Origin: Thermofilaceae archaeon
GTDB taxonomy: Archaea > Thermoproteota > Thermoprotei > Thermofilales > Thermofilaceae
Assembly: GCA_038731975.1 (NCBI GenBank)
Contig: JAVYQJ010000006.1
Coordinates: 1 to 64,000, forward strand
Direction of reading: 5' to 3'
Length of the DNA stretch: 64,000 nt
This document shows, in pieces, positions 1 to 64,000 of this stretch. Below the pieces are notes generated by a model. It was not told where the DNA came from and did not search any database. It was given only the letters and a program-made list of their open reading frames with translations. The first letter of the stretch is position 1. Every line of letters starts with the position of its first letter. A program made the translations under genes and the position numbers.

Positions 1-133
1 ACGTGGCTTCCGCTTCTTTAACGGCTTCAAGAACCCTATCAACTTCTCTTCTAGCACCCTCCCCCCTCGGTACGAAGACGTAGGCAGCTACGATGGGATC
101 CCGGTAGTAGTCCCTAGGGAGCATGCCGGTCAC
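1..133 (-). CDS. Hypothetical protein, N-terminal fragment cut by the window edge
   Basis: An open frame runs leftward off the window edge. It starts at GTG 133 or ATG 124 and reads as a charged, protein-like sequence (LPRDYYRDPIVAAYVFVPRG, then an Arg/Glu-rich helix). An AT-rich element at 152-162 lies about 25 nt before GTG 133, which fits a leaderless start. I do not recognise the family from about 44 residues. Confidence 0.45.
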   Translation of the reverse strand, partial: MTGMLPRDYYRDPIVAAYVFVPRGEGARREVDRVLEAVKEAEAT

Positions 134-390
134 TGCGGAGCAGGGAAGGGGAAATAATATGCCTGCGCTTACAGCCTGATGTTACCGCTATCGCGCGCCC
201 AGTAAAGCCTTCGGAACCCCATGAACGGCTTAAAGCTACGGGCGCCCCCAGAGGGTAAAGTAATGATCTTGGAGTGAGGAGTGATCAACTTGCCGCCGGG
301 ATAGAAATTGACCGCTGCGATACTTTAAGAATGTGGAGCGCTACATGTAGTTAAAGTTTTAACGAGGGGTGTCGAGGGTGCCGGCGTTCC
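134..390. other. Intergenic region with promoters but no recognised gene
   Basis: This 257-nt divergent spacer holds a TATA-like element for the leftward fragment near 152-162 and one for the rightward MATE gene near 351-362. I saw no tRNA, no long ORF with family features and no clear repeat. Confidence 0.4.
351..362 (+). promoter_or_regulatory. TATA-like element of the MATE gene
   Basis: The AT-rich run TTAAAGTTTTAA lies about 30 nt before ATG 391. Transcription would then begin only a few bases ahead of the start codon. Confidence 0.45.
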
Positions 391-1692
391 ATGAGGCCTG
401 GCAGGGGTTCGAGGGGGATGGCTGAGCTGGAGAGTTACAGGGATCGCATCGTCAGCGGCCCCCTAGTGCCTACTCTGTTGCGCTTGGGGGCTCCTCCGAT
501 GCTCTCCCAGATGATCAACCTGACCTACAATATCTTGAACTCGCTGTGGCTCAGCCTCTTCAGCGAGAGCGCGATCGCTGTGCCCCGGCAGGTCTTCCCA
601 GTCCAATTCTTCTTCATGGCTCTGCTCAACGCGCTTGGCACTGCGGGGACGAGCATCGTGTCGCAGTACGTTGGCGCAAAGATGTTTAAGGAGGTGAAGA
701 GGGAGTTCTCGAGGCTCTTCACCGCTGCGGTTCTCCTCGGCTCGCTCTCTTCCGCGACGTTCTTCGCCCTTCGTCCCTTGATCTTCGGGTACGTTGTAGC
801 CACTCCGCCGGAAATCTACGATTACGTGATGGGCTACACCGCGGTCACTTCTTTGAACATGATGATATCGGCGGCGACGATGACTCTAACGACGGGGCTC
901 ACATCCGTGGGGGAGACGAAGCTACCCTCCTTGATCAACTTCGCCGGGATGGCTGTGAACACCGCGCTAGATCCCGTCTTCATCCTAGGCATCGGCCCGG
1001 TTCCCAGGCTGGGACCCATAGGATCCGCGCTTACGGACACGATTGGCCTGCTCATATCGCTCTCGCTGCTCATGGCAGTCTTCAACCGAAGGTTCAGCGA
1101 GATCCGACCCAGCTTCACGAGGGACTACAACGCGGCCTGGGTGAAGCTGGTCGCGAGGATCGGAGGTCCGGTTGCCTTAATGTCGATGCTCAACAGCTCC
1201 GCCTTCATGATGCAGCTCCGCCTCGTCAACAGCTTCGGCGTTGAGGTGGCGACAGCTTACTCGATCGGCTTCATCGTCTTGGACATCGCCGACGCAGCCA
1301 TGTGGGGGCTCTCCGGCTCGATCGCGATAATCGTCGGGCAGCTGCTCGGGGCGGGGATGCTGAGCAAGGCTAGGAGCAGCGCGATCAAAGGCTCGCTCTT
1401 CATCGCATCCATCGTCGCCGTCTCATCCTTCGTCATCTACTTCGCCAGGGAGCCCATAGTCAGAGTCTTCACCTCGAACCCGGTCGTCATCGAGGAGAGC
1501 TTGCGATTCCTCGATACGATCCTGCTCGGCCTACCCTTCTTCGCGTTCTTCATGTGCGGGTTCTCAGCGGCAAGGGGCGCCGGCCGCACCCTAGCTGCCA
1601 CCCTCATCAACATCGGGCGCCTCTGGGGCATCCGCGTCGGCCTCTCCTACGTCCTCGCCTTCACGATGGCTCTCGGCCCGCTCGGCGTATGA
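391..1692 (+). CDS. MATE-family multidrug/toxin efflux transporter, interrupted near the C terminus
   Basis: This is a polytopic membrane protein of the MATE (MOP superfamily) cation-coupled exporter family. The N-terminal DRIVSGPLVPTLLRLG segment, the repeated hydrophobic helices and the central GIGPVPRLGPIGSA segment are typical. The frame ends at TGA 1690-1692 after LGPLGV, inside what should be the last conserved helix. The same frame continues for 37 sensible codons (IGIMLSNIAGG...) to TAG 1804-1806, so TGA probably replaces the TGG usually seen there. As annotated, the product lacks TM12. The DUF6807 gene starts 15 nt after the extended stop, suggesting one operon. ATG 391 is chosen from TATA spacing; ATG 418 is an alternative. 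Confidence 0.85.
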   Translation: MRPGRGSRGMAELESYRDRIVSGPLVPTLLRLGAPPMLSQMINLTYNILNSLWLSLFSESAIAVPRQVFPVQFFFMALLNALGTAGTSIVSQYVGAKMFKEVKREFSRLFTAAVLLGSLSSATFFALRPLIFGYVVATPPEIYDYVMGYTAVTSLNMMISAATMTLTTGLTSVGETKLPSLINFAGMAVNTALDPVFILGIGPVPRLGPIGSALTDTIGLLISLSLLMAVFNRRFSEIRPSFTRDYNAAWVKLVARIGGPVALMSMLNSSAFMMQLRLVNSFGVEVATAYSIGFIVLDIADAAMWGLSGSIAIIVGQLLGAGMLSKARSSAIKGSLFIASIVAVSSFVIYFAREPIVRVFTSNPVVIEESLRFLDTILLGLPFFAFFMCGFSAARGAGRTLAATLINIGRLWGIRVGLSYVLAFTMALGPLGV

Positions 1693-1806
1693 ATCGGGAT
1701 CATGCTGAGCAACATTGCGGGAGGGCTGCTCATGGGAGCGTGGCTCGTCCACGGAAAGTGGGCTAGGCCCGTGATAACGGAGCTCAACGGCAATCCGAGC
1801 GCGTAG
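1690..1806 (+). other. In-frame continuation of the MATE gene past an internal TGA
   Basis: After TGA 1690-1692 the reading frame stays open for 37 codons and encodes a hydrophobic helix with a basic tail (IGIMLSNIAGGLLMGAW then LVHGKWARPV). MATE proteins commonly carry a Trp where the TGA sits, so a single TGG-to-TGA change explains the break. It could be a real nonsense mutation, readthrough or a sequencing error. Confidence 0.7.
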
Positions 1807-1821
1807 CAACGACACAGATTA

Positions 1822-2901
1822 TTGCCTGTGGAGCACACCCAGCGTGTGCCGCGCTTAAGGCTATACGCGGGACCCCGCGACGCGATCGAAGCGCCCTGTG
1901 AAGCCCGCGTGGGGCTTTCAGATGGCTCCTACGTGCTGAGAGACGAAGCTGGCTTCAAACTGCCCGCGCAGGTTCACGGCGGCGTCCTTTCGTTCGTCAC
2001 CCCCTTCCTCAGGAGGGGTGAGATCAGAACCCTTGAGGTGATCGACGAGGTACCCGACTCCACGCTCGAACTGAGGGATACTGGAAGCGAGGTGGTTGTT
2101 GCGAGGAGGGGCTTCCAACTGGCTGCTTACAAGTATTCAGGCGGGAGGATGCCGTACGTCTACCCTCTCAACGTGCCCGAAGGCGTGAGCTTGACGGAGG
2201 ACTCGCCGCGAGACCATCCACACCATCACTCCCTCTGGACCGCGCACGGCGATGTGAACGGGGTGGACTTCTGGGCGGGCGACGGCAGGATCAGGCACTT
2301 ACGCTTCAAGCGCTTGACAGCTGGCCCCGCTTACGCGGAGATCGTGGCTGAGAACTCGTGGGAGGCAGAGGGGGGTAGGCTGTTGGTGGAGGAGAGGAGA
2401 ATCCGATTCTGGAATGTCCCGAGCGGAGAGTGGCTGATCGACTACGAGGTCGTCCTGCAGCCCGAAGGCGAGGTAGTGCTAGGTGACACGAAGGAGGCTG
2501 GAATGGTCTCGCTCCGCGTTGCAAGTTCAATGACGGTACTCAAAGGTGGCAGGCTGACGAACAGCTGGGGCGGCGTGAACGAAAGGGAGGTCTGGGGTAA
2601 AAGAGCGGAGTGGTGCGACTACAGCGGCCCCCTTGCGGGCTCGGTGTGGGGTGTAGCGGTCTTCGACCACCCGACGAACCCGAGGCACCCAACCTACTGG
2701 CACGCGCGCGACTACGGTTTGATGACCGCCAATGTCTTCGGGATCTCCCACTTCACCGGGAGGAGGGAGGGCGAAATGAGGCTTGCTTCGCCCACGCGCT
2801 TCCTCTACCGCCTGCATGTGCACAGGGGTTGGGTTTGCGAGGCGCATGTTGGGCTCAGGTACCTCAACTGGCTCTACCCGCCCACTGTCGAGCCTGCTTA
2901 A
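1822..2901 (+). CDS. DUF6807 (PmoA-like) family protein, probable carbohydrate-related
   Basis: The protein (359 residues from TTG 1822; GTG 1828 is the alternative) matches the DUF6807 family, once labelled methane oxygenase PmoA. The diagnostic His-rich DHPHHHSLWTAHGDVNGVDF segment lies near residue 130. Family members are soluble beta-rich proteins often found in polysaccharide loci beside ThuA-like proteins and sugar isomerases. No signal peptide is seen. It follows the MATE gene closely, with no TATA of its own, and precedes beta-mannosidase. A sugar-processing role is inferred from context; the reaction is unknown. Confidence 0.75.
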   Translation: MPVEHTQRVPRLRLYAGPRDAIEAPCEARVGLSDGSYVLRDEAGFKLPAQVHGGVLSFVTPFLRRGEIRTLEVIDEVPDSTLELRDTGSEVVVARRGFQLAAYKYSGGRMPYVYPLNVPEGVSLTEDSPRDHPHHHSLWTAHGDVNGVDFWAGDGRIRHLRFKRLTAGPAYAEIVAENSWEAEGGRLLVEERRIRFWNVPSGEWLIDYEVVLQPEGEVVLGDTKEAGMVSLRVASSMTVLKGGRLTNSWGGVNEREVWGKRAEWCDYSGPLAGSVWGVAVFDHPTNPRHPTYWHARDYGLMTANVFGISHFTGRREGEMRLASPTRFLYRLHVHRGWVCEAHVGLRYLNWLYPPTVEPA

Positions 2902-2941
2902 CCGGTGGTAAGAGCTAGCGGTTGACCCGCGCGGCGTTACA

Positions 2942-2951
2942 CGTTTTTACC
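2942..2951 (+). promoter_or_regulatory. TATA-like element of the beta-mannosidase gene
   Basis: CGTTTTTACC lies about 30 nt before ATG 2977 and only 18 nt before GTG 2965. This favours ATG 2977 as the start. Confidence 0.45.
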
Positions 2952-2976
2952 GGCGGCTGTACGAGTGCTCGATAGC

Positions 2977-5478
2977 ATGAAGGTAGTTGTAAGCCTCGAT
3001 GGCGCGTGGAAGCTGAAGTGGTTCGAGTTCGGCCGTAGCGAGGGGCAGTTCTCGAAGGACTACGACGACAGCTGGTGGCTCGACGCGAAGGTGCCCGGCG
3101 AGGTTCACGAGGAGCTGCTCAAGCGGGGGTTGATCGAGGACCCGTTCTACGCCAGCAACTGCGACAGGAGGGAGTGGGTGGAGAGGGTCGACTGGTGGTA
3201 CCGCAAGCGATTCTTCGTTCCGAAGGAGCTTCAGGGCAAGAGGGTCGAGCTGGTCTTCGAGGGGCTCGACACCTTCGCGACGGTTTGGCTGAACGGGGTG
3301 AGGGTCGCGGAGTCGGAGGACATGTTCCTGCCGCTGCGGGTCGATGTCTCCGACAAGCTGGAGTACGGCGGCTGGAACGTGATCGCAGTCCGCTTGGGCG
3401 CACCCTGGTACGAGACTTTGAGGAGGGCTGGCGGCTTCAGCGAGCGGACGGTCAACTGGAACGGGAGCTACGCCCGCCTCTACGCGAGGAAGGCGCAGTA
3501 CCAGTACGGCTGGGATTGGGCGGTCAAGCTTCTGACGGTCGGCATCTGGCGGAGCGTGAGGCTGGAGGCCTACGACAAGGCCGTCATCAGGGACGCGTTC
3601 GTGTGGACGCGAGAGCTTCGCGACGGGAGGGCGATTCTGGAGGTGTGGGTGGATGTCGAGTCGCTGGCCGAGTTCGCGGGCGAGCTGGTGCTTGAGGCGA
3701 GGTGCGGCGACTCCCTGATCAGCGCGAAGTGGCCCGTGCGCGTCGCGAAGGGTTGGAACGAGTTTAGGTACCAATTGGAGGTTGAAAACCCGAAGCTATG
3801 GTGGCCTCGCGGCTACGGCCCCCAGAACCTCTACGAGGCTAGAGTGGCTCTGCTCGTTGACGGCGAGCGGGAGGACGAGCGTAGCTTCCGCTTTGGGATC
3901 CGGACGGTGGAGCACGTGACGCACGCCCCCATCACCCCAAACGGCAGGGTCTTCTTCTTCAGGATCAACGGCGTCCCCGTCTTCCTCAAGGGCGCCAACT
4001 GGATCCCGGCGGACTTGCTCATCTCGAGGATCACGCGCGAGAGGTACAGGGAGCTGCTGGAGCTGGCAGTCGAAGGGAATCACAACGCCCTAAGGGTGTG
4101 GGGCGGGGGCCTCGTGGAGTACGACGACTTCTACGACCTGTGCGACGAGCTCGGCATCCTACTCTGGCACGACTTCCAGTTCGCCTGCGGCCACTACCCG
4201 GAGGACGAGAAGTTCCTCGCGCTGGTGGAGAAGGAGCTGGAGGCAACCGTGAGGAGGCTGCGCAACCACCCGTCGATAATCCTCTGGTGCGGGAACAACG
4301 AGGACGAGGTTCTGGAGTTCTTCAGCGGCTTCGGAGTCTACAGGCACAGGAAGGACTTCGAAGTGGCCCCCAGGGTGGTGTCCAAGCTCGACCCGTCCAG
4401 GCCCTACTGGCCATCGAGCCCGTGGGGGGATGCCGGCCCGACCGACTCCTCGACGGGTGACGCGCACAACTGGCTCGTTTGGCACGGGATGGTGCCGATC
4501 GAGGACTACCTGAAGGACGAGTCGCGCTTCCTGAGCGAGTTCGGGATGCAGGCTGCCCCGCACGTGAACAGCTTGAGGAGGTTCCTGCCTCCGGAGAAGC
4601 TCTGGCCGATTAACGAGCTGTGGGTCTACCACTACCACGTGCCGGACAAGATGATCCCCTACCTGAGGGACTTCGGGGACCCGAGGTGGCTGCTGGAGTA
4701 CGTCTTCCTGACGCAGCTGGTTCAGGCGGAGGCCTTGAGGACGGCGATCGAGCACGCGAGGCGGAGGAAGTTCGCCTGCGGCGGAGCCCTCTACTGGAGC
4801 TTTAACGCGCCCTGGCCCAACATGTGCTGGGAGACCGTCGACTACTACGGGAGGCCGAAGATGGGCTTCTACGCCGCGAAGAGGGCTTTCGCGCCCGTGC
4901 TCGTCTCCCCCCTCAAGTCGGGTGAAGCGATCGACGTGTACGTGGTCAACGACCTTCTAACGAAGGTTTCCGGCACGCTCACCGTGCGCGTTGTAAACGT
5001 CGGAGAGCACAGAGTCGTGAAGGAGCTCAGGCTGCCGGTCAGCGTCGAAGCCAACGCTTCGAGCGTTGTAGCAAGGCTCCACGCAGGCGAGCTGGTAGGA
5101 GACCCTGCGCGCGAGGTGGTGCACTTCACGCTCGAGCACGAGGGCGGGTCAAGCCGGAACGTGCTGCTCCTCGCCAGACCGCGGGAGGTAAGCTTCGCCC
5201 CCACGGAGCTGGAGCTGAGCGTCAAATCGGTTGAGCGCGGGGAGGGCTACGTAATCGTCGAGGCTGAGGTGTCGAGCAGGGGCTACGCCAGGCTCGCGCA
5301 CGTTGATGTGGTCGAGGACTACGTGGCGATAGCCGACGACAACTACTTCGACCTTCTACCCGGAGAGAAACGGACGGTTAAGCTGAGAGTGAAGGGCGCA
5401 GACAAGAGCTTCACCCTGCTGGCTGCAGCTCAAAACGCGAGAGCCGTCATGAAAGTCGTGGATCCACCCCCGCTTTAG
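2977..5478 (+). CDS. GH2-family beta-mannosidase
   Basis: This is a glycoside hydrolase family 2 enzyme of the beta-mannosidase branch, removing non-reducing beta-mannosyl residues from oligosaccharides. From the N terminus come a jelly-roll sugar-binding domain (VSLDGAWKLKW, then VWLNGVRVAES), an Ig-like domain, the TIM barrel and a C-terminal beta domain. The acid/base Glu is E442 in WCGNNEDE and the nucleophile is E521 in LSEFGMQ. At 833 residues it is normal length. No signal peptide is visible, so it probably acts in the cytoplasm on imported mannosides. ATG 2977 is preferred over GTG 2965 from TATA spacing. Confidence 0.92.
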   Translation: MKVVVSLDGAWKLKWFEFGRSEGQFSKDYDDSWWLDAKVPGEVHEELLKRGLIEDPFYASNCDRREWVERVDWWYRKRFFVPKELQGKRVELVFEGLDTFATVWLNGVRVAESEDMFLPLRVDVSDKLEYGGWNVIAVRLGAPWYETLRRAGGFSERTVNWNGSYARLYARKAQYQYGWDWAVKLLTVGIWRSVRLEAYDKAVIRDAFVWTRELRDGRAILEVWVDVESLAEFAGELVLEARCGDSLISAKWPVRVAKGWNEFRYQLEVENPKLWWPRGYGPQNLYEARVALLVDGEREDERSFRFGIRTVEHVTHAPITPNGRVFFFRINGVPVFLKGANWIPADLLISRITRERYRELLELAVEGNHNALRVWGGGLVEYDDFYDLCDELGILLWHDFQFACGHYPEDEKFLALVEKELEATVRRLRNHPSIILWCGNNEDEVLEFFSGFGVYRHRKDFEVAPRVVSKLDPSRPYWPSSPWGDAGPTDSSTGDAHNWLVWHGMVPIEDYLKDESRFLSEFGMQAAPHVNSLRRFLPPEKLWPINELWVYHYHVPDKMIPYLRDFGDPRWLLEYVFLTQLVQAEALRTAIEHARRRKFACGGALYWSFNAPWPNMCWETVDYYGRPKMGFYAAKRAFAPVLVSPLKSGEAIDVYVVNDLLTKVSGTLTVRVVNVGEHRVVKELRLPVSVEANASSVVARLHAGELVGDPAREVVHFTLEHEGGSSRNVLLLARPREVSFAPTELELSVKSVERGEGYVIVEAEVSSRGYARLAHVDVVEDYVAIADDNYFDLLPGEKRTVKLRVKGADKSFTLLAAAQNARAVMKVVDPPPL

Positions 5479-5496
5479 AATAAAATCCTTGGAAAT

Positions 5497-5512
5497 GTTT
5501 TTCTTCTTTTAG
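5497..5512 (+). terminator. Poly-T terminator after beta-mannosidase
   Basis: A T-rich tract (GTTTTTCTTCTTTTAG) lies about 20 nt after the GH2 stop, as expected for archaeal T-run termination. Confidence 0.5.
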
Positions 5513-5550
5513 TAGCGAGAGTTCAACGGTCTCGACAGGTTCAAAAAGTA

Positions 5551-5955
5551 TTAGGCATGATGGATTGCCGTTTTCAGGCTGGGTTGGCTGCTCCTGTCAG
5601 CGTAGTTGAATGTGTAGAACCTGGGCTTCAGGGCTTTGACGATGTGCTCGAACGCTTTGAAGGGGTCGCTCTGCTCGCCGCACGTATAGACGTCGACGGT
5701 CGCGTACCGGTACTCGATCCACGTGTGGACGGCGATGTGGCTCTCAACGACGAGCGCGATTACGGAGATCCCTCCCTTATCGCCTCCGAAGCTGTAGGAT
5801 CTGAGATCCCACACCCTCATTTTCCCGAGCTGAGCGGCCTCGAGCACAACCTTCTTCAGCTTCTCCTCGTCCGCGGCGACCGATAGGTCCACATCGTACA
5901 GGTTCCCGTACACGTGCTTCCCAACTACCCCATCTCTACGCTCCTCACTGTCCAT
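5551..5955 (-). CDS. Arginine decarboxylase proenzyme of the AdoMetDC fold (pyruvoyl-dependent)
   Basis: This small self-processing pyruvoyl enzyme belongs to the class 1B SpeD fold. The KHVYGNLY start, the [13 protein letters not shown] strand and the YTCGE and YADRSS motifs match the crenarchaeal branch that decarboxylates arginine to agmatine for polyamines and tRNA agmatidine. Self-cleavage would occur at VVE|SH, making the pyruvoyl group from S72. H77 in VHTW and C92 in YTCG keep the +5 and +20 spacing of characterised SpeD. ATG 5955 is preferred over TTG 5964. Plain AdoMet decarboxylase is the alternative. A second, divergent paralogue lies at 43872. Confidence 0.85.
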
Positions 5956-6010
5956 CTCTTTCAACCTACGGGGGCTTCGCTACACTTCAGGGGGTTTAAG
6001 AACCTTATCC

Positions 6011-6020
6011 TTTTTATAAG
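6011..6020 (+). promoter_or_regulatory. TATA-like element of the first ThuA-like gene
   Basis: TTTTTATAAG is centred 25 nt before GTG 6040. This supports a leaderless start there instead of an upstream start that would overlap the divergent decarboxylase gene. Confidence 0.55.
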
Positions 6021-6039
6021 AGCCGAAAGCAAGGGCATT

Positions 6040-6780
6040 GTGGAAAGGAGGATCCGTGTAACCGTATGGGGTGAGTTTATACAGGAGAGGACGGAGGAGG
6101 CGGTTGCACGCGTCTACCCCCGGGGTATTCACGAGGCGATCGCGGAGCACCTAAGGCAGATGCCCGACCTGATCGTCAGGACGGCCACGCTCGAGCAGCC
6201 GGAGCACGGGCTCAGCGATGAAGTCCTCCGGGAAACGGACGTGCTGGTCTGGTGGGGTCACGTGGCTCACGATAAGGTGAAGGACGAAGTCGTCGAGAGG
6301 GTGTACAGAAGGGTTCTCGACGGGATGGGCCTGGTCGTCCTCCACTCAGCCCACTACTCGAAGATCTTCCGGCGGCTGATGGGGACCTCCTGCAGCTTGA
6401 AGTGGAGGGAGGCGGGCGAGAAGGAGCGGATCTGGGTTGTCGCACCCTGGCACCCGATCGCCGAGGGCCTGCCCGAGTACTTCGAGCTCGAGCACGAGGA
6501 GATGTACGGCGAGTACTTCGACATCCCGCCGCCGGACGAGCTCGTCTTCATCAGCTGGTTCGAGGGGGGTGAGGTCTTCCGAAGCGGCTGCTGCTTTTAC
6601 CGCGGTAGGGGGCGGATCTTCTACTTCCGGCCGGGGCATGAGACGTACCCCACGTTCTACAACCCCCACGTCCGTAAAGTCATCTACAACGCCGTCAGGT
6701 GGGCAGCCCCCACGGGCGGCCCAGCTCCGCGCTACGGCAACGTTCAAGCGCTGGAGCCCATAGGGCGGAGTAGCCGCTAG
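6040..6780 (+). CDS. ThuA-like domain protein
   Basis: The 246-residue protein carries the ThuA (trehalose utilisation) fold, a class I glutamine-amidotransferase-like Rossmann domain. Visible landmarks are VTVWGEF at the N terminus, [29 protein letters not shown] and the terminal [16 protein letters not shown] region. ThuA proteins act on 3-keto-disaccharides or related sugars in bacteria; the archaeal substrate is unknown. No secretion signal is seen. The longer frame from 5914 is rejected because it overlaps the divergent gene and a TATA element sits inside it. A second ThuA-like gene lies at 38418. It ends convergently with the next gene, overlapping by 4 nt. Confidence 0.85.
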
Positions 6781-7970
6781 CTTCTCTTCCTCACCTTCGC
6801 GAAGATCAGCGTAACTAGGATGGCTGCGAGAGCGCCCCAGGTGACTAGGATCAGGTTCGTCGGCTTGCTTAGGAATTCGAGAATTGGTGCCAGCGGGCTC
6901 TCTTCCACCCTCTCCGCCCCAACGGCGATCTTGGGCTCGGGCCAGACGAACGGCCTGACGAGAACCCAGTGAAAGACCGCCTTCTGCGTGAAGTTGTAGG
7001 CTCCGCCGCATTCCTGCCCCAGCGCGATGACCGTCTCGTTCGTTATCCCGAGGTTGGAGAGGTGTCCCAGCAGCTTGACGGGCCCCTCGTCCCTGAGCTG
7101 CCAAACCTCGTACCTCACGGCCTCCGGTGCTACACCGATGCGGAAGAGGAAAGTCTCGTTTGCGTTGAAAACGGGTGACGCGCCCCCCTCGTCCCAAGTT
7201 GTCACATCCCAGTAGTAGTTCGTGCTACCCGGTGGGCCGGCCAGCCTGTACCAGGTGAACCTGCCCATGCGCCCCTCCGTTTCGCCTGACACTCCCCAAC
7301 CCCAAGCGTGGATGTAAGCACCACGCGCATCGGCTGGGTGCGCGGACTCGGTGCCGTACTCGCGCACGTCGAGGCAAGCGTCGTGGTCGAAGGCCGTCAT
7401 CGGCGTGATGAGGGCCTCAACGGCCAGCGGCGGAGTGAAGGGCTGAGACACGATTTGCACGTACTGGTTGGGAGCCAGGTAAGTCCCCGAGATGAAGAGG
7501 CCTTTACCGTCTAACACTCCTCCTCTTATTGTGACGTTGTAGACCATCGGGGTTGCGAAGGGAGTCCAGAACCTCGTGTCGAGCGTTTTGAAGTCGTCGA
7601 AGAAGATGAAGACCTTCCGGGGGTCGTGGGCGCAGGGGCCGGGCGTGAGCGTGATCGTTATCTGGTCTCCCGGGGCGAGGTAGGGGATCCGCACGTACAC
7701 GGCCACGCTCTTCGCCTGAAGAGTCTCCGGTGGAACCCAGATTGGCAGGTACATGCCCGCTGGGTCTACCGCGCACATCGAAGCAGGCTCAATCCCTTCA
7801 GCGAGCAGCTGCTCCCTCTCCACAGTGAAGAAGACGACGTAGCTCTCGATGGGGACCCCGGCGACATTCTTCACAGCGACGGGCAGCGGGAAGGCTAAGC
7901 TCGCTGAGAGAACGACTAGAGCCAACAAAGCGACGTTCCTCACACTATCCCCTAGCTTTAATCGATTCAT
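6777..7970 (-). CDS. Secreted, membrane-anchored DUF2341-like surface protein
   Basis: The protein opens with a signal peptide ([18 protein letters not shown]). A DUF2341-like module follows, with the family pattern of a residue-by-residue description ending in LPIWVPPE and a [18 protein letters not shown] strand. Next is a concanavalin/lectin-like jelly-roll ([13 protein letters not shown] through the Trp-rich middle). One C-terminal helix ([19 protein letters not shown]) with a KVRKRS tail anchors it outside the cell. DUF2341 proteins often bind extracellular polymers or glycans. Its place between sugar genes suggests a surface glycan-binding role (inference). An AT-rich element near 7992-8002 supports ATG 7970. 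Confidence 0.7.
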
Positions 7971-8007
7971 GGCAGATAAAGATTTTCCTAAGATTTTAAT
8001 AATGATT

Positions 8008-8922
8008 TTAGAGCAATCCCAGCTCAGAGGTTAGGGGCTCGGCAATCGCCGGGGCGATGGGGACCCTGCTTATCGGGCTAAGCACGGTATCCGTGCCTAC
8101 GAGGTCGATCAAGCCGAGCTGCAAGAGCTTCTGATAGCCCCGACCGACGAGCAGCGGGTGGACGCACGTCACGAGAACCCCTTCGCAACCCAGCTCCCTG
8201 AGCACTCTGACGGCCTCGATAATCGTGCCACCGGTGCTGATGATGTCGTCCACTATGATCGCGGTCTTACCCTTCACGTTCGCTCCTCTAGCCTCGATCC
8301 TCACCTCCGTTGCTGAAAGCCTCTTCTTCTCCAGGACGGTGTACTCGGTGTTGAGGTCGCGGGCCATGATGGCGGCCCACTGTTCGGCCTCCTCATCGGG
8401 CCCTACGACGACGGAGCGGCTCAGGATGCCCGGGTGGTTGGCTTTCACGTACTTGGCCAGCTCCCTCACCCCCGTGAGGTTCCTGAACTTCGCCCCGAAG
8501 AGTGCTGTGGGGTCGGTGATCCTGTGCAGGTGCATATCGACCGTGTAGATGCTGTCGACGTTGATTGTGCGGAAGAGCTTCGCCACAGTGGTGATGCTGA
8601 CCGCCTCCCCCGGCTTGAAGCGCTCATCCTGCCTCGCGTAGGACATGTACGGGATCACCGCGTGAACCTCCCTAGCCCCCAAGTCCCTCAAAGCGTCGAG
8701 CGTCAGCAGGGTCTCAACCAGCGCCTCGTTGGGGCCCCGCTGCAGGGAGTTGACGTAGATGACCCGCCTGCCGTCAACCTCGCTCAAGACTCTAACATAC
8801 GTTTCACCGTCGGGGAACTTCTCCACCTCCACGCTGCCCAGCTCCGCACCCAGGATCCTCGCGAGCTGGATCGCGATGTGCTCCCCCTGGCTCCCCCCGA
8901 TCACGATCGGTTTGCCGCTCAT
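8008..8922 (-). CDS. prs: Ribose-phosphate pyrophosphokinase (PRPP synthetase)
   Basis: The enzyme makes PRPP from ribose 5-phosphate and ATP for nucleotide, His and Trp synthesis. At 304 residues it has the usual archaeal length. Landmarks are the FPDGETYVRV segment, the Mg/ATP-binding VDMHLHR motif, the catalytic-flexible region around VLEKKR, and the PRPP loop AIIVDDIISTGGTI. It is cytosolic. A TATA element at 8944-8954 lies 25 nt before ATG 8922, giving a leaderless start. It is divergent from the GH31 gene. Phosphoribosyltransferase and deoxyribonucleotide-related genes around 26.5-27.4 kb would use or recycle the same metabolites. Confidence 0.95.
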   Translation of the reverse strand: MSGKPIVIGGSQGEHIAIQLARILGAELGSVEVEKFPDGETYVRVLSEVDGRRVIYVNSLQRGPNEALVETLLTLDALRDLGAREVHAVIPYMSYARQDERFKPGEAVSITTVAKLFRTINVDSIYTVDMHLHRITDPTALFGAKFRNLTGVRELAKYVKANHPGILSRSVVVGPDEEAEQWAAIMARDLNTEYTVLEKKRLSATEVRIEARGANVKGKTAIIVDDIISTGGTIIEAVRVLRELGCEGVLVTCVHPLLVGRGYQKLLQLGLIDLVGTDTVLSPISRVPIAPAIAEPLTSELGLL

Positions 8923-8943
8923 TGGCCCATACCCTACTCGGCC

Positions 8944-8979
8944 TCGTATATTACGCTTACTCCGAAGCAGATTTTACTT
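8944..8979. promoter_or_regulatory. Divergent promoter region: two TATA elements for prs and the GH31 gene
   Basis: CGTATATTACG at 8944-8954 sits about 26 nt from the prs start at 8922. AGATTTTACTT at 8969-8979 sits about 26 nt from GTG 9000 of the GH31 gene. Confidence 0.5.
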
Positions 8980-8999
8980 CCCCCCGCAGCCGAGGAAGT

Positions 9000-11378
9000 G
9001 TGGGCGAGGCTGCACCCTTCACTTTGGGCGGCGTCAAGGGCTTTGAGCGTGGTGCAAGCTTTGTAATACTCGACTGCGGAGGTCCCAAGTTGAGGATCGC
9101 TGCTGCAACCCCTGACATCGTGAGGGTGACGCTGGCGCCCGACGGCGTCTTCCGCGAGGACTCCTACGCTGTCGTGTGGAGGGGGGAGGCGCCGGTGGAG
9201 GTCGAGGACTCCGGCGAGGCGCTCGTGGTTAAAACCCAGAAGCTCGTTGTGAGAGTACATAAGGGGGCTGCGAGCCTCGAGGTTTACGACAGTGGGGGAC
9301 GGTACATCTGCTCGACTCACACGCCTGCCGTGGCGTGGACCCCATCGCGGTGGGGAGGGCACGCTGTCAAGCTGTTCATGCGCCTCCACGTCGACGACCA
9401 CTTCTACGGGTTGGGCGAGAAGGCCCTCCCCCTCGACCGCCGCCGGTACAGGGTGACGATGTGGAACACCGACGCCTTCGGCTACCGGGCGGGCACCGAC
9501 CCGCTTTACATGAGCATCCCCTTCGTGATCGTCCTGAGGAGGGGGCTGGCCTACGGGGTTCTCTTCGACAACCCCTACAGGTCAACCTTCGACCTCGGCG
9601 CGACGTCTGAGGAGTTTTGGAGCTTCGAAGCGGAGGGCGGCCAGCTCGACTTCTACGTCATGCACGGGCCATCGATGAAGGAGGTCGTGGAGCGGTACAC
9701 CCAGCTGACGGGGCGCATGCCGCTACCACCGCTCTGGGCTCTCGGACACCAGCAGTCGAGGTACAGCTACTACCCGCAGGAGCGCGTCATTGAGGTCGCT
9801 GAGCGCTACAGGAGGGAGGGCATCCCCTGCGACGCCATCTACCTGGACATCCATTACATGGACGGCTACCGGCTCTTCACCTGGGATCGGAAGCGGTTCC
9901 CCAACCCGAAGGAGATGGCGGAGAAATTGCACAGGATGGGCTTCAAGCTGGTCACGATCGTTGACGTGGGGATCAAGCTCGACCCCGGCTACGAGGCCTT
10001 CAGGGAGGGGGTGTTGAACGACTACTTCGTCAGGATGCCCAACGGCGACCTGTACGTCGGGCGCGTGTGGCCAGGCCTCTGCGCCTTCCCCGACTTCACC
10101 AGGGCGGAAGTGAGGGAGTGGTGGGGCAGCCTCCTCAAGGCTCTCGTCGAGCAGGGGGTGGATGGGATCTGGCTAGACATGAACGAGCCCTCCATCTTCG
10201 ATGTCCCGACGAAGACGATGGACGTTGAAGCCCTCCACGCCGACGGCCCCCACGCGAAGGTGCACAACGTCTACGCTCTCCTCGAGGCCCAGGCCACGTA
10301 CGAGGGGCTGCTCAAGCTGAAGCCCGGCATAAGGCCTTTCATCCTGACGCGGGCGGGCTTCGCCGGCATCCAGCGCTACGCGGCCAAGTGGACGGGCGAC
10401 AACACGGCGGATTGGGAGCACCTTTGGCTGCAGATCCCGATGCTTCTGAGCCTCGGCCTCAGCGGCGTGCCATTCGTGGGGGCCGACGTGGGGGGCTTCT
10501 TCGGCAGGCCGACGCCCGAGCTGCTAGTCCGCTGGTACCAGGTGGCCGCCTTCACGCCGCTCTGCAGGAACCACCAGTGCATGGGCAGCTACGACCATGA
10601 ACCCTGGTTCCACGGACCCACCGCTAGGGAGGCCATCAAAAGGGTCCTGGAGCTTAGGTACCGGCTGCTCCCCTACCTTTACTCCCTCTTCTACGAACAC
10701 TACGCGAAGGGGTACCCGGTGATGCGACCCCTGGTCTTCGAGTACCAGGATGACGAGGAGGCGTACCAGCTGGACGACGAGTTCCTCGTCGGGCCCTTCC
10801 TCCTCGTGGCGCCCGTTCTGAAGGAGGGGGCGAGGAGCAGGGAGGTCTACCTGCCGTCTGGCGAGTGGTTCGATTTCTGGACGGATCGGGTTTACAGGGG
10901 GCCCGCACGGCTCGTCGTTGAAGCTCCGCTGGACAGGGTCCCGCTCTTCGTCAAGGCGGGGGCCGTGATCCCCATGTGGCCGCCGATGAACCACGTCGGC
11001 GAGAGGAAGCCCGACCCGCTCTTCCTTCACGTCTACGCCGGCAACGGGTCCTTCACGCTGTACGAGGATGACGGCGAAACGCTGGAGTACACGAAGGGGG
11101 CTTACGCTCTCACGAGGATCTCCGCTAGCCTCGCGGGGGAGCGCCTTTCCATCGAAGTGGGCAGAAGAGAGGGCAAGTACCAGCCTGAGCGGAAGCACGT
11201 GGTCATAGTCGTGCACGGGGCACGAGAAGTCGTTAAAGTGTTGAAGAACGGCGTGGAGTTACCCCATCTCGTCTCACCGGAGGAAGTGGGAGAGGGGGTG
11301 CTGGAGATCGACGGTAAGGTTTTCATTAAAGTTAGGGATGCTGTTGAAGGATGCAAGATCGATGTAATATTTAAATAA
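9000..11378 (+). CDS. GH31-family alpha-glucosidase
   Basis: This family 31 glycoside hydrolase resembles archaeal MalA-type alpha-glucosidases, which release glucose from maltose and malto-oligosaccharides. Order: N-terminal beta-sandwich with FYGLGEKALPLDRR, catalytic barrel (YYPQERV, LDIHYMDGYRLFTWD), C-terminal beta domains. The nucleophile is D393 in WLDMNEP and the acid/base D467 in TGDNTADW. The length (792 residues) is somewhat above MalA. No signal peptide is seen, so it probably acts inside the cell. GTG 9000 is chosen because a TATA lies 26 nt upstream; the frame is open back to TTG 8922, but that would overlap the prs start. An alpha-xylosidase specificity cannot be excluded. Confidence 0.92.
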   Translation: MGEAAPFTLGGVKGFERGASFVILDCGGPKLRIAAATPDIVRVTLAPDGVFREDSYAVVWRGEAPVEVEDSGEALVVKTQKLVVRVHKGAASLEVYDSGGRYICSTHTPAVAWTPSRWGGHAVKLFMRLHVDDHFYGLGEKALPLDRRRYRVTMWNTDAFGYRAGTDPLYMSIPFVIVLRRGLAYGVLFDNPYRSTFDLGATSEEFWSFEAEGGQLDFYVMHGPSMKEVVERYTQLTGRMPLPPLWALGHQQSRYSYYPQERVIEVAERYRREGIPCDAIYLDIHYMDGYRLFTWDRKRFPNPKEMAEKLHRMGFKLVTIVDVGIKLDPGYEAFREGVLNDYFVRMPNGDLYVGRVWPGLCAFPDFTRAEVREWWGSLLKALVEQGVDGIWLDMNEPSIFDVPTKTMDVEALHADGPHAKVHNVYALLEAQATYEGLLKLKPGIRPFILTRAGFAGIQRYAAKWTGDNTADWEHLWLQIPMLLSLGLSGVPFVGADVGGFFGRPTPELLVRWYQVAAFTPLCRNHQCMGSYDHEPWFHGPTAREAIKRVLELRYRLLPYLYSLFYEHYAKGYPVMRPLVFEYQDDEEAYQLDDEFLVGPFLLVAPVLKEGARSREVYLPSGEWFDFWTDRVYRGPARLVVEAPLDRVPLFVKAGAVIPMWPPMNHVGERKPDPLFLHVYAGNGSFTLYEDDGETLEYTKGAYALTRISASLAGERLSIEVGRREGKYQPERKHVVIVVHGAREVVKVLKNGVELPHLVSPEEVGEGVLEIDGKVFIKVRDAVEGCKIDVIFK

Positions 11379-11400
11379 AATAAAAACAAAAAATAGAAAC
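11376..11400 (-). terminator. T-rich terminator of the 11406-12383 gene
   Basis: Read on the minus strand, this segment is a long T-rich run immediately after the stop codon of the leftward gene. It also marks the convergent border with the GH31 gene. Confidence 0.45.
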
Positions 11401-11405
11401 TTTTG

Positions 11406-12383
11406 TTACTTTCTTCTTCTCTTGAATACGATGAACGCTAGGATGAGGACGGCTACTACAGCTATTCCTGCGTAGACGATCATCATCAGCGGTGGTCCCC
11501 GGCCGGCTCTCGCTGCTCTAGCCTCCTCTAGATTCATCTGCGATATCAGGTAACCTTTGATTATATCAGCGCTTTCGCCCCTCTGCACCATGTCGGCTAT
11601 CCCTCTGATGGAACGGACGGCCTCGCTCAGCTCATCTTGGCTCCTGTAGACTCTCATGTAGACGAGGAGTCTAACCAGGATGCCCGGCGTAAACTGAAGG
11701 TTGAAGAAGAGCCAGTTCCTCAGCGAGTATGTGTTTCCTCCCCACTGCCGGTTGTCCTCCACGTGTATGCTCATCCCGCTCGGCCAGGCTTCCCCGAACA
11801 CGGCGAGGACGAGCCCCATATCCTCCGTGTAGGGGACTATCCAGCCGAAACCGTTGCCGAAGGAGCTGCCCTCGACTACCCACGTCCCCGGTATATGCTC
11901 CTCCCTCAGCTTAACGCTCACCTCCGTCCCGTTCATCAGTAGTATAGTGACTCTTTTGCCGGCAAAGAGCGATATCGGTAAATCTAGGTCCCACGACATT
12001 CCGGAGAAGTTGGAGGGGTTCCGGGCTGTGAGGTTCAACTCGAGCAGTAGCGAGTCTAGGCCGATCCAAGCGACCTGACTCCACGAAACGTCGGCGAAGG
12101 CGCACTGGAAGACCCCGTTAAAGCTCGCTTCAACGTCGCCGGCCTTAGCGCTCAATGAGATCCAGTTGTCCTGCAAGCTGCACGCATCAATCCACTGCCA
12201 GTTGGGGCCCCATGTTTTAAAGTGCCCCGTGCTTTTCGTGAATCCCTCATGGTTTATCTGCATGTGACCCTTCGTGCTGAAGACCACTTGCAGGTCGGCA
12301 ACATTGTATTCGGGTTGGGCGAGAGCAAAGGGTAGCAACACTACCAGCAGGAGAGGCAGTAAAGCTGGCAACCTTCTTCGCAT
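11406..12383 (-). CDS. Hypothetical membrane-anchored surface protein
   Basis: I do not recognise the family. The 325-residue protein has a strong signal peptide (LLPLLLVVLLPFALAQ) and a beta-rich ectodomain with many Trp and possible N-glycosylation sites (NLT, NFS, NGT). A short helical stalk rich in Glu/Arg/Ala precedes one C-terminal membrane helix (MMIVYAGIAVVAVLILAFIVF) and an RRRK stop-transfer tail. The layout matches the adjacent DUF2341-like and GH57 surface proteins, so it may belong to the same glycan-handling surface set (inference). The TATA at 12404-12413 is 25 nt before ATG 12383, so it is leaderless. Confidence 0.65.
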   Translation of the reverse strand: MRRRLPALLPLLLVVLLPFALAQPEYNVADLQVVFSTKGHMQINHEGFTKSTGHFKTWGPNWQWIDACSLQDNWISLSAKAGDVEASFNGVFQCAFADVSWSQVAWIGLDSLLLELNLTARNPSNFSGMSWDLDLPISLFAGKRVTILLMNGTEVSVKLREEHIPGTWVVEGSSFGNGFGWIVPYTEDMGLVLAVFGEAWPSGMSIHVEDNRQWGGNTYSLRNWLFFNLQFTPGILVRLLVYMRVYRSQDELSEAVRSIRGIADMVQRGESADIIKGYLISQMNLEEARAARAGRGPPLMMIVYAGIAVVAVLILAFIVFKRRRK

Positions 12384-12403
12384 AATCTTGGTTTATCGCG
12401 TAA

Positions 12404-12413
12404 CTATATAAAC
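12404..12413 (-). promoter_or_regulatory. TATA-like element of the 11406-12383 gene
   Basis: The minus-strand element GTTTATATAG is centred 25 nt upstream of ATG 12383. Confidence 0.55.
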
Positions 12414-12432
12414 TTTTGGCAAACTTTATAAG

Positions 12433-14232
12433 TCACTTTTCATCAGGATTTCCCCTCCTTTTCCTGGCACGCGCTACCAGCACGGCAGCCGCTATGAGAA
12501 GTAGCCCGACGGTGATTTGGGGTAGGTAGTCCGCAAGCGATGGCGCACACGCGCGGCAGTCGGTGTGCACGTTTATCCTCTCGAGGTTTGGAGTGAAGTG
12601 CTTCTGCAGGAGCTTCTCAGCCTCCTTAGCCCCTAGTCTGCAGATCATCTCGACCTGTGTGCTCCACGTGTGGGTGTGCTGTAGCATCGTGTACTCGATG
12701 TGGATCACGTCGCTGTTCAGCGCCATGAAGAGGGAGAACGCGGCTGCGGCGCGGATGCCGGGATCCGGGCAGGCGCGTTTTACTTCTGCGTACTTCCTCC
12801 CGGCCTCGGCAATCATGCTCCACTGCGCCGCGTTCTCGGAGCGAGACGTCCAAACCCAGTCTCCTCCGGCCCAGCTGTTCGTCGGGATCCAGCTCAAAAT
12901 GCGCCGGGGCTGAGCGCGCTGCAGGGCTTCTGAAAGCGTGGCTGCCTCCAGCACTGGCTCGCTCCCCGTAACGTAACCGTACAGCTTGTCGAGGAAGACG
13001 GCTTTCAAGCTGTTGCCGAAGAGCCAGTTCTCCCCGTCGGCAGCGATCACGACGACGCGGGCCTCGGGGTGCTCAAGCCTTCGGGACACTATCAGCGCCG
13101 CCACCCTCCTCGCGAGAGCGTCGGCCTCGGCGTGGTCCCGAGGGTTGATCCCGAAGCTGATGAAGTCGGAGATCTCGCTGTCCCTAAAGAAGACAGCTAG
13201 CTTGCTGCCTCCGCTTTCCAGCAGGTACGGCTCGTAGGGGGTCGCCACATCGCCTCGCGCGCTGCTTAGGTGGTAACGTGCATCTAGAACGGTGTACTGG
13301 ATGCCGTGGCTGACTAGCATCGGTGTGAGCTTCATGGAGAAGAACATTTCGGGGATCCAGGCGCCCCGGGGGGTCGTATTGAAGGCGAGCTTCGTGACTG
13401 TCAACCCCCACTCGAGCTCCTCCTCGAGCGCCTCGAGCCCCCACTCGAACTTCTCCGCAACGTAGCCGGGTATGGGGTGGTTGAAGTAGCTGGTGAGAAC
13501 CTCCATCCTGCCCCCAGCGGCCAGTGATCTCAAGCGTTCGAGCAGGGCTCGAACAACCGCGACTTCTCTGGAATCGGGGGGCACTTGAACCCTCCTCAAT
13601 CCGTCGTAGTAGCCGAAGCGCAGAGCGTAGAGCCACTGCCAGAGGAGGCTTGGCGACCAGTTGATCGTGGCTCTCACTCGCGGGTGCTTCTCGAGCAGAG
13701 TAGCGTGGAGGCTGTAAGCCCCCTCGGGGTAGTAGGGTGCGAACTGGCTCTCGTAGACGTGGACGAAAGCCCAGGGGCCGTGGAACGTGCCGTCAGGCAT
13801 GATGTTGACACCCTGATGGTTGTGCCAGACGAAGCACACGAGCAGCGGTTCGCCCCAAGCGTCGACCCTCACAACAGGGAGCGGCTCAACAACTCTCCCC
13901 AAAACCGCTGCTTCCGAGATGTTAGCCAGCACCTCCACAGCGTAAAGGCCCTCGGCCTCCGGAAGCGTTAGAGTGACGTTTACCTGGGGGGCGGCGGGCG
14001 TGGATACCCTGTATAGGGGTTCTGCGCCCCTCAGCAGCCTAACCGTGACGCTCCTCACATCCCGCATACCCTCCAGCAGCACGGTAACAGTGACCCGGGA
14101 GCCCGGTTCGCCGTACACTCTATCGATCAGCACCACTGGTTGCCGGCTCGATTCCTGCGGGCGACTGAAGGTTAGCACCGCCAGAGCGATGGGGAGGAGT
14201 AGGGCTAGCAGCCTGCTGAGGCTCACGGGCAT
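12433..14232 (-). CDS. Extracellular membrane-anchored GH57 glycosidase
   Basis: This is a family 57 glycoside hydrolase displayed outside the cell. It has an N-terminal signal segment, an Ig-like beta domain (to about residue 125), then the GH57 barrel: FVWHNHQG (region 1), the nucleophile E295 in GAWIPEMFF and the acid/base D399 in IAADGENW. The end carries a membrane helix (ITVGLLLIAAAVLVARARKRR). GH57 enzymes cleave alpha-glucans (amylopullulanase, alpha-amylase or branching types); which one is open. ATG 14232 overlaps the TGA of the upstream radical SAM gene (TGATG), showing translational coupling. Confidence 0.88.
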   Translation of the reverse strand: MPVSLSRLLALLLPIALAVLTFSRPQESSRQPVVLIDRVYGEPGSRVTVTVLLEGMRDVRSVTVRLLRGAEPLYRVSTPAAPQVNVTLTLPEAEGLYAVEVLANISEAAVLGRVVEPLPVVRVDAWGEPLLVCFVWHNHQGVNIMPDGTFHGPWAFVHVYESQFAPYYPEGAYSLHATLLEKHPRVRATINWSPSLLWQWLYALRFGYYDGLRRVQVPPDSREVAVVRALLERLRSLAAGGRMEVLTSYFNHPIPGYVAEKFEWGLEALEEELEWGLTVTKLAFNTTPRGAWIPEMFFSMKLTPMLVSHGIQYTVLDARYHLSSARGDVATPYEPYLLESGGSKLAVFFRDSEISDFISFGINPRDHAEADALARRVAALIVSRRLEHPEARVVVIAADGENWLFGNSLKAVFLDKLYGYVTGSEPVLEAATLSEALQRAQPRRILSWIPTNSWAGGDWVWTSRSENAAQWSMIAEAGRKYAEVKRACPDPGIRAAAAFSLFMALNSDVIHIEYTMLQHTHTWSTQVEMICRLGAKEAEKLLQKHFTPNLERINVHTDCRACAPSLADYLPQITVGLLLIAAAVLVARARKRRGNPDEK

Positions 14233-15704
14233 CACCAGGGCTGCGCGGTCAAAACGAAACCCTCGTGCTCGAATGAGTACCTTCGAGCCATGTTCTCACC
14301 GAACTCCCCCTCGCCGTATGCTCGCTCAAGCTTCTTAAAGAATTTGAGCGTCAGCTCAGCGATATCCCTCCTCCTCAAGTCCGCTGTCTCGTGGACGATC
14401 CAGTCCTCCCACTTCTCGCTCCTCGCCAGCTTCTTGTAGCACTCAATTGACGCGCACAGCTTCCTCACCCCGTAGTCGCCCGGCCGGAGAGCCATCGGCG
14501 CGTGAGGGTCCATCGTGTAGGGGAAGGGGGGCACCACGTAGACGTTCCTGTACAACCTCATCAGCTTCAGCGCGTAGTCCATGTCCCTCTCCACGTCCTC
14601 CCTCGTGGTCCAAGGTAGCCCCACGAGGAAGTAGCCGTCGAGCAGCACGTCGTACCGCTGAGCCAGCGGTAGGAAGCCCTCGATGTCGGCCAGGCTGTAG
14701 GGCCTCCCCACCCCTTCTCTAGCCCGATCGTTCGTCGTCTCGATGGAGAGGCCCCAGCAGAGCCCCTCCTCGAAGGCTCTCAGGGCCTTCTTGATCAGCT
14801 CCTCCCGGGGCAGGTAGGTGAGGTCCCAGTAGGCGCCGGCATCGATGCCCCGCTTCGCGATCTCCTCCATCAGCTCTACAAAGTAGCGCTCACCCCAGAT
14901 CAGGGGGTCGTGGCTCAGCTTGACCACCTTAATCCCGTACTCGCCGGCCAGGACGGCCACGTCGTCGGCCAAGCGCTTCGGGCTCCTCACGACCGGCTCC
15001 TCCCTGCCCATTGCTGCCCTGTAACCCTCCCTTCCCCCTCCGCAGTAGGCGCAGTTGAGCGGGCAGGAGCGGGCTACCGCGAGCCAGAAGGAGGGCTTCC
15101 TCGTTGGCGTGTAGCCGCTGGGGCTGCACTTGACGTACAACTGCCATCTCTCGTAGTTTTTCAAGCAGGTGAAGCTGTACCTCTCCAGGTCGTCGACCGG
15201 CTTGCGGAAGCCCGTGAAGCGGACCCGCCCACTATCCCTGTAGGCGACCCCTCTGATCCTCTCGGGCTCCAACCCCCTCGCCAGCTCGAGGAGGGTCTCC
15301 TCCCCCTCCCCCACTACCACCGCGTCGATGAAGCTGTAGCGCTCCAGGATTTCCCTCGCGAAGAAGGAGGAGGTAAACCCCCCTAGAACCACTTTGGTGT
15401 TAGGAAGCATGGCTCTCACGATCCTCGCGGTCTCGATGGCCCCGTGGGTGTGGACGAACCAGTGGAGGCTCACTGCGGCGATATCGGCGTCGTATCCCTT
15501 CAAGAGCTGGTGGACGTCAGCGTGGGGGTGGAGGATCCGTTCGAGAGCGAGGTTGACCAGTCTCACCTCCACTCCGTTGCGGGCGAGGTAGTCGGCGATC
15601 GTGAAGAGCCCCATCGGCATCATAGGGTACTCGGACTTCGGCCGCCTACTTCGAGCGAGTGGGGTGACGTCCGCGGGCGGGTGAATAAGCAGTATTCTAT
15701 GCAC
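14232..15704 (-). CDS. B12-binding radical SAM protein
   Basis: The protein combines an N-terminal cobalamin-binding Rossmann domain (ILLIHPPAD, GLFTIADYLARNGVEVRLVNL, KVVLGGFTSSFFA, VVVGEGEE) with a radical SAM barrel. The 4Fe-4S ligands are C214, C218 and C221 in SCPLNCAYCGGG. Such enzymes catalyse methylations, methylthiolations or rearrangements; the substrate here is unknown. GTG 15704 is chosen because an AAGGTG Shine-Dalgarno lies 7 nt upstream and the TATA at 15741-15749 would start transcription near 15720. The longer frame begins at TTG 15737. It is coupled to the GH57 gene downstream. Confidence 0.85.
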   Translation of the reverse strand: MHRILLIHPPADVTPLARSRRPKSEYPMMPMGLFTIADYLARNGVEVRLVNLALERILHPHADVHQLLKGYDADIAAVSLHWFVHTHGAIETARIVRAMLPNTKVVLGGFTSSFFAREILERYSFIDAVVVGEGEETLLELARGLEPERIRGVAYRDSGRVRFTGFRKPVDDLERYSFTCLKNYERWQLYVKCSPSGYTPTRKPSFWLAVARSCPLNCAYCGGGREGYRAAMGREEPVVRSPKRLADDVAVLAGEYGIKVVKLSHDPLIWGERYFVELMEEIAKRGIDAGAYWDLTYLPREELIKKALRAFEEGLCWGLSIETTNDRAREGVGRPYSLADIEGFLPLAQRYDVLLDGYFLVGLPWTTREDVERDMDYALKLMRLYRNVYVVPPFPYTMDPHAPMALRPGDYGVRKLCASIECYKKLARSEKWEDWIVHETADLRRRDIAELTLKFFKKLERAYGEGEFGENMARRYSFEHEGFVLTAQPW

Positions 15705-15740
15705 GCAGATGCACCTTGCTCCCCGTTGCTTAGGCAATCG

Positions 15741-15770
15741 CTTAAAAGCATTATGGTAAAAGTTATAAAG
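15741..15770. promoter_or_regulatory. Divergent promoters of the radical SAM operon and the first DUF6785 gene
   Basis: CTTAAAAGC at 15741-15749 serves the leftward operon. AGTTATAAAG at 15761-15770 is centred 25 nt before GTG 15790 of the rightward gene, which is leaderless. Confidence 0.5.
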
Positions 15771-15789
15771 GAAGGGAGAAAGGGAATAT

Positions 15790-17850
15790 GTGGCAGGGCA
15801 AGCATCGACTGAGATAAGGGTTGAAGCTCAACGCGGTTTAACGCCCCGTGTCCTAATCCTGAGCCTGATAACGATCTTCGTCTTAACGCCCGTCAGCGCG
15901 ATGATCTACTTCCTGACGGACAAGACCGGTCTGTACCAGTCGCTGATGATCCCCTACTTCTTCATAATACTCCTGAACTTTCTCGTTGGTAAGGTAAACC
16001 CGAGATGGAGGCTGACACCGCCGGAGCTAGCCATCCTTCTGCTACCGTTCTTCGCGATCATTGGGAAGGCCTACCTGCCGATAGGTGCGGGTTTCGAGGG
16101 TTTCGGCAGGTTCCAGATCAACACGGTGCACTTCCTGATCTACGCGACGAACAACATGCCGATGATGCCGGTCTTCCGCGAGCTGTTACCGAGTTACATC
16201 TGGCCGAAGGACCCGACCGTGATCGAGATGGCTTGGAGGGGTAAGCTGCCCGGCGAGGTTGTGAACTGGGGCGCCTGGACGGGCGCGATAATGTTCATCT
16301 GGCTATCGTCTCTGACGTGGCTCCTACTCGCGATCTTCATCGTTTTCGGCATAATCGGCTACCAGTGGGTTGAGGTTGAACGCTTGACCTTCCCCATGGC
16401 CATCCCAACCACCTACATCATCGTGCGCAGCCAGGAGAACGGCCGCACCCCGCTCTTCGACATGAAGGAGAGCGAGAGCAGGATCTTCTGGGTGGCCTTC
16501 ATCGTCGGGCTGGTGATCGGTGGAGCACCGATCATGGCTGAGGTCATACCGGCGATCCCGGTGGGAGGGGCTTTCCAGTGGGGAGAGATGCCGATGGACT
16601 TCATGTTCATACCGGCTGTCTTCGGCCCGGGAGCCCACGCCCATGCCACCTTCATCATCCACCAGGCCATGCTCTTCCTACTCGTCCCCTTCGACGTCCT
16701 CTGGACGGGCTTCCTGATCTGGGTCATCTTCGGCTTAATCTACCAGCCGCTGGGCGTGAGGATGGGCTGGCTGCCCTACCAGCCAGGCGTAGAGACGTGG
16801 AGCAACTGGTGGTTCGGCTATAGGCCACCCTTCCCGTACAGCTTCTTCGCCACAGCCGGTCTAGCGACGGGTGTAGCACTCTACTCGCTTTGGGTTGCCA
16901 GGGACAGGATTAGGAGGCTGTTCTCGACGATCAGGGGCGCGGACATCATTGAGGACGGCCTTTCGCTGAGGCTGGTGGCTATGGGCCTGATCGGCTCAGC
17001 TCTCTTCTTCCTCATCTTCTGGGCGGCGGTCGGCGTGCCCTTCGTTGCCGCCATACTACTGCTACTCACATGGTTCATCTGGCAGATAGGCCACGCCAGG
17101 GTGATGGCTGAAGTCTGGTGGCACGACCCCTGCTACTGGGCCTACGTGTTCTACTGGCTCTACCCAGCGGGCGCCGGCTGGATGTGGGGCACAGAGATTC
17201 CTACGAGGAGCGCGGGCTGGCTGATGACAAACACGGCGATCACGATCCTGGGCGAGTGGACGCCCAGGCACTTCCCGATGAGCAGCGGCTTCTTCACGAA
17301 CTACTACTACGTCGTTAGGAGGACCCGAACCAACCTGAAGGACGCCTTCATAATCTCCGTCATCACAGCCGTACTCTGCTCCCTCATCGCTACGATCGTT
17401 CCGCTCTGGCTGGCCAACCACATCGGCCTTTCCAAGTCGGCGCTCGTCGGCTACGCGAGCTACATAGCGGGCTACACCTCCGATAAGGGAATAACGTCGA
17501 TGGGCGCCTTCACGATACCGAACGAGCACATCGCGGCTTGGACAGTGATCGGCATCCTGACGGCCCTTGCCCTCTACTTCATCAGAATGAGGTGGCCCGC
17601 CTTCATCATAAACCCGGTAGCCGCAATACCGGCCTTCTGGCTGATGGAGTTCATGTGGCTAGCCTCGCTAGTCGCTCTCGTCGTTAAGATCGTGCTCGTG
17701 AGAGCCTTAGGTGCAGCCCGCTTCGAGAGGTACGTGACCCCAATCGCAGCGGGAGTGGCGATCGGCTACGGAGCCCTAGTCATCGTCCCGATGTTCTTCC
17801 ACATAGCGACTACGATTATACCGCGCTTCGCCGCGCTGTACGTACCGTAA
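15790..17850 (+). CDS. DUF6785/DUF6784 membrane protein, OPT-transporter-like (copy 1)
   Basis: This 686-residue polytopic protein has about 14 hydrophobic helices. It matches the DUF6785/DUF6784 group, which is distantly related to oligopeptide/metallophore (OPT) transporters. Landmarks are the N-terminal LTPRVLILSLITIFVLTPVSAMIYF helix, the IGYQWVEVERLTFPMAIP loop and the Trp-rich WWFGYRPPFPYSFF segment. Transport activity is inferred; no substrate is known. GTG 15790 is leaderless. A T-rich terminator follows. A second, diverged member lies at 18451, so the two may work as a pair. Confidence 0.78.
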   Translation: MAGQASTEIRVEAQRGLTPRVLILSLITIFVLTPVSAMIYFLTDKTGLYQSLMIPYFFIILLNFLVGKVNPRWRLTPPELAILLLPFFAIIGKAYLPIGAGFEGFGRFQINTVHFLIYATNNMPMMPVFRELLPSYIWPKDPTVIEMAWRGKLPGEVVNWGAWTGAIMFIWLSSLTWLLLAIFIVFGIIGYQWVEVERLTFPMAIPTTYIIVRSQENGRTPLFDMKESESRIFWVAFIVGLVIGGAPIMAEVIPAIPVGGAFQWGEMPMDFMFIPAVFGPGAHAHATFIIHQAMLFLLVPFDVLWTGFLIWVIFGLIYQPLGVRMGWLPYQPGVETWSNWWFGYRPPFPYSFFATAGLATGVALYSLWVARDRIRRLFSTIRGADIIEDGLSLRLVAMGLIGSALFFLIFWAAVGVPFVAAILLLLTWFIWQIGHARVMAEVWWHDPCYWAYVFYWLYPAGAGWMWGTEIPTRSAGWLMTNTAITILGEWTPRHFPMSSGFFTNYYYVVRRTRTNLKDAFIISVITAVLCSLIATIVPLWLANHIGLSKSALVGYASYIAGYTSDKGITSMGAFTIPNEHIAAWTVIGILTALALYFIRMRWPAFIINPVAAIPAFWLMEFMWLASLVALVVKIVLVRALGAARFERYVTPIAAGVAIGYGALVIVPMFFHIATTIIPRFAALYVP

Positions 17851-17872
17851 GGATAAATAACTCTAGAAGGGA

Positions 17873-17919
17873 ATTATTTATTTATTTATTTTTCCTTTTT
17901 TCCTTTTCCTCCTATTTCT
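17873..17919 (+). terminator. Long T-rich terminator after the first DUF6785 gene
   Basis: After the stop, the sequence has repeated TTTA units and then three separated T4-T6 runs in a pyrimidine-rich tract. This is a strong archaeal-type termination signal. Confidence 0.6.
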
Positions 17920-18400
17920 TGTTCAGCATCTTCGATAGGGCGGTTGCTAGTCTCCATGAGAGATCGTAGCAGTTCACCAGTGGAAGGGCGATGGGTACTG
18001 TAAGGGTCTTAACGACCTGGACGCGCACTGCACCACCTCTCACGTCCACCGCGATACGCTCTGGCATAGCGCTACGCACTAGTTGCTCAAACTCCCCGGT
18101 GAGGAGGTTTTCTAGAGCCACTCTAAGATGAGCGTTCTCCTCGGCGATGAATCTGAGGCTCCACCTCTTCCTCAGGAGGCCCCTCTGCTCAATGATAACG
18201 CTACTCTCGAAGCCTGCTTCGCAGTCGGTGACGGCCGTGAAAATCCAGGCGAGCTCGGTCGATAATCTAGTGTACCGCTCTCTACTCACCCTCACTGCGA
18301 CTTGCTGGCCGGGAGGTATCAGCAGGACGGAATCGCCCATCCTCTGCACGGCTTCGACGCGCGCAGGCCCGAGAAGCTTGACCAGTTGGTCTACGTTCAT
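17912..18400 (-). CDS. Hypothetical protein
   Basis: I do not recognise this 162-residue protein. It is soluble, with no signal peptide or membrane helix, and is predicted alpha/beta. It begins MNVDQLVKLLGPARVEAVQRMGD and has repeated beta strands (SVLLIPPGQQVAVRVSR) with two isolated cysteines. The start ATG 18400 is leaderless from a TATA shared with the divergent OPT-like gene, and the two start codons lie 51 nt apart. It sits between the two OPT-like genes on the opposite strand, so a regulatory or accessory role is possible but unproven. Confidence 0.6.
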   Translation of the reverse strand: MNVDQLVKLLGPARVEAVQRMGDSVLLIPPGQQVAVRVSRERYTRLSTELAWIFTAVTDCEAGFESSVIIEQRGLLRKRWSLRFIAEENAHLRVALENLLTGEFEQLVRSAMPERIAVDVRGGAVRVQVVKTLTVPIALPLVNCYDLSWRLATALSKMLNKK

Positions 18401-18420
18401 TAAATACTTGGTGAGACTAG

Positions 18421-18430
18421 GTTTAAAAAG
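18421..18430. promoter_or_regulatory. Bidirectional TATA element (18400 minus / 18451 plus)
   Basis: The near-palindromic GTTTAAAAAG sits midway between ATG 18400 (minus) and GTG 18451 (plus), 25-26 nt from each. One element appears to serve two leaderless divergent genes. Confidence 0.6.
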
Positions 18431-18450
18431 ATCAGGCCTTGAGGCTGCAC

Positions 18451-20364
18451 GTGGGTGAGCCTCACAGCTCCCAGCTGCTTTCGGGTTTTACTTGGAGAGC
18501 CCTGCTAGTGCTGCTGTTAGGGGCCGCCATCGTCGTGCCAGCCTCGATATACCTCTCGATGCTCGCGGGCGGAACTCTCGCGGGAGCAGCCGCGTTCATC
18601 ATAGCTGTGCTAGCAAGCCAGCTTGCCCTAACCTTCGGAGCACCACTAACTAAGCAGGAGCTCCTGATCATTTACGAGGCTTCCAGCGTCATCGCATCCG
18701 CTAACGCTGCCGGTATCGGCTTCTACTGGATCATCTTCAGGATGTTCTACGTGAAGAACCCGATCACCTGGGCCTACACGATCGACGGCGTCCCCATACC
18801 GCTCCGCGTCCCCAGCTGGCTCGCTCCCCCCTTGGGCTCCTCCGCCTACCTCGAGAGGACGCTCTTCCACCCCGACATACTCGCGCCAGCTCTCGTTTAC
18901 ATCTCCTTCACCGCTCTCTTCCTGATCGCGGAGCTAGCGATGCTGATGATCCTCTCCTTCACCTTTCTCGAGGTGGAGAGGCTCCCCTTCCCCTTCTCGA
19001 GGATCGATGCGATGCTCGTCGACACCCTCTCGGAGCGTAGGCCGGATCGGGTGAAGTTCTTCATGGCTGCGCTGACCTTCGGCGCCATCTACGGGCTCTT
19101 CGTCGTCGCCCTGCCGTACGTCGCCGGGATAGCCTTCATCCCGCTCCCCTGGCTCGACCTGACGCCGCTAACCGAGCCATACATGCCGGGAGCCCTGCTG
19201 GGAATCGCGACCGACTTGACGCCGTGGGCGGGTGGATTAGTCGTCCCCTTCGAGGCTGGCGTGGGCATCGTGCTGGGTTCGATGGCCACCTGGGGCTTCG
19301 GGAACTGGCTTGTTCGCGAGTACCTACCGGGAGTCTTCCCGGAGTGGGTCTCTGAGTACCGGCCCGGGATGGGGATAGCCTTGATATGGCAGCGCTCAAT
19401 GTTCAGAGTCTGGTTCGCCCCCCAGATCGGCGTAGCGCTAGGCCTCTCACTCGTGATGATCGCCAGGTTCAGGAGGAGCATCGCGAAGGCCTTCGCCGCG
19501 CTGTCTCGGGCCATCAAGTCGCCGGCCGAGAGCAGGGGCTACCCGTCGATGATGATCCTGATCTCGATGTACCTGGCTGGTACCACGGGGTCCGCCCTGC
19601 TCCACTGGTACTTGACCGGTTTCCCGCTCTGGATCTCACTGCTCTACTCCGTTGCGCTCAGCCTCCTCATCGGGGTGGCATCGACGGCCGCCATCGGCGA
19701 GACGGGGTTCTCCATCTCCCTACCCTACCTCTGGCACACAATCGTCTACTTCTCCGACTACCGCGACTACCCGGGCTGGGTGATCATGCCGGTCCTAGCT
19801 GGTACACAGTCGCCCGGCTTAACCAACATGATGAGCGCTGCCTACTTAACCCAGACGAAGCCGATGGATCTCGTTAAGGCCATTGTAGTGGCGTTCATCG
19901 TCACGCAGGTACTCGGCGTCCTATCGCTCGACCTCTTCTGGAGGATCGCGCCAATACCCAGTAGCGCTTACCCGTTCACCCTCTTCGATTGGGCTAGGAT
20001 CGCGATAGGCGACTCCCTCCTCGTCACGAGGAGCATAAGGATAGACCCTCTCGTCCTCCTAACCAGCGCGGGCGCGGGCGCCGGCGTAGTTGCCCTCCTA
20101 GAGGCGCTCAGGCTCTACGCGGGCGTGCCGATCTCGGGCCCCGGCTTCGTCGTCGGAGTAATGACGCTGACCCCCTACGCTGCATCAGTGTTTTTATCCT
20201 CTGCGCTCAGTAACCTCGTCCTCTCGAAGGTGTTCGGGAGGGAGAGGTGGATGGAGATGCGGTCGGTGGTCGCGGCCGGCATGATGGCGGGCTACGGCAT
20301 CATCATAGGCTTATCGATAGCTGGCCTGTTCATCGCGAAGTCCTCCTGGCTCTGGCCGTGGTGA
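18451..20364 (+). CDS. DUF6785-like / OPT-family membrane transporter (copy 2)
   Basis: This is a second polytopic OPT-like protein (637 residues). It shares the FLEVERLPFPFSRIDAML loop with the VEVERLTFPMAIP loop of the gene at 15790, and has similar helix spacing with Trp/Pro-rich loops. Transport of peptides, chelates or sugars is possible; nothing in the sequence fixes the substrate. GTG 18451 is chosen because the shared TATA places transcription there; TTG 18439 lies upstream of that point. Its TGA overlaps the GTG start of the giant M28-FtsX gene (GTGA), so the two are translated together and may form one membrane system. Confidence 0.75.
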   Translation: MGEPHSSQLLSGFTWRALLVLLLGAAIVVPASIYLSMLAGGTLAGAAAFIIAVLASQLALTFGAPLTKQELLIIYEASSVIASANAAGIGFYWIIFRMFYVKNPITWAYTIDGVPIPLRVPSWLAPPLGSSAYLERTLFHPDILAPALVYISFTALFLIAELAMLMILSFTFLEVERLPFPFSRIDAMLVDTLSERRPDRVKFFMAALTFGAIYGLFVVALPYVAGIAFIPLPWLDLTPLTEPYMPGALLGIATDLTPWAGGLVVPFEAGVGIVLGSMATWGFGNWLVREYLPGVFPEWVSEYRPGMGIALIWQRSMFRVWFAPQIGVALGLSLVMIARFRRSIAKAFAALSRAIKSPAESRGYPSMMILISMYLAGTTGSALLHWYLTGFPLWISLLYSVALSLLIGVASTAAIGETGFSISLPYLWHTIVYFSDYRDYPGWVIMPVLAGTQSPGLTNMMSAAYLTQTKPMDLVKAIVVAFIVTQVLGVLSLDLFWRIAPIPSSAYPFTLFDWARIAIGDSLLVTRSIRIDPLVLLTSAGAGAGVVALLEALRLYAGVPISGPGFVVGVMTLTPYAASVFLSSALSNLVLSKVFGRERWMEMRSVVAAGMMAGYGIIIGLSIAGLFIAKSSWLWPW

Positions 20365-23300
20365 GAGCTGTGAACCGCGCGCGCCTCCCGCTTCTGGTCG
20401 CCCTCCTCGCATTACTCGGCGCCAGCCTACTAGCGAAGCCTGAAGCTGACTACGGGGCTTCAGTAGCTTCCCAGCTCGACTTCGCCCTCATTGAGGAGCA
20501 CGCGCGCATCCTTTCAACGCTCGGGTCCAGAGTTGTCGGCTACCCCGGCTACCTCAGAGCCCTCGAGTACATAACGGGGAAGCTGAGGGAGATGGGCCTC
20601 GAACCTGAAGTGCAGACCTTCAAGGTGGTCACACCACTCGAGGAGGAGGTCTTCATTGAAGTCGGCGGTGCCCGCTACCCTCTACATCTGGTTTGGCCGA
20701 ACGCGATGTTCATGGTTTCGTCGACGCCGCCCGAGGGGGTTGTAGGGCGCCTCGTCTACGTCGGCGGGGGTAGGGCTGAGGACATGAAGGGCAAGGAGAT
20801 CAACGGTAGCATCGTGCTCATGGATTTCAACTCCTACGATAACTGGCTGAGGGCTGCGGATCTCGGCGCAAAGGTTGTGGTGCTGCTCGAGCCCGAGGAT
20901 ACGGACAGGTACGAAGCTCTCGCCAAGTTCGTCAGCGCACCCGTCAAGTTCACGAGGGTTTACGCCACCAGGGAGGTGGCCAGGGAGCTCCTGAAGCAGG
21001 AGGGTAAGGTGGCCAGGCTCGTCGTTAAAGCCAGGATGGCGGAGGTGGAGGCCTACAACATCATTGCCAGGATCAACGGTACGGCGAACCCGAGCGACGT
21101 AATCGTGATTGCGACGAACTACGATTCCTGGTCCGTCGTCCCCGCGGTCTCGACGGGCTACACCGAGGCGATGAACACGGCGTTCCTCCTGGAGCTCGCC
21201 CGAGCTCTAGCTAGTAACCCGCCCCGCTTCAGCGTGTGGATAGCATTCCTCTCAGGCTTCTACCAGGGGCTCGCGGGCCCCAGAGCCTTCGTGGAGAAGT
21301 ACTTCTACTCGCCGGAGGTGCTCAGCGGGAGCCTCAGGGTCTGGCTGATGCTAGGGGTGCAGTTGAGCGACGAGTCCCCCAAGGTGTCGACGATGTTCGT
21401 CGGCCTGGGTTTAAGGTACGGGGCCGGCTCCTCCCAAGTGGCCGGGAAGTTCACCTGGATCAAGGGGAGGCTCTACGCGTACTCCCGCTCCCCGCAGCTG
21501 CTCGAGCTCGTCAGGCGGGCTCTGGGCGCGGAGGTGAAGCCCGAGGACATCTACGAGGACTACCTCGAGGCTTCGGGCTGGTGGGGTACTCAACAGGTCC
21601 CCTACATGCTGATCAGCGAGCCGGCCACCATGGCCGGTACCGCCTCGTTCACCTTCAAGACTGCCTACTACAGGGGCCTCCGGTGGGGCACCCCGCTCGA
21701 CGACTCCAAGCACTTCAAGTCGAGCAACTTCAGGGCTCAAGCCCTTGTCACAGCCTACATGGTTGCCTCCCTGGCCTCCGAGGAATCGTGGGGGCTCAGC
21801 TGGGGCTCCCACTCGCCTCTACGCTTCGGCGTGAGGGTGGGAGTGATCGAGGGGTTCGTGGAGTTCCAGGGGGAGGTCGCTCAGCTAGACCCCTCCACGG
21901 GCTGGTACAGGCCCGTGCCCGGAGCCCTCGTGAGGGTGTACCCGGAGGGGCCCATGGGGACCTTCGCCTGGCCCTTCTCGGCCTACCTTACGTTCACCGA
22001 CAGTGAAGGCCGATTCAGGGCGATCATAGGTCCGAGAGGGTCTACCCCAGCCTGGCTCTTCGACGCTTGGGTGGTCGACTGGGAGACCGGCGACGTAACT
22101 CACGCTTGCGATAGAGGGCCCCTTTACGGCCAGCAGGTGCTCAAATCCTCCCTGGCGCCGCTCTCCCCAGTAGAGGGCGCCGTAGTGCCGGTGTTCGAGG
22201 CACGCTCGCTGACTGTCTTCAGGGTTCTATCCCCGAGCACATTGAGGAGGCCGGTCCTGCTCGACCCCCGCCAACCCACCCAGCTCCTCCTCTCCACTAG
22301 CGTGCGGCTTGAGGTCTACGATTTCGACACTAAGGGCTACCCGTACTTCTACGGCTATTGGTATGACCCGTGGGGTTACCCGCTCGTCGTTTTCGGGGAG
22401 CCGGGCTCCAGGTTGATCGTGAGCCTCAGAGTGGGCATCGGGTGGCCTGAGCTGGTTCTAGTTAACGCGAGCCCCGGCTTGAGCGAGGGCTCCGGCTTCC
22501 TGATGAGCCGCAACGTGGTGCTCCTCGCCTCCTACCTGAGGATGGCCAGCGACATGCTCCTTCTGGCTGAAGGCAGGTACGCTAAGCTAGCGGAGAGGGG
22601 GGTGAGGAGCGTCAGCGCCGAGAGGCTCCTTACCAAGGCTAGGGATTACTTGCGGAAGGCCGCCGAGAGCCTGGAGGCGAGGGACTACCCGGCTTACGAG
22701 GCCAACGCGCTGGCCGCGCTAGCGTACGCCTCGAAAGCCTACAAGGACGAGGTGATGCCCCTCTACGACGATACCGGGAAGAGCGGTCTGGCGATGCTCG
22801 CGCTGCTGGTACCGGCTGCCTTCCTGCTAGAGAGGCTCCTGCTCCACGCCAGCGGGAGTAAGGCGAGGCTTCTGTCGCTCCTCACCACCGGCGCCGCTCT
22901 CACCGCCGTCTTCTACGTCGTTCACCCGGCCCTCTCGGTGATAACGAGCACGGCCATGAGCATGATGGGGGTCCTCCTAGTCCTCCTCTTCGCCATCGCG
23001 ATTGTCGTGCTGGGCAGCGAAGCGGGCCGCGTCATCGAGGAGGAGGCTGAAAGGGCCATGGGTGTGCACAAGGTTGGGCGGGGCCACGCCGTGGTGGTGC
23101 TGCAGAGCCTGCCGGTGGCCATCGAGAACATGAGGAAGAGGCCCTTGCGGACGGCCTTAACCCTGGCCGCCCTCGTCGCGACGGTCGTGGCGGTTACATC
23201 GCTGACGTCCGTCACCTACTACACGGACGTCGTGTTCACAAGGGTTTTAGACGAGTCCCCGGCTAGCGCTCTCCTGGTCAAGAGGGGGTATGCCGTCCCC

Positions 23301-24824
23301 CTCTACGACGTCCTAGACGCACCCCTTCTAGCCTACCTTAGGGCCACGGCGCCGGGCTTTCGTCTATACCCGCGAGCCTGGAGTTACCCCTCCATGGGCC
23401 TGCGGCAGGGGTATTCAGCCCCGGTTTTCGGAGCAGGTCGCCTGGAAGCGGGTGCTAGGGTAGCCGCCCTGCTCGGCTTGTCCGGGGATGAGGTGGCAGA
23501 GAAGTTCTCCAGCATCATCGTTGAGGGCCTCACCTCCGAGGCCCTAAGCAACCTCTTCGATGAAGGGTTGAACGTCTGCCTGCTCCCGCGAAGCGCCGCA
23601 AGGGCCTTAGGGGTAAGCGTGGGCGACACCATCACCTTCGCAGGCTTCGATTTAGTCGTGGTGGGGATCTTCGACGACGCATCTGCTGGAGCGCTGCTCG
23701 ATCTCGACGGAACTTCGCTGGCTCCGATCAGGCCTGACCACAACACGGTGATCGCCATGGAGCCCCCTGGTGCCCCGCCCAGCGTCCCCTCGAGCGCCAG
23801 CTGGAGCGAGATCATCGTAGTGCCCTTCTCCTTCGCGCTCAAGAGCGGCTACCTTGCCTCCGTCGAGCTCACCCCAACGGGGGAGGTCAGCGAGGCGGAG
23901 CTGACGGAGGTCGCCAAGGATGTTACGCTGGCTACCGAACTCAAAACCTACGTTGGGGTGAAGGGCGTTGGGGTGAGGAGCGGAGCTAGGGTCACCAGCT
24001 ACCTGTTCCTGGGCTGGGAAATCATACCCATAGTGCTGACGATCGGAGCTCTCAACATGACGGTCACTCTGCTGGGCAGCCTGAAGGAGAGGGTGCGAGA
24101 AACCTACGTTTTCACCGCGGTAGGCTTGTCGCCGCTCGGTTCCGCGCTCATGTATATGACGGAGGCAGTCACGTACGCCGTCATAGCCGTTGTAGCCGGC
24201 TACGTGCTAGGCTTCGCCGCCAATAAGGCTCTCGCAGCTGCGGGCGTCCTCCCGGCCGAGTACGCTCTCAATTACGCTTCCGCATTCCTCGTCGTCGCCT
24301 TCGCTGTCCTGATCTTGGCTACGTTGGCAGCGTCGCTGTACCCCAGCCTGACGGCGGCCACGCTCATCACGCCATCTCTGGAGCGCCGGTGGAAGCCGTC
24401 GACGAGGCCGAGGGGCGACTCGTGGAGCATACCGATACCGGTGAGGTTCCCCAGCAGGGATGAGGCTCTGGGGGCGCTCTACTACGTCTACGAGTACTTC
24501 ACGGGGATGGGGAAGGAGAGGCCGTACTTCATCGTTCGCGAAGCCCAACCTCCAACAACCAGTCAGCCGGCCGTGGTGATGACCGTGGCTCTCTCCCCCT
24601 ACGAGCTGGGTGTGACGCAGGAGGCGCAAATCGCGCTGCTCGGCGACGATATCCGGAGGGTTTACACTATAATGCTCCAGCTGAAGAGGCTGACCGGCTC
24701 GAGGAGCGTGTGGGAGTCCAACAACTACTACTTCATCGACGAGGTGAGGAAGCAGGCGCTCATGTGGAGGGCTCTACCACCCGAAAAGAGGACTGAGTAC
24801 GTGAGTAAAGCGAGAAGCTTGTAA
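20361..24824 (+). CDS. Giant fusion: degenerate M28-peptidase-like ectodomain plus FtsX-type permease
   Basis: The 1487-residue protein starts with a membrane anchor (LPLLVALLALLGASLLA). Next comes an M28 aminopeptidase-like region with a PA-like insert (about 40-520). A carboxypeptidase-regulatory-like beta module (PGALVRVYPEG...TDSEGRFRAIIG, about 530-610) and further beta and helical segments follow. The C terminus is an FtsX-type permease with helices near 830-960 and 1210-1390 and the RPLRTALTLAALVATVVAV entry helix. The M28 zinc-binding HYD is replaced by NYDSW (N253), and the following Asp/Glu ligands are not recognisable, so peptidase activity is doubtful. No ABC ATPase is adjacent. 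GTG 20361 overlaps the previous stop. Confidence 0.75.
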   Translation: MRAVNRARLPLLVALLALLGASLLAKPEADYGASVASQLDFALIEEHARILSTLGSRVVGYPGYLRALEYITGKLREMGLEPEVQTFKVVTPLEEEVFIEVGGARYPLHLVWPNAMFMVSSTPPEGVVGRLVYVGGGRAEDMKGKEINGSIVLMDFNSYDNWLRAADLGAKVVVLLEPEDTDRYEALAKFVSAPVKFTRVYATREVARELLKQEGKVARLVVKARMAEVEAYNIIARINGTANPSDVIVIATNYDSWSVVPAVSTGYTEAMNTAFLLELARALASNPPRFSVWIAFLSGFYQGLAGPRAFVEKYFYSPEVLSGSLRVWLMLGVQLSDESPKVSTMFVGLGLRYGAGSSQVAGKFTWIKGRLYAYSRSPQLLELVRRALGAEVKPEDIYEDYLEASGWWGTQQVPYMLISEPATMAGTASFTFKTAYYRGLRWGTPLDDSKHFKSSNFRAQALVTAYMVASLASEESWGLSWGSHSPLRFGVRVGVIEGFVEFQGEVAQLDPSTGWYRPVPGALVRVYPEGPMGTFAWPFSAYLTFTDSEGRFRAIIGPRGSTPAWLFDAWVVDWETGDVTHACDRGPLYGQQVLKSSLAPLSPVEGAVVPVFEARSLTVFRVLSPSTLRRPVLLDPRQPTQLLLSTSVRLEVYDFDTKGYPYFYGYWYDPWGYPLVVFGEPGSRLIVSLRVGIGWPELVLVNASPGLSEGSGFLMSRNVVLLASYLRMASDMLLLAEGRYAKLAERGVRSVSAERLLTKARDYLRKAAESLEARDYPAYEANALAALAYASKAYKDEVMPLYDDTGKSGLAMLALLVPAAFLLERLLLHASGSKARLLSLLTTGAALTAVFYVVHPALSVITSTAMSMMGVLLVLLFAIAIVVLGSEAGRVIEEEAERAMGVHKVGRGHAVVVLQSLPVAIENMRKRPLRTALTLAALVATVVAVTSLTSVTYYTDVVFTRVLDESPASALLVKRGYAVPLYDVLDAPLLAYLRATAPGFRLYPRAWSYPSMGLRQGYSAPVFGAGRLEAGARVAALLGLSGDEVAEKFSSIIVEGLTSEALSNLFDEGLNVCLLPRSAARALGVSVGDTITFAGFDLVVVGIFDDASAGALLDLDGTSLAPIRPDHNTVIAMEPPGAPPSVPSSASWSEIIVVPFSFALKSGYLASVELTPTGEVSEAELTEVAKDVTLATELKTYVGVKGVGVRSGARVTSYLFLGWEIIPIVLTIGALNMTVTLLGSLKERVRETYVFTAVGLSPLGSALMYMTEAVTYAVIAVVAGYVLGFAANKALAAAGVLPAEYALNYASAFLVVAFAVLILATLAASLYPSLTAATLITPSLERRWKPSTRPRGDSWSIPIPVRFPSRDEALGALYYVYEYFTGMGKERPYFIVREAQPPTTSQPAVVMTVALSPYELGVTQEAQIALLGDDIRRVYTIMLQLKRLTGSRSVWESNNYYFIDEVRKQALMWRALPPEKRTEYVSKARSL

Positions 24825-24837
24825 CCCCCGGCTTCTC

Positions 24838-25881
24838 CTACTCGCACCAGTACTTCAGCAGTTCCTTATGGGCTTCGAGAAGCAGCAGGGGGTCGCCCGG
24901 AGTCAGGGTGAAGTACAGCCCCCCCACTTCAAGCAGCCTTAGCCCCAGGTCCCGAGCCACTGCTGGAGCAAGCCGTTTCGCGCCGCGGCCGACGAACACG
25001 AGCTTCCCTTCGCGCAGTGAAACCACCTTAAGGTCGGGGGGAGGAAGGGTGTCTTCGATCTCGGTGCCCGCGGGGGGCGAGGAGCCGACTACGACTCGGC
25101 AGGCCGACCCCCTGAGGATCTTGAACGTGAGAGGGTGGAAACGCTTTACGCCCAGCTCCGCCATCGCATCGGCCTCGCTCAACCCAACCTGCTTCAGGGG
25201 ATGCGCTGTAGGCACGAGGTCGGGGTCTGCGCTCATCAAGCAGGGGGTGTCCGTCACGAGGTACAGCTCACCGGCGTTGAGAGCCGCCGCCACAAGCGAG
25301 GCGGTGAGGTCTGAGGCGCCCCTACCCATCGTCGTCGTCCGCCCATCCCTAGTGGATCCCACGAACCCGGCAACGACGACCGCGTCGTACTTGGGCAGCA
25401 GCGGCTCGAGAGCCCGCCTAATGCCGGCGAAGCAGTCCTCCACTAGAGGCCTCGCCTCGCCAAATCGATCGTCGGTCACGATCCCGGCTTCACCGCCGTC
25501 GAGAGCGATCACCCGAGAGGCTAAGCCCTCAAGGGCGGCTGCCATCGTGTAGGCTGAAACCCGCTCCCCCGTCGCGAGGATCTCGTCGAGGAGCTGGCGC
25601 GAGGGGTGGTTCGAGTAGGCCTTGAAGGCTCTCGTGCAGCGGTCCACCCACTTCTCGAACCCCTTCGCCCCCACCTCCTCAGCCACGCTGACGATCGAGT
25701 CTAACGTCTCGTGGAGCATCCTCTCGTCTCGGGTTTCGGCGGCGTGCAGCAGAGCATCCGTCACGCCCCTCATGGCTGAAACCACGATTACGCGGGCACC
25801 GAGCTCGAGCGCCAGCTTCGCGTGCCTCGCGTAATCGCTCGCAGCTCTAAGCACTGAACCCCCCACCTTCACTACGCGCAC
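24838..25881 (-). CDS. Aspartokinase, short form
   Basis: The enzyme phosphorylates aspartate, the first step towards Lys, Thr and Met. The amino-acid kinase domain is clear: VVKVGGSVL, VIVVSAMRGVTD, ATGERVSA, VAGFVGSTRDGRTTTMGRGASD and the TDTPCLMSADP region. At 347 residues it is about 100 shorter than the common form. Only one degenerate regulatory segment follows the kinase domain instead of two full ACT domains, so feedback control is probably altered. GTG 25881 is leaderless from the TATA at 25905-25914. It ends convergently, close to the FtsX fusion. Confidence 0.88.
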   Translation of the reverse strand: MRVVKVGGSVLRAASDYARHAKLALELGARVIVVSAMRGVTDALLHAAETRDERMLHETLDSIVSVAEEVGAKGFEKWVDRCTRAFKAYSNHPSRQLLDEILATGERVSAYTMAAALEGLASRVIALDGGEAGIVTDDRFGEARPLVEDCFAGIRRALEPLLPKYDAVVVAGFVGSTRDGRTTTMGRGASDLTASLVAAALNAGELYLVTDTPCLMSADPDLVPTAHPLKQVGLSEADAMAELGVKRFHPLTFKILRGSACRVVVGSSPPAGTEIEDTLPPPDLKVVSLREGKLVFVGRGAKRLAPAVARDLGLRLLEVGGLYFTLTPGDPLLLLEAHKELLKYWCE

Positions 25882-25904
25882 GTCCGCGCGCTTCGCGCAC
25901 CCCG

Positions 25905-25958
25905 TTTAAAAACTTTAAGCATTAATTACCCCTGCTCATTCCGCCCAAGATATTACTC
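25905..25958. promoter_or_regulatory. Divergent promoters of aspartokinase and the small wHTH gene
   Basis: GTTTAAAAAC at 25905-25914 fits aspartokinase (GTG 25881). GATATTACTC at 25949-25958 is centred about 26 nt before ATG 25980. A further AT-rich element at 25964-25974 is too close to that ATG. Confidence 0.45.
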
Positions 25959-25979
25959 ATGTTCATATAAAAGGATTAA

Positions 25980-26279
25980 ATGGTGAGCTCTCCTGCTCCC
26001 CGCGTGGATGCCAGGCTCCTCAGAGAGGTTCTCAAGCTGGCAGCTAACGGCCCCATCACCCTACCGCAGCTGGCGGAAAAGCTGGGTGTTGGTGTTGGCG
26101 AAGCTGAAGCATTGATAGGCGCGCTGCTCGCGCACAGCTACCTGAGGGAGGTGAAGCCCTCGGATTGCACCGCCTGCCCCCTTAAGGGGGTTTGCGCGGT
26201 CAACGTCACGAGGGGCGTGCGCGTCTTCGAGTTGACCGAAAAGGGCCGCAGGGTTATCGAGCGCGGAGCTTCACTTTGA
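25980..26279 (+). CDS. Small winged-helix protein with a Cys cluster (FeoC-like)
   Basis: The 99-residue protein has a winged helix-turn-helix (RLLREVLKLAANGPITLPQLAEKLG...EAEALIGALLAHSYLREV). A Cys cluster, DCTACPLKGVC (C-x2-C-x5-C), and a beta hairpin (GVRVFELTEKGRRVIE) follow. The cluster could bind zinc or an iron-sulfur centre, as in FeoC-like regulators. A redox- or metal-sensing transcription factor is likely; no target is visible. Its 3' end overlaps the convergent gene by 26 nt. Confidence 0.65.
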   Translation: MVSSPAPRVDARLLREVLKLAANGPITLPQLAEKLGVGVGEAEALIGALLAHSYLREVKPSDCTACPLKGVCAVNVTRGVRVFELTEKGRRVIERGASL

Positions 26280-26469
26280 TCACGTCGCCTACGACGGAGA
26301 CCTCGTACCCCTCGTCTCTCAGCATGTTCAGGGCCTCGATCACTTCGTCGTAGCTGTAGCCCTCCACCTCAAGCTCCGGTATGAGCACACGACCTACGCC
26401 TCCGAACACGTCCCTAGATGCGATGCTCAGGATGCGCGCGGCCAGCTCCTCAACCCTCCTTGCTCTCAT
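26254..26469 (-). CDS. Small hypothetical protein
   Basis: This 71-residue acidic/basic protein (RVEELAARILSIASRDVFGG...SYDEVIEALNMLRDEGYEV) looks like a small helix-strand fold. I do not recognise a family. It overlaps the phosphoribosyltransferase gene by 20 nt, so the two are co-transcribed, and it overlaps the convergent wHTH gene at its other end. Coding status is supported by the tight operon packing and the protein-like composition. Confidence 0.55.
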   Translation of the reverse strand: MRARRVEELAARILSIASRDVFGGVGRVLIPELEVEGYSYDEVIEALNMLRDEGYEVSVVGDVIKVKLRAR

Positions 26470-26920
26470 ACCTCTCCCACGGGAACACGGGGCAGGAGGT
26501 CATGAAGATAGCGTAGTAGTCGGGCACCTCAACCATTTCGCGCGACCTCACCACGAGCACGGCCGTCTTCACCTCGCCAGCCCCCTTAGAGATGAGCAGC
26601 TCCCGGGCGGCTTTCAGCGTCAGTCCCGTCCTGGCTACGTCGTCGACTACCAGGACTCGCTCACCGTTAAGCTGTGGGACGCTGTCGCGCAGCAGAAGGG
26701 GTTCCCCGTGGATTTCTCGTGGCGGCTTCTCGTCGCTGTACCTCCTGAACTCGACCTCGTACACGCGGTCGATGTTCAGCCTAGCTGCGATGATTAAGGC
26801 CGGGTAGATCCCGCCCCTCATTACGGCGACTATAGCGTCAATCCTTTCGCGCCGAACCTCCTCAGCCAGCGTTAGGGAGAGGCCGAGCACGTCCGACCAC
26901 GTCAACTCAGCTGTTCGCAT
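26450..26920 (-). CDS. Purine-type phosphoribosyltransferase (Gpt/Hpt-like)
   Basis: This type I phosphoribosyltransferase converts a base (guanine, xanthine or hypoxanthine class) and PRPP to the nucleotide. It has AIVAVMRGGIYPALIIA, the PRPP loop VLVVDDVARTGLTL and a terminal FPWER motif typical of the archaeal xanthine/guanine group. It has 156 residues from ATG 26920. ATG 26938 is possible, but it lies only 18 nt from the TATA centred near 26956. It is divergent from the nucleoside-deoxyribosyltransferase-like gene, which also belongs to nucleotide salvage. Confidence 0.82.
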   Translation of the reverse strand: MRTAELTWSDVLGLSLTLAEEVRRERIDAIVAVMRGGIYPALIIAARLNIDRVYEVEFRRYSDEKPPREIHGEPLLLRDSVPQLNGERVLVVDDVARTGLTLKAARELLISKGAGEVKTAVLVVRSREMVEVPDYYAIFMTSCPVFPWERYESKEG

Positions 26921-26951
26921 CTCAGCTCCTGCGCCCATGGCTAGCGCCAGA

Positions 26952-26961
26952 CTTTAAGCTT
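26952..26961. promoter_or_regulatory. TATA element shared by two divergent nucleotide-salvage genes
   Basis: CTTTAAGCTT is centred about 25 nt before GTG 26980 on the plus strand and about 36 nt before ATG 26920 on the minus strand. Confidence 0.5.
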
Positions 26962-26979
26962 ACGAGGCTCGAAGGGCTT

Positions 26980-27399
26980 GTGCGAATCTACCTTGCGGCA
27001 CCTATGAAGGGGGTGAGGGTGGCCCTCGAGACTGTCCGCGCAATCTACGCCGCGCTGAGGGAAATCGGATGCGAGGTTTTGACGCCTCACGTAATCGACG
27101 AGGTGCTCGACGTCGACAGGGGCTTGACGCCGGAGGAGGTGTACGAGAGGGACGTGAAGCTGCTCGAGGAGGCCGACGCTTTGGTGGCGGAGGTCAGCTA
27201 CCCCAGCCTCGGCGTCGGCTTCGAGATAGCATACGCGCTCCTGAAGGGTAAGAGGGTCATCGCCCTCTGCCTAGAGTCGCGCCTCGCGGAAACTTCTGCG
27301 CTCATTCGTGGGATCCGCAGCCCGAACTTCAAGCTGATAACCTACAGCGGGGTTGAGGACGCGATCGGGAAGCTCCTCGACGAGCTACGCTGCAGTTAA
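26980..27399 (+). CDS. Nucleoside 2-deoxyribosyltransferase-like / DNPH1-like protein
   Basis: The 139-residue protein has the deoxyribosyltransferase fold: IYLAAPMKGV at the N terminus, VYERDVKLLEEADALVAEVSYPS, then GVGFEIAYALLKGKRVIALC, which places the catalytic Glu. The short length and the sequence resemble the 2'-deoxynucleoside 5'-phosphate N-hydrolase (DNPH1/Rcl) branch, which clears unusual deoxynucleotides. It is leaderless at GTG 26980. It lies close to, but is probably transcribed separately from, the AN1/M50 gene, which has its own TATA. Confidence 0.78.
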   Translation: MRIYLAAPMKGVRVALETVRAIYAALREIGCEVLTPHVIDEVLDVDRGLTPEEVYERDVKLLEEADALVAEVSYPSLGVGFEIAYALLKGKRVIALCLESRLAETSALIRGIRSPNFKLITYSGVEDAIGKLLDELRCS

Positions 27400-27403
27400 T
27401 AAC
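27394..27403 (+). promoter_or_regulatory. TATA element of the AN1/M50 gene overlapping the upstream stop codon
   Basis: GTTAATAACC is centred 25 nt before GTG 27424. This decides that start over GTG 27406. Confidence 0.5.
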
Positions 27404-27423
27404 CGGTGGTGGGACACCTGCTC

Positions 27424-28170
27424 GTGGCTAAGTGCGACTACTGCGGCGCGGAGATCGAGGGCCTACCCTTTAAGTGCAAGTACTGCGGCGGTGTGTTCTG
27501 CGTCCACCACCACCTGCCGGAGGAGCACGACTGCCCCGGCCTGTACAAGGCTCAGAGCCCCGATGCTATCGAACGTGGCCGGCCGATACTGAGCGCTCCG
27601 GTAGAGGCCGCGCCCCGCGTCCGAGCCCGCCCCTTCTTCTACAGCGGGGAGCTAAGAGACATCGCCATTGGGGTCGCCGCGGTCACCATCGCAGCTATGC
27701 CCAGCTACAGCCTCACGGGCCTCCTCTACGGTCTGCTGATAGCCCTACTCGCCTACCTCCCCCACGAGCTCGCACACAAGCTGGCCGCCGAGTACTTCGG
27801 AAACCCTGCCCGCTACGTGATTTGGCCCTGGGGCCTCCTCCTCACCCTCATCTCAGCGATCCCCTTCATGCCCATTGGGATCATCGTGCCGGGCTACGTG
27901 TTAATAGCCAGTCCGGGGCTCTCCGCCAGGGAAGAAGAGCTGATATCGGCGGCCGGCCCGCTCACGAACATCGCTGTGGCTACGCTCGCGCTGGTGGTGG
28001 CACCCCTGACCCCCATCGCGCGGAGGCTGGCTTACTTCAGCGCGATCGTAGCCGTGCTGAACCTGCTACCCTTCGGCCCCCTTGACGGGAGAAAAGTGCT
28101 TAGAGCGAACTTCTTAACGTGGCTGATCCTGTTCGGTGCGGCTACAGCACTCCTGTTGATCGCGCTCTAG
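27424..28170 (+). CDS. AN1-type zinc finger fused to a site-2 protease (M50)
   Basis: The N terminus is an AN1-type zinc finger (KCDYCGAEIEG, CKYCGGVFCVHHHLPEEHDCPG; residues 1-45). After a linker comes a multi-helix M50 intramembrane metalloprotease. The zinc motif HELAH uses H114 and H118, and the third ligand is D221 in NLLPFGPLDGR. Such proteases cut membrane-bound substrates, often anti-sigma-like or regulatory proteins; the zinc finger probably binds a partner or ubiquitin-like protein (inference). GTG 27424 is supported by TATA spacing and by placing the finger at the very start. No partner gene is obvious. Confidence 0.85.
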   Translation: MAKCDYCGAEIEGLPFKCKYCGGVFCVHHHLPEEHDCPGLYKAQSPDAIERGRPILSAPVEAAPRVRARPFFYSGELRDIAIGVAAVTIAAMPSYSLTGLLYGLLIALLAYLPHELAHKLAAEYFGNPARYVIWPWGLLLTLISAIPFMPIGIIVPGYVLIASPGLSAREEELISAAGPLTNIAVATLALVVAPLTPIARRLAYFSAIVAVLNLLPFGPLDGRKVLRANFLTWLILFGAATALLLIAL

Positions 28171-28913
28171 AGGTGGCTCTTTACCCAGGAGAGGATTTCG
28201 CTCTCCACTTGCCTGCGCACGTGGTAGTCGTTGAAGACGTGCCCGCTCTTCACCTCTAGGAATTTCTTCTCCACTCTGAGCTTCTCGTAGAAGCGCTTAG
28301 CTTGGCTGATGGGGACCACCTCGTCGTCGGTCGCGTGGACGATGAGCGTAGGCGCTTTCACCTGCTCCGCTATATCCATCACGGTGAACCTGGCGTTCTC
28401 CATCGCGTTCTCCGCCCTCATCCTGAAGGGCCCCATGTACACGTAGCCTTCCTCCACCTTGAAGGGCACCCTACCGGTGAGCTCGGGCCAATCCAAGGCG
28501 GGGGAGAGGAGTACGAGGGCTGCAACATCGTCCCTGCCTGCCGACAGCTTGACTGCCACGCCGCCTCCCATGCTGAGGCCGATTACTGCGAATGATGAAC
28601 TGTCAACCTTCTCGAGGCTCTTCACGTACTTGACCGCGTTCTCCGCATCCTCGACCGCCATCGAGATTCTAAACTCCTCGAAGGGTAGCGGTGAATCGCC
28701 GTGGCAGCGGTAGTCGAAGCGTAGCACCGCGTAGCCTGCGCTGCAGAGCACACGCGCCAGATCCGTGTACAAACGTCCAGCCTCGCTCTTATTACCCGTG
28801 AAACCGTGCAAGAGCAAGACCGGCTTCGGCTTGACGGTGGTTGATGGAAGGTGGAGTACACCGGCCAACTTCAAACCAGCGCTCGGAACCCACACGAGTT
28901 CCTCGCTCCCCAC
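28167..28913 (-). CDS. Alpha/beta hydrolase, copy 1 (esterase/acyltransferase-like)
   Basis: This serine hydrolase of the alpha/beta fold has the oxyanion motif LLLHGFTGNK, nucleophile S114 in GLSMGG, acid Asp in HATDDEVVP and catalytic His in KSGHVFNDYH. The substrate is unknown; fatty-acyl esters or thioesters are plausible. GTG 28913 is chosen because the TATA (28936-28948) fits and because it aligns exactly with GTG 35047 of the second copy, giving the same S114. It lies divergently just upstream of the LuxE-LuxC genes. A 104-nt segment (28696-28799) is identical to the second copy although the rest is diverged. Confidence 0.85.
   Translation of the reverse strand: MGSEELVWVPSAGLKLAGVLHLPSTTVKPKPVLLLHGFTGNKSEAGRLYTDLARVLCSAGYAVLRFDYRCHGDSPLPFEEFRISMAVEDAENAVKYVKSLEKVDSSSFAVIGLSMGGGVAVKLSAGRDDVAALVLLSPALDWPELTGRVPFKVEEGYVYMGPFRMRAENAMENARFTVMDIAEQVKAPTLIVHATDDEVVPISQAKRFYEKLRVEKKFLEVKSGHVFNDYHVRRQVESEILSWVKSHL
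28696..28799. repeat. 104-nt identical block shared by the two hydrolase genes (copy A)
   Basis: This stretch, encoding the region after the oxyanion motif (GNKSEAGRLYTDLAR and following), is base-for-base identical to 34830-34933. The flanking parts of the genes differ clearly. Confidence 0.85.
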
Positions 28914-28935
28914 GCCGGCATCCCTCCCCATCTAG

Positions 28936-29149
28936 GTAAAAATGAGTATCGCTCTCTCCCGAGAGCCGTAGCGATTCCACGCGCGGATAGCTTCCGTCTT
29001 CCCGCAGATGATTGATCCCTATGAGCTGGAACTTCGGAGGCAGGCTCTCCTGATGATTGAAGCTGCAAAATGCCGGGCGCCTTAAAACGTAACCTGATCG
29101 GCTTCCCGCATGCATCGATCGAGTATTTCGTCAAAAGTCTAAATATAAT
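28936..29149. promoter_or_regulatory. Divergent promoter region between hydrolase copy 1 and luxE-like gene
   Basis: The minus-strand TATA is at 28936-28948 (CATTTTTACC), about 28 nt from GTG 28913. The plus-strand TATA is at 29140-29149 (TAAATATAAT), about 35 nt before ATG 29180. The 190 nt between them hold nothing I recognise; possible frames there look non-coding. Confidence 0.4.
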
Positions 29150-29179
29150 CCTTATCTGGCATAAGAGTGGAGCCAGGCT

Positions 29180-30466
29180 ATGGAAACGCTTCCCGCCTAC
29201 AGGACTTTAGAGGAGCGTAGCCGACAGAGCAGGTTCCTCAACGATCCGCACGTGAAGAGGCTGGTGGAGCTGGCCCGCGATAGAAGCCTTTTTGAAAAAT
29301 CCCCCGATTACCTAGCGAAGCTTAGGAGGGATCTGCTGAGGAGCTCGCTGGAGTTTTTCGCTCGGAACAGCGAGTTCTACGAGCGGCTGCTGAACGCGCA
29401 GGGCATCGACCCGAGGGCTGCTGAGGTTGAGGATCTCGCGAAGCTGGCTGTTCCATCCGACATGCTGAGAGGGGACGGTTTCTCTAGATTCCTGTTACCC
29501 AACAGGGATGAAGGAGGCTTCGTGTTTCGCTCGAGCGGCACGAGCGGGAAGGATCCGGTCAAGGTGTACAGGAGCCCGCTAGAGCTAGTCATGATGACGG
29601 TGGCCAACGCGAACCTCTTCGAGTACGTTTACGGCAGCGTTCTCGAGCCGAACAAAGGCTTAGCGCTCTTCCTGGCCGCTGAGGAGTTGAAGAATCACTT
29701 GAACTTCGTGGCTTTCGTTGACTTGGCCCTCCAATACAAGGGGATAAGGCTTCTCTACGGCATGGATCTAGTCCCGGACTCCAATGGGAGCCTGATGTGG
29801 AAGAGGCTCGTCCCGAACAGGGAGAGGATACTTCAGTTCATCAAGAGCAAAGACGAGCCCAAGCTCTTCTTCTCGGCTCCAGCGGGCGTCTACCTTATCA
29901 CCCAGCAGTTCGCCGGCTTAAGCCTCTTCAAGAAGCTGCTCTTCAAGCTGCTCGCCGGTGCACCACCGATCGACCTGGGCAGGGGAGGCGTCGTGGTCAC
30001 GGGCGGAGGATCGAAGGGCTTCCAGATTCCAGAGTACGATGTGATCGTTAAAGAGGCTAGGAAGATCTTTAGGGCTAGGGACGCGTCAACGAACGAGGAG
30101 GTTCCGGTCCCCTTCATGGACGTGCTCGGCATGACTGAAACGTTGACCGCGCTCCTCGATAAGTTCGGAGTGATGCACAAGATTCCACACCCGTTGCAGG
30201 AGGCCCTCCTTCTCGATCCGAAGACCTACAAGCTCATGGACGAGTTCAACAGGGATGGCCTCCTGGTGATCTTCGATCCGCTGGCCCTATCGTGGCTGGA
30301 GGTCTTCATCCCGGGCGACGTTGTGAGGCAGGTCCCCTCGGAGAGGTACTACGGCAGGGAGTTCATCTACGTAAGGAGACTCACGGCGGAGGAAGGATGG
30401 GACCTCCAGAGGGCTTGCGGAGGTACGTTGGAGGAGCTAATGTACAAGGGGGCTCCTACGCCATGA
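29180..30466 (+). CDS. LuxE-like acyl-protein synthetase
   Basis: This 428-residue member of the LuxE branch of the adenylate-forming (ANL) superfamily activates a fatty acid with ATP and passes the acyl group to a Cys for reduction by LuxC. It shows the phosphate loop RSSGTSGKDPVKV, the VVTGGGSKG segment and the LGMTETLTAL motif. C413 in LQRACGG near the C terminus sits where the acyl-accepting Cys of bacterial LuxE is found (inference). Its TGA overlaps the ATG of the LuxC-like gene (ATGA). Acyl donors in an archaeon, which normally makes isoprenoid lipids, are unclear. Confidence 0.8.
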   Translation: METLPAYRTLEERSRQSRFLNDPHVKRLVELARDRSLFEKSPDYLAKLRRDLLRSSLEFFARNSEFYERLLNAQGIDPRAAEVEDLAKLAVPSDMLRGDGFSRFLLPNRDEGGFVFRSSGTSGKDPVKVYRSPLELVMMTVANANLFEYVYGSVLEPNKGLALFLAAEELKNHLNFVAFVDLALQYKGIRLLYGMDLVPDSNGSLMWKRLVPNRERILQFIKSKDEPKLFFSAPAGVYLITQQFAGLSLFKKLLFKLLAGAPPIDLGRGGVVVTGGGSKGFQIPEYDVIVKEARKIFRARDASTNEEVPVPFMDVLGMTETLTALLDKFGVMHKIPHPLQEALLLDPKTYKLMDEFNRDGLLVIFDPLALSWLEVFIPGDVVRQVPSERYYGREFIYVRRLTAEEGWDLQRACGGTLEELMYKGAPTP

Positions 30467-31902
30467 GCAGGAGCATCAAACCACTGTATCCTGGGATTGA
30501 GGGAGGGGATCTCGAGCTCGTAAGCGCCGCAGGCGCAAGCGTTCTCGAGCCCAAAGCCGATTGGCCGTCCTCCACCCTGCGTGCCGCGGTAGGGTTGCAA
30601 TGGGAGCTTTCCAGCCTCCCCCTCGACGAGAGGTTGAAGGTCATCCAACTCCTCGGAGACTCTTGGAGGGAGAAGCTGGAAGAGGGCGGACTCCAGCGGT
30701 TAAAGGAGAATCTCGCGAAAGCCACGGGGTACAGCCCATCGCTGATAAAGCTCGAGATGCAGCTCGTGGGCGAAGTGCTCAACGCGAGTAATTTACGCAG
30801 GCTTCTCGACTCGACGGTCATCGGAGGGGCGAGAAGCCTGGAACAACCGGTAGAAGTCGCGCCCGGGGAGTACGTCAGGAACCTGCCAGCGGGCCCGGTC
30901 TTAATAGTAGGCTCCGGCAACTCCATCATACCACCGCTGATTCCAGCGACGATTTCGCTCGTTATCGGTAACTTCACAATCCTTCGACCATCCCTCGCCA
31001 ACTTCGAGGCGGTGGGAGAGGTTTTCCGCGAGCTCGATCAGCTGCCCGCGGACAACCCCTTCAGGCGCGCGCTGCTCGTCAGCTACTTCACACACGAGAG
31101 CAAGAATCTCGCATACCTCCTCGAGAAAGCGCCGCTGGGCGTTGTGAACTTCTGGGGTGGAGAGCCGGCGAGAACCCGGTTGGCGCGCGCCGTTTCAGCG
31201 AACCCCCATAGGCCGCGCTTCCACGTGAATGGACCCATGACGGGTTTCGCCATCATCGACTCCTCCAACGCGACGCCCGAGGTAGCGGAGAGGCTCGCAC
31301 TCGAAATGGTGCTGTACGACTAGCAGCTCTGCAGCAGCCCCACGCAAGCCGCGTTCTTGGGCTCCTTCTCGGAGCTAATGGAGTTCGCGAGCGTTCTGTG
31401 CGACGCTCTCGACAGGGTGGGCAGGGAATACCCTCTCAGCTTCGAGAGCATCCCCTACCCTCTGTTCGTGATGCGAAAGAGCCTGGAGCTGGCTGGCGCC
31501 CGGGTTTACGCGAGCAGCGATCCCGCTAACCCGTGGACTCTCGTGCTATCCGATAGGAGAACCTTAATGGACAGGGTGCCCCGCGATGCCCTTATCCCGC
31601 TTCACGCCAGGAGGCGGTTCCTCGAGCTGATCGCCGTCGAGACTCTCAGCGACGCCATCAGCCTTGTGAAGAGCCTCCCCGCGAACCCCGCTTACGCGGG
31701 CGTGGATAAGGTTCAGACTCTCGCCGTGGCGGTAAGCGAAGGCGCCCTCACGCAGATTATCAGTGCTCTACCCCTGCTGGGCGTCTACCGCGTCGTGCCG
31801 CTGGGAGAGAGCTACCTTCGAACCCCCGCCGAGCCGTACGACGGCTTCTACCTACCCTCCGTCTTCTCCTACACGGCGTACGTGAGGGTGAGGAGGAGTT
31901 GA
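30463..31902 (+). pseudogene. LuxC-like acyl-CoA/acyl-protein reductase interrupted by an in-frame TAG
   Basis: The frame starts at ATG 30463, overlapping the LuxE stop, and encodes a LuxC-family NADPH-dependent acyl reductase that makes long-chain aldehydes. Motifs are YVRNLPAGPVLIVGSGNSII and NFWGGEPARTRLAR. TAG 31321-31323 (codon 287) interrupts it. The same frame continues QLCSSPTQAAFLGSF to TGA 31902, giving 479 codons, a normal LuxC length. LuxC proteins usually read D-Q-Q-L-C here, so TAG replaces a CAG three codons before the catalytic Cys (codon 290). It is either a fresh nonsense mutation, an amber readthrough or an assembly error. The stop overlaps the epimerase start. Confidence 0.8.
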
Positions 31903-32894
31903 GGGTCCTCGTCACGGGGGCTTCGGGCTTCCTCGGCGGCCACTTGGTCGAGGAGCTCGTCAAGCTCGGTTACAAGGTGAGAGCCTTCGTCCGGAAAACG
32001 AGTGACACGAGGCTCCTCAGGCAGCTCGAGGTTGAGGTCGTAACAGGCGACATCACAGACCCCTCAACCCTCCCTCCAGCGATGAGAGGGGTGGACTGTG
32101 TAGTGCACTTAGCGGCCTACTACACCTTTTTCGGGAGGAAGGAGCTCTACGAGCTCGTCAACGTTAAGGGCACGGAGTGGACAGCCCGCGCAGCCCTCGA
32201 GAGCGGTGTGCGGCGCTTCATATACTGCAGCAGCACGGAGGCGATAGGGCCCGTCAAGAACCCGCCAGGCGACGAGAACAGCGAGCTCAACCCCCAGTTC
32301 GAGTACGGGAGGTCGAAGGCTAGGGCTGAGAAAGTCGTCAAAAGCCTCTCCGCGGCAGGGTTGGAGTACACGATCATAAGACCGACGGGCATCTACGGTC
32401 CGAGGAACGTAGACGACGTCGCCTACTGGTTCCTGACGAGCTACGCGAGGGGGGGCTTAGCGAGCAGGATAGCGGTGGGCTCAGGGCAGAACCTCGTACA
32501 GTTCACCCACGTCAAGGATGTGGTTCAGGGGTTCATCCTCGCCATGGAAAAAGAGGTGGCTGTGAACCAGGTTTACATCATAGGCGAGGACAGGTGGTAC
32601 ACTTACAACCAGGTTTACCAGATTCTGCACGAGCTGTGCGGTAAGGGTCCCCCCAGCTTTAGGCTACCGCCGGTGCTCGCCAAGCTTCTACTGCTTCCGC
32701 TGGAGCTCTACGACACTTTGACGGGCGAAGGGAACATCATGCACCGCAGAGCCCTCGTCGACGCCGTCACGAGCGATAGGGCTTACAGCGTCGAGAAGGC
32801 TAAGAGAGAGCTGGGGTTCAAGCCGAGGTACGACCTACGTAGCGGTCTGAGGGAGACGCTGGACTGGTACAGGCTGCACGGCTACCTGGATTGA
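31899..32894 (+). CDS. Extended SDR: NAD-dependent epimerase / 3-beta-HSD-like dehydrogenase
   Basis: This 331-residue extended short-chain dehydrogenase has the Rossmann glycine motif VTGASGFLGG, D-x-T-D at GDITDP, HLAAYYTFFG, the catalytic Ser/Tyr/Lys set (YCSSTEA, YGRSKARAE) and RPTGIYGPRN. The family includes sugar epimerases and 3-beta-hydroxy dehydrogenases acting on lipids (HpnA/OleD-like). TTG 31899 overlaps the LuxC-frame TGA, so luxE, luxC and this gene form one translationally coupled unit. A lipid-aldehyde or hydroxyl substrate is suggested only by that context. Pieces of a second copy lie at 34019-34260. Confidence 0.82.
   Translation: MRVLVTGASGFLGGHLVEELVKLGYKVRAFVRKTSDTRLLRQLEVEVVTGDITDPSTLPPAMRGVDCVVHLAAYYTFFGRKELYELVNVKGTEWTARAALESGVRRFIYCSSTEAIGPVKNPPGDENSELNPQFEYGRSKARAEKVVKSLSAAGLEYTIIRPTGIYGPRNVDDVAYWFLTSYARGGLASRIAVGSGQNLVQFTHVKDVVQGFILAMEKEVAVNQVYIIGEDRWYTYNQVYQILHELCGKGPPSFRLPPVLAKLLLLPLELYDTLTGEGNIMHRRALVDAVTSDRAYSVEKAKRELGFKPRYDLRSGLRETLDWYRLHGYLD
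32841..32887. repeat. 47-nt 3'-end block of the epimerase gene repeated downstream (copy A)
   Basis: The last codons of the epimerase are identical to 34193-34239 in the remnant copy. The 18 bases after them (32888-32905) appear as their reverse complement after the second copy. Confidence 0.85.
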
Positions 32895-32934
32895 AAGAGC
32901 TCGCACGCAAAACGCGCCAACATGTTCCATATAA

Positions 32935-33010
32935 GCTAGGCTAGAGGTGTTCCTTAATCCACGCTAGGATCTCTTTCTCCACCTGCCTGCGCACATGGTA
33001 GTCGTTGAAG
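32935..33010. repeat. 76-nt exact direct repeat, copy A (hydrolase 3' end)
   Basis: This is identical to 34301-34376. Both copies encode the C-terminal codons of the hydrolase on the minus strand (FNDYHVRRQVEKEILAWIK). Confidence 0.9.
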
Positions 33011-33050
33011 GTGTAGCCCCCCACGCTTAAGCCAACGAGAGCAAAGCGCG
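32941..33050 (-). pseudogene. Remnant of an alpha/beta hydrolase (third copy)
   Basis: The minus strand keeps the last 23 codons of the hydrolase (NDYHVRRQVEKEILAWIKEHL), fused after a deletion to the nucleophile-elbow region (RFALVGLSVGG). By comparison with the copy at 34307, about 318 nt are missing; TGAAG occurs at both break positions. The frame stays open to 33186, but the part beyond 33050 has no hydrolase similarity. It lies convergently after the intact epimerase, exactly as the intact hydrolase lies after the epimerase remnant. Confidence 0.8.
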
Positions 33051-33277
33051 CAATGAGCTGTAGGCGTGCTTCTCCCCATCGAACCGTTGGTGTAAATAAC
33101 GTTGCAGTACCGAGCGCAGGGTGCAAGGGCAGTCGAGCGCGTGGAACGCGTGGGAGAACCCCTCGAGAGCGCTTAGTACTTCTCAAGTGAGAGCCTGCAG
33201 CAGAACCTAAGCCCGGTTCCCTACAGGCGCCCCATTTCCCACTCTTCCCTAACCCAGCATTAGCAACACTTATTAGC

Positions 33278-33304
33278 TACTTTATGGTGGGAATTTGAGG
33301 GTGA
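33278..33304 (+). promoter_or_regulatory. TATA-like element and Shine-Dalgarno of vapB
   Basis: TACTTTATGG (33278-33287) lies 25 nt before ATG 33308. GAGGGTGAC (33296-33304) is a strong Shine-Dalgarno just before the start, which is uncommon among first genes in this window. Confidence 0.5.
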
Positions 33305-33307
33305 CAT

Positions 33308-33538
33308 ATGGGTAGTTATGTCACGGTGTCCACGAAGGTTAGAAGGGAGCTTAAGGAGGAGGCGGAGAGGCTGGGCATCAACGTATCTATGGTGCTGAGG
33401 AAGGCTCTCGAGGAGGAGGTGAGGAAGAGGCGGCAGCAGAAGCTACTCGAGAAGCTGGAGGCTTTCCGCGACGTCCTGGACAGGATCGAGGTGGAGGAGC
33501 TGGTTAGGCTGGTCCGCGAGGATCGCGAGAGGAGGTAG
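33308..33538 (+). CDS. VapB-type antitoxin
   Basis: The 76-residue protein begins with a short strand (YVTVSTKVRRELKEEAERLG) and a helix-turn-helix (INVSMVLRKALEEEV). This matches a ribbon-helix-helix DNA-binding head followed by a long charged toxin-binding helix (RRQQKLLEKLEAFRDVLDRIEVEELV). It neutralises the PIN-domain toxin encoded 2 nt downstream and should repress its own promoter. A GGAGGT sequence overlapping its stop serves the vapC start. Confidence 0.85.
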   Translation: MGSYVTVSTKVRRELKEEAERLGINVSMVLRKALEEEVRKRRQQKLLEKLEAFRDVLDRIEVEELVRLVREDRERR

Positions 33539-33540
33539 GC

Positions 33541-33966
33541 TTGCCGAAGTGCAAGTACCTCTTCGACGCTTCCTCGCTCGTCCATGCTCTGAAGCTCAAG
33601 CGCCTTGACCTCCTGAGCGAGGGCTGTATCCAGTGGCTTACGGTCTACGAGGTTTTGAACGCTGTCTGGAAGGAGGCGCACCTGCTGGGTAAGCTCGACA
33701 GGAAGAGGGCTGTTGAGTTTGTCGACGCTCTAGCCGAGTTCCTTGGTACTCTGAGCATCCTAGACCCGCGCGGCTGCGAGAAGGAGGCTGTCGAAACGGC
33801 GCTAGAGTTCGGTGTGACGGTGTACGATGCCTCATACGTGGTACTAGCCAGGAAGCACGGGCTAGTGCTCGTCACCGAAGATAGGGAGCTTAGAAGGAAG
33901 GTAGGCCGTGCAGTCGAGGTGGTAAGCCTGGAGGAGCTACTCGGGCAGGCCTACCGCGCGCGGTAG
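33541..33966 (+). CDS. VapC-type PIN-domain toxin ribonuclease
   Basis: This 141-residue PIN-domain RNase has the conserved acidic residues: the first Asp in YLFDASSLVHAL, a Glu in LTVYEVLNAVWKE, the Asp in VYDASYVVLARK and the Asp in LVTEDRELRRK. Such toxins cut tRNA or rRNA when released from VapB. TTG 33541 is the start, with a GGAGGT Shine-Dalgarno at 33531-33536 overlapping the vapB stop. The pair sits between the hydrolase remnant and the epimerase remnant, inside a decayed duplication. Confidence 0.88.
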   Translation: MPKCKYLFDASSLVHALKLKRLDLLSEGCIQWLTVYEVLNAVWKEAHLLGKLDRKRAVEFVDALAEFLGTLSILDPRGCEKEAVETALEFGVTVYDASYVVLARKHGLVLVTEDRELRRKVGRAVEVVSLEELLGQAYRAR

Positions 33967-34018
33967 AAGCTCGAAGCAGAGGGCTAACGCTACGTGTTCG
34001 TAGATCCGCACGCCCCCT

Positions 34019-34260
34019 TCAACTCGAGTGGCACGGAGATCGTCGTTGGCGACGTCACGGATCTACTAACCCTCACCACCACGATGGGTGGAGGACTGCG
34101 TAGTGAATTTGGTGGTTTACTACACCCTCTTTCTGGAGGAAGGAGCTCTACGAGCTCGTCAACGTTAAGGGAACCGAGTGGACAGCCCGCGCAGCGGTCT
34201 GAGGGAGACGCTGGACTGGTACAGGCTGCACGGCTACCTTTGCGAGCTCTTTCAATCCAG
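34019..34260 (+). pseudogene. Remnant of a duplicated epimerase/SDR gene
   Basis: The segment resembles the epimerase gene at 31990-32194 (eroded to about 34130, nearly identical at 34134-34193). It then jumps directly to the gene's 3' end (34193-34239, identical to 32841-32887). About 647 nt are deleted, with AGC at both break points. Several frame changes make it non-functional. After the 3' end, 18 bases (34241-34258) are the reverse complement of the matching bases after the intact gene, a tiny inversion around a GAGCTC palindrome. Confidence 0.85.
34193..34239. repeat. 47-nt epimerase 3'-end block (copy B)
   Basis: Identical to 32841-32887. It marks the right part of the epimerase remnant. 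Confidence 0.85.
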
Positions 34261-34300
34261 CACGCTAAACTAGTAAAAATAAGGCCGCCTCGAGTAAACT

Positions 34301-34376
34301 GCTAGGCTAGAGGTGTTCCTTAATCCACGCTAGGATCTCTTTCTCCACCTGCCTGCGCACATGGTAGTCGTTGAAG
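34301..34376. repeat. 76-nt exact direct repeat, copy B (hydrolase 3' end)
   Basis: Identical to 32935-33010. Here it belongs to an intact hydrolase gene. Confidence 0.9.
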
Positions 34377-35047
34377 ACGTGCCCGCCCTTCACCTCCACA
34401 AACTTCTTCTTAACTTTCAGCGCCTCGAAAGACTGTTTCGCGCGGTCTAGGGGTACTGCCTCGTCGTCCACCGCGTGGATTTGTAGAGTGGGTGCGCGCA
34501 CCCGCTCAGCCTGGTCGGGCGTCATGAGCATCCCCTCGAAGCCCTCCGGCCGCATCCTCAGAGCACCAAAGTACACGAACTCGCCCTCCTGCCTCCTCTC
34601 CAAGCGGCGCCTCTCGAAGGGCGCGAAGGGGCTTGTGGAGAGGAGGACTAGCGCCGCCACGTCGTCCCTATCCAAGGAGATTCGGGCTGCTATGAAGCCC
34701 CCCATACTCAAGCCGACGAGAGCGAAGCGCGACGCGTCCACCCCCTCGAGGCTCTTCACGTACTTGACCGCGTTCTCCGCATCTTCGACCGCCATCGAGA
34801 TTCTGAACTCTTCGAAGGGTAGGGGGGAGTCGCCGTGGCAGCGGTAGTCGAAGCGTAGCACCGCGTAGCCTGCGCTGCAGAGCACACGCGCCAGATCCGT
34901 GTACAAACGTCCAGCCTCGCTCTTATTACCCGTAAAACCGTGCAAAAGCAAGACCGGCTTCGGCTTCTCAACGCCGCTCGGAAGGTGCAGGACACCAGCC
35001 AGATTGAAGCCAGCACTCGGAACCCAGACTAGCTTTTCACCGTTCAC
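34307..35047 (-). CDS. Alpha/beta hydrolase, copy 2
   Basis: The 246-residue paralogue of the gene at 28167 has LLLHGFTGNK, nucleophile S114 in GLSMGG, the Asp in HAVDDEAVP and the His in KGGHVFNDYH. The cap region differs strongly from copy 1 (FERRRLERRQEGEFV against DWPELTGRV), suggesting another substrate. Yet a central 104-nt block and the extreme 3' end are nearly identical, as expected from gene conversion or recent duplication. GTG 35047 is leaderless, with an AT-rich element near 35066-35076. It follows the epimerase remnant convergently. Confidence 0.85.
   Translation of the reverse strand: MNGEKLVWVPSAGFNLAGVLHLPSGVEKPKPVLLLHGFTGNKSEAGRLYTDLARVLCSAGYAVLRFDYRCHGDSPLPFEEFRISMAVEDAENAVKYVKSLEGVDASRFALVGLSMGGFIAARISLDRDDVAALVLLSTSPFAPFERRRLERRQEGEFVYFGALRMRPEGFEGMLMTPDQAERVRAPTLQIHAVDDEAVPLDRAKQSFEALKVKKKFVEVKGGHVFNDYHVRRQVEKEILAWIKEHL
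34830..34933. repeat. 104-nt identical block shared by the two hydrolase genes (copy B)
   Basis: Identical to 28696-28799 within otherwise diverged paralogues. Confidence 0.85.
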
Positions 35048-35142
35048 AGGAGCGGTTGCCAGAACTCGATAAAATGGTTACCGTTACTCCTGCGACGCGG
35101 ATGCAGCTTCAAGGGATGTTAAACGGGGACGCGTTGGTCCGG

Positions 35143-36567
35143 CTACCGCTTCTCCTCTCCACCTTTCTGCTCCCTCTCACTCGGGGGTACGACGAAGATC
35201 TCGTCTCCCACGATCATGAAGGCGAGGCGGCGCTTCTCGATCCAAGGCTTTTCGCCGAGGTACTCCTTGAACGTGTCGTTGCTGAGGATAAGAGCCCCCT
35301 GCTTCTCCGCGATGCTGATGATGAAGGCGTCCGCAGAAGTCCTGGCTGGAGCCTCGTAGAGAACGCCCCGCGCGCGCAGGCTGTCCAGCGTGAACGGATC
35401 ATCGATGTGGTGCTTCAGCGAGGCATCAACCACCACGAGAGGGGTGTAACCTTTCTCTCGAGCCCAGTTAACCGCCAAGAGGATGTTCCTCGCCCGCGGC
35501 CTCCCCAAGCTGTCGCGAGCAGCGTAAGCCACGTTCGAACCATCGATCACAACCACCCAGCCGGAGATCCCGGGCACCCCAGCTCCAGCGCCCAGCTTCG
35601 GCGCCTCGACTCTCGCGCGCCCCACCTCCTCCACCTGCGCTTCAACCCGGCGGGGTGCGAGCTCTGCAGACCTCAACCTCCCCTCCAGCAGCCTCAACTG
35701 ATCCTCCAGCCTCGAAGCCCTCCTCGAGGCCCTCACCGCAACGGTTAGCGAGATCAGCGTGAGCAAGGCAAGTAAGGCTAGAGCCACCGGGAAGTACTCC
35801 AGCCTCATCCTAGAGATCAAGCTAGAAAATTCGTTTTTCAAGGCAGAAACATCTCTCTCTATGTTAGAGACTCTTCTCTCTATGTTGGAGACTCCGCTGG
35901 AAAGATCTCTTTCCAGCCTGTCGATTCTTACGGTAACGTTAGAGAGGCCCCGCTCCAGGCTGGAAACTTTTGTTGAAATGCTGGAGAGCTCCTCCCTCAT
36001 GTTGCCCAGCACCACGGGAGTTAGCGGCTCACCCGCGTAGGCGTCCAGCGAAGTACCAACCGCTCTGATCATCAAGTTACCCCTAAGCTTCTCATACAGA
36101 ATATTGCCGCCCACGATGCCAGCTAGGTAAGATCTTCCCGCCGGAGCATCTGTGTCGACGCGCATGTATGGGTGTATTGCACCTTCCTTTTCAAGTTGGA
36201 TAACTATGAAAAACGGTGTGAAATTAATCATTAAGTCTGGTATATCTACCGTAAGCCATATATTTTGTTGGAGAAAAAGTTCCGCTCTATAAACGAAATA
36301 TGTTCTTAGGTTAGGATCCCAGACCTCAATACGTAAGACCCCATTTCCCCATGCATCAAGGTATACTCTTATAGCCGTCAGAACCCAGGGAAGGCTAGGC
36401 GGTGTAAATTCGACCGCGTAGACAACCCCTCTCGTGAAGTCATAATAAGTATCTGGCTCCCCGTCATCGTACTTCAGCTCGATCGCGGGGTAGGCGGAAG
36501 ACTCTAAGGTCGCGGACAGAATGAGGATAATTACTGCGAAGACAGGAAACGCGCGCGACTTGACCAC
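35143..36567 (-). CDS. Receptor-like membrane protein with a cytoplasmic Zc3h12a/NYN RNase domain
   Basis: The 474-residue protein is built like a receptor. It has an N-terminal signal anchor (FPVFAVIILILSA), a beta-sandwich ectodomain (ELKYDDGEPDTYYDF, YAVEFTPPSLPW), and a coiled coil of regular heptads (residues about 190-255). A membrane helix (VALALLALLTLISLTVAV) and a second short coil follow. Inside the cell is an MCPIP1/Zc3h12a-type NYN RNase domain: D342 in VVIDGSNVAYA, then RNILLAVNWAREKGY, TSADAFI and ILSNDTFKEY. The catalytic acidic residues are present. GTG 36567 is chosen from the TATA at 36588-36599; the upstream extension overlaps GH20. The ectodomain is AT-richer than its surroundings. 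Confidence 0.82.
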   Translation of the reverse strand: MVKSRAFPVFAVIILILSATLESSAYPAIELKYDDGEPDTYYDFTRGVVYAVEFTPPSLPWVLTAIRVYLDAWGNGVLRIEVWDPNLRTYFVYRAELFLQQNIWLTVDIPDLMINFTPFFIVIQLEKEGAIHPYMRVDTDAPAGRSYLAGIVGGNILYEKLRGNLMIRAVGTSLDAYAGEPLTPVVLGNMREELSSISTKVSSLERGLSNVTVRIDRLERDLSSGVSNIERRVSNIERDVSALKNEFSSLISRMRLEYFPVALALLALLTLISLTVAVRASRRASRLEDQLRLLEGRLRSAELAPRRVEAQVEEVGRARVEAPKLGAGAGVPGISGWVVVIDGSNVAYAARDSLGRPRARNILLAVNWAREKGYTPLVVVDASLKHHIDDPFTLDSLRARGVLYEAPARTSADAFIISIAEKQGALILSNDTFKEYLGEKPWIEKRRLAFMIVGDEIFVVPPSEREQKGGEEKR

Positions 36568-36587
36568 GCTTTCAAGTGCTCGGGCTG

Positions 36588-36599
36588 AAAATAAAAACT
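36588..36599 (-). promoter_or_regulatory. TATA-like element of the receptor-RNase gene
   Basis: The minus-strand AGTTTTTATTTT is centred about 26 nt before GTG 36567. Confidence 0.5.
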
Positions 36600-36659
36600 T
36601 AGCTATCGATTCTACACTTTGATGTTTTTTAACTCTCTTCAATGGATGATGGAAACTGT

Positions 36660-38312
36660 TTAGGGGCTTTGGAGGCGCTCTGCCCCAACCTTCTTCTCCA
36701 GCTCCAGTACTGCTGCAGCACTGTAGAAGCGCGTGTAGACTCTGGCGAGGTTTGCGGGTTTGCGCTCGCTCAGCCACAGGTCGGCGTAGAGGCTCGCTAA
36801 GCCCAGGAAGTCCGCCACCGTTGCTCTACCCTCCACCTTCCGCAACCCGACCTCTAGGCAGCGCTTGATGAACTCCAAGTCGCGGGGCAGGCTGACCCTC
36901 CCGGCCATCTCGAGCGCCTTCCTCCACTCCTCGTACACCGGCAGGTTGTGCACCTCCTCAGTGGGTGAGAAGAGCACCCGCTTGATGAAGTTCGCTACCG
37001 CACCCTTACCGAAGCTCTTCCTCACCTCGAGGATTTCGCAAGGTTCACCGGTCAAGGCCAGCCACTTCTCCTCCCAGTTGCCGGAGCCTTCGGCGTACTC
37101 CATCGCCGCCAGGATGAGCGGGTAGAGGAAGGAGTAGAGGCACTCCTCCCCGTCGTCCCCCCACGCCGTGACCATGAACCCCTTGACCCCCTCCTCTCGG
37201 GCGGCCTGAAGGAAGTTTTTCACGTTGGTGAGGGCCGTCTCGAAGTCGGGGTAGTACTTGTTCCAGTTCCACAAGCCGGGGCAGGCGATCTGCTCGTAAC
37301 CCCTCTCCTTGAAGAGCCTGATCTTCTCCCTGAAGTACTCGACGGTGCCGGGGGTGTAGTCCCAGTTGGCTATCAAGCACTCCCTCCACGCCGGGTTCTC
37401 CAGGATCGCCTTCCAGAGCTCCCTCTCCGTCTCCCGCAGGTACATTCCGGCGATCATGTCCCCCCAGATGATCGGGGTCTTGCCCTTCCCCTTGGCGATC
37501 TCGATGAGCCTGGAGTGGTGCTCCGCGTAGAGGCGCGGCCCCTCGAACTTGAGGAGCTTGTCGAGGCTCCTCCCCCTGCCCAGCGCCCACGTCTCGTCGC
37601 CCCCGATGTGGATGTACTTCGAATCGGTCTTGCTGGCCGCCTCCTCGAGCAACTCCTCTGCGAACCTCCTCGCCTCAGGGTCGCTGACGTTCAGGCAGCC
37701 CTCCTCGGGGCGATGCCACTCGCTGAACTTCCAGTACTTCGGCAGGGTTAGGATCCACTCCATGTGACCGCAAAGCTCGAGGGATGGGAAGACCTCGATC
37801 CCCAGCCTCTTCCCGTACTCGACGATCTCCCTCCACTCCTCGTTGGTGTACCTGCCCCTCTTGAAACCGATGTCGGGGTACTTGTCCCACGGGAAGAGGT
37901 CCTCAACGTAGATCGCGAGGTAGTTGTACTTGAGGAGGAAGAGCCACCTCAGCAGCTTCTTCAGCTCCCCCACGGTGGCAACGCCGCCGCGGGCGACGTC
38001 CAGGTGGAAGCCCCTGAAGCTGAAGCGGAGCTGCTCGTGCACTTCGACGTCTGGGATGCGGCAGCAACCCCCCTGCAGAACGAGCTGTATCAGGGTGGCC
38101 CGCCAGATGGCTGGATCCCCCCAAGCCTCGACGTACCCCTCCCTCACGTTGATCCCGCAGCCCGGTCTCTCAACGACTTTGATCTCCCACGATCCACGCG
38201 GTATACCAAACTCCTCCATCAGGAAACCGTCCATGTTCGAGAATCCATCGAACTCGAACCATCTACCCCTGTACTCCAGCTTCACCGGTTCGGGCACAAC
38301 CAGAGGCTCCAT
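36660..38312 (-). CDS. GH20-family beta-N-acetylhexosaminidase
   Basis: This 550-residue family 20 glycosidase removes terminal GlcNAc or GalNAc by substrate-assisted catalysis. An N-terminal alpha/beta domain (to about 95) is followed by the barrel entry FRGFHLDVARGG. The catalytic pair D239-E240 lies in IHIGGDETW, and conserved Trp residues (IANWDYTPG, VTAWGDDGEE) line the pocket. There is no signal peptide, so it acts in the cytoplasm on imported oligosaccharides. It is the main sign that GlcNAc-containing glycans are used, next to beta-mannosidase elsewhere in the window. Confidence 0.9.
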   Translation of the reverse strand: MEPLVVPEPVKLEYRGRWFEFDGFSNMDGFLMEEFGIPRGSWEIKVVERPGCGINVREGYVEAWGDPAIWRATLIQLVLQGGCCRIPDVEVHEQLRFSFRGFHLDVARGGVATVGELKKLLRWLFLLKYNYLAIYVEDLFPWDKYPDIGFKRGRYTNEEWREIVEYGKRLGIEVFPSLELCGHMEWILTLPKYWKFSEWHRPEEGCLNVSDPEARRFAEELLEEAASKTDSKYIHIGGDETWALGRGRSLDKLLKFEGPRLYAEHHSRLIEIAKGKGKTPIIWGDMIAGMYLRETERELWKAILENPAWRECLIANWDYTPGTVEYFREKIRLFKERGYEQIACPGLWNWNKYYPDFETALTNVKNFLQAAREEGVKGFMVTAWGDDGEECLYSFLYPLILAAMEYAEGSGNWEEKWLALTGEPCEILEVRKSFGKGAVANFIKRVLFSPTEEVHNLPVYEEWRKALEMAGRVSLPRDLEFIKRCLEVGLRKVEGRATVADFLGLASLYADLWLSERKPANLARVYTRFYSAAAVLELEKKVGAERLQSP

Positions 38313-38417
38313 CGCTCTGCTGAGGATAGGGTCCTACAAAACGGTTGCTCTCAGCGCAACGGCGGGCTCGGTGCGGTCAGGAGGAGAGTGTGAATGGGGT
38401 TGATCCTTGAGGGGCGG

Positions 38418-39086
38418 CTACTCCAGCCTCATGGCCCAGAGCAGACCCCCCATCAGGTGCTTCTGGAACCACTCCTGCCTCCACGTCCAAGTGAAGTGGC
38501 CGAAGGCGGTGTAGAAGACCCTGCCCCGACCGAAGTCGTGGCACCAGGCCAGCGCGTAGTCGTTGTCGGGCCTCGTCCCCTTGCTCAAGTCCACCGAGCT
38601 GTTGTCGAGGCTGATCAGCACGTTCGTCCTGCTCCTACTCCACTCCTTGAACGTGTAAACCTCCTCGAGCGTTTCGAAGGTTTGGGGCAGGTGCCTCGTC
38701 GACGGGTGGTTGGGGTTCTCCACCCTAGCCCTGATAACCTGCGTCCACGGGTGCGCGAGGAAGTAGCCGCCAAGCATTTCGCCGTACTCCTTGAACGCGT
38801 AGAAGGTGTCAGCGGCGTTGTGGACTCCCACGAAGCCACCCCCGCTCCTGACGAAGTCTATCAGCGCGCGTTTCTGCTCATCGCTGAGCGGCAGCTCCCC
38901 CGTCGTGAGGAAGACGATACCCGCGTACTCCCTCAACCGCTCAGGGTCGAGGTCGGCCGGCTCCTCCGTCGCGAAAACCTCGAACCTTCCGCTCCGCTCC
39001 CCCAGCTTGACTAGAACCTCAACCGCCGTAGGGATGTAGCTGTGCCTAAAACCCGCCGCATGCGTAAACACGAGTACCCTTCTCAC
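38418..39086 (-). CDS. ThuA-like domain protein (second copy type)
   Basis: This 222-residue ThuA-fold protein has VLVFTHAAGFRHSYIP at the start, YAGIVFLTTGELPLSDEQKRAL, GGGFVGVHNAADTFY, and RVFYTAFGHFTWTW near the end. It belongs to the branch common in glycan-degrading bacteria and differs from the gene at 6040. A role in altering oxidised or keto sugars is possible (inference). GTG 39086 is chosen over TTG 39092 because the AT-rich element near 39104-39113 is 24 nt upstream. It is downstream of, and co-oriented with, the ATP-cone gene. Confidence 0.85.
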   Translation of the reverse strand: MRRVLVFTHAAGFRHSYIPTAVEVLVKLGERSGRFEVFATEEPADLDPERLREYAGIVFLTTGELPLSDEQKRALIDFVRSGGGFVGVHNAADTFYAFKEYGEMLGGYFLAHPWTQVIRARVENPNHPSTRHLPQTFETLEEVYTFKEWSRSRTNVLISLDNSSVDLSKGTRPDNDYALAWCHDFGRGRVFYTAFGHFTWTWRQEWFQKHLMGGLLWAMRLE

Positions 39087-39149
39087 GCGCAATCAGCGGC
39101 TCCTCCCGTAAAAATGCGTAACGCGCCCCACTTGGGAGGCTGATGGAGC

Positions 39150-39713
39150 TCATTCTATCGGCTTTTTAAGCTCGTACGGCTTCCAACCGAGCTTCTCGCG
39201 GAACTGGTTGATCAACTCGACCGACTTCAGCTTCTCCTCTTTCGGCATCTGCCTCGACTTCAGGACGCCCATGAATAGGGCGTAGAGCCTCGCGTTGATC
39301 GTAGCCTTCGAAACGCCGAACTGCAGGTCCTCCTCGAGCTCCCTCAAAATGCCGGCCACCTCCTCGCTGTGGGACAACCCCTTCGGACCGATGTCTTTGA
39401 CGCTTCGGCCCAGGTAGAGGTGCCCCTTCTCGACCACTAGGGCTTTCCCGTCCTCGAAGGTGATCCTGCCCTTCGCTACACGGTCGTAAAAGGTCCAGGC
39501 CTCGTAGGCGTGCGGAGCTAGCTCCCTAAGCCTGATTAGGACGTAGCGGCGTATCTCATCCGTGCTCATGCCGTCGTACGCCCTCTGCTCGACCTCCCTG
39601 GCGATCTCCTGTGCAACCTCTACCGGTGCACCGGCCGCAACGCACGCCTCGTAAATTTTCTGAGGGTTGAAGTCCTCCAGTGCCCCACTCCTCTTCCTAA
39701 CCCTTTTCGCCAT
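39150..39713 (-). CDS. ATP-cone domain protein
   Basis: The N-terminal part (VRKRSGALEDFNPQKIYEACVAAGAP... to RAKGRITFEDG, residues 1-90) is an ATP-cone, the nucleotide-sensing domain found in ribonucleotide reductase and NrdR. A C-terminal helical part follows (HLYLGRSVKDIGPKGLSHSEEV). There is no reductase domain or zinc ribbon. It probably senses ATP/dATP and regulates something not visible here. ATG 39713 is leaderless, with the TATA at 39735-39743. Confidence 0.75.
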   Translation of the reverse strand: MAKRVRKRSGALEDFNPQKIYEACVAAGAPVEVAQEIAREVEQRAYDGMSTDEIRRYVLIRLRELAPHAYEAWTFYDRVAKGRITFEDGKALVVEKGHLYLGRSVKDIGPKGLSHSEEVAGILRELEEDLQFGVSKATINARLYALFMGVLKSRQMPKEEKLKSVELINQFREKLGWKPYELKKPIE

Positions 39714-39734
39714 ACGTATACAGCGCGCGGGTGG

Positions 39735-39743
39735 TTAAAATGG
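39735..39743 (-). promoter_or_regulatory. TATA element of the ATP-cone gene
   Basis: The minus-strand CCATTTTAA is centred about 25 nt before ATG 39713. Confidence 0.5.
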
Positions 39744-39751
39744 AAAGCGGG

Positions 39752-40489
39752 CTATGCAGATATCAGCTCGTAGACCTTGTCCTCCAGCTTCTGGAACTCG
39801 GGGGAGCGCCTATCTCTCGGCCTGGGAAGGTCGACCTCGATGATCCCGCGGATCTTCGCTGGCCTCGGTGTGAGGATGACGACGCGGTCGGCCATGAAGA
39901 TGGCCTCGTCGACGCTGTGGGTCACCATGATTATGGCCCGGACGGTTGTGACCTTTAGGGTCCAAAGGTCGAGGATCTCGGTCCTCAGCGACTCGGCGGT
40001 GAGCGGGTCGAGGTTGGAGAAGGGCTCGTCCATCAGCAGGATCTTCGGCTCTACGGCTAGCGCGCGGGCAATGTTCACCCTCTGCTTCATCCCCCCGCTC
40101 AGCTCCCTCGGGTAGAAGTCCTCGAAGGCCTGCAAACCGGTTAGGGAGAGGTACTTGTGCGCTCTCTCTCGTGCCTCCCTCCAGCTCATCCCGTTCGCCC
40201 TCAGCGGGAGAGCGACGTTGTCGAGGACCGTGAGCCAGGGGAGGAGCGTGGGGAACTGGAAGATGAAGCCCACCCTAGGCGTTTTATCGTGAATGACGAT
40301 CCTCCCGCCGTCCGGCTTCTCGACGCCGGCAATGATCCTCAGGAGGGTTGTCTTCCCGCAACCCGAGGGGCCGAGGATCGCGATGAACTCCTCCCCCACC
40401 TCCAGGCTTATGCCATCGAGCACTTGGACTACGTTCCCACCCTGCCTGAACGATTTCCTGACGTCCTCGATTGAGAGCACGGGGATCAC
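39752..40489 (-). CDS. ABC transporter ATP-binding protein (nitrate/sulfonate/taurine type)
   Basis: This 245-residue ABC ATPase powers the adjacent permease. It has Walker A GPSGCGKTT, the Q-loop, signature LSGGMKQRVNIARAL, Walker B ILLMDEPFSNLD and the H-loop VTHSVDEAI. It resembles TauB/SsuB/NrtD ATPases, whose C-terminal AAA-associated domain is often fused; here that domain is encoded separately at 42051. Its start overlaps the stop of the permease gene by 4 nt. No substrate-binding protein is in the window. Confidence 0.88.
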   Translation of the reverse strand: MIPVLSIEDVRKSFRQGGNVVQVLDGISLEVGEEFIAILGPSGCGKTTLLRIIAGVEKPDGGRIVIHDKTPRVGFIFQFPTLLPWLTVLDNVALPLRANGMSWREARERAHKYLSLTGLQAFEDFYPRELSGGMKQRVNIARALAVEPKILLMDEPFSNLDPLTAESLRTEILDLWTLKVTTVRAIIMVTHSVDEAIFMADRVVILTPRPAKIRGIIEVDLPRPRDRRSPEFQKLEDKVYELISA

Positions 40490-42000
40490 TCCACACCACC
40501 GCCGTACCGGCTCTCAACCCACTCGAAAACCCTCCTCCAAAAAGTCTTGTTCACCGCTACGATCACGAGAGAGAGGACGAGTGCAGAGAGCGCCACCCCG
40601 GCGTAGTCCCCGGCGTAGGCAGCCCTGTTGAGCGCTGCTCCAGCGCCACCCAGGTCGATGACACGGTCGCCCAGCTCCACGTACTCAGCCGCTACCGCGG
40701 AGTTCCACGCGCCGCCCCAGGCGCTGAGGGCTCCTGCCGCGAGGGAGGGCATGAGCATTGGAGCGAATATCATCCTCATGAACCACCAGCCCCGGATTCG
40801 GTAAACCTTTGCCATCTCGTCGAGCTCCCTCCTGATCGAGCTTACCCCGTAGATGAGCAGATTGAAGAAGAGGTACCACGCCGAACCCTGGAGGAAGACG
40901 ATCGCAGAGACGATGTGGGGGCCGAGAGGGCTCCCCACAGCGATGCCAGCCAAGAGCGGCCACCAGATCACAGCGGGTATGGAGGCGAGAACTTCACCGG
41001 CGAGAATGACCAGCTGGCCAGTCCACGCGCTGGCGTAGACTGCGTACGCGGCCAGCAGCGAAATCGCTACGCCGAGCGATACGATGGCTGCCACTCGGGC
41101 GAGCGAGACCGGGATCCCGAGCACAACGTCGAATACGTCCGAAGGAACGCCATGTGCCGGAGCGCTCGAGGCCGAAGCGCCCGCTACCGCGTGCAGGAGT
41201 AGGGCGAGCAGCACTGCTGCAACCGCTAGGCCTGCGTAACGCGGCAGGCTCACCCCTACCCTCAGGCTCATGATCGCGCTGCTCAAAGCCGTCCAGAGCT
41301 TCGAGACGGCGCTGCGGACAACTGCGTACGCGGCCGGTACGCCGGGGAGCTGGTAGCCTAGGATCCCCGCGCAGGCGGGGTTCCAGAGGAGCAGGTAGGT
41401 GGCCAGTATGACGGCTATGAGCGTGGCTACGCCGGCCTGGAAGCTCAGGGCGTCCCCTCGCGCGAACGCCTCCATGATGAACGTCCCGAGCCCGAGCAGC
41501 CTGTGCTCCTCCTCACCCATCGAGATGACCTCGGAGGAGGTTAGGAAGAACCAGCCGCCGGCCCACGAAACCAGGCTGTTCGCGATCAGCGAGTTCCTCG
41601 CGGCTGGAACGCAGATGTAGAAGAACGTTGCCGCCCTCCCCAAGCCGTAGACCTTCGCCATCTCGAAGAGGCCCGGCTCAAGGCTCTTAACGGACGTGTA
41701 GACGCCGAAGATCATGTTCCAGACCTGGCTAGTGACGATGAGGAACACAGCTGCAGCCTCCTGCCCCAGCCCGGGGGGTAGGGTGGCCACGAAGAAGGCT
41801 AGAGCCGCGGGGAAGAAGCCGAGGATGGGGATCGACTGCAGCACGTCCAGGACCGGTAGGAGAACCCTTTCGACACCCCTGCTGCGCGCCATCCATACGC
41901 CCACGGTGAGGGAGATCAGCAGGGAGATCAAGTAGGCTAAGAACATCCTGAACGTGCTGAGCGCCGCGCACAGCAGCAGGTAGAGCACAGTCAGCGCCAC
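40486..42000 (-). CDS. Tandem ABC transporter permease (two BPD-type domains)
   Basis: The 504-residue protein is a duplicated importer permease with two sets of about six helices and two EAA-type loops (FEMAKVYGLGRAATFFYICVP and LDEMAKVYRIRGWWFMRMIF). It forms the whole membrane channel in one chain. Substrate could be nitrate, sulfonates, cyanate-like ions or a vitamin; the sequence does not say. GTG 42000 is leaderless from a TATA shared with the divergent AAA-associated-domain gene, with starts 51 nt apart. The ATPase gene follows with a 4-nt overlap. Confidence 0.85.
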   Translation of the reverse strand: MALTVLYLLLCAALSTFRMFLAYLISLLISLTVGVWMARSRGVERVLLPVLDVLQSIPILGFFPAALAFFVATLPPGLGQEAAAVFLIVTSQVWNMIFGVYTSVKSLEPGLFEMAKVYGLGRAATFFYICVPAARNSLIANSLVSWAGGWFFLTSSEVISMGEEEHRLLGLGTFIMEAFARGDALSFQAGVATLIAVILATYLLLWNPACAGILGYQLPGVPAAYAVVRSAVSKLWTALSSAIMSLRVGVSLPRYAGLAVAAVLLALLLHAVAGASASSAPAHGVPSDVFDVVLGIPVSLARVAAIVSLGVAISLLAAYAVYASAWTGQLVILAGEVLASIPAVIWWPLLAGIAVGSPLGPHIVSAIVFLQGSAWYLFFNLLIYGVSSIRRELDEMAKVYRIRGWWFMRMIFAPMLMPSLAAGALSAWGGAWNSAVAAEYVELGDRVIDLGGAGAALNRAAYAGDYAGVALSALVLSLVIVAVNKTFWRRVFEWVESRYGGGVE

Positions 42001-42018
42001 ATCGGCTTTCCAGCAACC

Positions 42019-42028
42019 TTTAAAAATG
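42019..42028. promoter_or_regulatory. Bidirectional TATA element (42000 minus / 42051 plus)
   Basis: TTTAAAAATG lies midway between GTG 42000 (minus) and GTG 42051 (plus), about 25 nt from each. A GGAGG run at 42041-42045 precedes the plus-strand start but may lie upstream of the transcript. Confidence 0.6.
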
Positions 42029-42050
42029 TCACCTATATTCAGGAGGCAAG

Positions 42051-42611
42051 GTGGTGGAGGGGGTGGATCAGGGCGATAGCAGTAGACGGGGGAGGCAAGT
42101 CCTCCCCCCTGACGTGACCCCCGATCACGTGTTGGGCCTCGTGGAGCTGCTTCACAGTCTAGGCAGCGGGATCGACTCCATGTACGTGGGTGATGCCATA
42201 AGCGAAGACGTGAGCATGCTCCCCCACGCGATCGACGTCGCGGAAGCTCTGGGCTTGATCGCGCAGAGGGAGGGCAACCTTGAACTCACCGATAGGGGGA
42301 GGCAGGTTGCTAGTGGCAACCCGAAGACCGTCAAGAGGCTCCTCCAGGAGGTGGTTCTCCGGCTCGAGCCCTTCAACGAGATCGTAGAGAAGTTGAGAGA
42401 GAAGAGCGAAATGCCAGTGGAGGAATTCGAAGAAATCCTCGAGAAAGTGTACCCAACCCAGCTGGAGCAGGCTAAGCATAACATCCTCGTGTGGGGAGCC
42501 TTCCTCGGGCTCTTCAAGATGAGCGAGGACGACGAGAGGATTGTAGCAATCCACATACCCAGAGCGAGGGAAACGCAGGGTAGGGCTAGAGGAGGCGAGC
42601 ATCAGGCTTAA
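42051..42611 (+). CDS. AAA-associated domain protein (stand-alone regulator of the ABC system)
   Basis: This 186-residue protein matches the AAA-associated C-terminal domain found fused to nitrate/sulfonate ABC ATPases. It has the winged-helix-like part VTPDHVLGLVELLHSLGSG...LPHAIDVAEALGLI, the segment REGNLELTDRGRQVASG, and the helical end FNEIVEKLREK...LEQAKHNILVWGAFLGLF. Here it is a separate gene divergent from the permease. It probably binds the ATPase or regulates its operon. GTG 42051 or 42054 is the start. Its end overlaps the nreA stop by 26 nt. Confidence 0.78.
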   Translation: MVEGVDQGDSSRRGRQVLPPDVTPDHVLGLVELLHSLGSGIDSMYVGDAISEDVSMLPHAIDVAEALGLIAQREGNLELTDRGRQVASGNPKTVKRLLQEVVLRLEPFNEIVEKLREKSEMPVEEFEEILEKVYPTQLEQAKHNILVWGAFLGLFKMSEDDERIVAIHIPRARETQGRARGGEHQA

Positions 42612-43821
42612 GGAGCCTCTTCAGTAGTCTAGACTTCCCGACAACGATGTCTACCCTCGTTTCCAACCTTCTGGCCAGCTCTGAGAGCGCGTGCTCGACG
42701 CTGTCGAGCTTGACGGGCGGCGAGGAGAGAGCGGCTCTCACGCTCTCCCTGATCTGCCACGAGCCGACGGGCGCGTAGTAGGCCGGCGTGACTTCCCTGA
42801 TCGCGACGACCGTCGCTTGCCGCCCAACCCTGTGCAGGTGCTCGAGCACCGGAAGCCTTATCGCGTGGTAGCCGCCGTCCACCTCCGGGACCCTCGCCCT
42901 CCCGTCGTGGAGCTCGTAGTTGACGGCGATGTACGGCTCCCCCGCCTTCACCCAAACGCTACGGGGCAGCCAGATCTCGATCATCTCGAAGCTCCACGAC
43001 CCCGGCGCCAGAACGATGGCGTAGCGGTTCCCGATGTACTCGCTGTAGTGCAGCACCAGATTCGGGTACTCGGGCATCCGCTTCACCTCGCGCAGGAGGA
43101 GGTCGCCCAGCATCTTATCGACGGCCGTTATAGCCCACCTGGTCGGCACGATCCTCCTGGCGGGCAGCTGACCGAGCAAGCCGAGGCTCAGCAGCCTAGT
43201 CAGGTAGTAGTTGTCGAAACCGGCCCTGTAGAGCTCCGCGACCGCCTCCCTCGCCTTGACACCGTAATCCTCGACCAGCTGGTCAACCTTTCTGGGCACA
43301 GCCGGGTTGCCGACGATTCTAATGTCCTCCAGCCAACCCCTAAGACCGGTCGGGGTGATCAAGCCGTCGAACGTCAGCCGAGGGCTCGGCGGCTTGACGA
43401 AACGGTACTCGGCGTCGACGGGCTTGACGGAGAGGGCGGCCTCCCTCGTCGCTTCGAGCAGCTTGTTCCCGCCGCGCGCCATCTTAACCCTGACTGTGAA
43501 GCTCGAGTAGACCGTCGAGGCCCGCAGCGCGATGATGTCCTCGAGGGTCAGCCTACCCCACCAGGCCCTGTAATCCTCGTAGCGCTTGGCGCCCTCACCG
43601 ACCTCGGGGACAGCCACCGGGCCCAGCCTGACGCTCGGGTACCCAAACTCGCCGACGATGACGGAGGGCGGGGTAGCCCCGTCGAGCTCTCTCTTCGTGA
43701 GCATTGGGGATGCCTTCACGCTCTCGATGTAGCGCTTCAGGATGGGGCACACGGGCCTCCCGCAGAGCCTGGCCGCTCCTTTGCACCTCGCGCAGAGGGT
43801 CGCGTCGAGCTTCGAAGGCAC
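42586..43821 (-). CDS. nreA: NreA-type DNA repair protein
   Basis: This 411-residue protein of the archaeal Nre family acts with PCNA and NurA-like factors in repair of DNA damage such as mitomycin adducts in haloarchaea. It starts with a four-Cys zinc finger (LCARCKGAARLCGRPVCP), then FGYPSVRLGPV, LEDIIALR, and GNPAVPRKVDQLVEDYG. NreA proteins usually end in a PCNA-binding motif; the C terminus here (KSRLLKRLLKPDARLL) has no clear one. GTG 43821 is leaderless from a shared TATA. Confidence 0.88.
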   Translation of the reverse strand: MPSKLDATLCARCKGAARLCGRPVCPILKRYIESVKASPMLTKRELDGATPPSVIVGEFGYPSVRLGPVAVPEVGEGAKRYEDYRAWWGRLTLEDIIALRASTVYSSFTVRVKMARGGNKLLEATREAALSVKPVDAEYRFVKPPSPRLTFDGLITPTGLRGWLEDIRIVGNPAVPRKVDQLVEDYGVKAREAVAELYRAGFDNYYLTRLLSLGLLGQLPARRIVPTRWAITAVDKMLGDLLLREVKRMPEYPNLVLHYSEYIGNRYAIVLAPGSWSFEMIEIWLPRSVWVKAGEPYIAVNYELHDGRARVPEVDGGYHAIRLPVLEHLHRVGRQATVVAIREVTPAYYAPVGSWQIRESVRAALSSPPVKLDSVEHALSELARRLETRVDIVVGKSRLLKRLLKPDARLL

Positions 43822-43844
43822 CTGGGAAAGGTGGGGGCTAAGCT

Positions 43845-43851
43845 TTTATCT
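43845..43851. promoter_or_regulatory. Bidirectional TATA element (43821 minus / 43872 plus)
   Basis: CTTTTAT lies midway between GTG 43821 (nreA) and GTG 43872 (SpeD paralogue). Starts are 51 nt apart and both look leaderless. Confidence 0.6.
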
Positions 43852-43871
43852 GCTGCGCTTGCGCACTTACT

Positions 43872-44261
43872 GTGGAAACGGTAGGGTACCACTACATAGT
43901 GGAGGCCTCCGGCTGCGATCCAGAGATACTTGGGAGCGTTGACAGGCTGAGAGAGCTCCTGACGAGGGCGGCCAAGAACGCAAGGATGGATGTGAAGGGG
44001 AGCTACTTCTTCAAGTTCACGCCGACGGGCGTCAGCGGCACCCTGATCGTCGCGATGTCCCACATCTCGATACACACTTGGCCGGAGCACGGGTACGCCG
44101 CGCTGGACGTCTACGTCTGCGGCACAGGCTCGGATCCGGAGAAAGCCGTCAACGAGATCCTGGCGGGCTTGGGCGCTAAGCACGCCCACATCACGGAGAT
44201 CCAGAGGGGTTTGAAGGACAACGACGAGTACACACACGCGATCGTCACGTGGGAACTCTAG
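43872..44261 (+). CDS. S-adenosylmethionine decarboxylase-family proenzyme, variant cleavage site
   Basis: The 129-residue protein has the class 1B SpeD fold. S63, H68 (IHTW) and C83 (YVCG) match T. maritima numbering exactly. The residue before the processed Ser, normally Glu, is Met here (IVAM|SHIS). AdoMetDC supplies the aminopropyl donor for spermidine-type polyamines. This would complement the arginine decarboxylase at 5551. Whether the Met variant self-cleaves is unknown. GTG 43872 is leaderless. Confidence 0.82.
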   Translation: METVGYHYIVEASGCDPEILGSVDRLRELLTRAAKNARMDVKGSYFFKFTPTGVSGTLIVAMSHISIHTWPEHGYAALDVYVCGTGSDPEKAVNEILAGLGAKHAHITEIQRGLKDNDEYTHAIVTWEL

Positions 44262-44263
44262 GG

Positions 44264-44286
44264 CACCCCTCTTTCTCTACTTTTTA
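44264..44286 (+). terminator. T-rich terminator after the SpeD paralogue
   Basis: CTCTTTCTCTACTTTTTAG follows the stop and lies in the convergent gap before the GDT1-family gene. Confidence 0.45.
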
Positions 44287-44835
44287 GGGTGCAATTAACA
44301 TCAAGATTCCTATAGCTACGAACAGTAGGCCAACAACCTTCTTGATGAGCGCTAGAGGCAGGCGCTTCGCGATCACTGAGCCCAACGCGGTGGCCATCGC
44401 CATCAGGGTGATGCCTGCCGCGGCGATTCCCAGGGCCACTTCGGCGAGCGAGCCCGTGGAAGCCGTTAACGCCACGGCGGTCAAGTTCGTTTTATCTCCC
44501 AGCTCGGCGAGGAACATGAGGCAGAAGCCCTTCGTGAAGCTGCAGTTTCCGAGGAACCTCTCCCCCTCCTTCTTGAGGAGTGTCAGGAGGCCCACGGCGG
44601 CGAAGAGGGCCCCCACAGCTGCTCTAAGCAGATAGGGATCGAAGCAGCCGCGGAGTAGCAAGCCCAGCGGTGCAGTTAGGAGGTTGGCCGCGATGAAGCC
44701 GGTTGAAGCGGCCAAGAACGCCGTGAAAGGCTTACCCCCCGCGGCCAGCGCGAAGCCGATCAGCTGGGTCTTGTCGCCCAGCTCCGCAATCAGCATGGCC
44801 GCGAAGGTCGCGGCGAAGACTTCGAGCCTCGGCAC
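44284..44835 (-). CDS. GDT1/TMEM165 (UPF0016) cation transporter
   Basis: This 183-residue membrane protein has two three-helix repeats, each with the diagnostic acidic motif: LIAELGDKTQLIGFAL (residues 15-30) and FLAELGDKTNLTAVAL (about 109-124). The family exchanges Mn2+ or Ca2+ for protons and keeps cytoplasmic Mn low. GTG 44835 is leaderless from a TATA shared with the sugar isomerase gene. Confidence 0.9.
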   Translation of the reverse strand: MPRLEVFAATFAAMLIAELGDKTQLIGFALAAGGKPFTAFLAASTGFIAANLLTAPLGLLLRGCFDPYLLRAAVGALFAAVGLLTLLKKEGERFLGNCSFTKGFCLMFLAELGDKTNLTAVALTASTGSLAEVALGIAAAGITLMAMATALGSVIAKRLPLALIKKVVGLLFVAIGILMLIAP

Positions 44836-44856
44836 CGTTGCGTCGGTTCGGAAGCC

Positions 44857-44866
44857 CTTAAATACC
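44857..44866. promoter_or_regulatory. Bidirectional TATA element (44835 minus / 44886 plus)
   Basis: CCTTAAATAC lies midway between two GTG starts 51 nt apart, 25 nt from each. Confidence 0.6.
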
Positions 44867-44885
44867 TTAACCTCCAGCGAACCCC

Positions 44886-45656
44886 GTGACCCGACCTAAA
44901 ATCGCCGTTCAACTGTTCTCGGTTCGCGAGGACTGCGCCCGCGATCTCCCCGGGACGCTGGAGGCCATCGCAAAGATGGGCTACGAAGGCGTCGAGTTCG
45001 CGGGCTACTACAACCGCACGGCCAGCGAGCTTCGCGAGCTACTGGAGAGGTTCGGCCTCGAGCCCGCTGGCACACATATCGGCATCGACGCGCTCCGCGA
45101 GGCTTCTCTCGACGAAACCATCAGTTTCCACAGGGAACTCGGAGTCAAGTACCTGATCGTCCCCTGGATCCCCGATGACATGCGGAACAGCCGGGAAGCG
45201 TGGCTGAGGACAGCCCGCTTCTTCAACCTGGTCGCTGAGCGGCTGAAGCGGGAGGGCATGTACACAGGCTACCACAACCACGTTGAGGAGTTCAAGCACT
45301 TCAACGGCGAAACCGGCTGGGAGATCTTCGCAAAAGCCACCCTCCCCGAGGTCGTCCTGCAGCTTGACGTCGGCAACGCGATGCACGGCGGTGTAACGAT
45401 GGAGCAGGTGCTCGGCTTCATCAGGTCGTTCCCGGGGCGGACGAAGACGATACACTTGAAGGAGTTCTCGCGCAGGGATCGCCAAGCCATCCTCGGCGAG
45501 GGAGAGGTCAGGTGGGCCGACCTCCTGTCGGCCTGCATCAAGGTCGGCGGCACCGAGTGGTTCATCGTCGAGCAGGAGAGCTACAAGTACCCGCCGCTCA
45601 AGTGCGTCGAGCTCTGCCTCAAGAACCTGAAATCGATCCTAGAGACGGTCGCGTGA
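44886..45656 (+). CDS. Sugar phosphate isomerase/epimerase-family TIM-barrel protein
   Basis: This 256-residue xylose-isomerase-like/AP-endonuclease-2-like barrel has KIAVQLFSVRED, YEGVEFAGYYNR, the His in PAGTHIGID, YHNHVEEF (metal His), LQLDVGNAMHGG (metal Asp) and TIHLKEFSR, ending with WFIVEQE. These metal ligands fit sugar isomerases, epimerases or 3-keto-sugar lyases, which often accompany ThuA-like and DUF6807 proteins. The substrate is unknown. GTG 44886 is leaderless. Confidence 0.82.
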   Translation: MTRPKIAVQLFSVREDCARDLPGTLEAIAKMGYEGVEFAGYYNRTASELRELLERFGLEPAGTHIGIDALREASLDETISFHRELGVKYLIVPWIPDDMRNSREAWLRTARFFNLVAERLKREGMYTGYHNHVEEFKHFNGETGWEIFAKATLPEVVLQLDVGNAMHGGVTMEQVLGFIRSFPGRTKTIHLKEFSRRDRQAILGEGEVRWADLLSACIKVGGTEWFIVEQESYKYPPLKCVELCLKNLKSILETVA

Positions 45657-45694
45657 ACCCTGGCTAAACCGCGTCAGGCCGCGCGGGCGGGCGG

Positions 45695-47725
45695 CTACAA
45701 TAGCAGCTTTCTCCTCCTCAGCGCGATAACGAGTAGGCCGAGGGCTAGCGCCGCGGCCGCAGCCAGCAGCAAGCCCGGGCTGTAGACGGCTGGAACCCTG
45801 AGATGCGTCGAAGCCCTGCTCGCCCCGTAGCCAGGAGCCCCCTCGAAGACGGCCGACACCGTCCACTCCCCCTCGTCCAGCTCCAGTTCAACCGTGAAGG
45901 TCCCATCGGGTGACACCGTGACCCTGCGCTCCACCCTTCTACCCTCCGAGACCGCCTCGACGAGGATCGTCGCCCCCTCTACCGCGGGCTTGAGCACCCC
46001 CCGAACGAGCGCGCGGCCCTCGCTCCAGACAGCCTCGATCTCGAGCCGCGTTGGCACCTCGACGAGGGCCTCGACTGTGGCCGCCGCGTGCTCGAAAACC
46101 TCGTTCCCCGGCCAGAAGGCTGAAACCCTGTACCTACCCGGCTCAACCGCGGGTACCGTTAGGGCGAACGTGCCGTTCACCAACCGGACAGTGTAGGGTT
46201 TCGCGAGGCCCGAGGGCGCGGTGACGATCAGGGTTAGGTTGGTGTCCACGGGTGGGTTGAGCCGCCCCTCCAGGGCCAGCTCACCGCCCCTCTGGCTGGC
46301 TTGAAGTACGAGCTCGCTGGGCCTCTTGTCGACGTAGATGGTGAATCCCCTGCTCGACGGCGCGTAGCCCGGAAGGCCGGGGAAGGTGGCGTTGAGGGAC
46401 CAGGCGCCCGCTTCATCGAGGTGCAGCTCCAACGTCCACTTGCCCTCTCGATCCGTTCGAGTTTCGAGCGAGACCGTCCTCCCGCTCGGCTTTCGCACGT
46501 GGAGCAGGATGGTTGCGTTCGCGAGGCCGGGGGTGAGGGAGCCGTTCAGCTTGAGAGTTTCGAGCGCAAGGGCCCGGCTGGGGTATCGCACCTCAACCTC
46601 CGTCCTCCTAACCCATGGGAGGGGCAGGGGCCTTAGGAAGCTCTTCACCCTGGCGATGCTGTCCCCCTCTCTCACAACCGCGTACTCCTCGTAGTAGAAG
46701 AGGGGTGTGGACGCGATCTCAGCCGCCCACCTCCGGAACTCCGCGATGTAGTCCTCCCGGCAGACGTCCCCAATCCTGACGGTCACGATCGTCTGCCAGG
46801 CCCAGGCGTCCGACGGGGCCGAGGTCCTGATCGCGTCGAGGGGGTCGCCGGTCGTGGCGTGGAACGTCAGGTCCACGGGGAGCCAGCCCCAAGGGGGGAC
46901 GTAGACCTCAGCCCACGCGTGGCCGTAATCGATCCCGTAGAACGCGTAGTAGTAGTGGCCCTCCGGAGACCATATGACCCGCGCCTCCCTGTAGTTGAAG
47001 TCGGCCACTAGGGCGGTCTTCAGGTAGGCTGGCACCCCCAGCGAGCGGAGCATCAGGATCAGGAGGTTCGCCTGGTCGTCGCAATCACCCCTCCCCCTCC
47101 CGGCCTCCAGCCTTTCGGGGGGCAACGTCTCGTTCGGGTAGCGGGGCCCCTTCCCCACATCGTACTCCACCTTCCTCCAGATCCAATCCACGAGCTTGGC
47201 GACGATCGTGAGCACGCGTTCCTCTCCCCCCGCAATGGCCGATGCTGCTTCAGCCAGGTACCGCATCGAAGGGTGGTCGTAGCGCCAGGGGCCTGAGGGC
47301 GCGGTCAGCCAGGCCAAGTCCCTCGGAATCTCCGCGAGCCGCCCAGAGGCTTCGAAGCTCAGCTCGGGCGCCCTGAACCTCCGCACCTCCACGAGCGCCA
47401 CGACCTCCAGCTCGGCCGTGGACTTCGGCGGCAGCTGTGCCGGGCAGGCGACCTCGAGGTAGCGGCTGCCGCAATCGCCGGCGATCATGCGGCTCCCGCA
47501 CTCCAGCGGGCTGCCCCCAACCCTGACGGTGAAGTTGAGCAGCCGGGAGAACTGGTGGGTATCGTTGAGAGGGAGCTCAACGAGCAGGGGCGGCAGGGGG
47601 TGCGGGCTCGTGGAGTTGTTCGCCACGGTGAGCCTCACCCACAGGTAGACCCTAACGTCGTAGGGCGAAGCGAGAGCCACCGCGCCAGCCAGGGCGACGA
47701 GAGCCAGCAAGCCCGGGAGCCTCAT
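45695..47725 (-). CDS. Secreted transglutaminase-like protein with Ig-like repeats
   Basis: This 676-residue surface protein has a signal peptide (LLALVALAGAVALA), a beta domain, and a transglutaminase-like cysteine-protease fold: catalytic Cys in GRGDCDDQANLL, His in YGHAWAEVYVP and Asp in WLPVDLTFH. Three Ig-like domains (about 390-645) and a C-terminal anchor (LLLAAAAALALGLLVIALRRR) follow. It could crosslink or cut cell-surface proteins. ATG 47725 is chosen from TATA 47751-47760; the longer frame from 47842 overlaps the ABC ATPase gene. It lies directly downstream of the ABC exporter operon. Confidence 0.82.
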   Translation of the reverse strand: MRLPGLLALVALAGAVALASPYDVRVYLWVRLTVANNSTSPHPLPPLLVELPLNDTHQFSRLLNFTVRVGGSPLECGSRMIAGDCGSRYLEVACPAQLPPKSTAELEVVALVEVRRFRAPELSFEASGRLAEIPRDLAWLTAPSGPWRYDHPSMRYLAEAASAIAGGEERVLTIVAKLVDWIWRKVEYDVGKGPRYPNETLPPERLEAGRGRGDCDDQANLLILMLRSLGVPAYLKTALVADFNYREARVIWSPEGHYYYAFYGIDYGHAWAEVYVPPWGWLPVDLTFHATTGDPLDAIRTSAPSDAWAWQTIVTVRIGDVCREDYIAEFRRWAAEIASTPLFYYEEYAVVREGDSIARVKSFLRPLPLPWVRRTEVEVRYPSRALALETLKLNGSLTPGLANATILLHVRKPSGRTVSLETRTDREGKWTLELHLDEAGAWSLNATFPGLPGYAPSSRGFTIYVDKRPSELVLQASQRGGELALEGRLNPPVDTNLTLIVTAPSGLAKPYTVRLVNGTFALTVPAVEPGRYRVSAFWPGNEVFEHAAATVEALVEVPTRLEIEAVWSEGRALVRGVLKPAVEGATILVEAVSEGRRVERRVTVSPDGTFTVELELDEGEWTVSAVFEGAPGYGASRASTHLRVPAVYSPGLLLAAAAALALGLLVIALRRRKLLL

Positions 47726-47750
47726 CTTCCCCACCCTAGCAAAACCCGCA

Positions 47751-47760
47751 TAGCTATAAG
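47751..47760 (-). promoter_or_regulatory. TATA element of the transglutaminase-like gene
   Basis: The minus-strand CTTATAGCTA is centred about 30 nt before ATG 47725. A GGTGGGG purine run also precedes the start. Confidence 0.45.
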
Positions 47761-47825
47761 CGCTGCGATCGACCGAAGGGCTTCGAGCGGAAGGCGTTCG
47801 CTGGGGTTGGGCAGCCGATGCCCGC

Positions 47826-48473
47826 CTAGGCCGGCTTCTCAACCGAAACGACTCTACCGTCCTCGAACCTGACGATAGTGTCCGCGAGGCCCTCGAAGTC
47901 TCCCGGGATGTAGTGGGTCGCGATGAGGAACGTGGAGCCCGAGTCCTTCAGCTCGGCGATCAACTTGGTGACGCGGGCGATGGTGGGCCGGTCGATCAGC
48001 GTGAAGGGCTCGTCGAGCACGTAGAGCTCGGCTTCGGCGAGGAAGGCGGTGAGCAGCAGGACGCGCTTAGCCATTCCGCTCGAGTACGTCAGGATGCTCG
48101 AGCCCCAGTACCCGTCGACACCCAGCTCGGCGGCCAGTTTCTCCAGTCTGCCCTCGCCAACGCCCTTCATCGAGCAGAGCTCGCGCAGGAAGTCCCGGCC
48201 CGTCATCCACCAGGGGAGCGGAGCCCCCTCCATGGCGAAGGAAACTCTGGCGGCCAGCTGGGGCCACTGCCTCCATGGGTCGAGGTTGAGGACCCTGATC
48301 CGCCCGCTCGTCGCCCGAAGCATGCCGACGGCCAGCTTCAGGAAGGTGGTCTTCCCTGAGCCGTTTGGGCCCAGCAGCAGGTGCACGCCCCTCCCCAAGC
48401 TCAGGTTGACGTCCCTCAGCGCCCACGTGAAAGCGAAGCGCTTGCTCAAGCCCTCCGCGCGGACTACTTCCAC
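47826..48473 (-). CDS. ABC transporter ATP-binding protein of an exporter
   Basis: This 215-residue ATPase has Walker A LLGPNGSGKTTFLK, an unusual signature (LTYSSGMAKRVLL instead of LSGGQ), Walker B LYVLDEPFTLID and the H-loop IATHYIPGD. It groups with ABC-2-type exporters. The start overlaps the permease stop by 10 nt. It probably drives export of a surface molecule with the membrane proteins encoded at 48464-51012. The diverged signature is common in some exporter ATPases but lowers certainty about ATPase strength. Confidence 0.85.
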   Translation of the reverse strand: MEVVRAEGLSKRFAFTWALRDVNLSLGRGVHLLLGPNGSGKTTFLKLAVGMLRATSGRIRVLNLDPWRQWPQLAARVSFAMEGAPLPWWMTGRDFLRELCSMKGVGEGRLEKLAAELGVDGYWGSSILTYSSGMAKRVLLLTAFLAEAELYVLDEPFTLIDRPTIARVTKLIAELKDSGSTFLIATHYIPGDFEGLADTIVRFEDGRVVSVEKPA

Positions 48474-49207
48474 CTCACCTCACCCCTCAGCTGCAGCGCA
48501 AAGGCTGCGCAGGCGTGCACCAGCGCGATCGCGAACCTGTCTCCGTACTGCTGGATCGCTGCGGCGGGGCCGAATGGCTGGAAGACCGTGAAGCTGATTG
48601 GTATCAGCATGAGAGGGCCGCCGAAGAGGGTCTCCATGAGGTACGCCTCGAGGAAGGCCCCTACGAGGAAGTACATCGGCCTCCCCACCACGAGAGCCCA
48701 GAAGGAGTAGAACGAGATGAGGTAGAGCGATAGGAAGGCGGCGGCAGCGTAGACCGCCACTGAAGCCGAGAGGAATTCGGCGAAGCGGGTGAGCATCCTG
48801 TAGTCCCAGACCACGGCCATGAAGACCTTGGAGGCGGCGAGCGGGGTTGACACGAGCAGTAGGCCCGCCGCGATCTTCGCCAGGTACACCGGCGCCCTAC
48901 CCACCCCGAACGAGTGCCTGACGTACGAGAAGCCCTCGCCCTCCTCGAAGGAGAAGAGCACCGCCGATACGAGGGCGGCGTGAACCGCTGTGACGAGATG
49001 GTCGCCTAAGCCCCAAGCGGAAGTGATCAGGAAGAACCAAATTCCCCCCGGCGGCTCGGGGTAGTACTCTCCGATGATGGAGATCCTGAAGCGGTCGTAC
49101 AGGTAGATGTAGGCGAAGAAGACGGCCGCCGAGATGGCCCAGACGTGGAAGAGGTTCAGGTACCAGTTGACGAGCCTAAGCCACCTAGTGGCGCTTCCAG
49201 ACCGCAT
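48464..49207 (-). CDS. ABC-2-type membrane permease (putative)
   Basis: This 247-residue protein has about six hydrophobic helices and no clear family motif. Its place between the ATPase and two secreted-domain proteins, with overlapping ends, supports a permease role. ATG 49207 lies inside the last codons of the frameshifted gene upstream (23-nt overlap). The FSFEEGEGFSYVRHSFGVGRAPVYLAK loop resembles cytoplasmic coupling loops of ABC-2 permeases. Confidence 0.65.
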   Translation of the reverse strand: MRSGSATRWLRLVNWYLNLFHVWAISAAVFFAYIYLYDRFRISIIGEYYPEPPGGIWFFLITSAWGLGDHLVTAVHAALVSAVLFSFEEGEGFSYVRHSFGVGRAPVYLAKIAAGLLLVSTPLAASKVFMAVVWDYRMLTRFAEFLSASVAVYAAAAFLSLYLISFYSFWALVVGRPMYFLVGAFLEAYLMETLFGGPLMLIPISFTVFQPFGPAAAIQQYGDRFAIALVHACAAFALQLRGEVRWK

Positions 49208-49720
49208 AGCCGGCCACCCCCGTCAGGAGCAGGCCCGCGAGAGCCGCGGGTGCGTAGGCTCGAACGTAGCCGCTCTTGTCACCTCTCGAGGCCACGACCT
49301 CAGCCCTGCACTCGCACCCCCCTCCCCCCTTAGATCCCACTCCAGCAGAATCTCGTGGACTCCGCCGAGCTCCGCGACGAAAAGGGGCGGGTGCAGAGCC
49401 TCGCCCTCCACCTCCCCGGAGTGCTCGTAAACTCGGCCGGTTGAAACGTGCCTCACGCGGAGCGTGTAGCTTCCCCCCGCGAGCCTGCACCCGCTCAGGA
49501 AGACCTGGATCAAGACGGTATCGTTTGCGTGCAGCAGCAATCTCAGGCTCACAACTGTCCGCACCCACTCGGGTTTCAGCTCGAAGAGCTCGAGATCGAA
49601 GCTGTGGATCTTGGAAGATACCAGGGGTTGAGCGGTCAAGGGGTTCGGGTTGACGGCGTCGTCGATGAAGATGAGGGGTACGAGCGCTAGGGCCAGAGCG
49701 ACTACCAGCCCGAGCCTCAT
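49185..49720 (-). CDS. Membrane-anchored surface protein with a -1 frameshift at G-runs
   Basis: The first frame (from ATG 49720) encodes a signal peptide (LVVALALALVPLIFIDD) and a beta domain ending ...EILLEWDLRG. The continuation (CECRAEVVASRGDKSGYVRAYAP, then membrane helix AALAGLLLTGVAGYAVW and KRH) lies in the -1 frame, ending at 49185. The switch falls at two G6 runs near 49311-49331; one extra G would restore one protein of about 178 residues. The ATG overlaps the upstream stop (ATGA). Possible causes are a sequencing homopolymer error, a real mutation or programmed -1 slippage. Confidence 0.7.
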
Positions 49721-51012
49721 CCCCTCACCAGCCTCTTCCCCACCTGCAGCAGGACGATCAGAGCCGCGGACGCGACAACTGCGGCGTGGACGAGCGGGTC
49801 AACCCTGCCCACTCCCCCCAGCTTCATCTCTAGCCTGTGCAGCGAGGATTCGACGAGCTTCAGCGCGAGCGGCCCCCCCGAGAGGACGCGCCACCACGAG
49901 GCTCCGAAGTAGCTTGAAACGGGTGACGGCACATGATCCATGTGCATCCAGGGTATTTCGGGCAACCCCGGGATGGCTTCAAGCAGGACTCCGGTGACCC
50001 TGTCGTAGACGAGCGTCATCGAGAGCATGGGCGTTACCTCGTAGACGGCGCCGTACTCCACCAACCCGACCACCTCCACCAGCGGCGGAAGCCCGGAGTA
50101 TCTTTGCTCGCGACGAACAGTCTTCAGCGTCCACGGCTTAAACTCCTTTACCACCTCGTAGGTGTCGTAGATGTAGCTGCTCACGACCGCGTGCGTGCCG
50201 TTGCCGAAGTCTACGAACCGGGAGCCGGGCGGCAAAAGCCGCTTAAACTCCTCCACAGTGATCCCCGGCGGGAGGCCGTAGGAGATTACGGCGTAGTATC
50301 TCGAGTAGAGGGAGGTGCCGACCGCGGTTCGCACCGAGCCCACCACCACCTTACCATCGTTCAGCACGTAGTCCCTGCCGGCCAACTGGGAGAAGTTCAC
50401 GTACACTATCGTTGCAATTCCGTCAATGCCCTCGCGACCCTCACCCTCAATGGGCAGCCAGCCGGCCAGCACGACCGTCGAGTTCAACCCCAGCTCCCAT
50501 CGACGGAGCTGGAAGATCCACTCGCCGAGCGGAGCACCCGTCTCGGCGTCACGGACGTCGCCGGTCACCGGATCCACGGTTACGGTGACGGGCCTGGTGA
50601 ACGTTTTCGAGAGCCAGAAGACGTACTCTCCAATCTCCACCGGTTCGTCCGCCCAGCGGGTCAACCACTCGAAGTACTCGACGCTCCTCCTTCGGCAGGC
50701 GAGAGTAAAGTTTGCGAAAACGTAGCTTATGTTAGCGCGCGCATCGAACTTCTCCACCACAACCTCGAGCGAGTCGAAGCCGAGGAAGCACTCAGAGAAC
50801 TCGAAGCGTCCAACCTTCACCAACACCTCTGTAACGACTCTGGGCGAAGCGTTAACGAGCCTGAACACTTCTCGTGCAATCCCCGCATAATGCGCGGCCA
50901 AGCTAGATCTTTCCCAAAACTCGAGCTCGACCGGCTGAACCACGTACCTCAACCTTACGATGGGGGGCGCGAAGGCCGAGTGAGCTGCGCAGAGTACGAG
51001 AGCGAGAGCCAT
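49717..51012 (-). CDS. Hypothetical secreted membrane-anchored protein, first gene of the ABC exporter operon
   Basis: This 431-residue protein has a signal peptide (ALALVLCAAHSAFA), a long beta-rich ectodomain with possible N-glycosylation sites (NIS, NFT, NST, NFS) and a C-terminal helix (VHAAVVASAALIVLLQVGKRL). I recognise no family. It leads a tightly packed operon with the frameshifted surface gene, a permease and an ATPase. The TATA at 51060-51068 gives a leader of about 26 nt with a GAGGT Shine-Dalgarno, unlike most first genes here. Confidence 0.62.
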   Translation of the reverse strand: MALALVLCAAHSAFAPPIVRLRYVVQPVELEFWERSSLAAHYAGIAREVFRLVNASPRVVTEVLVKVGRFEFSECFLGFDSLEVVVEKFDARANISYVFANFTLACRRRSVEYFEWLTRWADEPVEIGEYVFWLSKTFTRPVTVTVDPVTGDVRDAETGAPLGEWIFQLRRWELGLNSTVVLAGWLPIEGEGREGIDGIATIVYVNFSQLAGRDYVLNDGKVVVGSVRTAVGTSLYSRYYAVISYGLPPGITVEEFKRLLPPGSRFVDFGNGTHAVVSSYIYDTYEVVKEFKPWTLKTVRREQRYSGLPPLVEVVGLVEYGAVYEVTPMLSMTLVYDRVTGVLLEAIPGLPEIPWMHMDHVPSPVSSYFGASWWRVLSGGPLALKLVESSLHRLEMKLGGVGRVDPLVHAAVVASAALIVLLQVGKRLVRG

Positions 51013-51059
51013 GAAAGCAAAAAAACCTCATTCCGCTCCCAATTCCCTCGGGAATCAAC

Positions 51060-51068
51060 CATATAAGC
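51060..51068 (-). promoter_or_regulatory. TATA element of the ABC exporter operon
   Basis: The minus-strand GCTTATATG lies about 50 nt before ATG 51012. The resulting leader carries GAGGT. Confidence 0.45.
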
Positions 51069-51073
51069 TTGCT

Positions 51074-51508
51074 CTATCCTTCGGTTCGCGAAACAGCGTA
51101 GTACCCGTACAGAAACGCTGCTACGCTCGTCTCCGCGCCATCGCACCAGCTCTTAACGTACGAGAAAACGTAGCCGCCAGCCGATCCCCGTTGATATACT
51201 TGGCTGTTTTCACCATATGGGCAGGCACTAAAGAATTTTATGATCCTTCCAGTCCTTCCAGAGTACGTTTCGAGGAAGGCCGTGTTAACAATGCATAAAT
51301 TACAAGATTTAATACCACTGCTTACCCCCTTGGCGTAACCGGAGGAATTGTCGGGGTTTGTGCCCTCAATCTGCGCGCAAGCGGTTACGGCTGTTACGAT
51401 TCTACTGGCTGATCGGCAGCAGGATATGGACAGCGCGTAGCTAGCCAGGAGGATGACAGCTAACGCGGTGGAAAGCAGGAGTGCCACCCTGAGGATTTTA
51501 ATTCGCAC
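51074..51508 (-). CDS. Small secreted Cys-rich hypothetical protein
   Basis: The 144-residue protein has a signal peptide (LLLSTALAVILLASYAL) and an ectodomain with seven cysteines (SISCCRSAS, ACAQ, SCNLC, ACPYG, WCDG). These suggest disulfide bonding outside the cell. I do not recognise a family. Its coding sequence is AT-richer than its neighbours, which could mean transfer. GTG 51508 is the start. It is co-oriented upstream of the ABC exporter operon but has its own spacing. Confidence 0.55.
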   Translation of the reverse strand: MRIKILRVALLLSTALAVILLASYALSISCCRSASRIVTAVTACAQIEGTNPDNSSGYAKGVSSGIKSCNLCIVNTAFLETYSGRTGRIIKFFSACPYGENSQVYQRGSAGGYVFSYVKSWCDGAETSVAAFLYGYYAVSRTEG

Positions 51509-51607
51509 AGTTACACTGCGCGTCCTTCCTCTTTTTTCGGTGTGCCCTGAAAGTTTCGCGATTCTTCTCTGCTGGCGTTGTGGGCTGCCTCCCGAGCGGG
51601 GTTGGGC

Positions 51608-51616
51608 TTTTAAGAT
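51608..51616 (+). promoter_or_regulatory. TATA element of the acylphosphatase gene
   Basis: CTTTTAAGA is centred about 26 nt before ATG 51638. Confidence 0.5.
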
Positions 51617-51637
51617 TCCCAGAGTACTCGTTCATCG

Positions 51638-51925
51638 ATGAGCGGCCCGGAGATGGTGAGGGCGCACATCTTCATTCGCGGTTTCGTGCAGGGGGTCGGC
51701 TTTAGGTGGTGGATGCAGCGGATGGCCCGCCGCATCGGCGTGAAGGGCTGGGTTCGCAACCTGCCGGATGGTCGAGTCGAGGCTGTGCTGGAGGGGCCTA
51801 GGGACAGGGTGGTGGAGCTGATCAAGCTGGCTAGGCGCGGCCCTTCGAGCGCGTGGGTGGAGGGCGTGGACGTCTACTGGGAGCCGTACAGGGGGGAGTT
51901 CGATGACTTCGACATCCGCTACTAG
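51638..51925 (+). CDS. acyP: Acylphosphatase
   Basis: This 95-residue enzyme hydrolyses acyl phosphates. The catalytic Arg is R23 in [11 protein letters not shown] and the Asn is N41 in GWVRNLPDG. The rest ([23 protein letters not shown], then FDIRY) matches the family. It is leaderless at ATG 51638, with ATG 51653 as an alternative. The next gene starts inside it, overlapping by 23 nt. Confidence 0.93.
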
Positions 51926-52853
51926 GCACAGGGTTCACCCGGCTTGGCTCCTCCTCATTGCTTGGCTAGCCTTCCTCGTCCTCCTGCTCGCAGCGACGGG
52001 TGTGAGACCCGCGCGCTACATCAAGGTGCACGACGGCAGGTACTGGACCTGGTACGCGCCGGAGCACGTATGGAGCCGCTACGGGGACGAGATCTCCAGG
52101 TTCTTCGATTACGCCGACAGGGTCTACGAGGCGCTGAGGGAAGACCTGGGAGTTGAGCCGCGCGAGAGGGTGTACCTGCTCGTGCACCCCGGCGGCGCCG
52201 GCTTCGCGGGCTTCGCGGTCGGTGACATAATGGAAATACGGGCGGTCACCGGCAGGCGCAGCCCCGGTATCGGCGTGGTCTACGACGCTTTCATCGGGGA
52301 GGCCTACGGGGTGCGCGGTTACTGGGCCTACGTCCTGATCGCGCACGAGGCGACGAACCTCTTCACCGGCGAGGGGGTTACCGGGGGCTGGCCGTGGGCG
52401 GATGGGACCGACATCTGGGGTCGCGGCAGCCCCTTCCCCTACGCCGTCGCGGTGCTCGTGACGAGGCAGCTCGGCCTGGAGCAGGTATCCTCAACCCACT
52501 ACAGGATCCTCGACCCGCGAGATCGGCCCTACGTGGACCTCTTCATCAGGATCGTTGAGGAGAGGGGCTGGGGCGCGATCAGGAGGATGTTCCACCTGAT
52601 GCTCGAGGACGGCGTCCGCCTTGACGCGCAGGGCCCCATCTCAAGCGAGCCGCTGAAGAGCCACTACGTCTTCCTCTACCTCAGCCTCGGCTACGGCAGC
52701 GACCTCGCAGAGGTGCTGGCGGAGCACGGCCTACCCGTGAACAGGACTCTGCTCGCGGAGCTCTCCGAAGCCTACGCGAACCGGTCGTGCGACCCCGAGG
52801 GCTGGCGGCTCGGGTACTACGAGAGGGTTTTGAAATGCGCTAGGGGTAACTGA
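51903..52853 (+). CDS. Membrane-anchored protein with a zincin-like HE motif
   Basis: The 316-residue protein has one N-terminal membrane anchor ([19 protein letters not shown]) and an extracellular domain. The segment [20 protein letters not shown] recalls the HExxH helix of gluzincin metalloproteases, but the second His is Asn. A Trp-rich loop ([19 protein letters not shown]) and a helical end follow. I cannot name a family. It may be an inactive or unusual metalloprotease (inference). ATG 51903 overlaps acyP; it ends convergently with the UPF0173 gene (14-nt overlap). Confidence 0.6.
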
Positions 52854-53526
52854 AGCTTTCGCCGGGCTTCAGGACGACTACGCGGGTCCTGGTGACCTCC
52901 TCCACAATGCTCTTGAAACGCCCCGGGTCGGCCCTGATCAGGGGGAAGGTGTCGTAGTGCATGGGGACAGCCACTCTCGGCCTGATCAGCTGAACGGCCT
53001 TCACGGCCTCCCTCACACCCATCGTGAAGTGGCCGCCGATGGGGAGCAGCGCGATGTCGGGCTGGTAGAGCTCGCCGATGAGAGCCATGTCGCCGAACAG
53101 GCCGGTGTCGCCAGCATGGTAGATGCTCGCGTCCCCGCCGCGGACGACGACCCCCGTGGGGCACCCCCTCTCGCTGCTGTGGACGGCTGGCGTCAGAACC
53201 ACCTCCAACCCCTCCACGGCTAGGGGCCCGCCCACGTTGCCTCCAACCGCCTTGACCCCCTCGCTCGCCAACCGCTCGGCCAGCTCGTAAACCGCCAGCA
53301 CGACGGCTCCGGTGAGCTTGGCCAGTTCAACGGCGTTGCCCAGGTGGTCGCCGTGGTCGTGCGTGACGATGATGTAGTCGACCCTCCTCCCCCTGTAGTC
53401 GGACGGCTTGACGGGTGACAGGGGGTTCTCGAGCCAAGGGTCGATGAGGAGGGTCTTCGCGGAACCGTCAAGCCCCTTGATCTCGATCTCGAAGGCCGCG
53501 TGACCGAGGAACTTGACTCTGGCCAC
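52840..53526 (-). CDS. UPF0173 metallo-beta-lactamase-fold hydrolase
   Basis: This 228-residue protein of the UPF0173 branch has the dinuclear zinc motif THDHGDHLGN, AGDTGLFGDM and PMHYDTFPLI at conserved places. It is a cytosolic hydrolase of unknown substrate. GTG 53526 is leaderless from the TATA at 53548-53556. Confidence 0.9.
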   Translation of the reverse strand: MARVKFLGHAAFEIEIKGLDGSAKTLLIDPWLENPLSPVKPSDYRGRRVDYIIVTHDHGDHLGNAVELAKLTGAVVLAVYELAERLASEGVKAVGGNVGGPLAVEGLEVVLTPAVHSSERGCPTGVVVRGGDASIYHAGDTGLFGDMALIGELYQPDIALLPIGGHFTMGVREAVKAVQLIRPRVAVPMHYDTFPLIRADPGRFKSIVEEVTRTRVVVLKPGESFSYP

Positions 53527-53547
53527 GCCACGGCGTGGGCGTGGAGG

Positions 53548-53556
53548 CTAAAAAGG
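53548..53556 (-). promoter_or_regulatory. TATA element of the UPF0173 gene
   Basis: The minus-strand CCTTTTTAG is centred 26 nt before GTG 53526. Confidence 0.5.
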
Positions 53557-53558
53557 TT

Positions 53559-54521
53559 TCAGTATGGGTTATCGTAGTCGACCAGGTTCAGCGGCTTCTC
53601 ACCCCTCAGGTAGCGCGCAACGTTCTCGGCTGCGAACTCGAGGCAGCTCCTCCTCGCCGACCGGGTCCAGCCGGCCTTGTGGGGGGTGGCGATGACGTTG
53701 GGGAGCTTGTGGATTCCCAGCCTCGAGGGAGCCCCCTCGGCCGGCGGGTACAGCCACCAGACGTCTACCGCCGCCCCAGCGATCCAGCCCTCCGTTAAAG
53801 CCCTGTAGAGCGCCTCCTCATCTACGACGGGCCCCCTCCCGACGTTCACTAGGTAGGCTGTCGCCTTCATCGCTCTCAGAACTCTCTCGTTGATGAGCCC
53901 CCTCGTCTCGGGAGTCAACGGTAGCGCCACGACGAGGAAGTCTGCTTCGCCAGCTACGCGGGGGAGCTCCTCTGGCCCTACGACGAGATCGGCGAGCCCG
54001 TCGGGCTGCGGGCGCCTCTTGACGCCCACTACCCTCGCGCCCAGGCACTTGCACATCCTCGCCAGCTCCCTCCCGATCTCGCCGTAACCCACGATCACCA
54101 CGTTTTTCCCCGCGAAATCCTCGAGGAACGTGGACTCGCTCCACGGAACCCAACCCCCCTCCCTAACGGTCAGGTGCATCTGCGCCACCCTCTTCGCGAG
54201 CGCCAGCATCAGGGCGAGAGCGTGCTCGGCGACGGCCCGGGCGTTGCAACCCTTCGCTGAAGCCAGGAGAATCCCCCTGCTTTTCAGCAGCTCCAGGTCG
54301 TAGCTGTCGACGCCGGCGGAGACCGCCTGCACGAACTTCAACCGCTCGGCTCCCGCAATGGCTTCGGGGGGTGGGTTCCCGACGGCGACTTCAGCGTCCT
54401 TCAGCTCCTCGACGATGCCTTCCCTCCCGGCCGCCGCCACGCGGGCTAGCCCTCCCAACCGGCTCCGGAAGAGCTCGAGCTCCCACTCGCGCGCGGCCCA
54501 CGCTAGGACCACCTTTCGCAT
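53559..54521 (-). CDS. D-2-hydroxyacid dehydrogenase family protein
   Basis: This 320-residue NAD(P)-dependent oxidoreductase has the Rossmann motif VVIVGYGEIGRELA, the substrate Arg in VNVGRGPVVDEEAL and the catalytic His in TPHKAGWT. The usual D-V-F-x-x-E-P loop with the catalytic Glu is replaced by AVDVWWLYPP, so the Arg-Glu-His triad is incomplete. A glyoxylate/hydroxypyruvate or phosphoglycerate-type role is possible. ATG 54521 has its own TATA (54543-54551) inside the 3' end of the RNase HI gene. The longer frame to 54563 is less likely. Confidence 0.83.
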   Translation of the reverse strand: MRKVVLAWAAREWELELFRSRLGGLARVAAAGREGIVEELKDAEVAVGNPPPEAIAGAERLKFVQAVSAGVDSYDLELLKSRGILLASAKGCNARAVAEHALALMLALAKRVAQMHLTVREGGWVPWSESTFLEDFAGKNVVIVGYGEIGRELARMCKCLGARVVGVKRRPQPDGLADLVVGPEELPRVAGEADFLVVALPLTPETRGLINERVLRAMKATAYLVNVGRGPVVDEEALYRALTEGWIAGAAVDVWWLYPPAEGAPSRLGIHKLPNVIATPHKAGWTRSARRSCLEFAAENVARYLRGEKPLNLVDYDNPY

Positions 54522-54542
54522 GACGCTAGCATAGGGCTCTCC

Positions 54543-54551
54543 CTTATAACC
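54543..54551 (-). promoter_or_regulatory. Internal TATA element overlapping the rnhA 3' end
   Basis: The minus-strand GGTTATAAG is centred about 26 nt before ATG 54521 of the dehydrogenase gene. Confidence 0.45.
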
Positions 54552-55050
54552 TTTCGAGGCCACGGCTCCGCAGGAAGGCGCGCCAGCGACGCTCGCTGTA
54601 GGCTGACAGAGCCTCGGGGTGCTCCCTGATGTACTCCCTCAGGGCTTCAAGGCTGAGAGCGTCGGCCTCCCGGTTCCCCTCGCGGGGGATCCAGACGTAC
54701 CTCCGCCTCGGGAAGCGGGAGAGCAGCTCGACAGCCCTCCTGTAGAGGGGGGCGATGCGCGGGCTTCTCACTGCGTAGCGGCCCTGCAGCTGCCGTATGA
54801 CGAGCTGGCTGTCGCCCTTGACGACGAGCTCGCTGCCCGCGCAGCCGTTGGCGATGAGCCACTCGAGCGCCCTGATGAGGGCGGTGTACTCCGCGACGTT
54901 GTTCGTCACGTCGTCGCCCTTGTAGCCGGCGCCCACGATCCCCTTGCCGGCCGCGATTCTCTCCCCATCCCTGTAGACTACGAAGCCGTACGCGGCGATC
55001 CCTCCCGGGTTGACCGGCTCGCAAAGCCCGTCGAAGTAGACGGTTATCAT
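54544..55050 (-). CDS. rnhA: Ribonuclease HI
   Basis: This 168-residue RNase HI cuts RNA in RNA-DNA hybrids. The acidic set is D7 (VYFDGLC), E54 (NNVAEYTALI), D80 (VVKGDSQLVI) and D130 (GNREADALS). The N-terminal hybrid-binding domain of eukaryotic enzymes is absent. ATG 55050 overlaps the coiled-coil gene stop (ATGA), so both follow the ArsR-type regulator as one operon. Confidence 0.93.
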   Translation of the reverse strand: MITVYFDGLCEPVNPGGIAAYGFVVYRDGERIAAGKGIVGAGYKGDDVTNNVAEYTALIRALEWLIANGCAGSELVVKGDSQLVIRQLQGRYAVRSPRIAPLYRRAVELLSRFPRRRYVWIPREGNREADALSLEALREYIREHPEALSAYSERRWRAFLRSRGLERL

Positions 55051-55373
55051 CGACGCGCCCCCCGCTCCTTGAGGAGCTCGATGAGCGCCAGCACGCGCTG
55101 GATCATCTCCTTGTTCGCGGCGAGCTCCTCCCGTATCTCGTCCACCTCGTTCGCCAGGGCGAAGATCGTGCTGTACACCTCCCTAACCCTGTTGCGCAGC
55201 TCGGCGGGCACGTGTCCCAGCGCCCTCATCTTATCCATCAGGGACTGAACCATGAGGAACTGCTGCTCGAGCTTCCCGGTCAAATCGGCTATCATCCGCT
55301 CCCTCTTCTCCACCTCCCTCAACAGTGCCTGCAACCTCTTCTCCACCAACTCGAGGATCGGCGGAGCCTCCAT
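55047..55373 (-). CDS. Small coiled-coil protein
   Basis: This 108-residue, mostly helical protein has heptad-rich charged stretches (LELVEKRLQALLREVEKRERM, then VDEIREELAANKEMIQRVLAL). It has no known catalytic motif. ATG 55373 starts 10 nt after the stop of the ArsR-type gene; the upstream extension overlaps that gene. Co-translation with rnhA suggests a shared role, but none is known. Confidence 0.65.
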   Translation of the reverse strand: MEAPPILELVEKRLQALLREVEKRERMIADLTGKLEQQFLMVQSLMDKMRALGHVPAELRNRVREVYSTIFALANEVDEIREELAANKEMIQRVLALIELLKERGARR

Positions 55374-55383
55374 CGTGCTACGG

Positions 55384-56301
55384 CTACTCGAGGAGGACGG
55401 CATCGTCGACTTCACCGTCCCCGTCGGTGTCCACGCCCTCGACGACGTGGGCGACCGCGCTGTCGTCGTGCGCGTTCGGCTCGGCGAGGCGGGCTCCCTG
55501 CTTGAATAGGGCTGCGAAAGCGGCCTTCGTCCCCGGCAGGTGGACGCCGGCGATCAGGAGGACGCGCCCACTGCCGAAGGGGTTGTCGATGAGCTCGACG
55601 ACGCCGTGGTTGTCGTCGCTGTACACCCTCCCGCTGCACCTGGAGACGAGGGCGAAGCCCCTCCTTTCGTCGAAGTACACGGGCAGGTGCTCGTTGAGCC
55701 GCGCTGCCAGCATGTTGGCCGCGGGCCCTCCCACCACGATGACGCCCCCCTTCGAGAGGTCGAGTCGGGGGTCGGTGTCCAGCGCGATCTCCAGCTCGAC
55801 CGTGGAACCGTAGGATGCCCCGAGCGCGTAGGCGAGGCGGGCTGCCAGGTAGTGGTCGCGCCCCCTACCCCTGAAGGGGCCGTGGGGCTCCGGGCTTCCG
55901 AGCACCATCACGACCCGGTTGCCGTTTCGGAGGAGCTCCTCGAGGATGGGGGATGGCGAGGGCGCGGCCAACCCCAGCTCCCTCCTCCTCAGGAGGACGA
56001 CGAAGCCGTCAGCGGCCAGGGAGTACCTCGTAGCGGTCGCCCCCCTCCGCCGCTCGACGCCCGCCTCGACTACGAGCCCGCACTCCTTCAGTTTGGCCAT
56101 GTGGTAGTAGACGAGCTGCTCGTTGACGCCGAGCTCCCTGGCGACGTCCATGGGGAACTTCGGCTCGGCCGCCAAGCTCCTCAGGATCGCGAAGCGGGTT
56201 TCGTTTGAGAGTGCCTGCAGGGCCTCCGGGCCGTCGACCTGCCTCACGTAACCGACGAGCCTGCCGCTCGAGGGGTCCACTAGGGCGAGCAGATCATCCA
56301 T
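55384..56301 (-). CDS. ArsR-type transcriptional regulator with a C-terminal S-layer-like domain
   Basis: The N-terminal part has a winged helix-turn-helix (LSNETRFAILRSLAAEPKF then MDVARELGVNEQLVYYHMAKLKECGLV, residues about 30-90). The C-terminal half (GGVIVVGGPAANMLAARLNEH and VVELIDNPFGSGRVLLIAGV, about 185-270) resembles the S-layer C-terminal / envelope-protein fold with a GGPAAN core. Such fusions may sense or regulate envelope processes. ATG 56301 has AT-rich elements at 56313-56333. The upstream extension is rejected because it overlaps the divergent sugar nucleotidyltransferase gene. Confidence 0.75.
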   Translation of the reverse strand: MDDLLALVDPSSGRLVGYVRQVDGPEALQALSNETRFAILRSLAAEPKFPMDVARELGVNEQLVYYHMAKLKECGLVVEAGVERRRGATATRYSLAADGFVVLLRRRELGLAAPSPSPILEELLRNGNRVVMVLGSPEPHGPFRGRGRDHYLAARLAYALGASYGSTVELEIALDTDPRLDLSKGGVIVVGGPAANMLAARLNEHLPVYFDERRGFALVSRCSGRVYSDDNHGVVELIDNPFGSGRVLLIAGVHLPGTKAAFAALFKQGARLAEPNAHDDSAVAHVVEGVDTDGDGEVDDAVLLE

Positions 56302-56431
56302 CACTAAAACCCTCCTTTTTATGGTCAATAAATCCCTTTCTGCAACGCAGGCTGGAACCGGCGCAACCCGGTTGAACCCCCCGGATGACTTTCCCAGGAA
56401 AGGATAAGAGCGCGGCCGCGGGGCGCACTCG

Positions 56432-57718
56432 ATGAGGATCGCGGTCTTCGAGGATGGCGCCGTCAGCAACCTCTCCCCTCTGACTCTCACGAGGGCGGTC
56501 TTCGACTTGAGGGTGGGCCGCTACACCCTCCTCGAGAGGGTGCAGATGAAGTTCGGCACAGCCGACCTTGCCCTTGTCAGGGGGTACCTGGCCGAGTACT
56601 ACCGGGAGGTTCGTAAACTCGAAGTGGAGGTGGGGGACGCGGATGACGACGTCCTCCTCGTCAACCCGCGCTTCGTTCTCGACCCGCGCGCGATGGGTGC
56701 CCTCGAGAAGCTGTGCTCGGAGGGGAGGCGCTTCATCCTGCTCAGCGGCGCCGACGTTGTGGGGGCTCTCCTCCCGCGGCACGTCGGGCTGGAGCGCCTC
56801 CACGTCCCCGTGGATAGCTCCGATCTGGTGAGGAGCGTGAAGGGCAGGGTGGAGCCGCTCTACATCGAAGGATCCCCCATCGACTACCCCTGGCAGCTGG
56901 TCGAGCTCAACAGCCGAATCCTTCCCGACGACGCTGCTTGCGGAGGCGGGGTTCTCGGGGAGGTCGACGAGACCGTGAAGGTGCTTGGGAGGGGCGGGCT
57001 CGCCGTAGGGGAGGGCGCCGTTGTGGAGCCTTACGTCGTGCTCGACACGAGGAAGGGGCCGATCCTCATCGAGAGTGGGGCGGAGGTGAAGGCGCACGCG
57101 TACGTCGAGGGCCCCTGCGTCATAGGCCGGGGAACCGTGGTGATGCCGGGAGCCCGAGTGAGGGAGGGGTGCTCGATAGGCCCCGTCTGCAGGGTTGGTG
57201 GTGAGGTGGAGGAGTCGATCATCCACGGCTTCAGCAACAAGTACCACGACGGCTTCCTCGGCCACGCTTACGTCGGGGAGTGGGTCAACCTCGGCGCTTT
57301 GACGACAAACAGCGACCTGAAGAACACGTACGGGACGGTCAGGGTCGGCGTAGGGGCGCGGAGGTTGGATACGGGCCGGGTGAAGGTGGGGGCCTTCATC
57401 GCCGACTTCGTGAAGACCGCGATTGGGACGCTCATCTACACCGGAAAGCGGGTCGGCGTATCCAGCCACCTCCACGGCGTGGTCGTGGAGGACGTGCCCT
57501 CCTTCACGATCTACGCCAAATCGCTGGGCCAGGAACCGGTTGAGCTGAGGTTGGAGTCCGCGGTTGAAACGGCTAGGAGGATGATGGCGAGAAGGGGCGT
57601 TTCAATGCCGAAGGCGCTGGAGGCCCTGCTCGAGCGGGTCTTCGAGCTCACGAGATCAGAGAGAGCCGCTGCAGGCGTGAGGGCAGCGACCTTCCAGCTG
57701 GTCCGCCAGCCCGAGTGA
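56432..57718 (+). CDS. GlmU-like sugar nucleotidyltransferase with left-handed beta-helix
   Basis: The 428-residue protein pairs an N-terminal NTP_transf_4-type domain (IAVFEDGAVSNLSPLTLTRAVFDLRVG) with a C-terminal hexapeptide beta-helix (VLIESGAEVKAHAYVEGPCVIG, GTVVMPGARVREG, WVNLGALTTNSDLKNTYG). This fits a bifunctional sugar-1-phosphate nucleotidylyl/acetyltransferase or a related sugar-nucleotide enzyme. The canonical N-terminal GGxGTRL pyrophosphorylase loop is not visible, so nucleotidyl transfer is uncertain. It ends convergently against the retropepsin-like gene. Confidence 0.82.
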   Translation: MRIAVFEDGAVSNLSPLTLTRAVFDLRVGRYTLLERVQMKFGTADLALVRGYLAEYYREVRKLEVEVGDADDDVLLVNPRFVLDPRAMGALEKLCSEGRRFILLSGADVVGALLPRHVGLERLHVPVDSSDLVRSVKGRVEPLYIEGSPIDYPWQLVELNSRILPDDAACGGGVLGEVDETVKVLGRGGLAVGEGAVVEPYVVLDTRKGPILIESGAEVKAHAYVEGPCVIGRGTVVMPGARVREGCSIGPVCRVGGEVEESIIHGFSNKYHDGFLGHAYVGEWVNLGALTTNSDLKNTYGTVRVGVGARRLDTGRVKVGAFIADFVKTAIGTLIYTGKRVGVSSHLHGVVVEDVPSFTIYAKSLGQEPVELRLESAVETARRMMARRGVSMPKALEALLERVFELTRSERAAAGVRAATFQLVRQPE

Positions 57719-57719
57719 G

Positions 57720-58118
57720 CTAGGGGGTCTCGAGCAGAACCCTCCCGCCAGCAGCATCGAGGTGGGCGTAGAACCTGTTTAGGACTCCTCTGCCTAGCAG
57801 GAGCCTCCTGAGGAGCGGGTGGGCCCACACCTTCACCAGCCCCAGGGGTTCGCCGCAGAGGTAGATTCGAGCCAGAGCCGCGCTCAACCTGACCGGGAGG
57901 AATCCGCCGTGCAGCGCGTATACCTCCTCGTCCACGGCGGTGTAGTCGAGCTCCAGCCTGCCCCAAACCTCCTCCGTTAGAAGGAGGGTGCCGTCGAAGC
58001 CCGTGTCGACGTAGAAGAGCTCCTCAACGCTCCTTCCCGTCACCGGGTTTTCCAGCCTCACTCTCACCGCCGGTGCCGGCGGCGACCGGGACCTGTCGTA
58101 GAAACCCTCACACCTCAA
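57720..58118 (-). CDS. Retropepsin-like aspartic protease (clan AA)
   Basis: This 132-residue protein has the single-lobe pepsin-like fold. The active-site DTG lies in FYVDTGFDGTLLL, and the hydrophobic-hydrophobic-Gly motif is LLLGRGVLNRF. It would dimerise to be active. TTG 58118 is chosen so that it overlaps the stop of the RHH gene by 11 nt; TTG 58139 is possible. The pair resembles a toxin-antitoxin-like two-gene unit. Confidence 0.75.
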   Translation of the reverse strand: MRCEGFYDRSRSPPAPAVRVRLENPVTGRSVEELFYVDTGFDGTLLLTEEVWGRLELDYTAVDEEVYALHGGFLPVRLSAALARIYLCGEPLGLVKVWAHPLLRRLLLGRGVLNRFYAHLDAAGGRVLLETP

Positions 58119-58497
58119 GCCCCCCGCCCCCAACCTCAACGAACTCGACCCGCCTCGCCCCCAGCGGCTTGATGAGGGAGTTCCTCAGGAGGCCGGCCTC
58201 GTACATGCTCCGCAGCTTCTCCACAGCCTCCTCCAGCGTCTCGCAGAGGAAGCTGACAGCACCGTCGTTGGCCACCACCAGGTAGCCCTTGTCCCTCCCC
58301 CCGGCCAGCCGGTTGGCGGCGGACCTGAGGGACTCACGTGCGTCCTTCGCGGGCTCGATGGGTGGGGGGGCTCTAAGCCACATCTCGAGGGCCTGGTTGA
58401 CGGCCTGGGACACCGTTATCCCCAGCAGCGCTGCCCTCGCCTTGACCTCCGCGTAGAGCCTCTCATCAACTCCCCTGACGAAGACCCCTTTAGCCAC
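58108..58497 (-). CDS. Ribbon-helix-helix DNA-binding protein paired with a retropepsin-like gene
   Basis: This 129-residue protein has an N-terminal RHH (VFVRGVDERLYAEVKARAALLG, then ITVSQAVNQALEMWL). A C-terminal alpha/beta part follows (KGYLVVANDGAVSFLCETLEEAVEKL). GTG 58497 is leaderless from the TATA near 58522-58532. The frame is open back to TTG 58551. Repeated GATAT units between TATA and start are a candidate operator. It overlaps the downstream aspartic-protease gene. Confidence 0.72.
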   Translation of the reverse strand: MAKGVFVRGVDERLYAEVKARAALLGITVSQAVNQALEMWLRAPPPIEPAKDARESLRSAANRLAGGRDKGYLVVANDGAVSFLCETLEEAVEKLRSMYEAGLLRNSLIKPLGARRVEFVEVGGGGLEV

Positions 58498-58500
58498 GGG

Positions 58501-58532
58501 AGGATATCCTGATATCTGGATATTAAGCTTTC
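58501..58532 (-). promoter_or_regulatory. Promoter with repeated GATAT operator-like units
   Basis: GGATATCC, TGATATC and TGGATAT lie in tandem at 58502-58524, next to the TATA (minus GCTTAATATC). Spacing of about 7-8 bp is suitable for RHH-dimer binding and autoregulation (inference). The region also lies upstream of the divergent HhH-GPD gene. Confidence 0.5.
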
Positions 58533-58572
58533 CGAGCGAAGCTCTCTTCAACCAGCCCGTGTTGGAGCCGGC

Positions 58573-59532
58573 GTGCTGCGGAGAGTCTCTGAGCTCGACT
58601 TGAGCGGCGAATGCCAGCGCCTCGGCGTCGACCTACCGAAGGTGCTAAGCGTCTACAACTTCCACTTCTGGTTCAACGGTAGTTCTGCGAAGATCGTCTT
58701 GAGCCTCGAGCCTCCCGCCGTCGCCTCCGTGGGGATCGACGGGCTTGCACGCGTGTACGCGGGGGAGGGCCTCGATCGGGCGGAGCTGGAGGAGAGGCTG
58801 GTCAGCGTGCTGGGGCTTCGCGAGGATCCAGCGGAGTTCTACCGGCTGGCAAGAAGCGACCCTCTGCTGGCGCCCTTCGCGAGCGAGTGGGCGGGGTGGA
58901 GGTTGAGGAGCACGGGCCTGTGGTGGGCGCTAGTCACAGCCGTCTGCCAGCAGAACGCCAGCTTCCGGCAGGGCTGGAGGATGCTGGCCAAGCTCGTGAA
59001 CCGCTACGGGAGGGGGGTTGAGCTCGAGGGCGAGGGGTGGGTCCCGCTGCCGCCGAGCCCCCACGACGTCCTCTCCGACCCCAGCAAGCTCAGGGAGGCG
59101 GGGCTGGGCTACCGCGCCGACACGGTGGTGCGCATCGCCGAGCGCTTCGTGAGAGGAGAGGTGCCCGACGAGGGGGAGCTGGCCAGGATGGAGGCTGGCG
59201 AGGCCGAGCGATCGCTCAAGACGGTTAGGGGAGTGGGCAGCTACACGGCCAGGCTGGCGCTCGCTCTCAGCGCGAGGAGGTACGAGCTGCCGCCCATCGA
59301 CAGGTGGGTGAGAGCGCTAGCGTCCCGAGCCTACGGGGTGAGCGGGGGCGAGGTGGAGTCCGCCTGGGTGAACAGGTGGGGCCGCTGGTCAGCGCTAGCC
59401 GTCGTCGCTCTGACGGTTGCGCTCGACGCCGCCCCCCTCAGGGAGGCCCTAGCCCGCCTCGAAGCCGGGCGCCTGCTACCCGAGCCGGGCAAGCTGAGCC
59501 CATCCACGCTCTGGTCCTTCGCACTATGCTAG
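58573..59532 (+). CDS. HhH-GPD DNA glycosylase (AlkA/OGG-like)
   Basis: This 319-residue base-excision-repair enzyme has an N-terminal TBP-like domain, then a helix-hairpin-helix (SLKTVRGVGSYTARLALAL) and catalytic D243 in LPPIDRWV. The Lys of bifunctional OGG1 is Tyr here, so a monofunctional AlkA-type alkylbase or hypoxanthine glycosylase is more likely. GTG 58573 is the start. It is divergent from the RHH gene. Confidence 0.85.
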   Translation: MLRRVSELDLSGECQRLGVDLPKVLSVYNFHFWFNGSSAKIVLSLEPPAVASVGIDGLARVYAGEGLDRAELEERLVSVLGLREDPAEFYRLARSDPLLAPFASEWAGWRLRSTGLWWALVTAVCQQNASFRQGWRMLAKLVNRYGRGVELEGEGWVPLPPSPHDVLSDPSKLREAGLGYRADTVVRIAERFVRGEVPDEGELARMEAGEAERSLKTVRGVGSYTARLALALSARRYELPPIDRWVRALASRAYGVSGGEVESAWVNRWGRWSALAVVALTVALDAAPLREALARLEAGRLLPEPGKLSPSTLWSFALC

Positions 59533-59925
59533 GCGCGCTTGCGACCTGAAAGGTGACGCGCAGACTCCGGGAGGGTTCGAGCTCGCGGCCATCGAGCGCT
59601 ACCATCAGCTCCGATGAATCGTCGATTCTCATGGGCACTTCAGCGGCGCGATCCACCCTAGAAAACTAATGATCAACTCCGATAAACTAGTCGTTGACTT
59701 CGATGGGGAAATCTTCCACCTTCAGCTTTCCCCCCCTTCTCCAGCCCCTGCGATGGTCTCTGCGGCCTTCCACATGGCGATGCTCAACAGTCGCTTAGCA
59801 GCGTTGCCCGGTTCGCGCAACGCTGCACGAACCTCCCTTACGCGGGAAACCAACCCGCTTCGAGGAGCCGCCGAACAGGACGGCGGCTGCAAAACCCTTT
59901 TCTACTTGTAGCAGAGGAAGCCCCC
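59533..59925. other. Largely non-coding 393-nt gap
   Basis: No RNA gene or mobile element is recognised. A plus-strand frame at 59669-59911 does not look protein-like. The only candidate is the short minus-strand reading frame at 59687-59853. A TATA-like CTTTTCTAC near 59896-59905 belongs to the downstream ferredoxin-type gene. Confidence 0.4.
59687..59853 (-). pseudogene. Possible small broken gene with a G7-run frameshift
   Basis: From TTG 59853 the minus strand reads as a helical, basic peptide (LREPGNAAKRLLSIAMWKAA, then ETIAGAGEGG) and stops at TGA 59722-59724. With one more G in the G7 run near 59730-59736, the frame would continue KLKVEDFPIEVND to TAG 59687, giving 55 residues. The protein-like look on both sides of the run supports a small gene, but I cannot name it. 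Confidence 0.3.
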
Positions 59926-60816
59926 ATGGCCCCGTTCGCGCTACTGCTGCCGTTCCTGCTCGCTCTGCTCCACATCTTTACCGAGGAAGGCTTCGGGGAG
60001 GAGTCGAGGCTTCAGGTTTGGCTTCACGCGTTCTACGCGAAGATCGAGCCCGGCGTCGTCTGGCTGATCGATAAGATGCTCAAGTCAAGGTTATTGAGCG
60101 GGACTAGGGTTGGCCGCGCGATCCTGAAGGCGATCGCCAAGATGCTCTGGTTCCTGCCGCACGGCGTCGTGATCGAGCACGAGGCGGCGCTGAGGCTCAT
60201 CGACAGCCTGCCCGAGGACTCTCACATCGCCATCGGGCCGTGCCTGTGCAAGATCGGCTACGGCACGAGGGAGGAGCCCTTCTGCACGGACATGGTGATC
60301 ATGTACGGCGCGAAAGCGTACAGCCTCGCGCACCCCCACGAGTACAGGTTCATCTCCAAGGATGAGGCGAAAGAGCTGCTGAGAAAGTTCAGGGAGCACA
60401 ACTTGATCCATGAGGTCTTCGCCTGCTTCAAGGCTAGAGGGTGGACCTTTGTCATCTGCAACTGCGACGCGCGCTACTGCATACCGACTAGGAGCTACCT
60501 GCTCGTCGGGGACGGGGTCTACCCCGGACCCCTTGTAGCGAGGGTCGACGAGAGCAAGTGCGCCGGCGTGGATAGCTGCGGCGTCTGCACAAAGGTCTGC
60601 GCCTTCGGAGCTAGCGCAGCCGCCAACGGCAAGTCTTCCGTGGATCCCGCCAAGTGCATGGGGTGCGGGATCTGCGTCCACCGCTGCCCGCAGAGGGCTA
60701 GATCGCTCGTCCCCCGGGAGGGCTATAAACCACCAAAGTTCCTACCGATCGAGCACACCCACCCGCACCTGCTGACCAGATTAAGCGCCCCAGAGCCTCC
60801 TTCGAAGCCTCTCTAG
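59926..60816 (+). CDS. Membrane-associated 4Fe-4S ferredoxin-type protein
   Basis: This 296-residue protein has an N-terminal hydrophobic helix (APFALLLPFLLALLHIF). A middle domain contains a CxC motif (GPCLCKIGYG) and further Cys (ICNCDARYC). Two 4Fe-4S ferredoxin motifs near the end (SCGVCTKVCAFGA, CMGCGICVHRCP) follow. It could pass electrons to an unknown partner. ATG 59926 has GAGGA upstream. Its 3' end overlaps the CBS gene by 36 nt. Confidence 0.78.
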   Translation: MAPFALLLPFLLALLHIFTEEGFGEESRLQVWLHAFYAKIEPGVVWLIDKMLKSRLLSGTRVGRAILKAIAKMLWFLPHGVVIEHEAALRLIDSLPEDSHIAIGPCLCKIGYGTREEPFCTDMVIMYGAKAYSLAHPHEYRFISKDEAKELLRKFREHNLIHEVFACFKARGWTFVICNCDARYCIPTRSYLLVGDGVYPGPLVARVDESKCAGVDSCGVCTKVCAFGASAAANGKSSVDPAKCMGCGICVHRCPQRARSLVPREGYKPPKFLPIEHTHPHLLTRLSAPEPPSKPL

Positions 60817-61902
60817 GCTGATCCTCCTCTCCCGCGTGCGCTCCTTCGCCTTTGAGAACCTCTTGTAGGCCGCGTCGAGAGCCTCCGTGACCGCCTCAAC
60901 CGGGTTCCAGGCTTCAGCTTCAGCTGCGTGAACCCCGATGTCGAGCTTGATGGAGGCGGTGGCCTCGTACCTCACCGAAGCCCCCTTCTTCCGCTGCTTG
61001 AGCACAACAGTCAGCTCCAATAGCCTCGCTCTCTCCGCGACGGCCTTCGCCACCTCGAGGCTCTTCACGTAGATGAGCCGCTGGCTGATGAAGTCCAGAT
61101 CCTCGGCGCCCTCCACCCGCAGCGGTAAGGCTGCCTCCTCCACGGCGGGGAGGAGCCGGCGGAGCAGCAGGTACGGCGATATCACGCCCACCACCTCCCC
61201 CCTCTCGTTGGTCACCACGCAGCCCTCAGCCAGGTCGAGAGCGGTGGGCACGGTGCCGGCCTCGACGACCCTCTGAGCTTCTACGACGAGGCCCCTCACG
61301 GGCTGCGACAGGTAGTAATCCACCTCCCCCGCCTTCTCGCCAACGGCGCGCCTCTCGAGAGGCGTGCCGTACAAGTGCTTCACCAAGTCGTAGACCGTCA
61401 CCACCCCAACCAGCCTCCCCCCGGAGGCGACAGGGACGAGCCTGAGCCCCACCTCGCCCGCCAGCCGGCGTGCCTTGTCAACGGGATCCTCCGGGCTCAG
61501 TGGCTTCAGGGGGTACATCAGCGAGGCTGCTGGTACGCGGGGCTTCAGATCCATCGCCTGGATAAGCCTCCTCGCCGAAACGATGCCCAGAGGCTTGCCG
61601 GCTTCGAGCACCGGGAGGCCGGGGAACCCGGTCCTGACGAAGGATCGCGCGATCGAGACCAGATCCGACAGTTCTCCGATATAGGGTACTCGCTCAGCGA
61701 AGCTCCTCAGCTTGGTAGAGGGAGGGGCCCTCCTCCTCAACAGCGAGAAGATGGAGACCGCGCCAGCGTAACCCCCATCCCTCTCGACTAGGGGTACAGC
61801 AGGCACCGCAAGCCTCCACATCACGGTGGCGGCTAGCGAGGCGGTGTCATCGGGGGTTAGCGGGTTCAGGCGCACAACCAGGTCAGGGTACCGGGACGCC
61901 AC
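60781..61902 (-). CDS. CBS-domain protein with a C-terminal HPF/RaiA-like segment
   Basis: The 373-residue protein has four CBS motifs in two pairs (residues about 20-150 and 145-265), which usually bind adenine nucleotides. The last about 110 residues (DLDFISQRLIYVKSLEVAKAV, then RYEATASIKLDIGVHAAEAEAWNPVEAVTEALDAAYKRFSK) resemble the fold of ribosome hibernation factors (HPF/RaiA). An energy-sensing ribosome-silencing role is plausible (inference). GTG 61902 is leaderless from the TATA at 61922-61932. The open frame to 62097 is Arg-rich and overlaps GH4. Confidence 0.78.
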   Translation of the reverse strand: MASRYPDLVVRLNPLTPDDTASLAATVMWRLAVPAVPLVERDGGYAGAVSIFSLLRRRAPPSTKLRSFAERVPYIGELSDLVSIARSFVRTGFPGLPVLEAGKPLGIVSARRLIQAMDLKPRVPAASLMYPLKPLSPEDPVDKARRLAGEVGLRLVPVASGGRLVGVVTVYDLVKHLYGTPLERRAVGEKAGEVDYYLSQPVRGLVVEAQRVVEAGTVPTALDLAEGCVVTNERGEVVGVISPYLLLRRLLPAVEEAALPLRVEGAEDLDFISQRLIYVKSLEVAKAVAERARLLELTVVLKQRKKGASVRYEATASIKLDIGVHAAEAEAWNPVEAVTEALDAAYKRFSKAKERTRERRISLERLRRRLWGA

Positions 61903-61921
61903 GTTGTAATTGGCCGAGGAT

Positions 61922-61932
61922 AGTATAAAAGA
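61922..61932 (-). promoter_or_regulatory. TATA element of the CBS-HPF-like gene
   Basis: The minus-strand TCTTTTATACT is centred about 25 nt before GTG 61902. Confidence 0.5.
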
Positions 61933-61936
61933 AATG

Positions 61937-63286
61937 CTAGCGGTAGTGGGCGCGCATCTCCTCGTGGTACGGCAGCGCGAGGATCTTCTCGACGAGGCGC
62001 TCCGCCTGCTCTCTCGATCTCGTCCACGGGTCCATTGTGACCAGCTGCACGAGCGCCTCCCTGCTCCCCCTCTCGTAGGCCTCCAGCTCCACCTCAACGG
62101 GGGCCACGCGATCCCTCAAAGCGAAGGCCAGCACGGGCCTCGGTAACCCCTTGACTTCAAGCGGGTGAACCCCTCCACCGTCGACGAGAGCTGGAACCTC
62201 GACCTCGAAGTCGGTCGGAATGCCCGGGACGAGGCCCCCTCTGTTCATGACGTTCACTTGCAGCCTGCGCGGCACATCACACGCGATCGATTCAATGAGC
62301 GGGACGATATCCTCGCCGGACTCCCCCAGCGCTACCCTATCTACGACCCTCGAGCTGGAGTCCCTAGCGACTGCTAGGGTCTCGGAGACTCTCTCCTCCA
62401 GCCAGGAGAAGTAGCCCCGCCACCAACCCCTCGGGTCCTCCTTCCAGGCTCTCTCGGCCTCCTCGTCTACGTGGTACCACCAGGGCCACGACCCACCGCC
62501 CGGTGTACAGGTGTCGCCGATCGGGAACGCTCCGAACCTCCGGTAGAGGTCGACAGCCTTCGGCCCGAGGGCGTCGCTGGGGGCGCACCTTTCCCAGTGC
62601 TGCTTCGCGCCCTCCTCGATCCACCTGTCGATAAGCGGGTACGCGTCTCTACCCTCGTACTTGAACTCGGTCAACCAGATGAAGTGGTTCAACCCCGGAG
62701 CCGTGTACTCGACGCGTGAGGGGTCGAGGTTGAGCACGCTCGCCAGGTAGTAGACGGCCTTGTAGCCGTGGCAGAGGCCCACGATCTTCGCCTCGGGGTA
62801 CTTTCGGCCGAGCAGCGTGACCCCAGCTAGCACGGGATTCGCGAGCTGGATGTACCAGGCGTCGGGGCACAGGTCCAGGACGTCCTCGATGATCTCCTCG
62901 AAGAGCCTGAACTGGTAGAAGTTGATCCAGAAGGCCTCGTCGTGCATCACGTGCAGGCTGCCGCCGAACCGGTATCCAAGCTGCTCGGCCACCGCCCACC
63001 CCTCCCTCAGCCTCTGGTGTCCGGCAGCCAGCGCTGTGTTGATGACGAAGTCCGCCCCTCTCAGAGCCTCCCTCCGCACGGTTGTCTTCTCCAGCTTGTA
63101 CCTGGCCCCCGTCTCCTCGCACAACCTCCTCATGAGAGCGTAGACGGCGTTGAGCCGCTCCTCGTTGATGTCCACCAAGCTCACGGTGCTGCCGTATAGG
63201 CTCGGCGTCAGCACGAGGTCCCTGATGAGGTTCAGGGAGAAAACAGCGCTTCCAGCCCCAATCACGCAGATCTTCACTTCGGCCAC
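61937..63286 (-). CDS. GH4-family NAD-dependent glycosidase (alpha-galactosidase/glucosidase type)
   Basis: This 449-residue family 4 enzyme oxidises the sugar at C3 with NAD and cleaves by elimination, using Mn2+. It shows the Rossmann start KICVIGAGSAVFSLNLIRDL, LVDINEERL, the metal site IVGLCHGYK and PGLNHFIWLTEF, and WYIQLANPVL. It may act on alpha-galactosides or alpha-glucosides or related polysaccharide pieces. GTG 63286 is leaderless from AT-rich 63305-63315. The extension to 63391 is basic and overlaps the divergent start. Confidence 0.88.
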   Translation of the reverse strand: MAEVKICVIGAGSAVFSLNLIRDLVLTPSLYGSTVSLVDINEERLNAVYALMRRLCEETGARYKLEKTTVRREALRGADFVINTALAAGHQRLREGWAVAEQLGYRFGGSLHVMHDEAFWINFYQFRLFEEIIEDVLDLCPDAWYIQLANPVLAGVTLLGRKYPEAKIVGLCHGYKAVYYLASVLNLDPSRVEYTAPGLNHFIWLTEFKYEGRDAYPLIDRWIEEGAKQHWERCAPSDALGPKAVDLYRRFGAFPIGDTCTPGGGSWPWWYHVDEEAERAWKEDPRGWWRGYFSWLEERVSETLAVARDSSSRVVDRVALGESGEDIVPLIESIACDVPRRLQVNVMNRGGLVPGIPTDFEVEVPALVDGGGVHPLEVKGLPRPVLAFALRDRVAPVEVELEAYERGSREALVQLVTMDPWTRSREQAERLVEKILALPYHEEMRAHYR

Positions 63287-63304
63287 AGGTTGAGGTGGGA
63301 ACCG

Positions 63305-63341
63305 GCTTACAAATCTTCGCCCGATCGGCTTTAAAAAGCCC
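63305..63341. promoter_or_regulatory. Divergent promoters of GH4 and the MFS gene
   Basis: GCTTACAAATC (63305-63315) is about 25 nt from GTG 63286 (minus). CTTTAAAAAGCC (63330-63341) is about 25 nt from GTG 63361 (plus). Confidence 0.5.
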
Positions 63342-63360
63342 TGCGTGTAGAGCCTCGATC

Positions 63361-64000
63361 GTGCACGCCTACGTCGTATCGTACGCAGCATCGCTCCTGC
63401 AGGCGCTATTCCTACCCGTCCTCTCGCTGTACGCCAGCTATCTCGGCTTGAGCGAGGCGGAGGTGGGTGTCCTGGCGGGGGTCAGCCTCTTCCTCTACGT
63501 CCCCAGCGCCCTCCTCTCCGAGTTCATCGTCCGCAAGCACGGCTACCGGCGGCCGACATCCGCCTCCCTCGCTCTCATCGCCCTCAGCTACGCGATGCTG
63601 TCCGCCGCCCGCACGCCGGTCCAGCTCGCCTTCGCCGCGGGGATGGTTTCCCTCGCCTACGGCATCTTCTGGCCCAGCGTCGAGAAAGCCGTTTCGGCTC
63701 AGAGGGGCTCGGTGCACGCCTTCTCCGTGTCGTGGAGCGCGGGCTCCCTAACGGGAGCGCTCTCCATCGCGCCGCTGCTCAACCTCGGCTTCCAAGCGCT
63801 ATACGCGATCTGCGCGGCCACAGCCCTAGCTCTAACCCCTCTCCCGCTCCGCTTCAAGGGGCGGAGCGAGGAGAAAAGCGCTGCTCGAGCCAGCCTGCGT
63901 GGGATGTGGAAGTCCTGGCTCCTCTGCGTAGGCTACTCAACGAGCGCCGGAGGGCTGCTCACCTTCTACCCCCTCGTTAGTGAGCGCCTGGGCCTGCCCA
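63361..64000 (+). CDS. MFS-type transporter, N-terminal part (runs off the window)
   Basis: From GTG 63361 the frame stays open to the window edge (213 codons). It encodes at least six hydrophobic helices (VVSYAASLLQALFLPVLSLY, GVLAGVSLFLYVPSALLSEF, LAFAAGMVSLAYGIFWPSVE, SLTGALSIAPLLNLGFQALY). A short loop with basic residues (RKHGYRRP) lies between helices 2 and 3, as in MFS transporters. It is divergent from GH4, so sugar uptake is an attractive guess. It is leaderless. Confidence 0.72.
   Translation, partial: MHAYVVSYAASLLQALFLPVLSLYASYLGLSEAEVGVLAGVSLFLYVPSALLSEFIVRKHGYRRPTSASLALIALSYAMLSAARTPVQLAFAAGMVSLAYGIFWPSVEKAVSAQRGSVHAFSVSWSAGSLTGALSIAPLLNLGFQALYAICAATALALTPLPLRFKGRSEEKSAARASLRGMWKSWLLCVGYSTSAGGLLTFYPLVSERLGLP

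Follow-up and report, generated by a model that had tools for sequence, protein, structure and literature searches.

The 64,000-nucleotide stretch of Thermofilaceae archaeon DNA analysed here, referred to below as the window, carries on its minus strand (positions 35143–36567) a gene for what looks like a chimeric single-pass membrane NYN RNase. The open reading frame is real, as the earlier note had it: its frame begins with GTG and runs uninterrupted for 474 codons, and its translation is a protein of 474 amino acids. A longer in-frame ORF reaching 36777 is also present. Two features favour the GTG at 36567 as the start: a T-rich element resembling a TATA box, TTTTTATTTT, occupies positions −30 to −21 relative to it (36588–36597, minus strand), and a good signal-peptide-like segment begins there. 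TTTTTATTTT is the probable promoter of a leaderless archaeal transcript beginning at this GTG.

The protein opens with a predicted signal peptide (residues 1–25; 36493–36567, on the minus strand like all features of the gene), which has a hydropathy of 1.96 at residues 1–19 and a probable cleavage site after SSA. It is followed by an AT-rich segment encoding an extracellular β-sandwich (residues 26–180; 36028–36492), delineated by its AF2 model and its homologues, and by an extracellular coiled coil, or stalk (residues 186–254; 35806–36012), which draws coiled-coil-only matches, SlaB among them, and whose heptad pattern over residues 184–254 was reached by none of 5000 composition shuffles. 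Hydropathy reveals two hydrophobic segments, residues 1–25 and 254–282, the second peaking at residues 260–278 (2.48) and corresponding to a transmembrane helix (residues 258–281; 35725–35796) that is also helical in the model. The segment immediately after this helix is Arg-rich, so the C-terminus should lie inside according to the positive-inside rule, and the topology is probably single-pass, N-out/C-in. A basic juxtamembrane/cytoplasmic helix (residues 282–319, RASRRASRLEDQ...; 35611–35724), which resembles the paralogue described below, then leads through a low-confidence Gly/Ala linker (residues 320–334; 35566–35610) to the NYN (PF11977) RNase domain (residues 336–466; 35170–35562). In the AF2 model of residues 253–474 the helix is continuous from 256 to 319, and about 15 residues with pLDDT below 50 separate it from the NYN domain. 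The receptor-like layout claimed in the earlier note, namely ectodomain, coiled coil, membrane helix and cytoplasmic domain, finds support in the sequence, the profile match and the predicted structure.

The assignment of the cytoplasmic domain to the NYN family is secure. A Pfam profile search matches PF11977 to residues 338–468 (E 3.8e-23, 82.4 bits against a cut-off of 23), the gene scores 85.7 with this family in the genome search, and the best PDB match by sequence is MCPIP1/Regnase-1 (ZC3H12A; 3v32, 1.1e-9). AF2 models the domain with a pLDDT of about 95, and Foldseek with this model returns ZC3H12C, Regnase-1, ZC3H12B and KHNYN as top matches (best E 1.7e-10, TMt 0.70), 7ndh and 5h9v being matched at E of about 2e-10 and TMt of about 0.70. 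Five residues, D342, N345, D413, N430 and D431, are invariant in an alignment of 11 archaeal and bacterial NYN sequences. Alignment with the PDB sequence places D342, D413, D431 and E435 in line with D141, D226, D244 and D248 of Regnase-1, in human numbering counted from D141. The Zc3h12a/NYN domain proposed earlier is therefore borne out by profile, MCPIP1 match and model: the predicted structure has the PIN/NYN fold, and the acidic site is kept in all 11 aligned sequences. The motifs quoted at the time (IDGSN, ILLAVNWAREKGY, SADAFI and LSNDTF) are all present and the numbering of D342 is correct. In the same PDB sequence alignment P407 and R409 occupy the columns of Regnase-1 P212 and R214; the paralogue is without these P/R dimer-interface residues. 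The PIN domain of Regnase-1 alone is insufficient for activity and requires head-to-tail dimerisation, which is abolished by P212A or R214A at the dimer interface (PMC4772114). Fold, acidic site and P212/R214 columns are thus common to Regnase-1/MCPIP1 and the window protein, which differs in spanning the membrane, in bearing an ectodomain and in having no CCCH zinc finger. There is not one cysteine among its 474 residues, so the CCCH finger of ZC3H12 proteins is absent and the protein is a member of PF11977 rather than a Regnase orthologue. It very probably has RNase activity.

PF11977 is rare in the phylum, where it was found in 4 of 398 genomes, that of the window included, with one further genome coming from a separate search. 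Seven NYN proteins of the phylum were compared: the window protein, its paralogue, those of G163, G198, G392 and G775, and the multi-TM protein of G405, whose record is titled Thermoproteota and which we presume on that basis to belong to the window's phylum. Six of the seven pass the hydropathy threshold for a membrane segment ahead of the NYN domain, and in the seventh, from G198, a hydrophobic stretch at the corresponding position comes close to the threshold. No membrane segment of this kind occurs in the seven NYN proteins checked outside the phylum, of which six come from Methanobacteriota-type genomes, several of them closely related, and one from a Bacteroidota. Tethering to the membrane is therefore a common theme of NYN proteins in the phylum. 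The short TM-NYN genes (G163, G198, G392 and G775, with G405 as the multi-TM case) resemble the window gene in placing an N-terminal membrane segment before PF11977, but they are without signal peptide, ectodomain and extracellular stalk. The neighbours of these short genes are kept between related genomes in two further families (loci L035, L036, L037 and L064), so the genes look like stable housekeeping genes and are candidates for a membrane-bound archaeal housekeeping RNase. The G405 protein (L105, 5472–7367; 631 aa) is a multi-pass membrane protein with a long coiled coil and a C-terminal NYN domain.

Modelled by AF2 from 14 sequences, the ectodomain forms a confident β-sandwich (pLDDT 84.0, pTM 0.81). 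Searches of Pfam and NCBIfam gave nothing significant for it, and a sequence search of the PDB yielded no relative. Its best Foldseek match is weak (E 1.5e-3, TMq 0.58): a crystal structure of Cwp84, a protein associated with the S-layer, that covers its protease and lectin-like domains. Viral capsid rows in this fold search combined low TM-scores with large rmsd, and we discarded them as generic β-sandwich matches. Of 300 genomes of the window's phylum, 8 contain relatives of the ectodomain; these are concentrated in one genus, whose genomes carry several copies each, one of them with as many as 12 matching places. A second archaeal phylum has relatives in 15 of the 295 genomes searched. Those examined consist of a signal peptide and one or more beta domains, mostly extended in the window's phylum by a coiled coil and a C-terminal TM, and no NYN domain occurs among them. 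By sequence comparison, the ectodomain is a member of an unnamed archaeal surface module that is often built like SlaB, the S-layer stalk of Sulfolobales, a 475-aa protein composed of beta domain, coiled coil and TM (PMC10903991). The window protein has the same order of extracellular β-sandwich, coiled coil and TM and a similar length; however, SlaB stops after the TM, where the window protein continues into a cytoplasmic RNase, and the single beta domain of the latter is of a different family. The SlaB equivalog model NF040788 gives 16.5 bits against a cut-off of 700, with the match confined to the coiled coil. Nearly all matches from PHROGs, NCBIfam and PADLOC also fall in the coiled coil and were rejected as compositional. 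In the second archaeal phylum (L109–L117, L119 and L121) the family includes two-part surface proteins of about 410–460 aa; at L119 and L121, as read by eye, one relative is followed by a clostripain-type-peptidase-like segment and one by a PKD-like region.

The two halves of the gene also differ in composition. The ectodomain-coding part (codons 26–180) has a GC of 0.473 and a GC3 of 0.484, values reached by none of 375 windows taken from the remaining long ORFs of the 64-kb stretch (GC3 mean 0.836, sd 0.057, minimum 0.626; minimum GC 0.546), and the AT-richness relative to its surroundings that had been remarked on earlier is thereby confirmed. Codons for the TM, the cytoplasmic helix and the NYN domain are native-like (GC3 0.77–0.79), and ectodomain relatives in other genera sit in loci of about 45–53% GC. 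The genome holds a second NYN gene (G000:C4, 253 aa), which encodes TM, coil and NYN without an ectodomain. Its NYN domain is 40% identical to that of the window gene, and the two group at 92/88 in a 14-row tree, whose branches are long. Over the part that starts at the TM (LxVAVxAxRRASR) the two proteins align with a score of 59 against a block-shuffled mean of 34, with 0.13% of shuffles reaching 59. The GC3 break and the resemblance to the paralogue from the TM onward speak for a resident membrane NYN protein having gained the extracellular half, and the window gene looks like a recent chimera; the paralogue may instead have lost an ectodomain. A DNA-pattern scan of genome contigs for full-length relatives brought up no orthologue in which the whole architecture is present. 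Ectodomain fragments were misplaced in the joint alignment of full-length proteins, which was left out of modelling. The paralogue was not found at the matching place in the congeners compared, and a TnpB-like gene (IS605-type ORFB, by eye; L042, 11912–13291) lies about 0.8 kb from it, near the contig end.

The neighbourhood of the window gene is conserved in the congener G002, in which the epimerase, hydrolase, GH20, ThuA, ATP-cone and ABC genes stand in the window's order. The hydrolase and GH20 genes are about 75 bp apart in G002 versus 1612 bp in the window, where the interval holds the NYN gene, and G002 has no NYN gene. The G001 contig stops at GH20 and G003 differs downstream, and PF11977 was found in no other genome among 150 relatives. 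The window gene is apparently lineage-specific and recently inserted, as far as these comparisons indicate. The 3′ ends of the epimerase and hydrolase genes are duplicated (window 32838–33022 and 34190–34388, 94–98% identical, spacing about 1.36 kb), and the duplication brackets an RHH antitoxin-like gene (33308–33538) and a PIN toxin-like gene (33541–33966); a 20-nt perfect inverted pair lies at 32886–32905/34241–34260. The same-genus loci (L046, L047 and window 28000–46000) differ strongly in GC, with about 49.5% in G002, 69% in G003 and about 60% in the window. PADLOC gave nothing significant (best E 0.052, in the coiled coil only), no relative was found in the phages searched or in the viral contigs searched with the NYN pair, and the plasmids searched gave coiled-coil matches to Borreliella Bdr, one weak NYN-region match at 1e-5 and nothing else. 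With metabolic, syntenic neighbours and these search results, the suggestion of phage defence in the earlier note is not supported, and a defence-island reading was rejected because of the synteny, the locus being a conserved metabolic neighbourhood with one toxin–antitoxin pair.

From these results we propose that the most likely function, and a moderately probable one, is that of a membrane-tethered RNase docked to the envelope. The single-pass N-out/C-in protein would keep an NYN endoribonuclease of the Regnase type on the cytoplasmic side of the membrane, while its stalk, a coiled coil that is probably homodimeric or homotrimeric, would bear the extracellular β-sandwich. This sandwich may dock to a surface glycan or to the S-layer, as the weak fold resemblance and the layout hint. 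Such a protein may have originated when the signal peptide, β-sandwich and stalk of a surface protein like SlaB were fused to a TM-coil-NYN protein already resident in the genome, a sister copy of which would survive elsewhere in it. Clustering through the stalk would bring NYN domains together, as the activity of Regnase-1 requires, and the main output would be that RNA near the membrane is cleaved in a metal-dependent manner, with mRNAs under translation at the translocon as one example. Since stalk oligomerisation would raise the local concentration of NYN domains, constitutive and regulated activity are both plausible.

In the main rival reading, the same architecture would serve an outside-in receptor, functionally IRE1-like, in which a ligand or surface stress acting on the β-sandwich alters the packing or oligomer state of the stalk and thereby switches the NYN RNase. 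A folded ectodomain, a stalk, one TM and a continuous helix (256–319) leading to the RNase speak for such a device, the nearest characterised NYN depends on oligomerisation for activity (PMC4772114), and the ectodomain was apparently joined to a protein that has an ectodomain-free paralogue. However, the ectodomain relatives resemble ordinary surface or S-layer-type proteins, and the low-confidence 15-residue linker between helix and NYN weakens rigid signal transfer. Moreover, membrane NYN proteins without ectodomain occur in the same genome and phylum, so that tethering alone is the commoner state, and we consider switching by an outside signal rather unlikely. An antiviral or abortive-infection sensor, which would detect virus attachment or envelope damage and cleave host RNA, is very unlikely. 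The gene is lineage-specific and apparently inserted recently, the toxin–antitoxin pair about 1.2 kb away is also inserted, and NYN RNases do exist as CRISPR-associated effectors (PMC11346440), but the epimerase, hydrolase, GH20, ThuA and ABC transporter neighbours are syntenic in the congener, PADLOC is without a significant match, and related membrane NYN genes elsewhere have stable housekeeping surroundings. We regard as most improbable an accidental fusion or assembly artefact without selected function, which the single genome, its fragmented 87-contig assembly and the strong composition break within the gene might suggest: both flanks are native and in congener order, which makes a misassembled chimera unlikely, and the 474-codon frame is intact, all NYN site residues are retained, the topology is coherent across the join and a promoter-like element is positioned at the start codon.

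For the envelope-docked, membrane-tethered RNase favoured here, two known systems offer functional analogues only. IRE1 combines a non-cytoplasmic sensor-like domain and one TM with a cytoplasmic RNase activated by oligomerisation; this layout alone is compatible with that of the window protein, whereas its luminal domain is unrelated to the window ectodomain and it uses its own kinase and KEN RNase. In RNase Y, a membrane-anchored coiled coil leads to a cytoplasmic endoRNase, a layout shared by the window protein, but its catalytic domain is KH/HD and it is without an ectodomain. Our literature search, which covered open-access papers, found no description of an NYN RNase within a membrane protein bearing an extracellular domain, and the membrane-tethered NYN RNases of Thermoproteota apparently form a wider undescribed class. 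It is possible, if doubtful, that the addition of an ectodomain to this class has produced an archaeal transmembrane receptor with Regnase-type NYN RNA cleavage as its direct intracellular output. If active, the window protein would be an archaeal membrane-bound endoribonuclease that occupies a position comparable to that of RNase Y in bacteria. It might then also link the cell surface to RNA cleavage within one protein, in a layout comparable to that of IRE1. Because membrane-tethered NYN proteins recur in several families of the phylum, the location of archaeal RNA decay can be tested directly.
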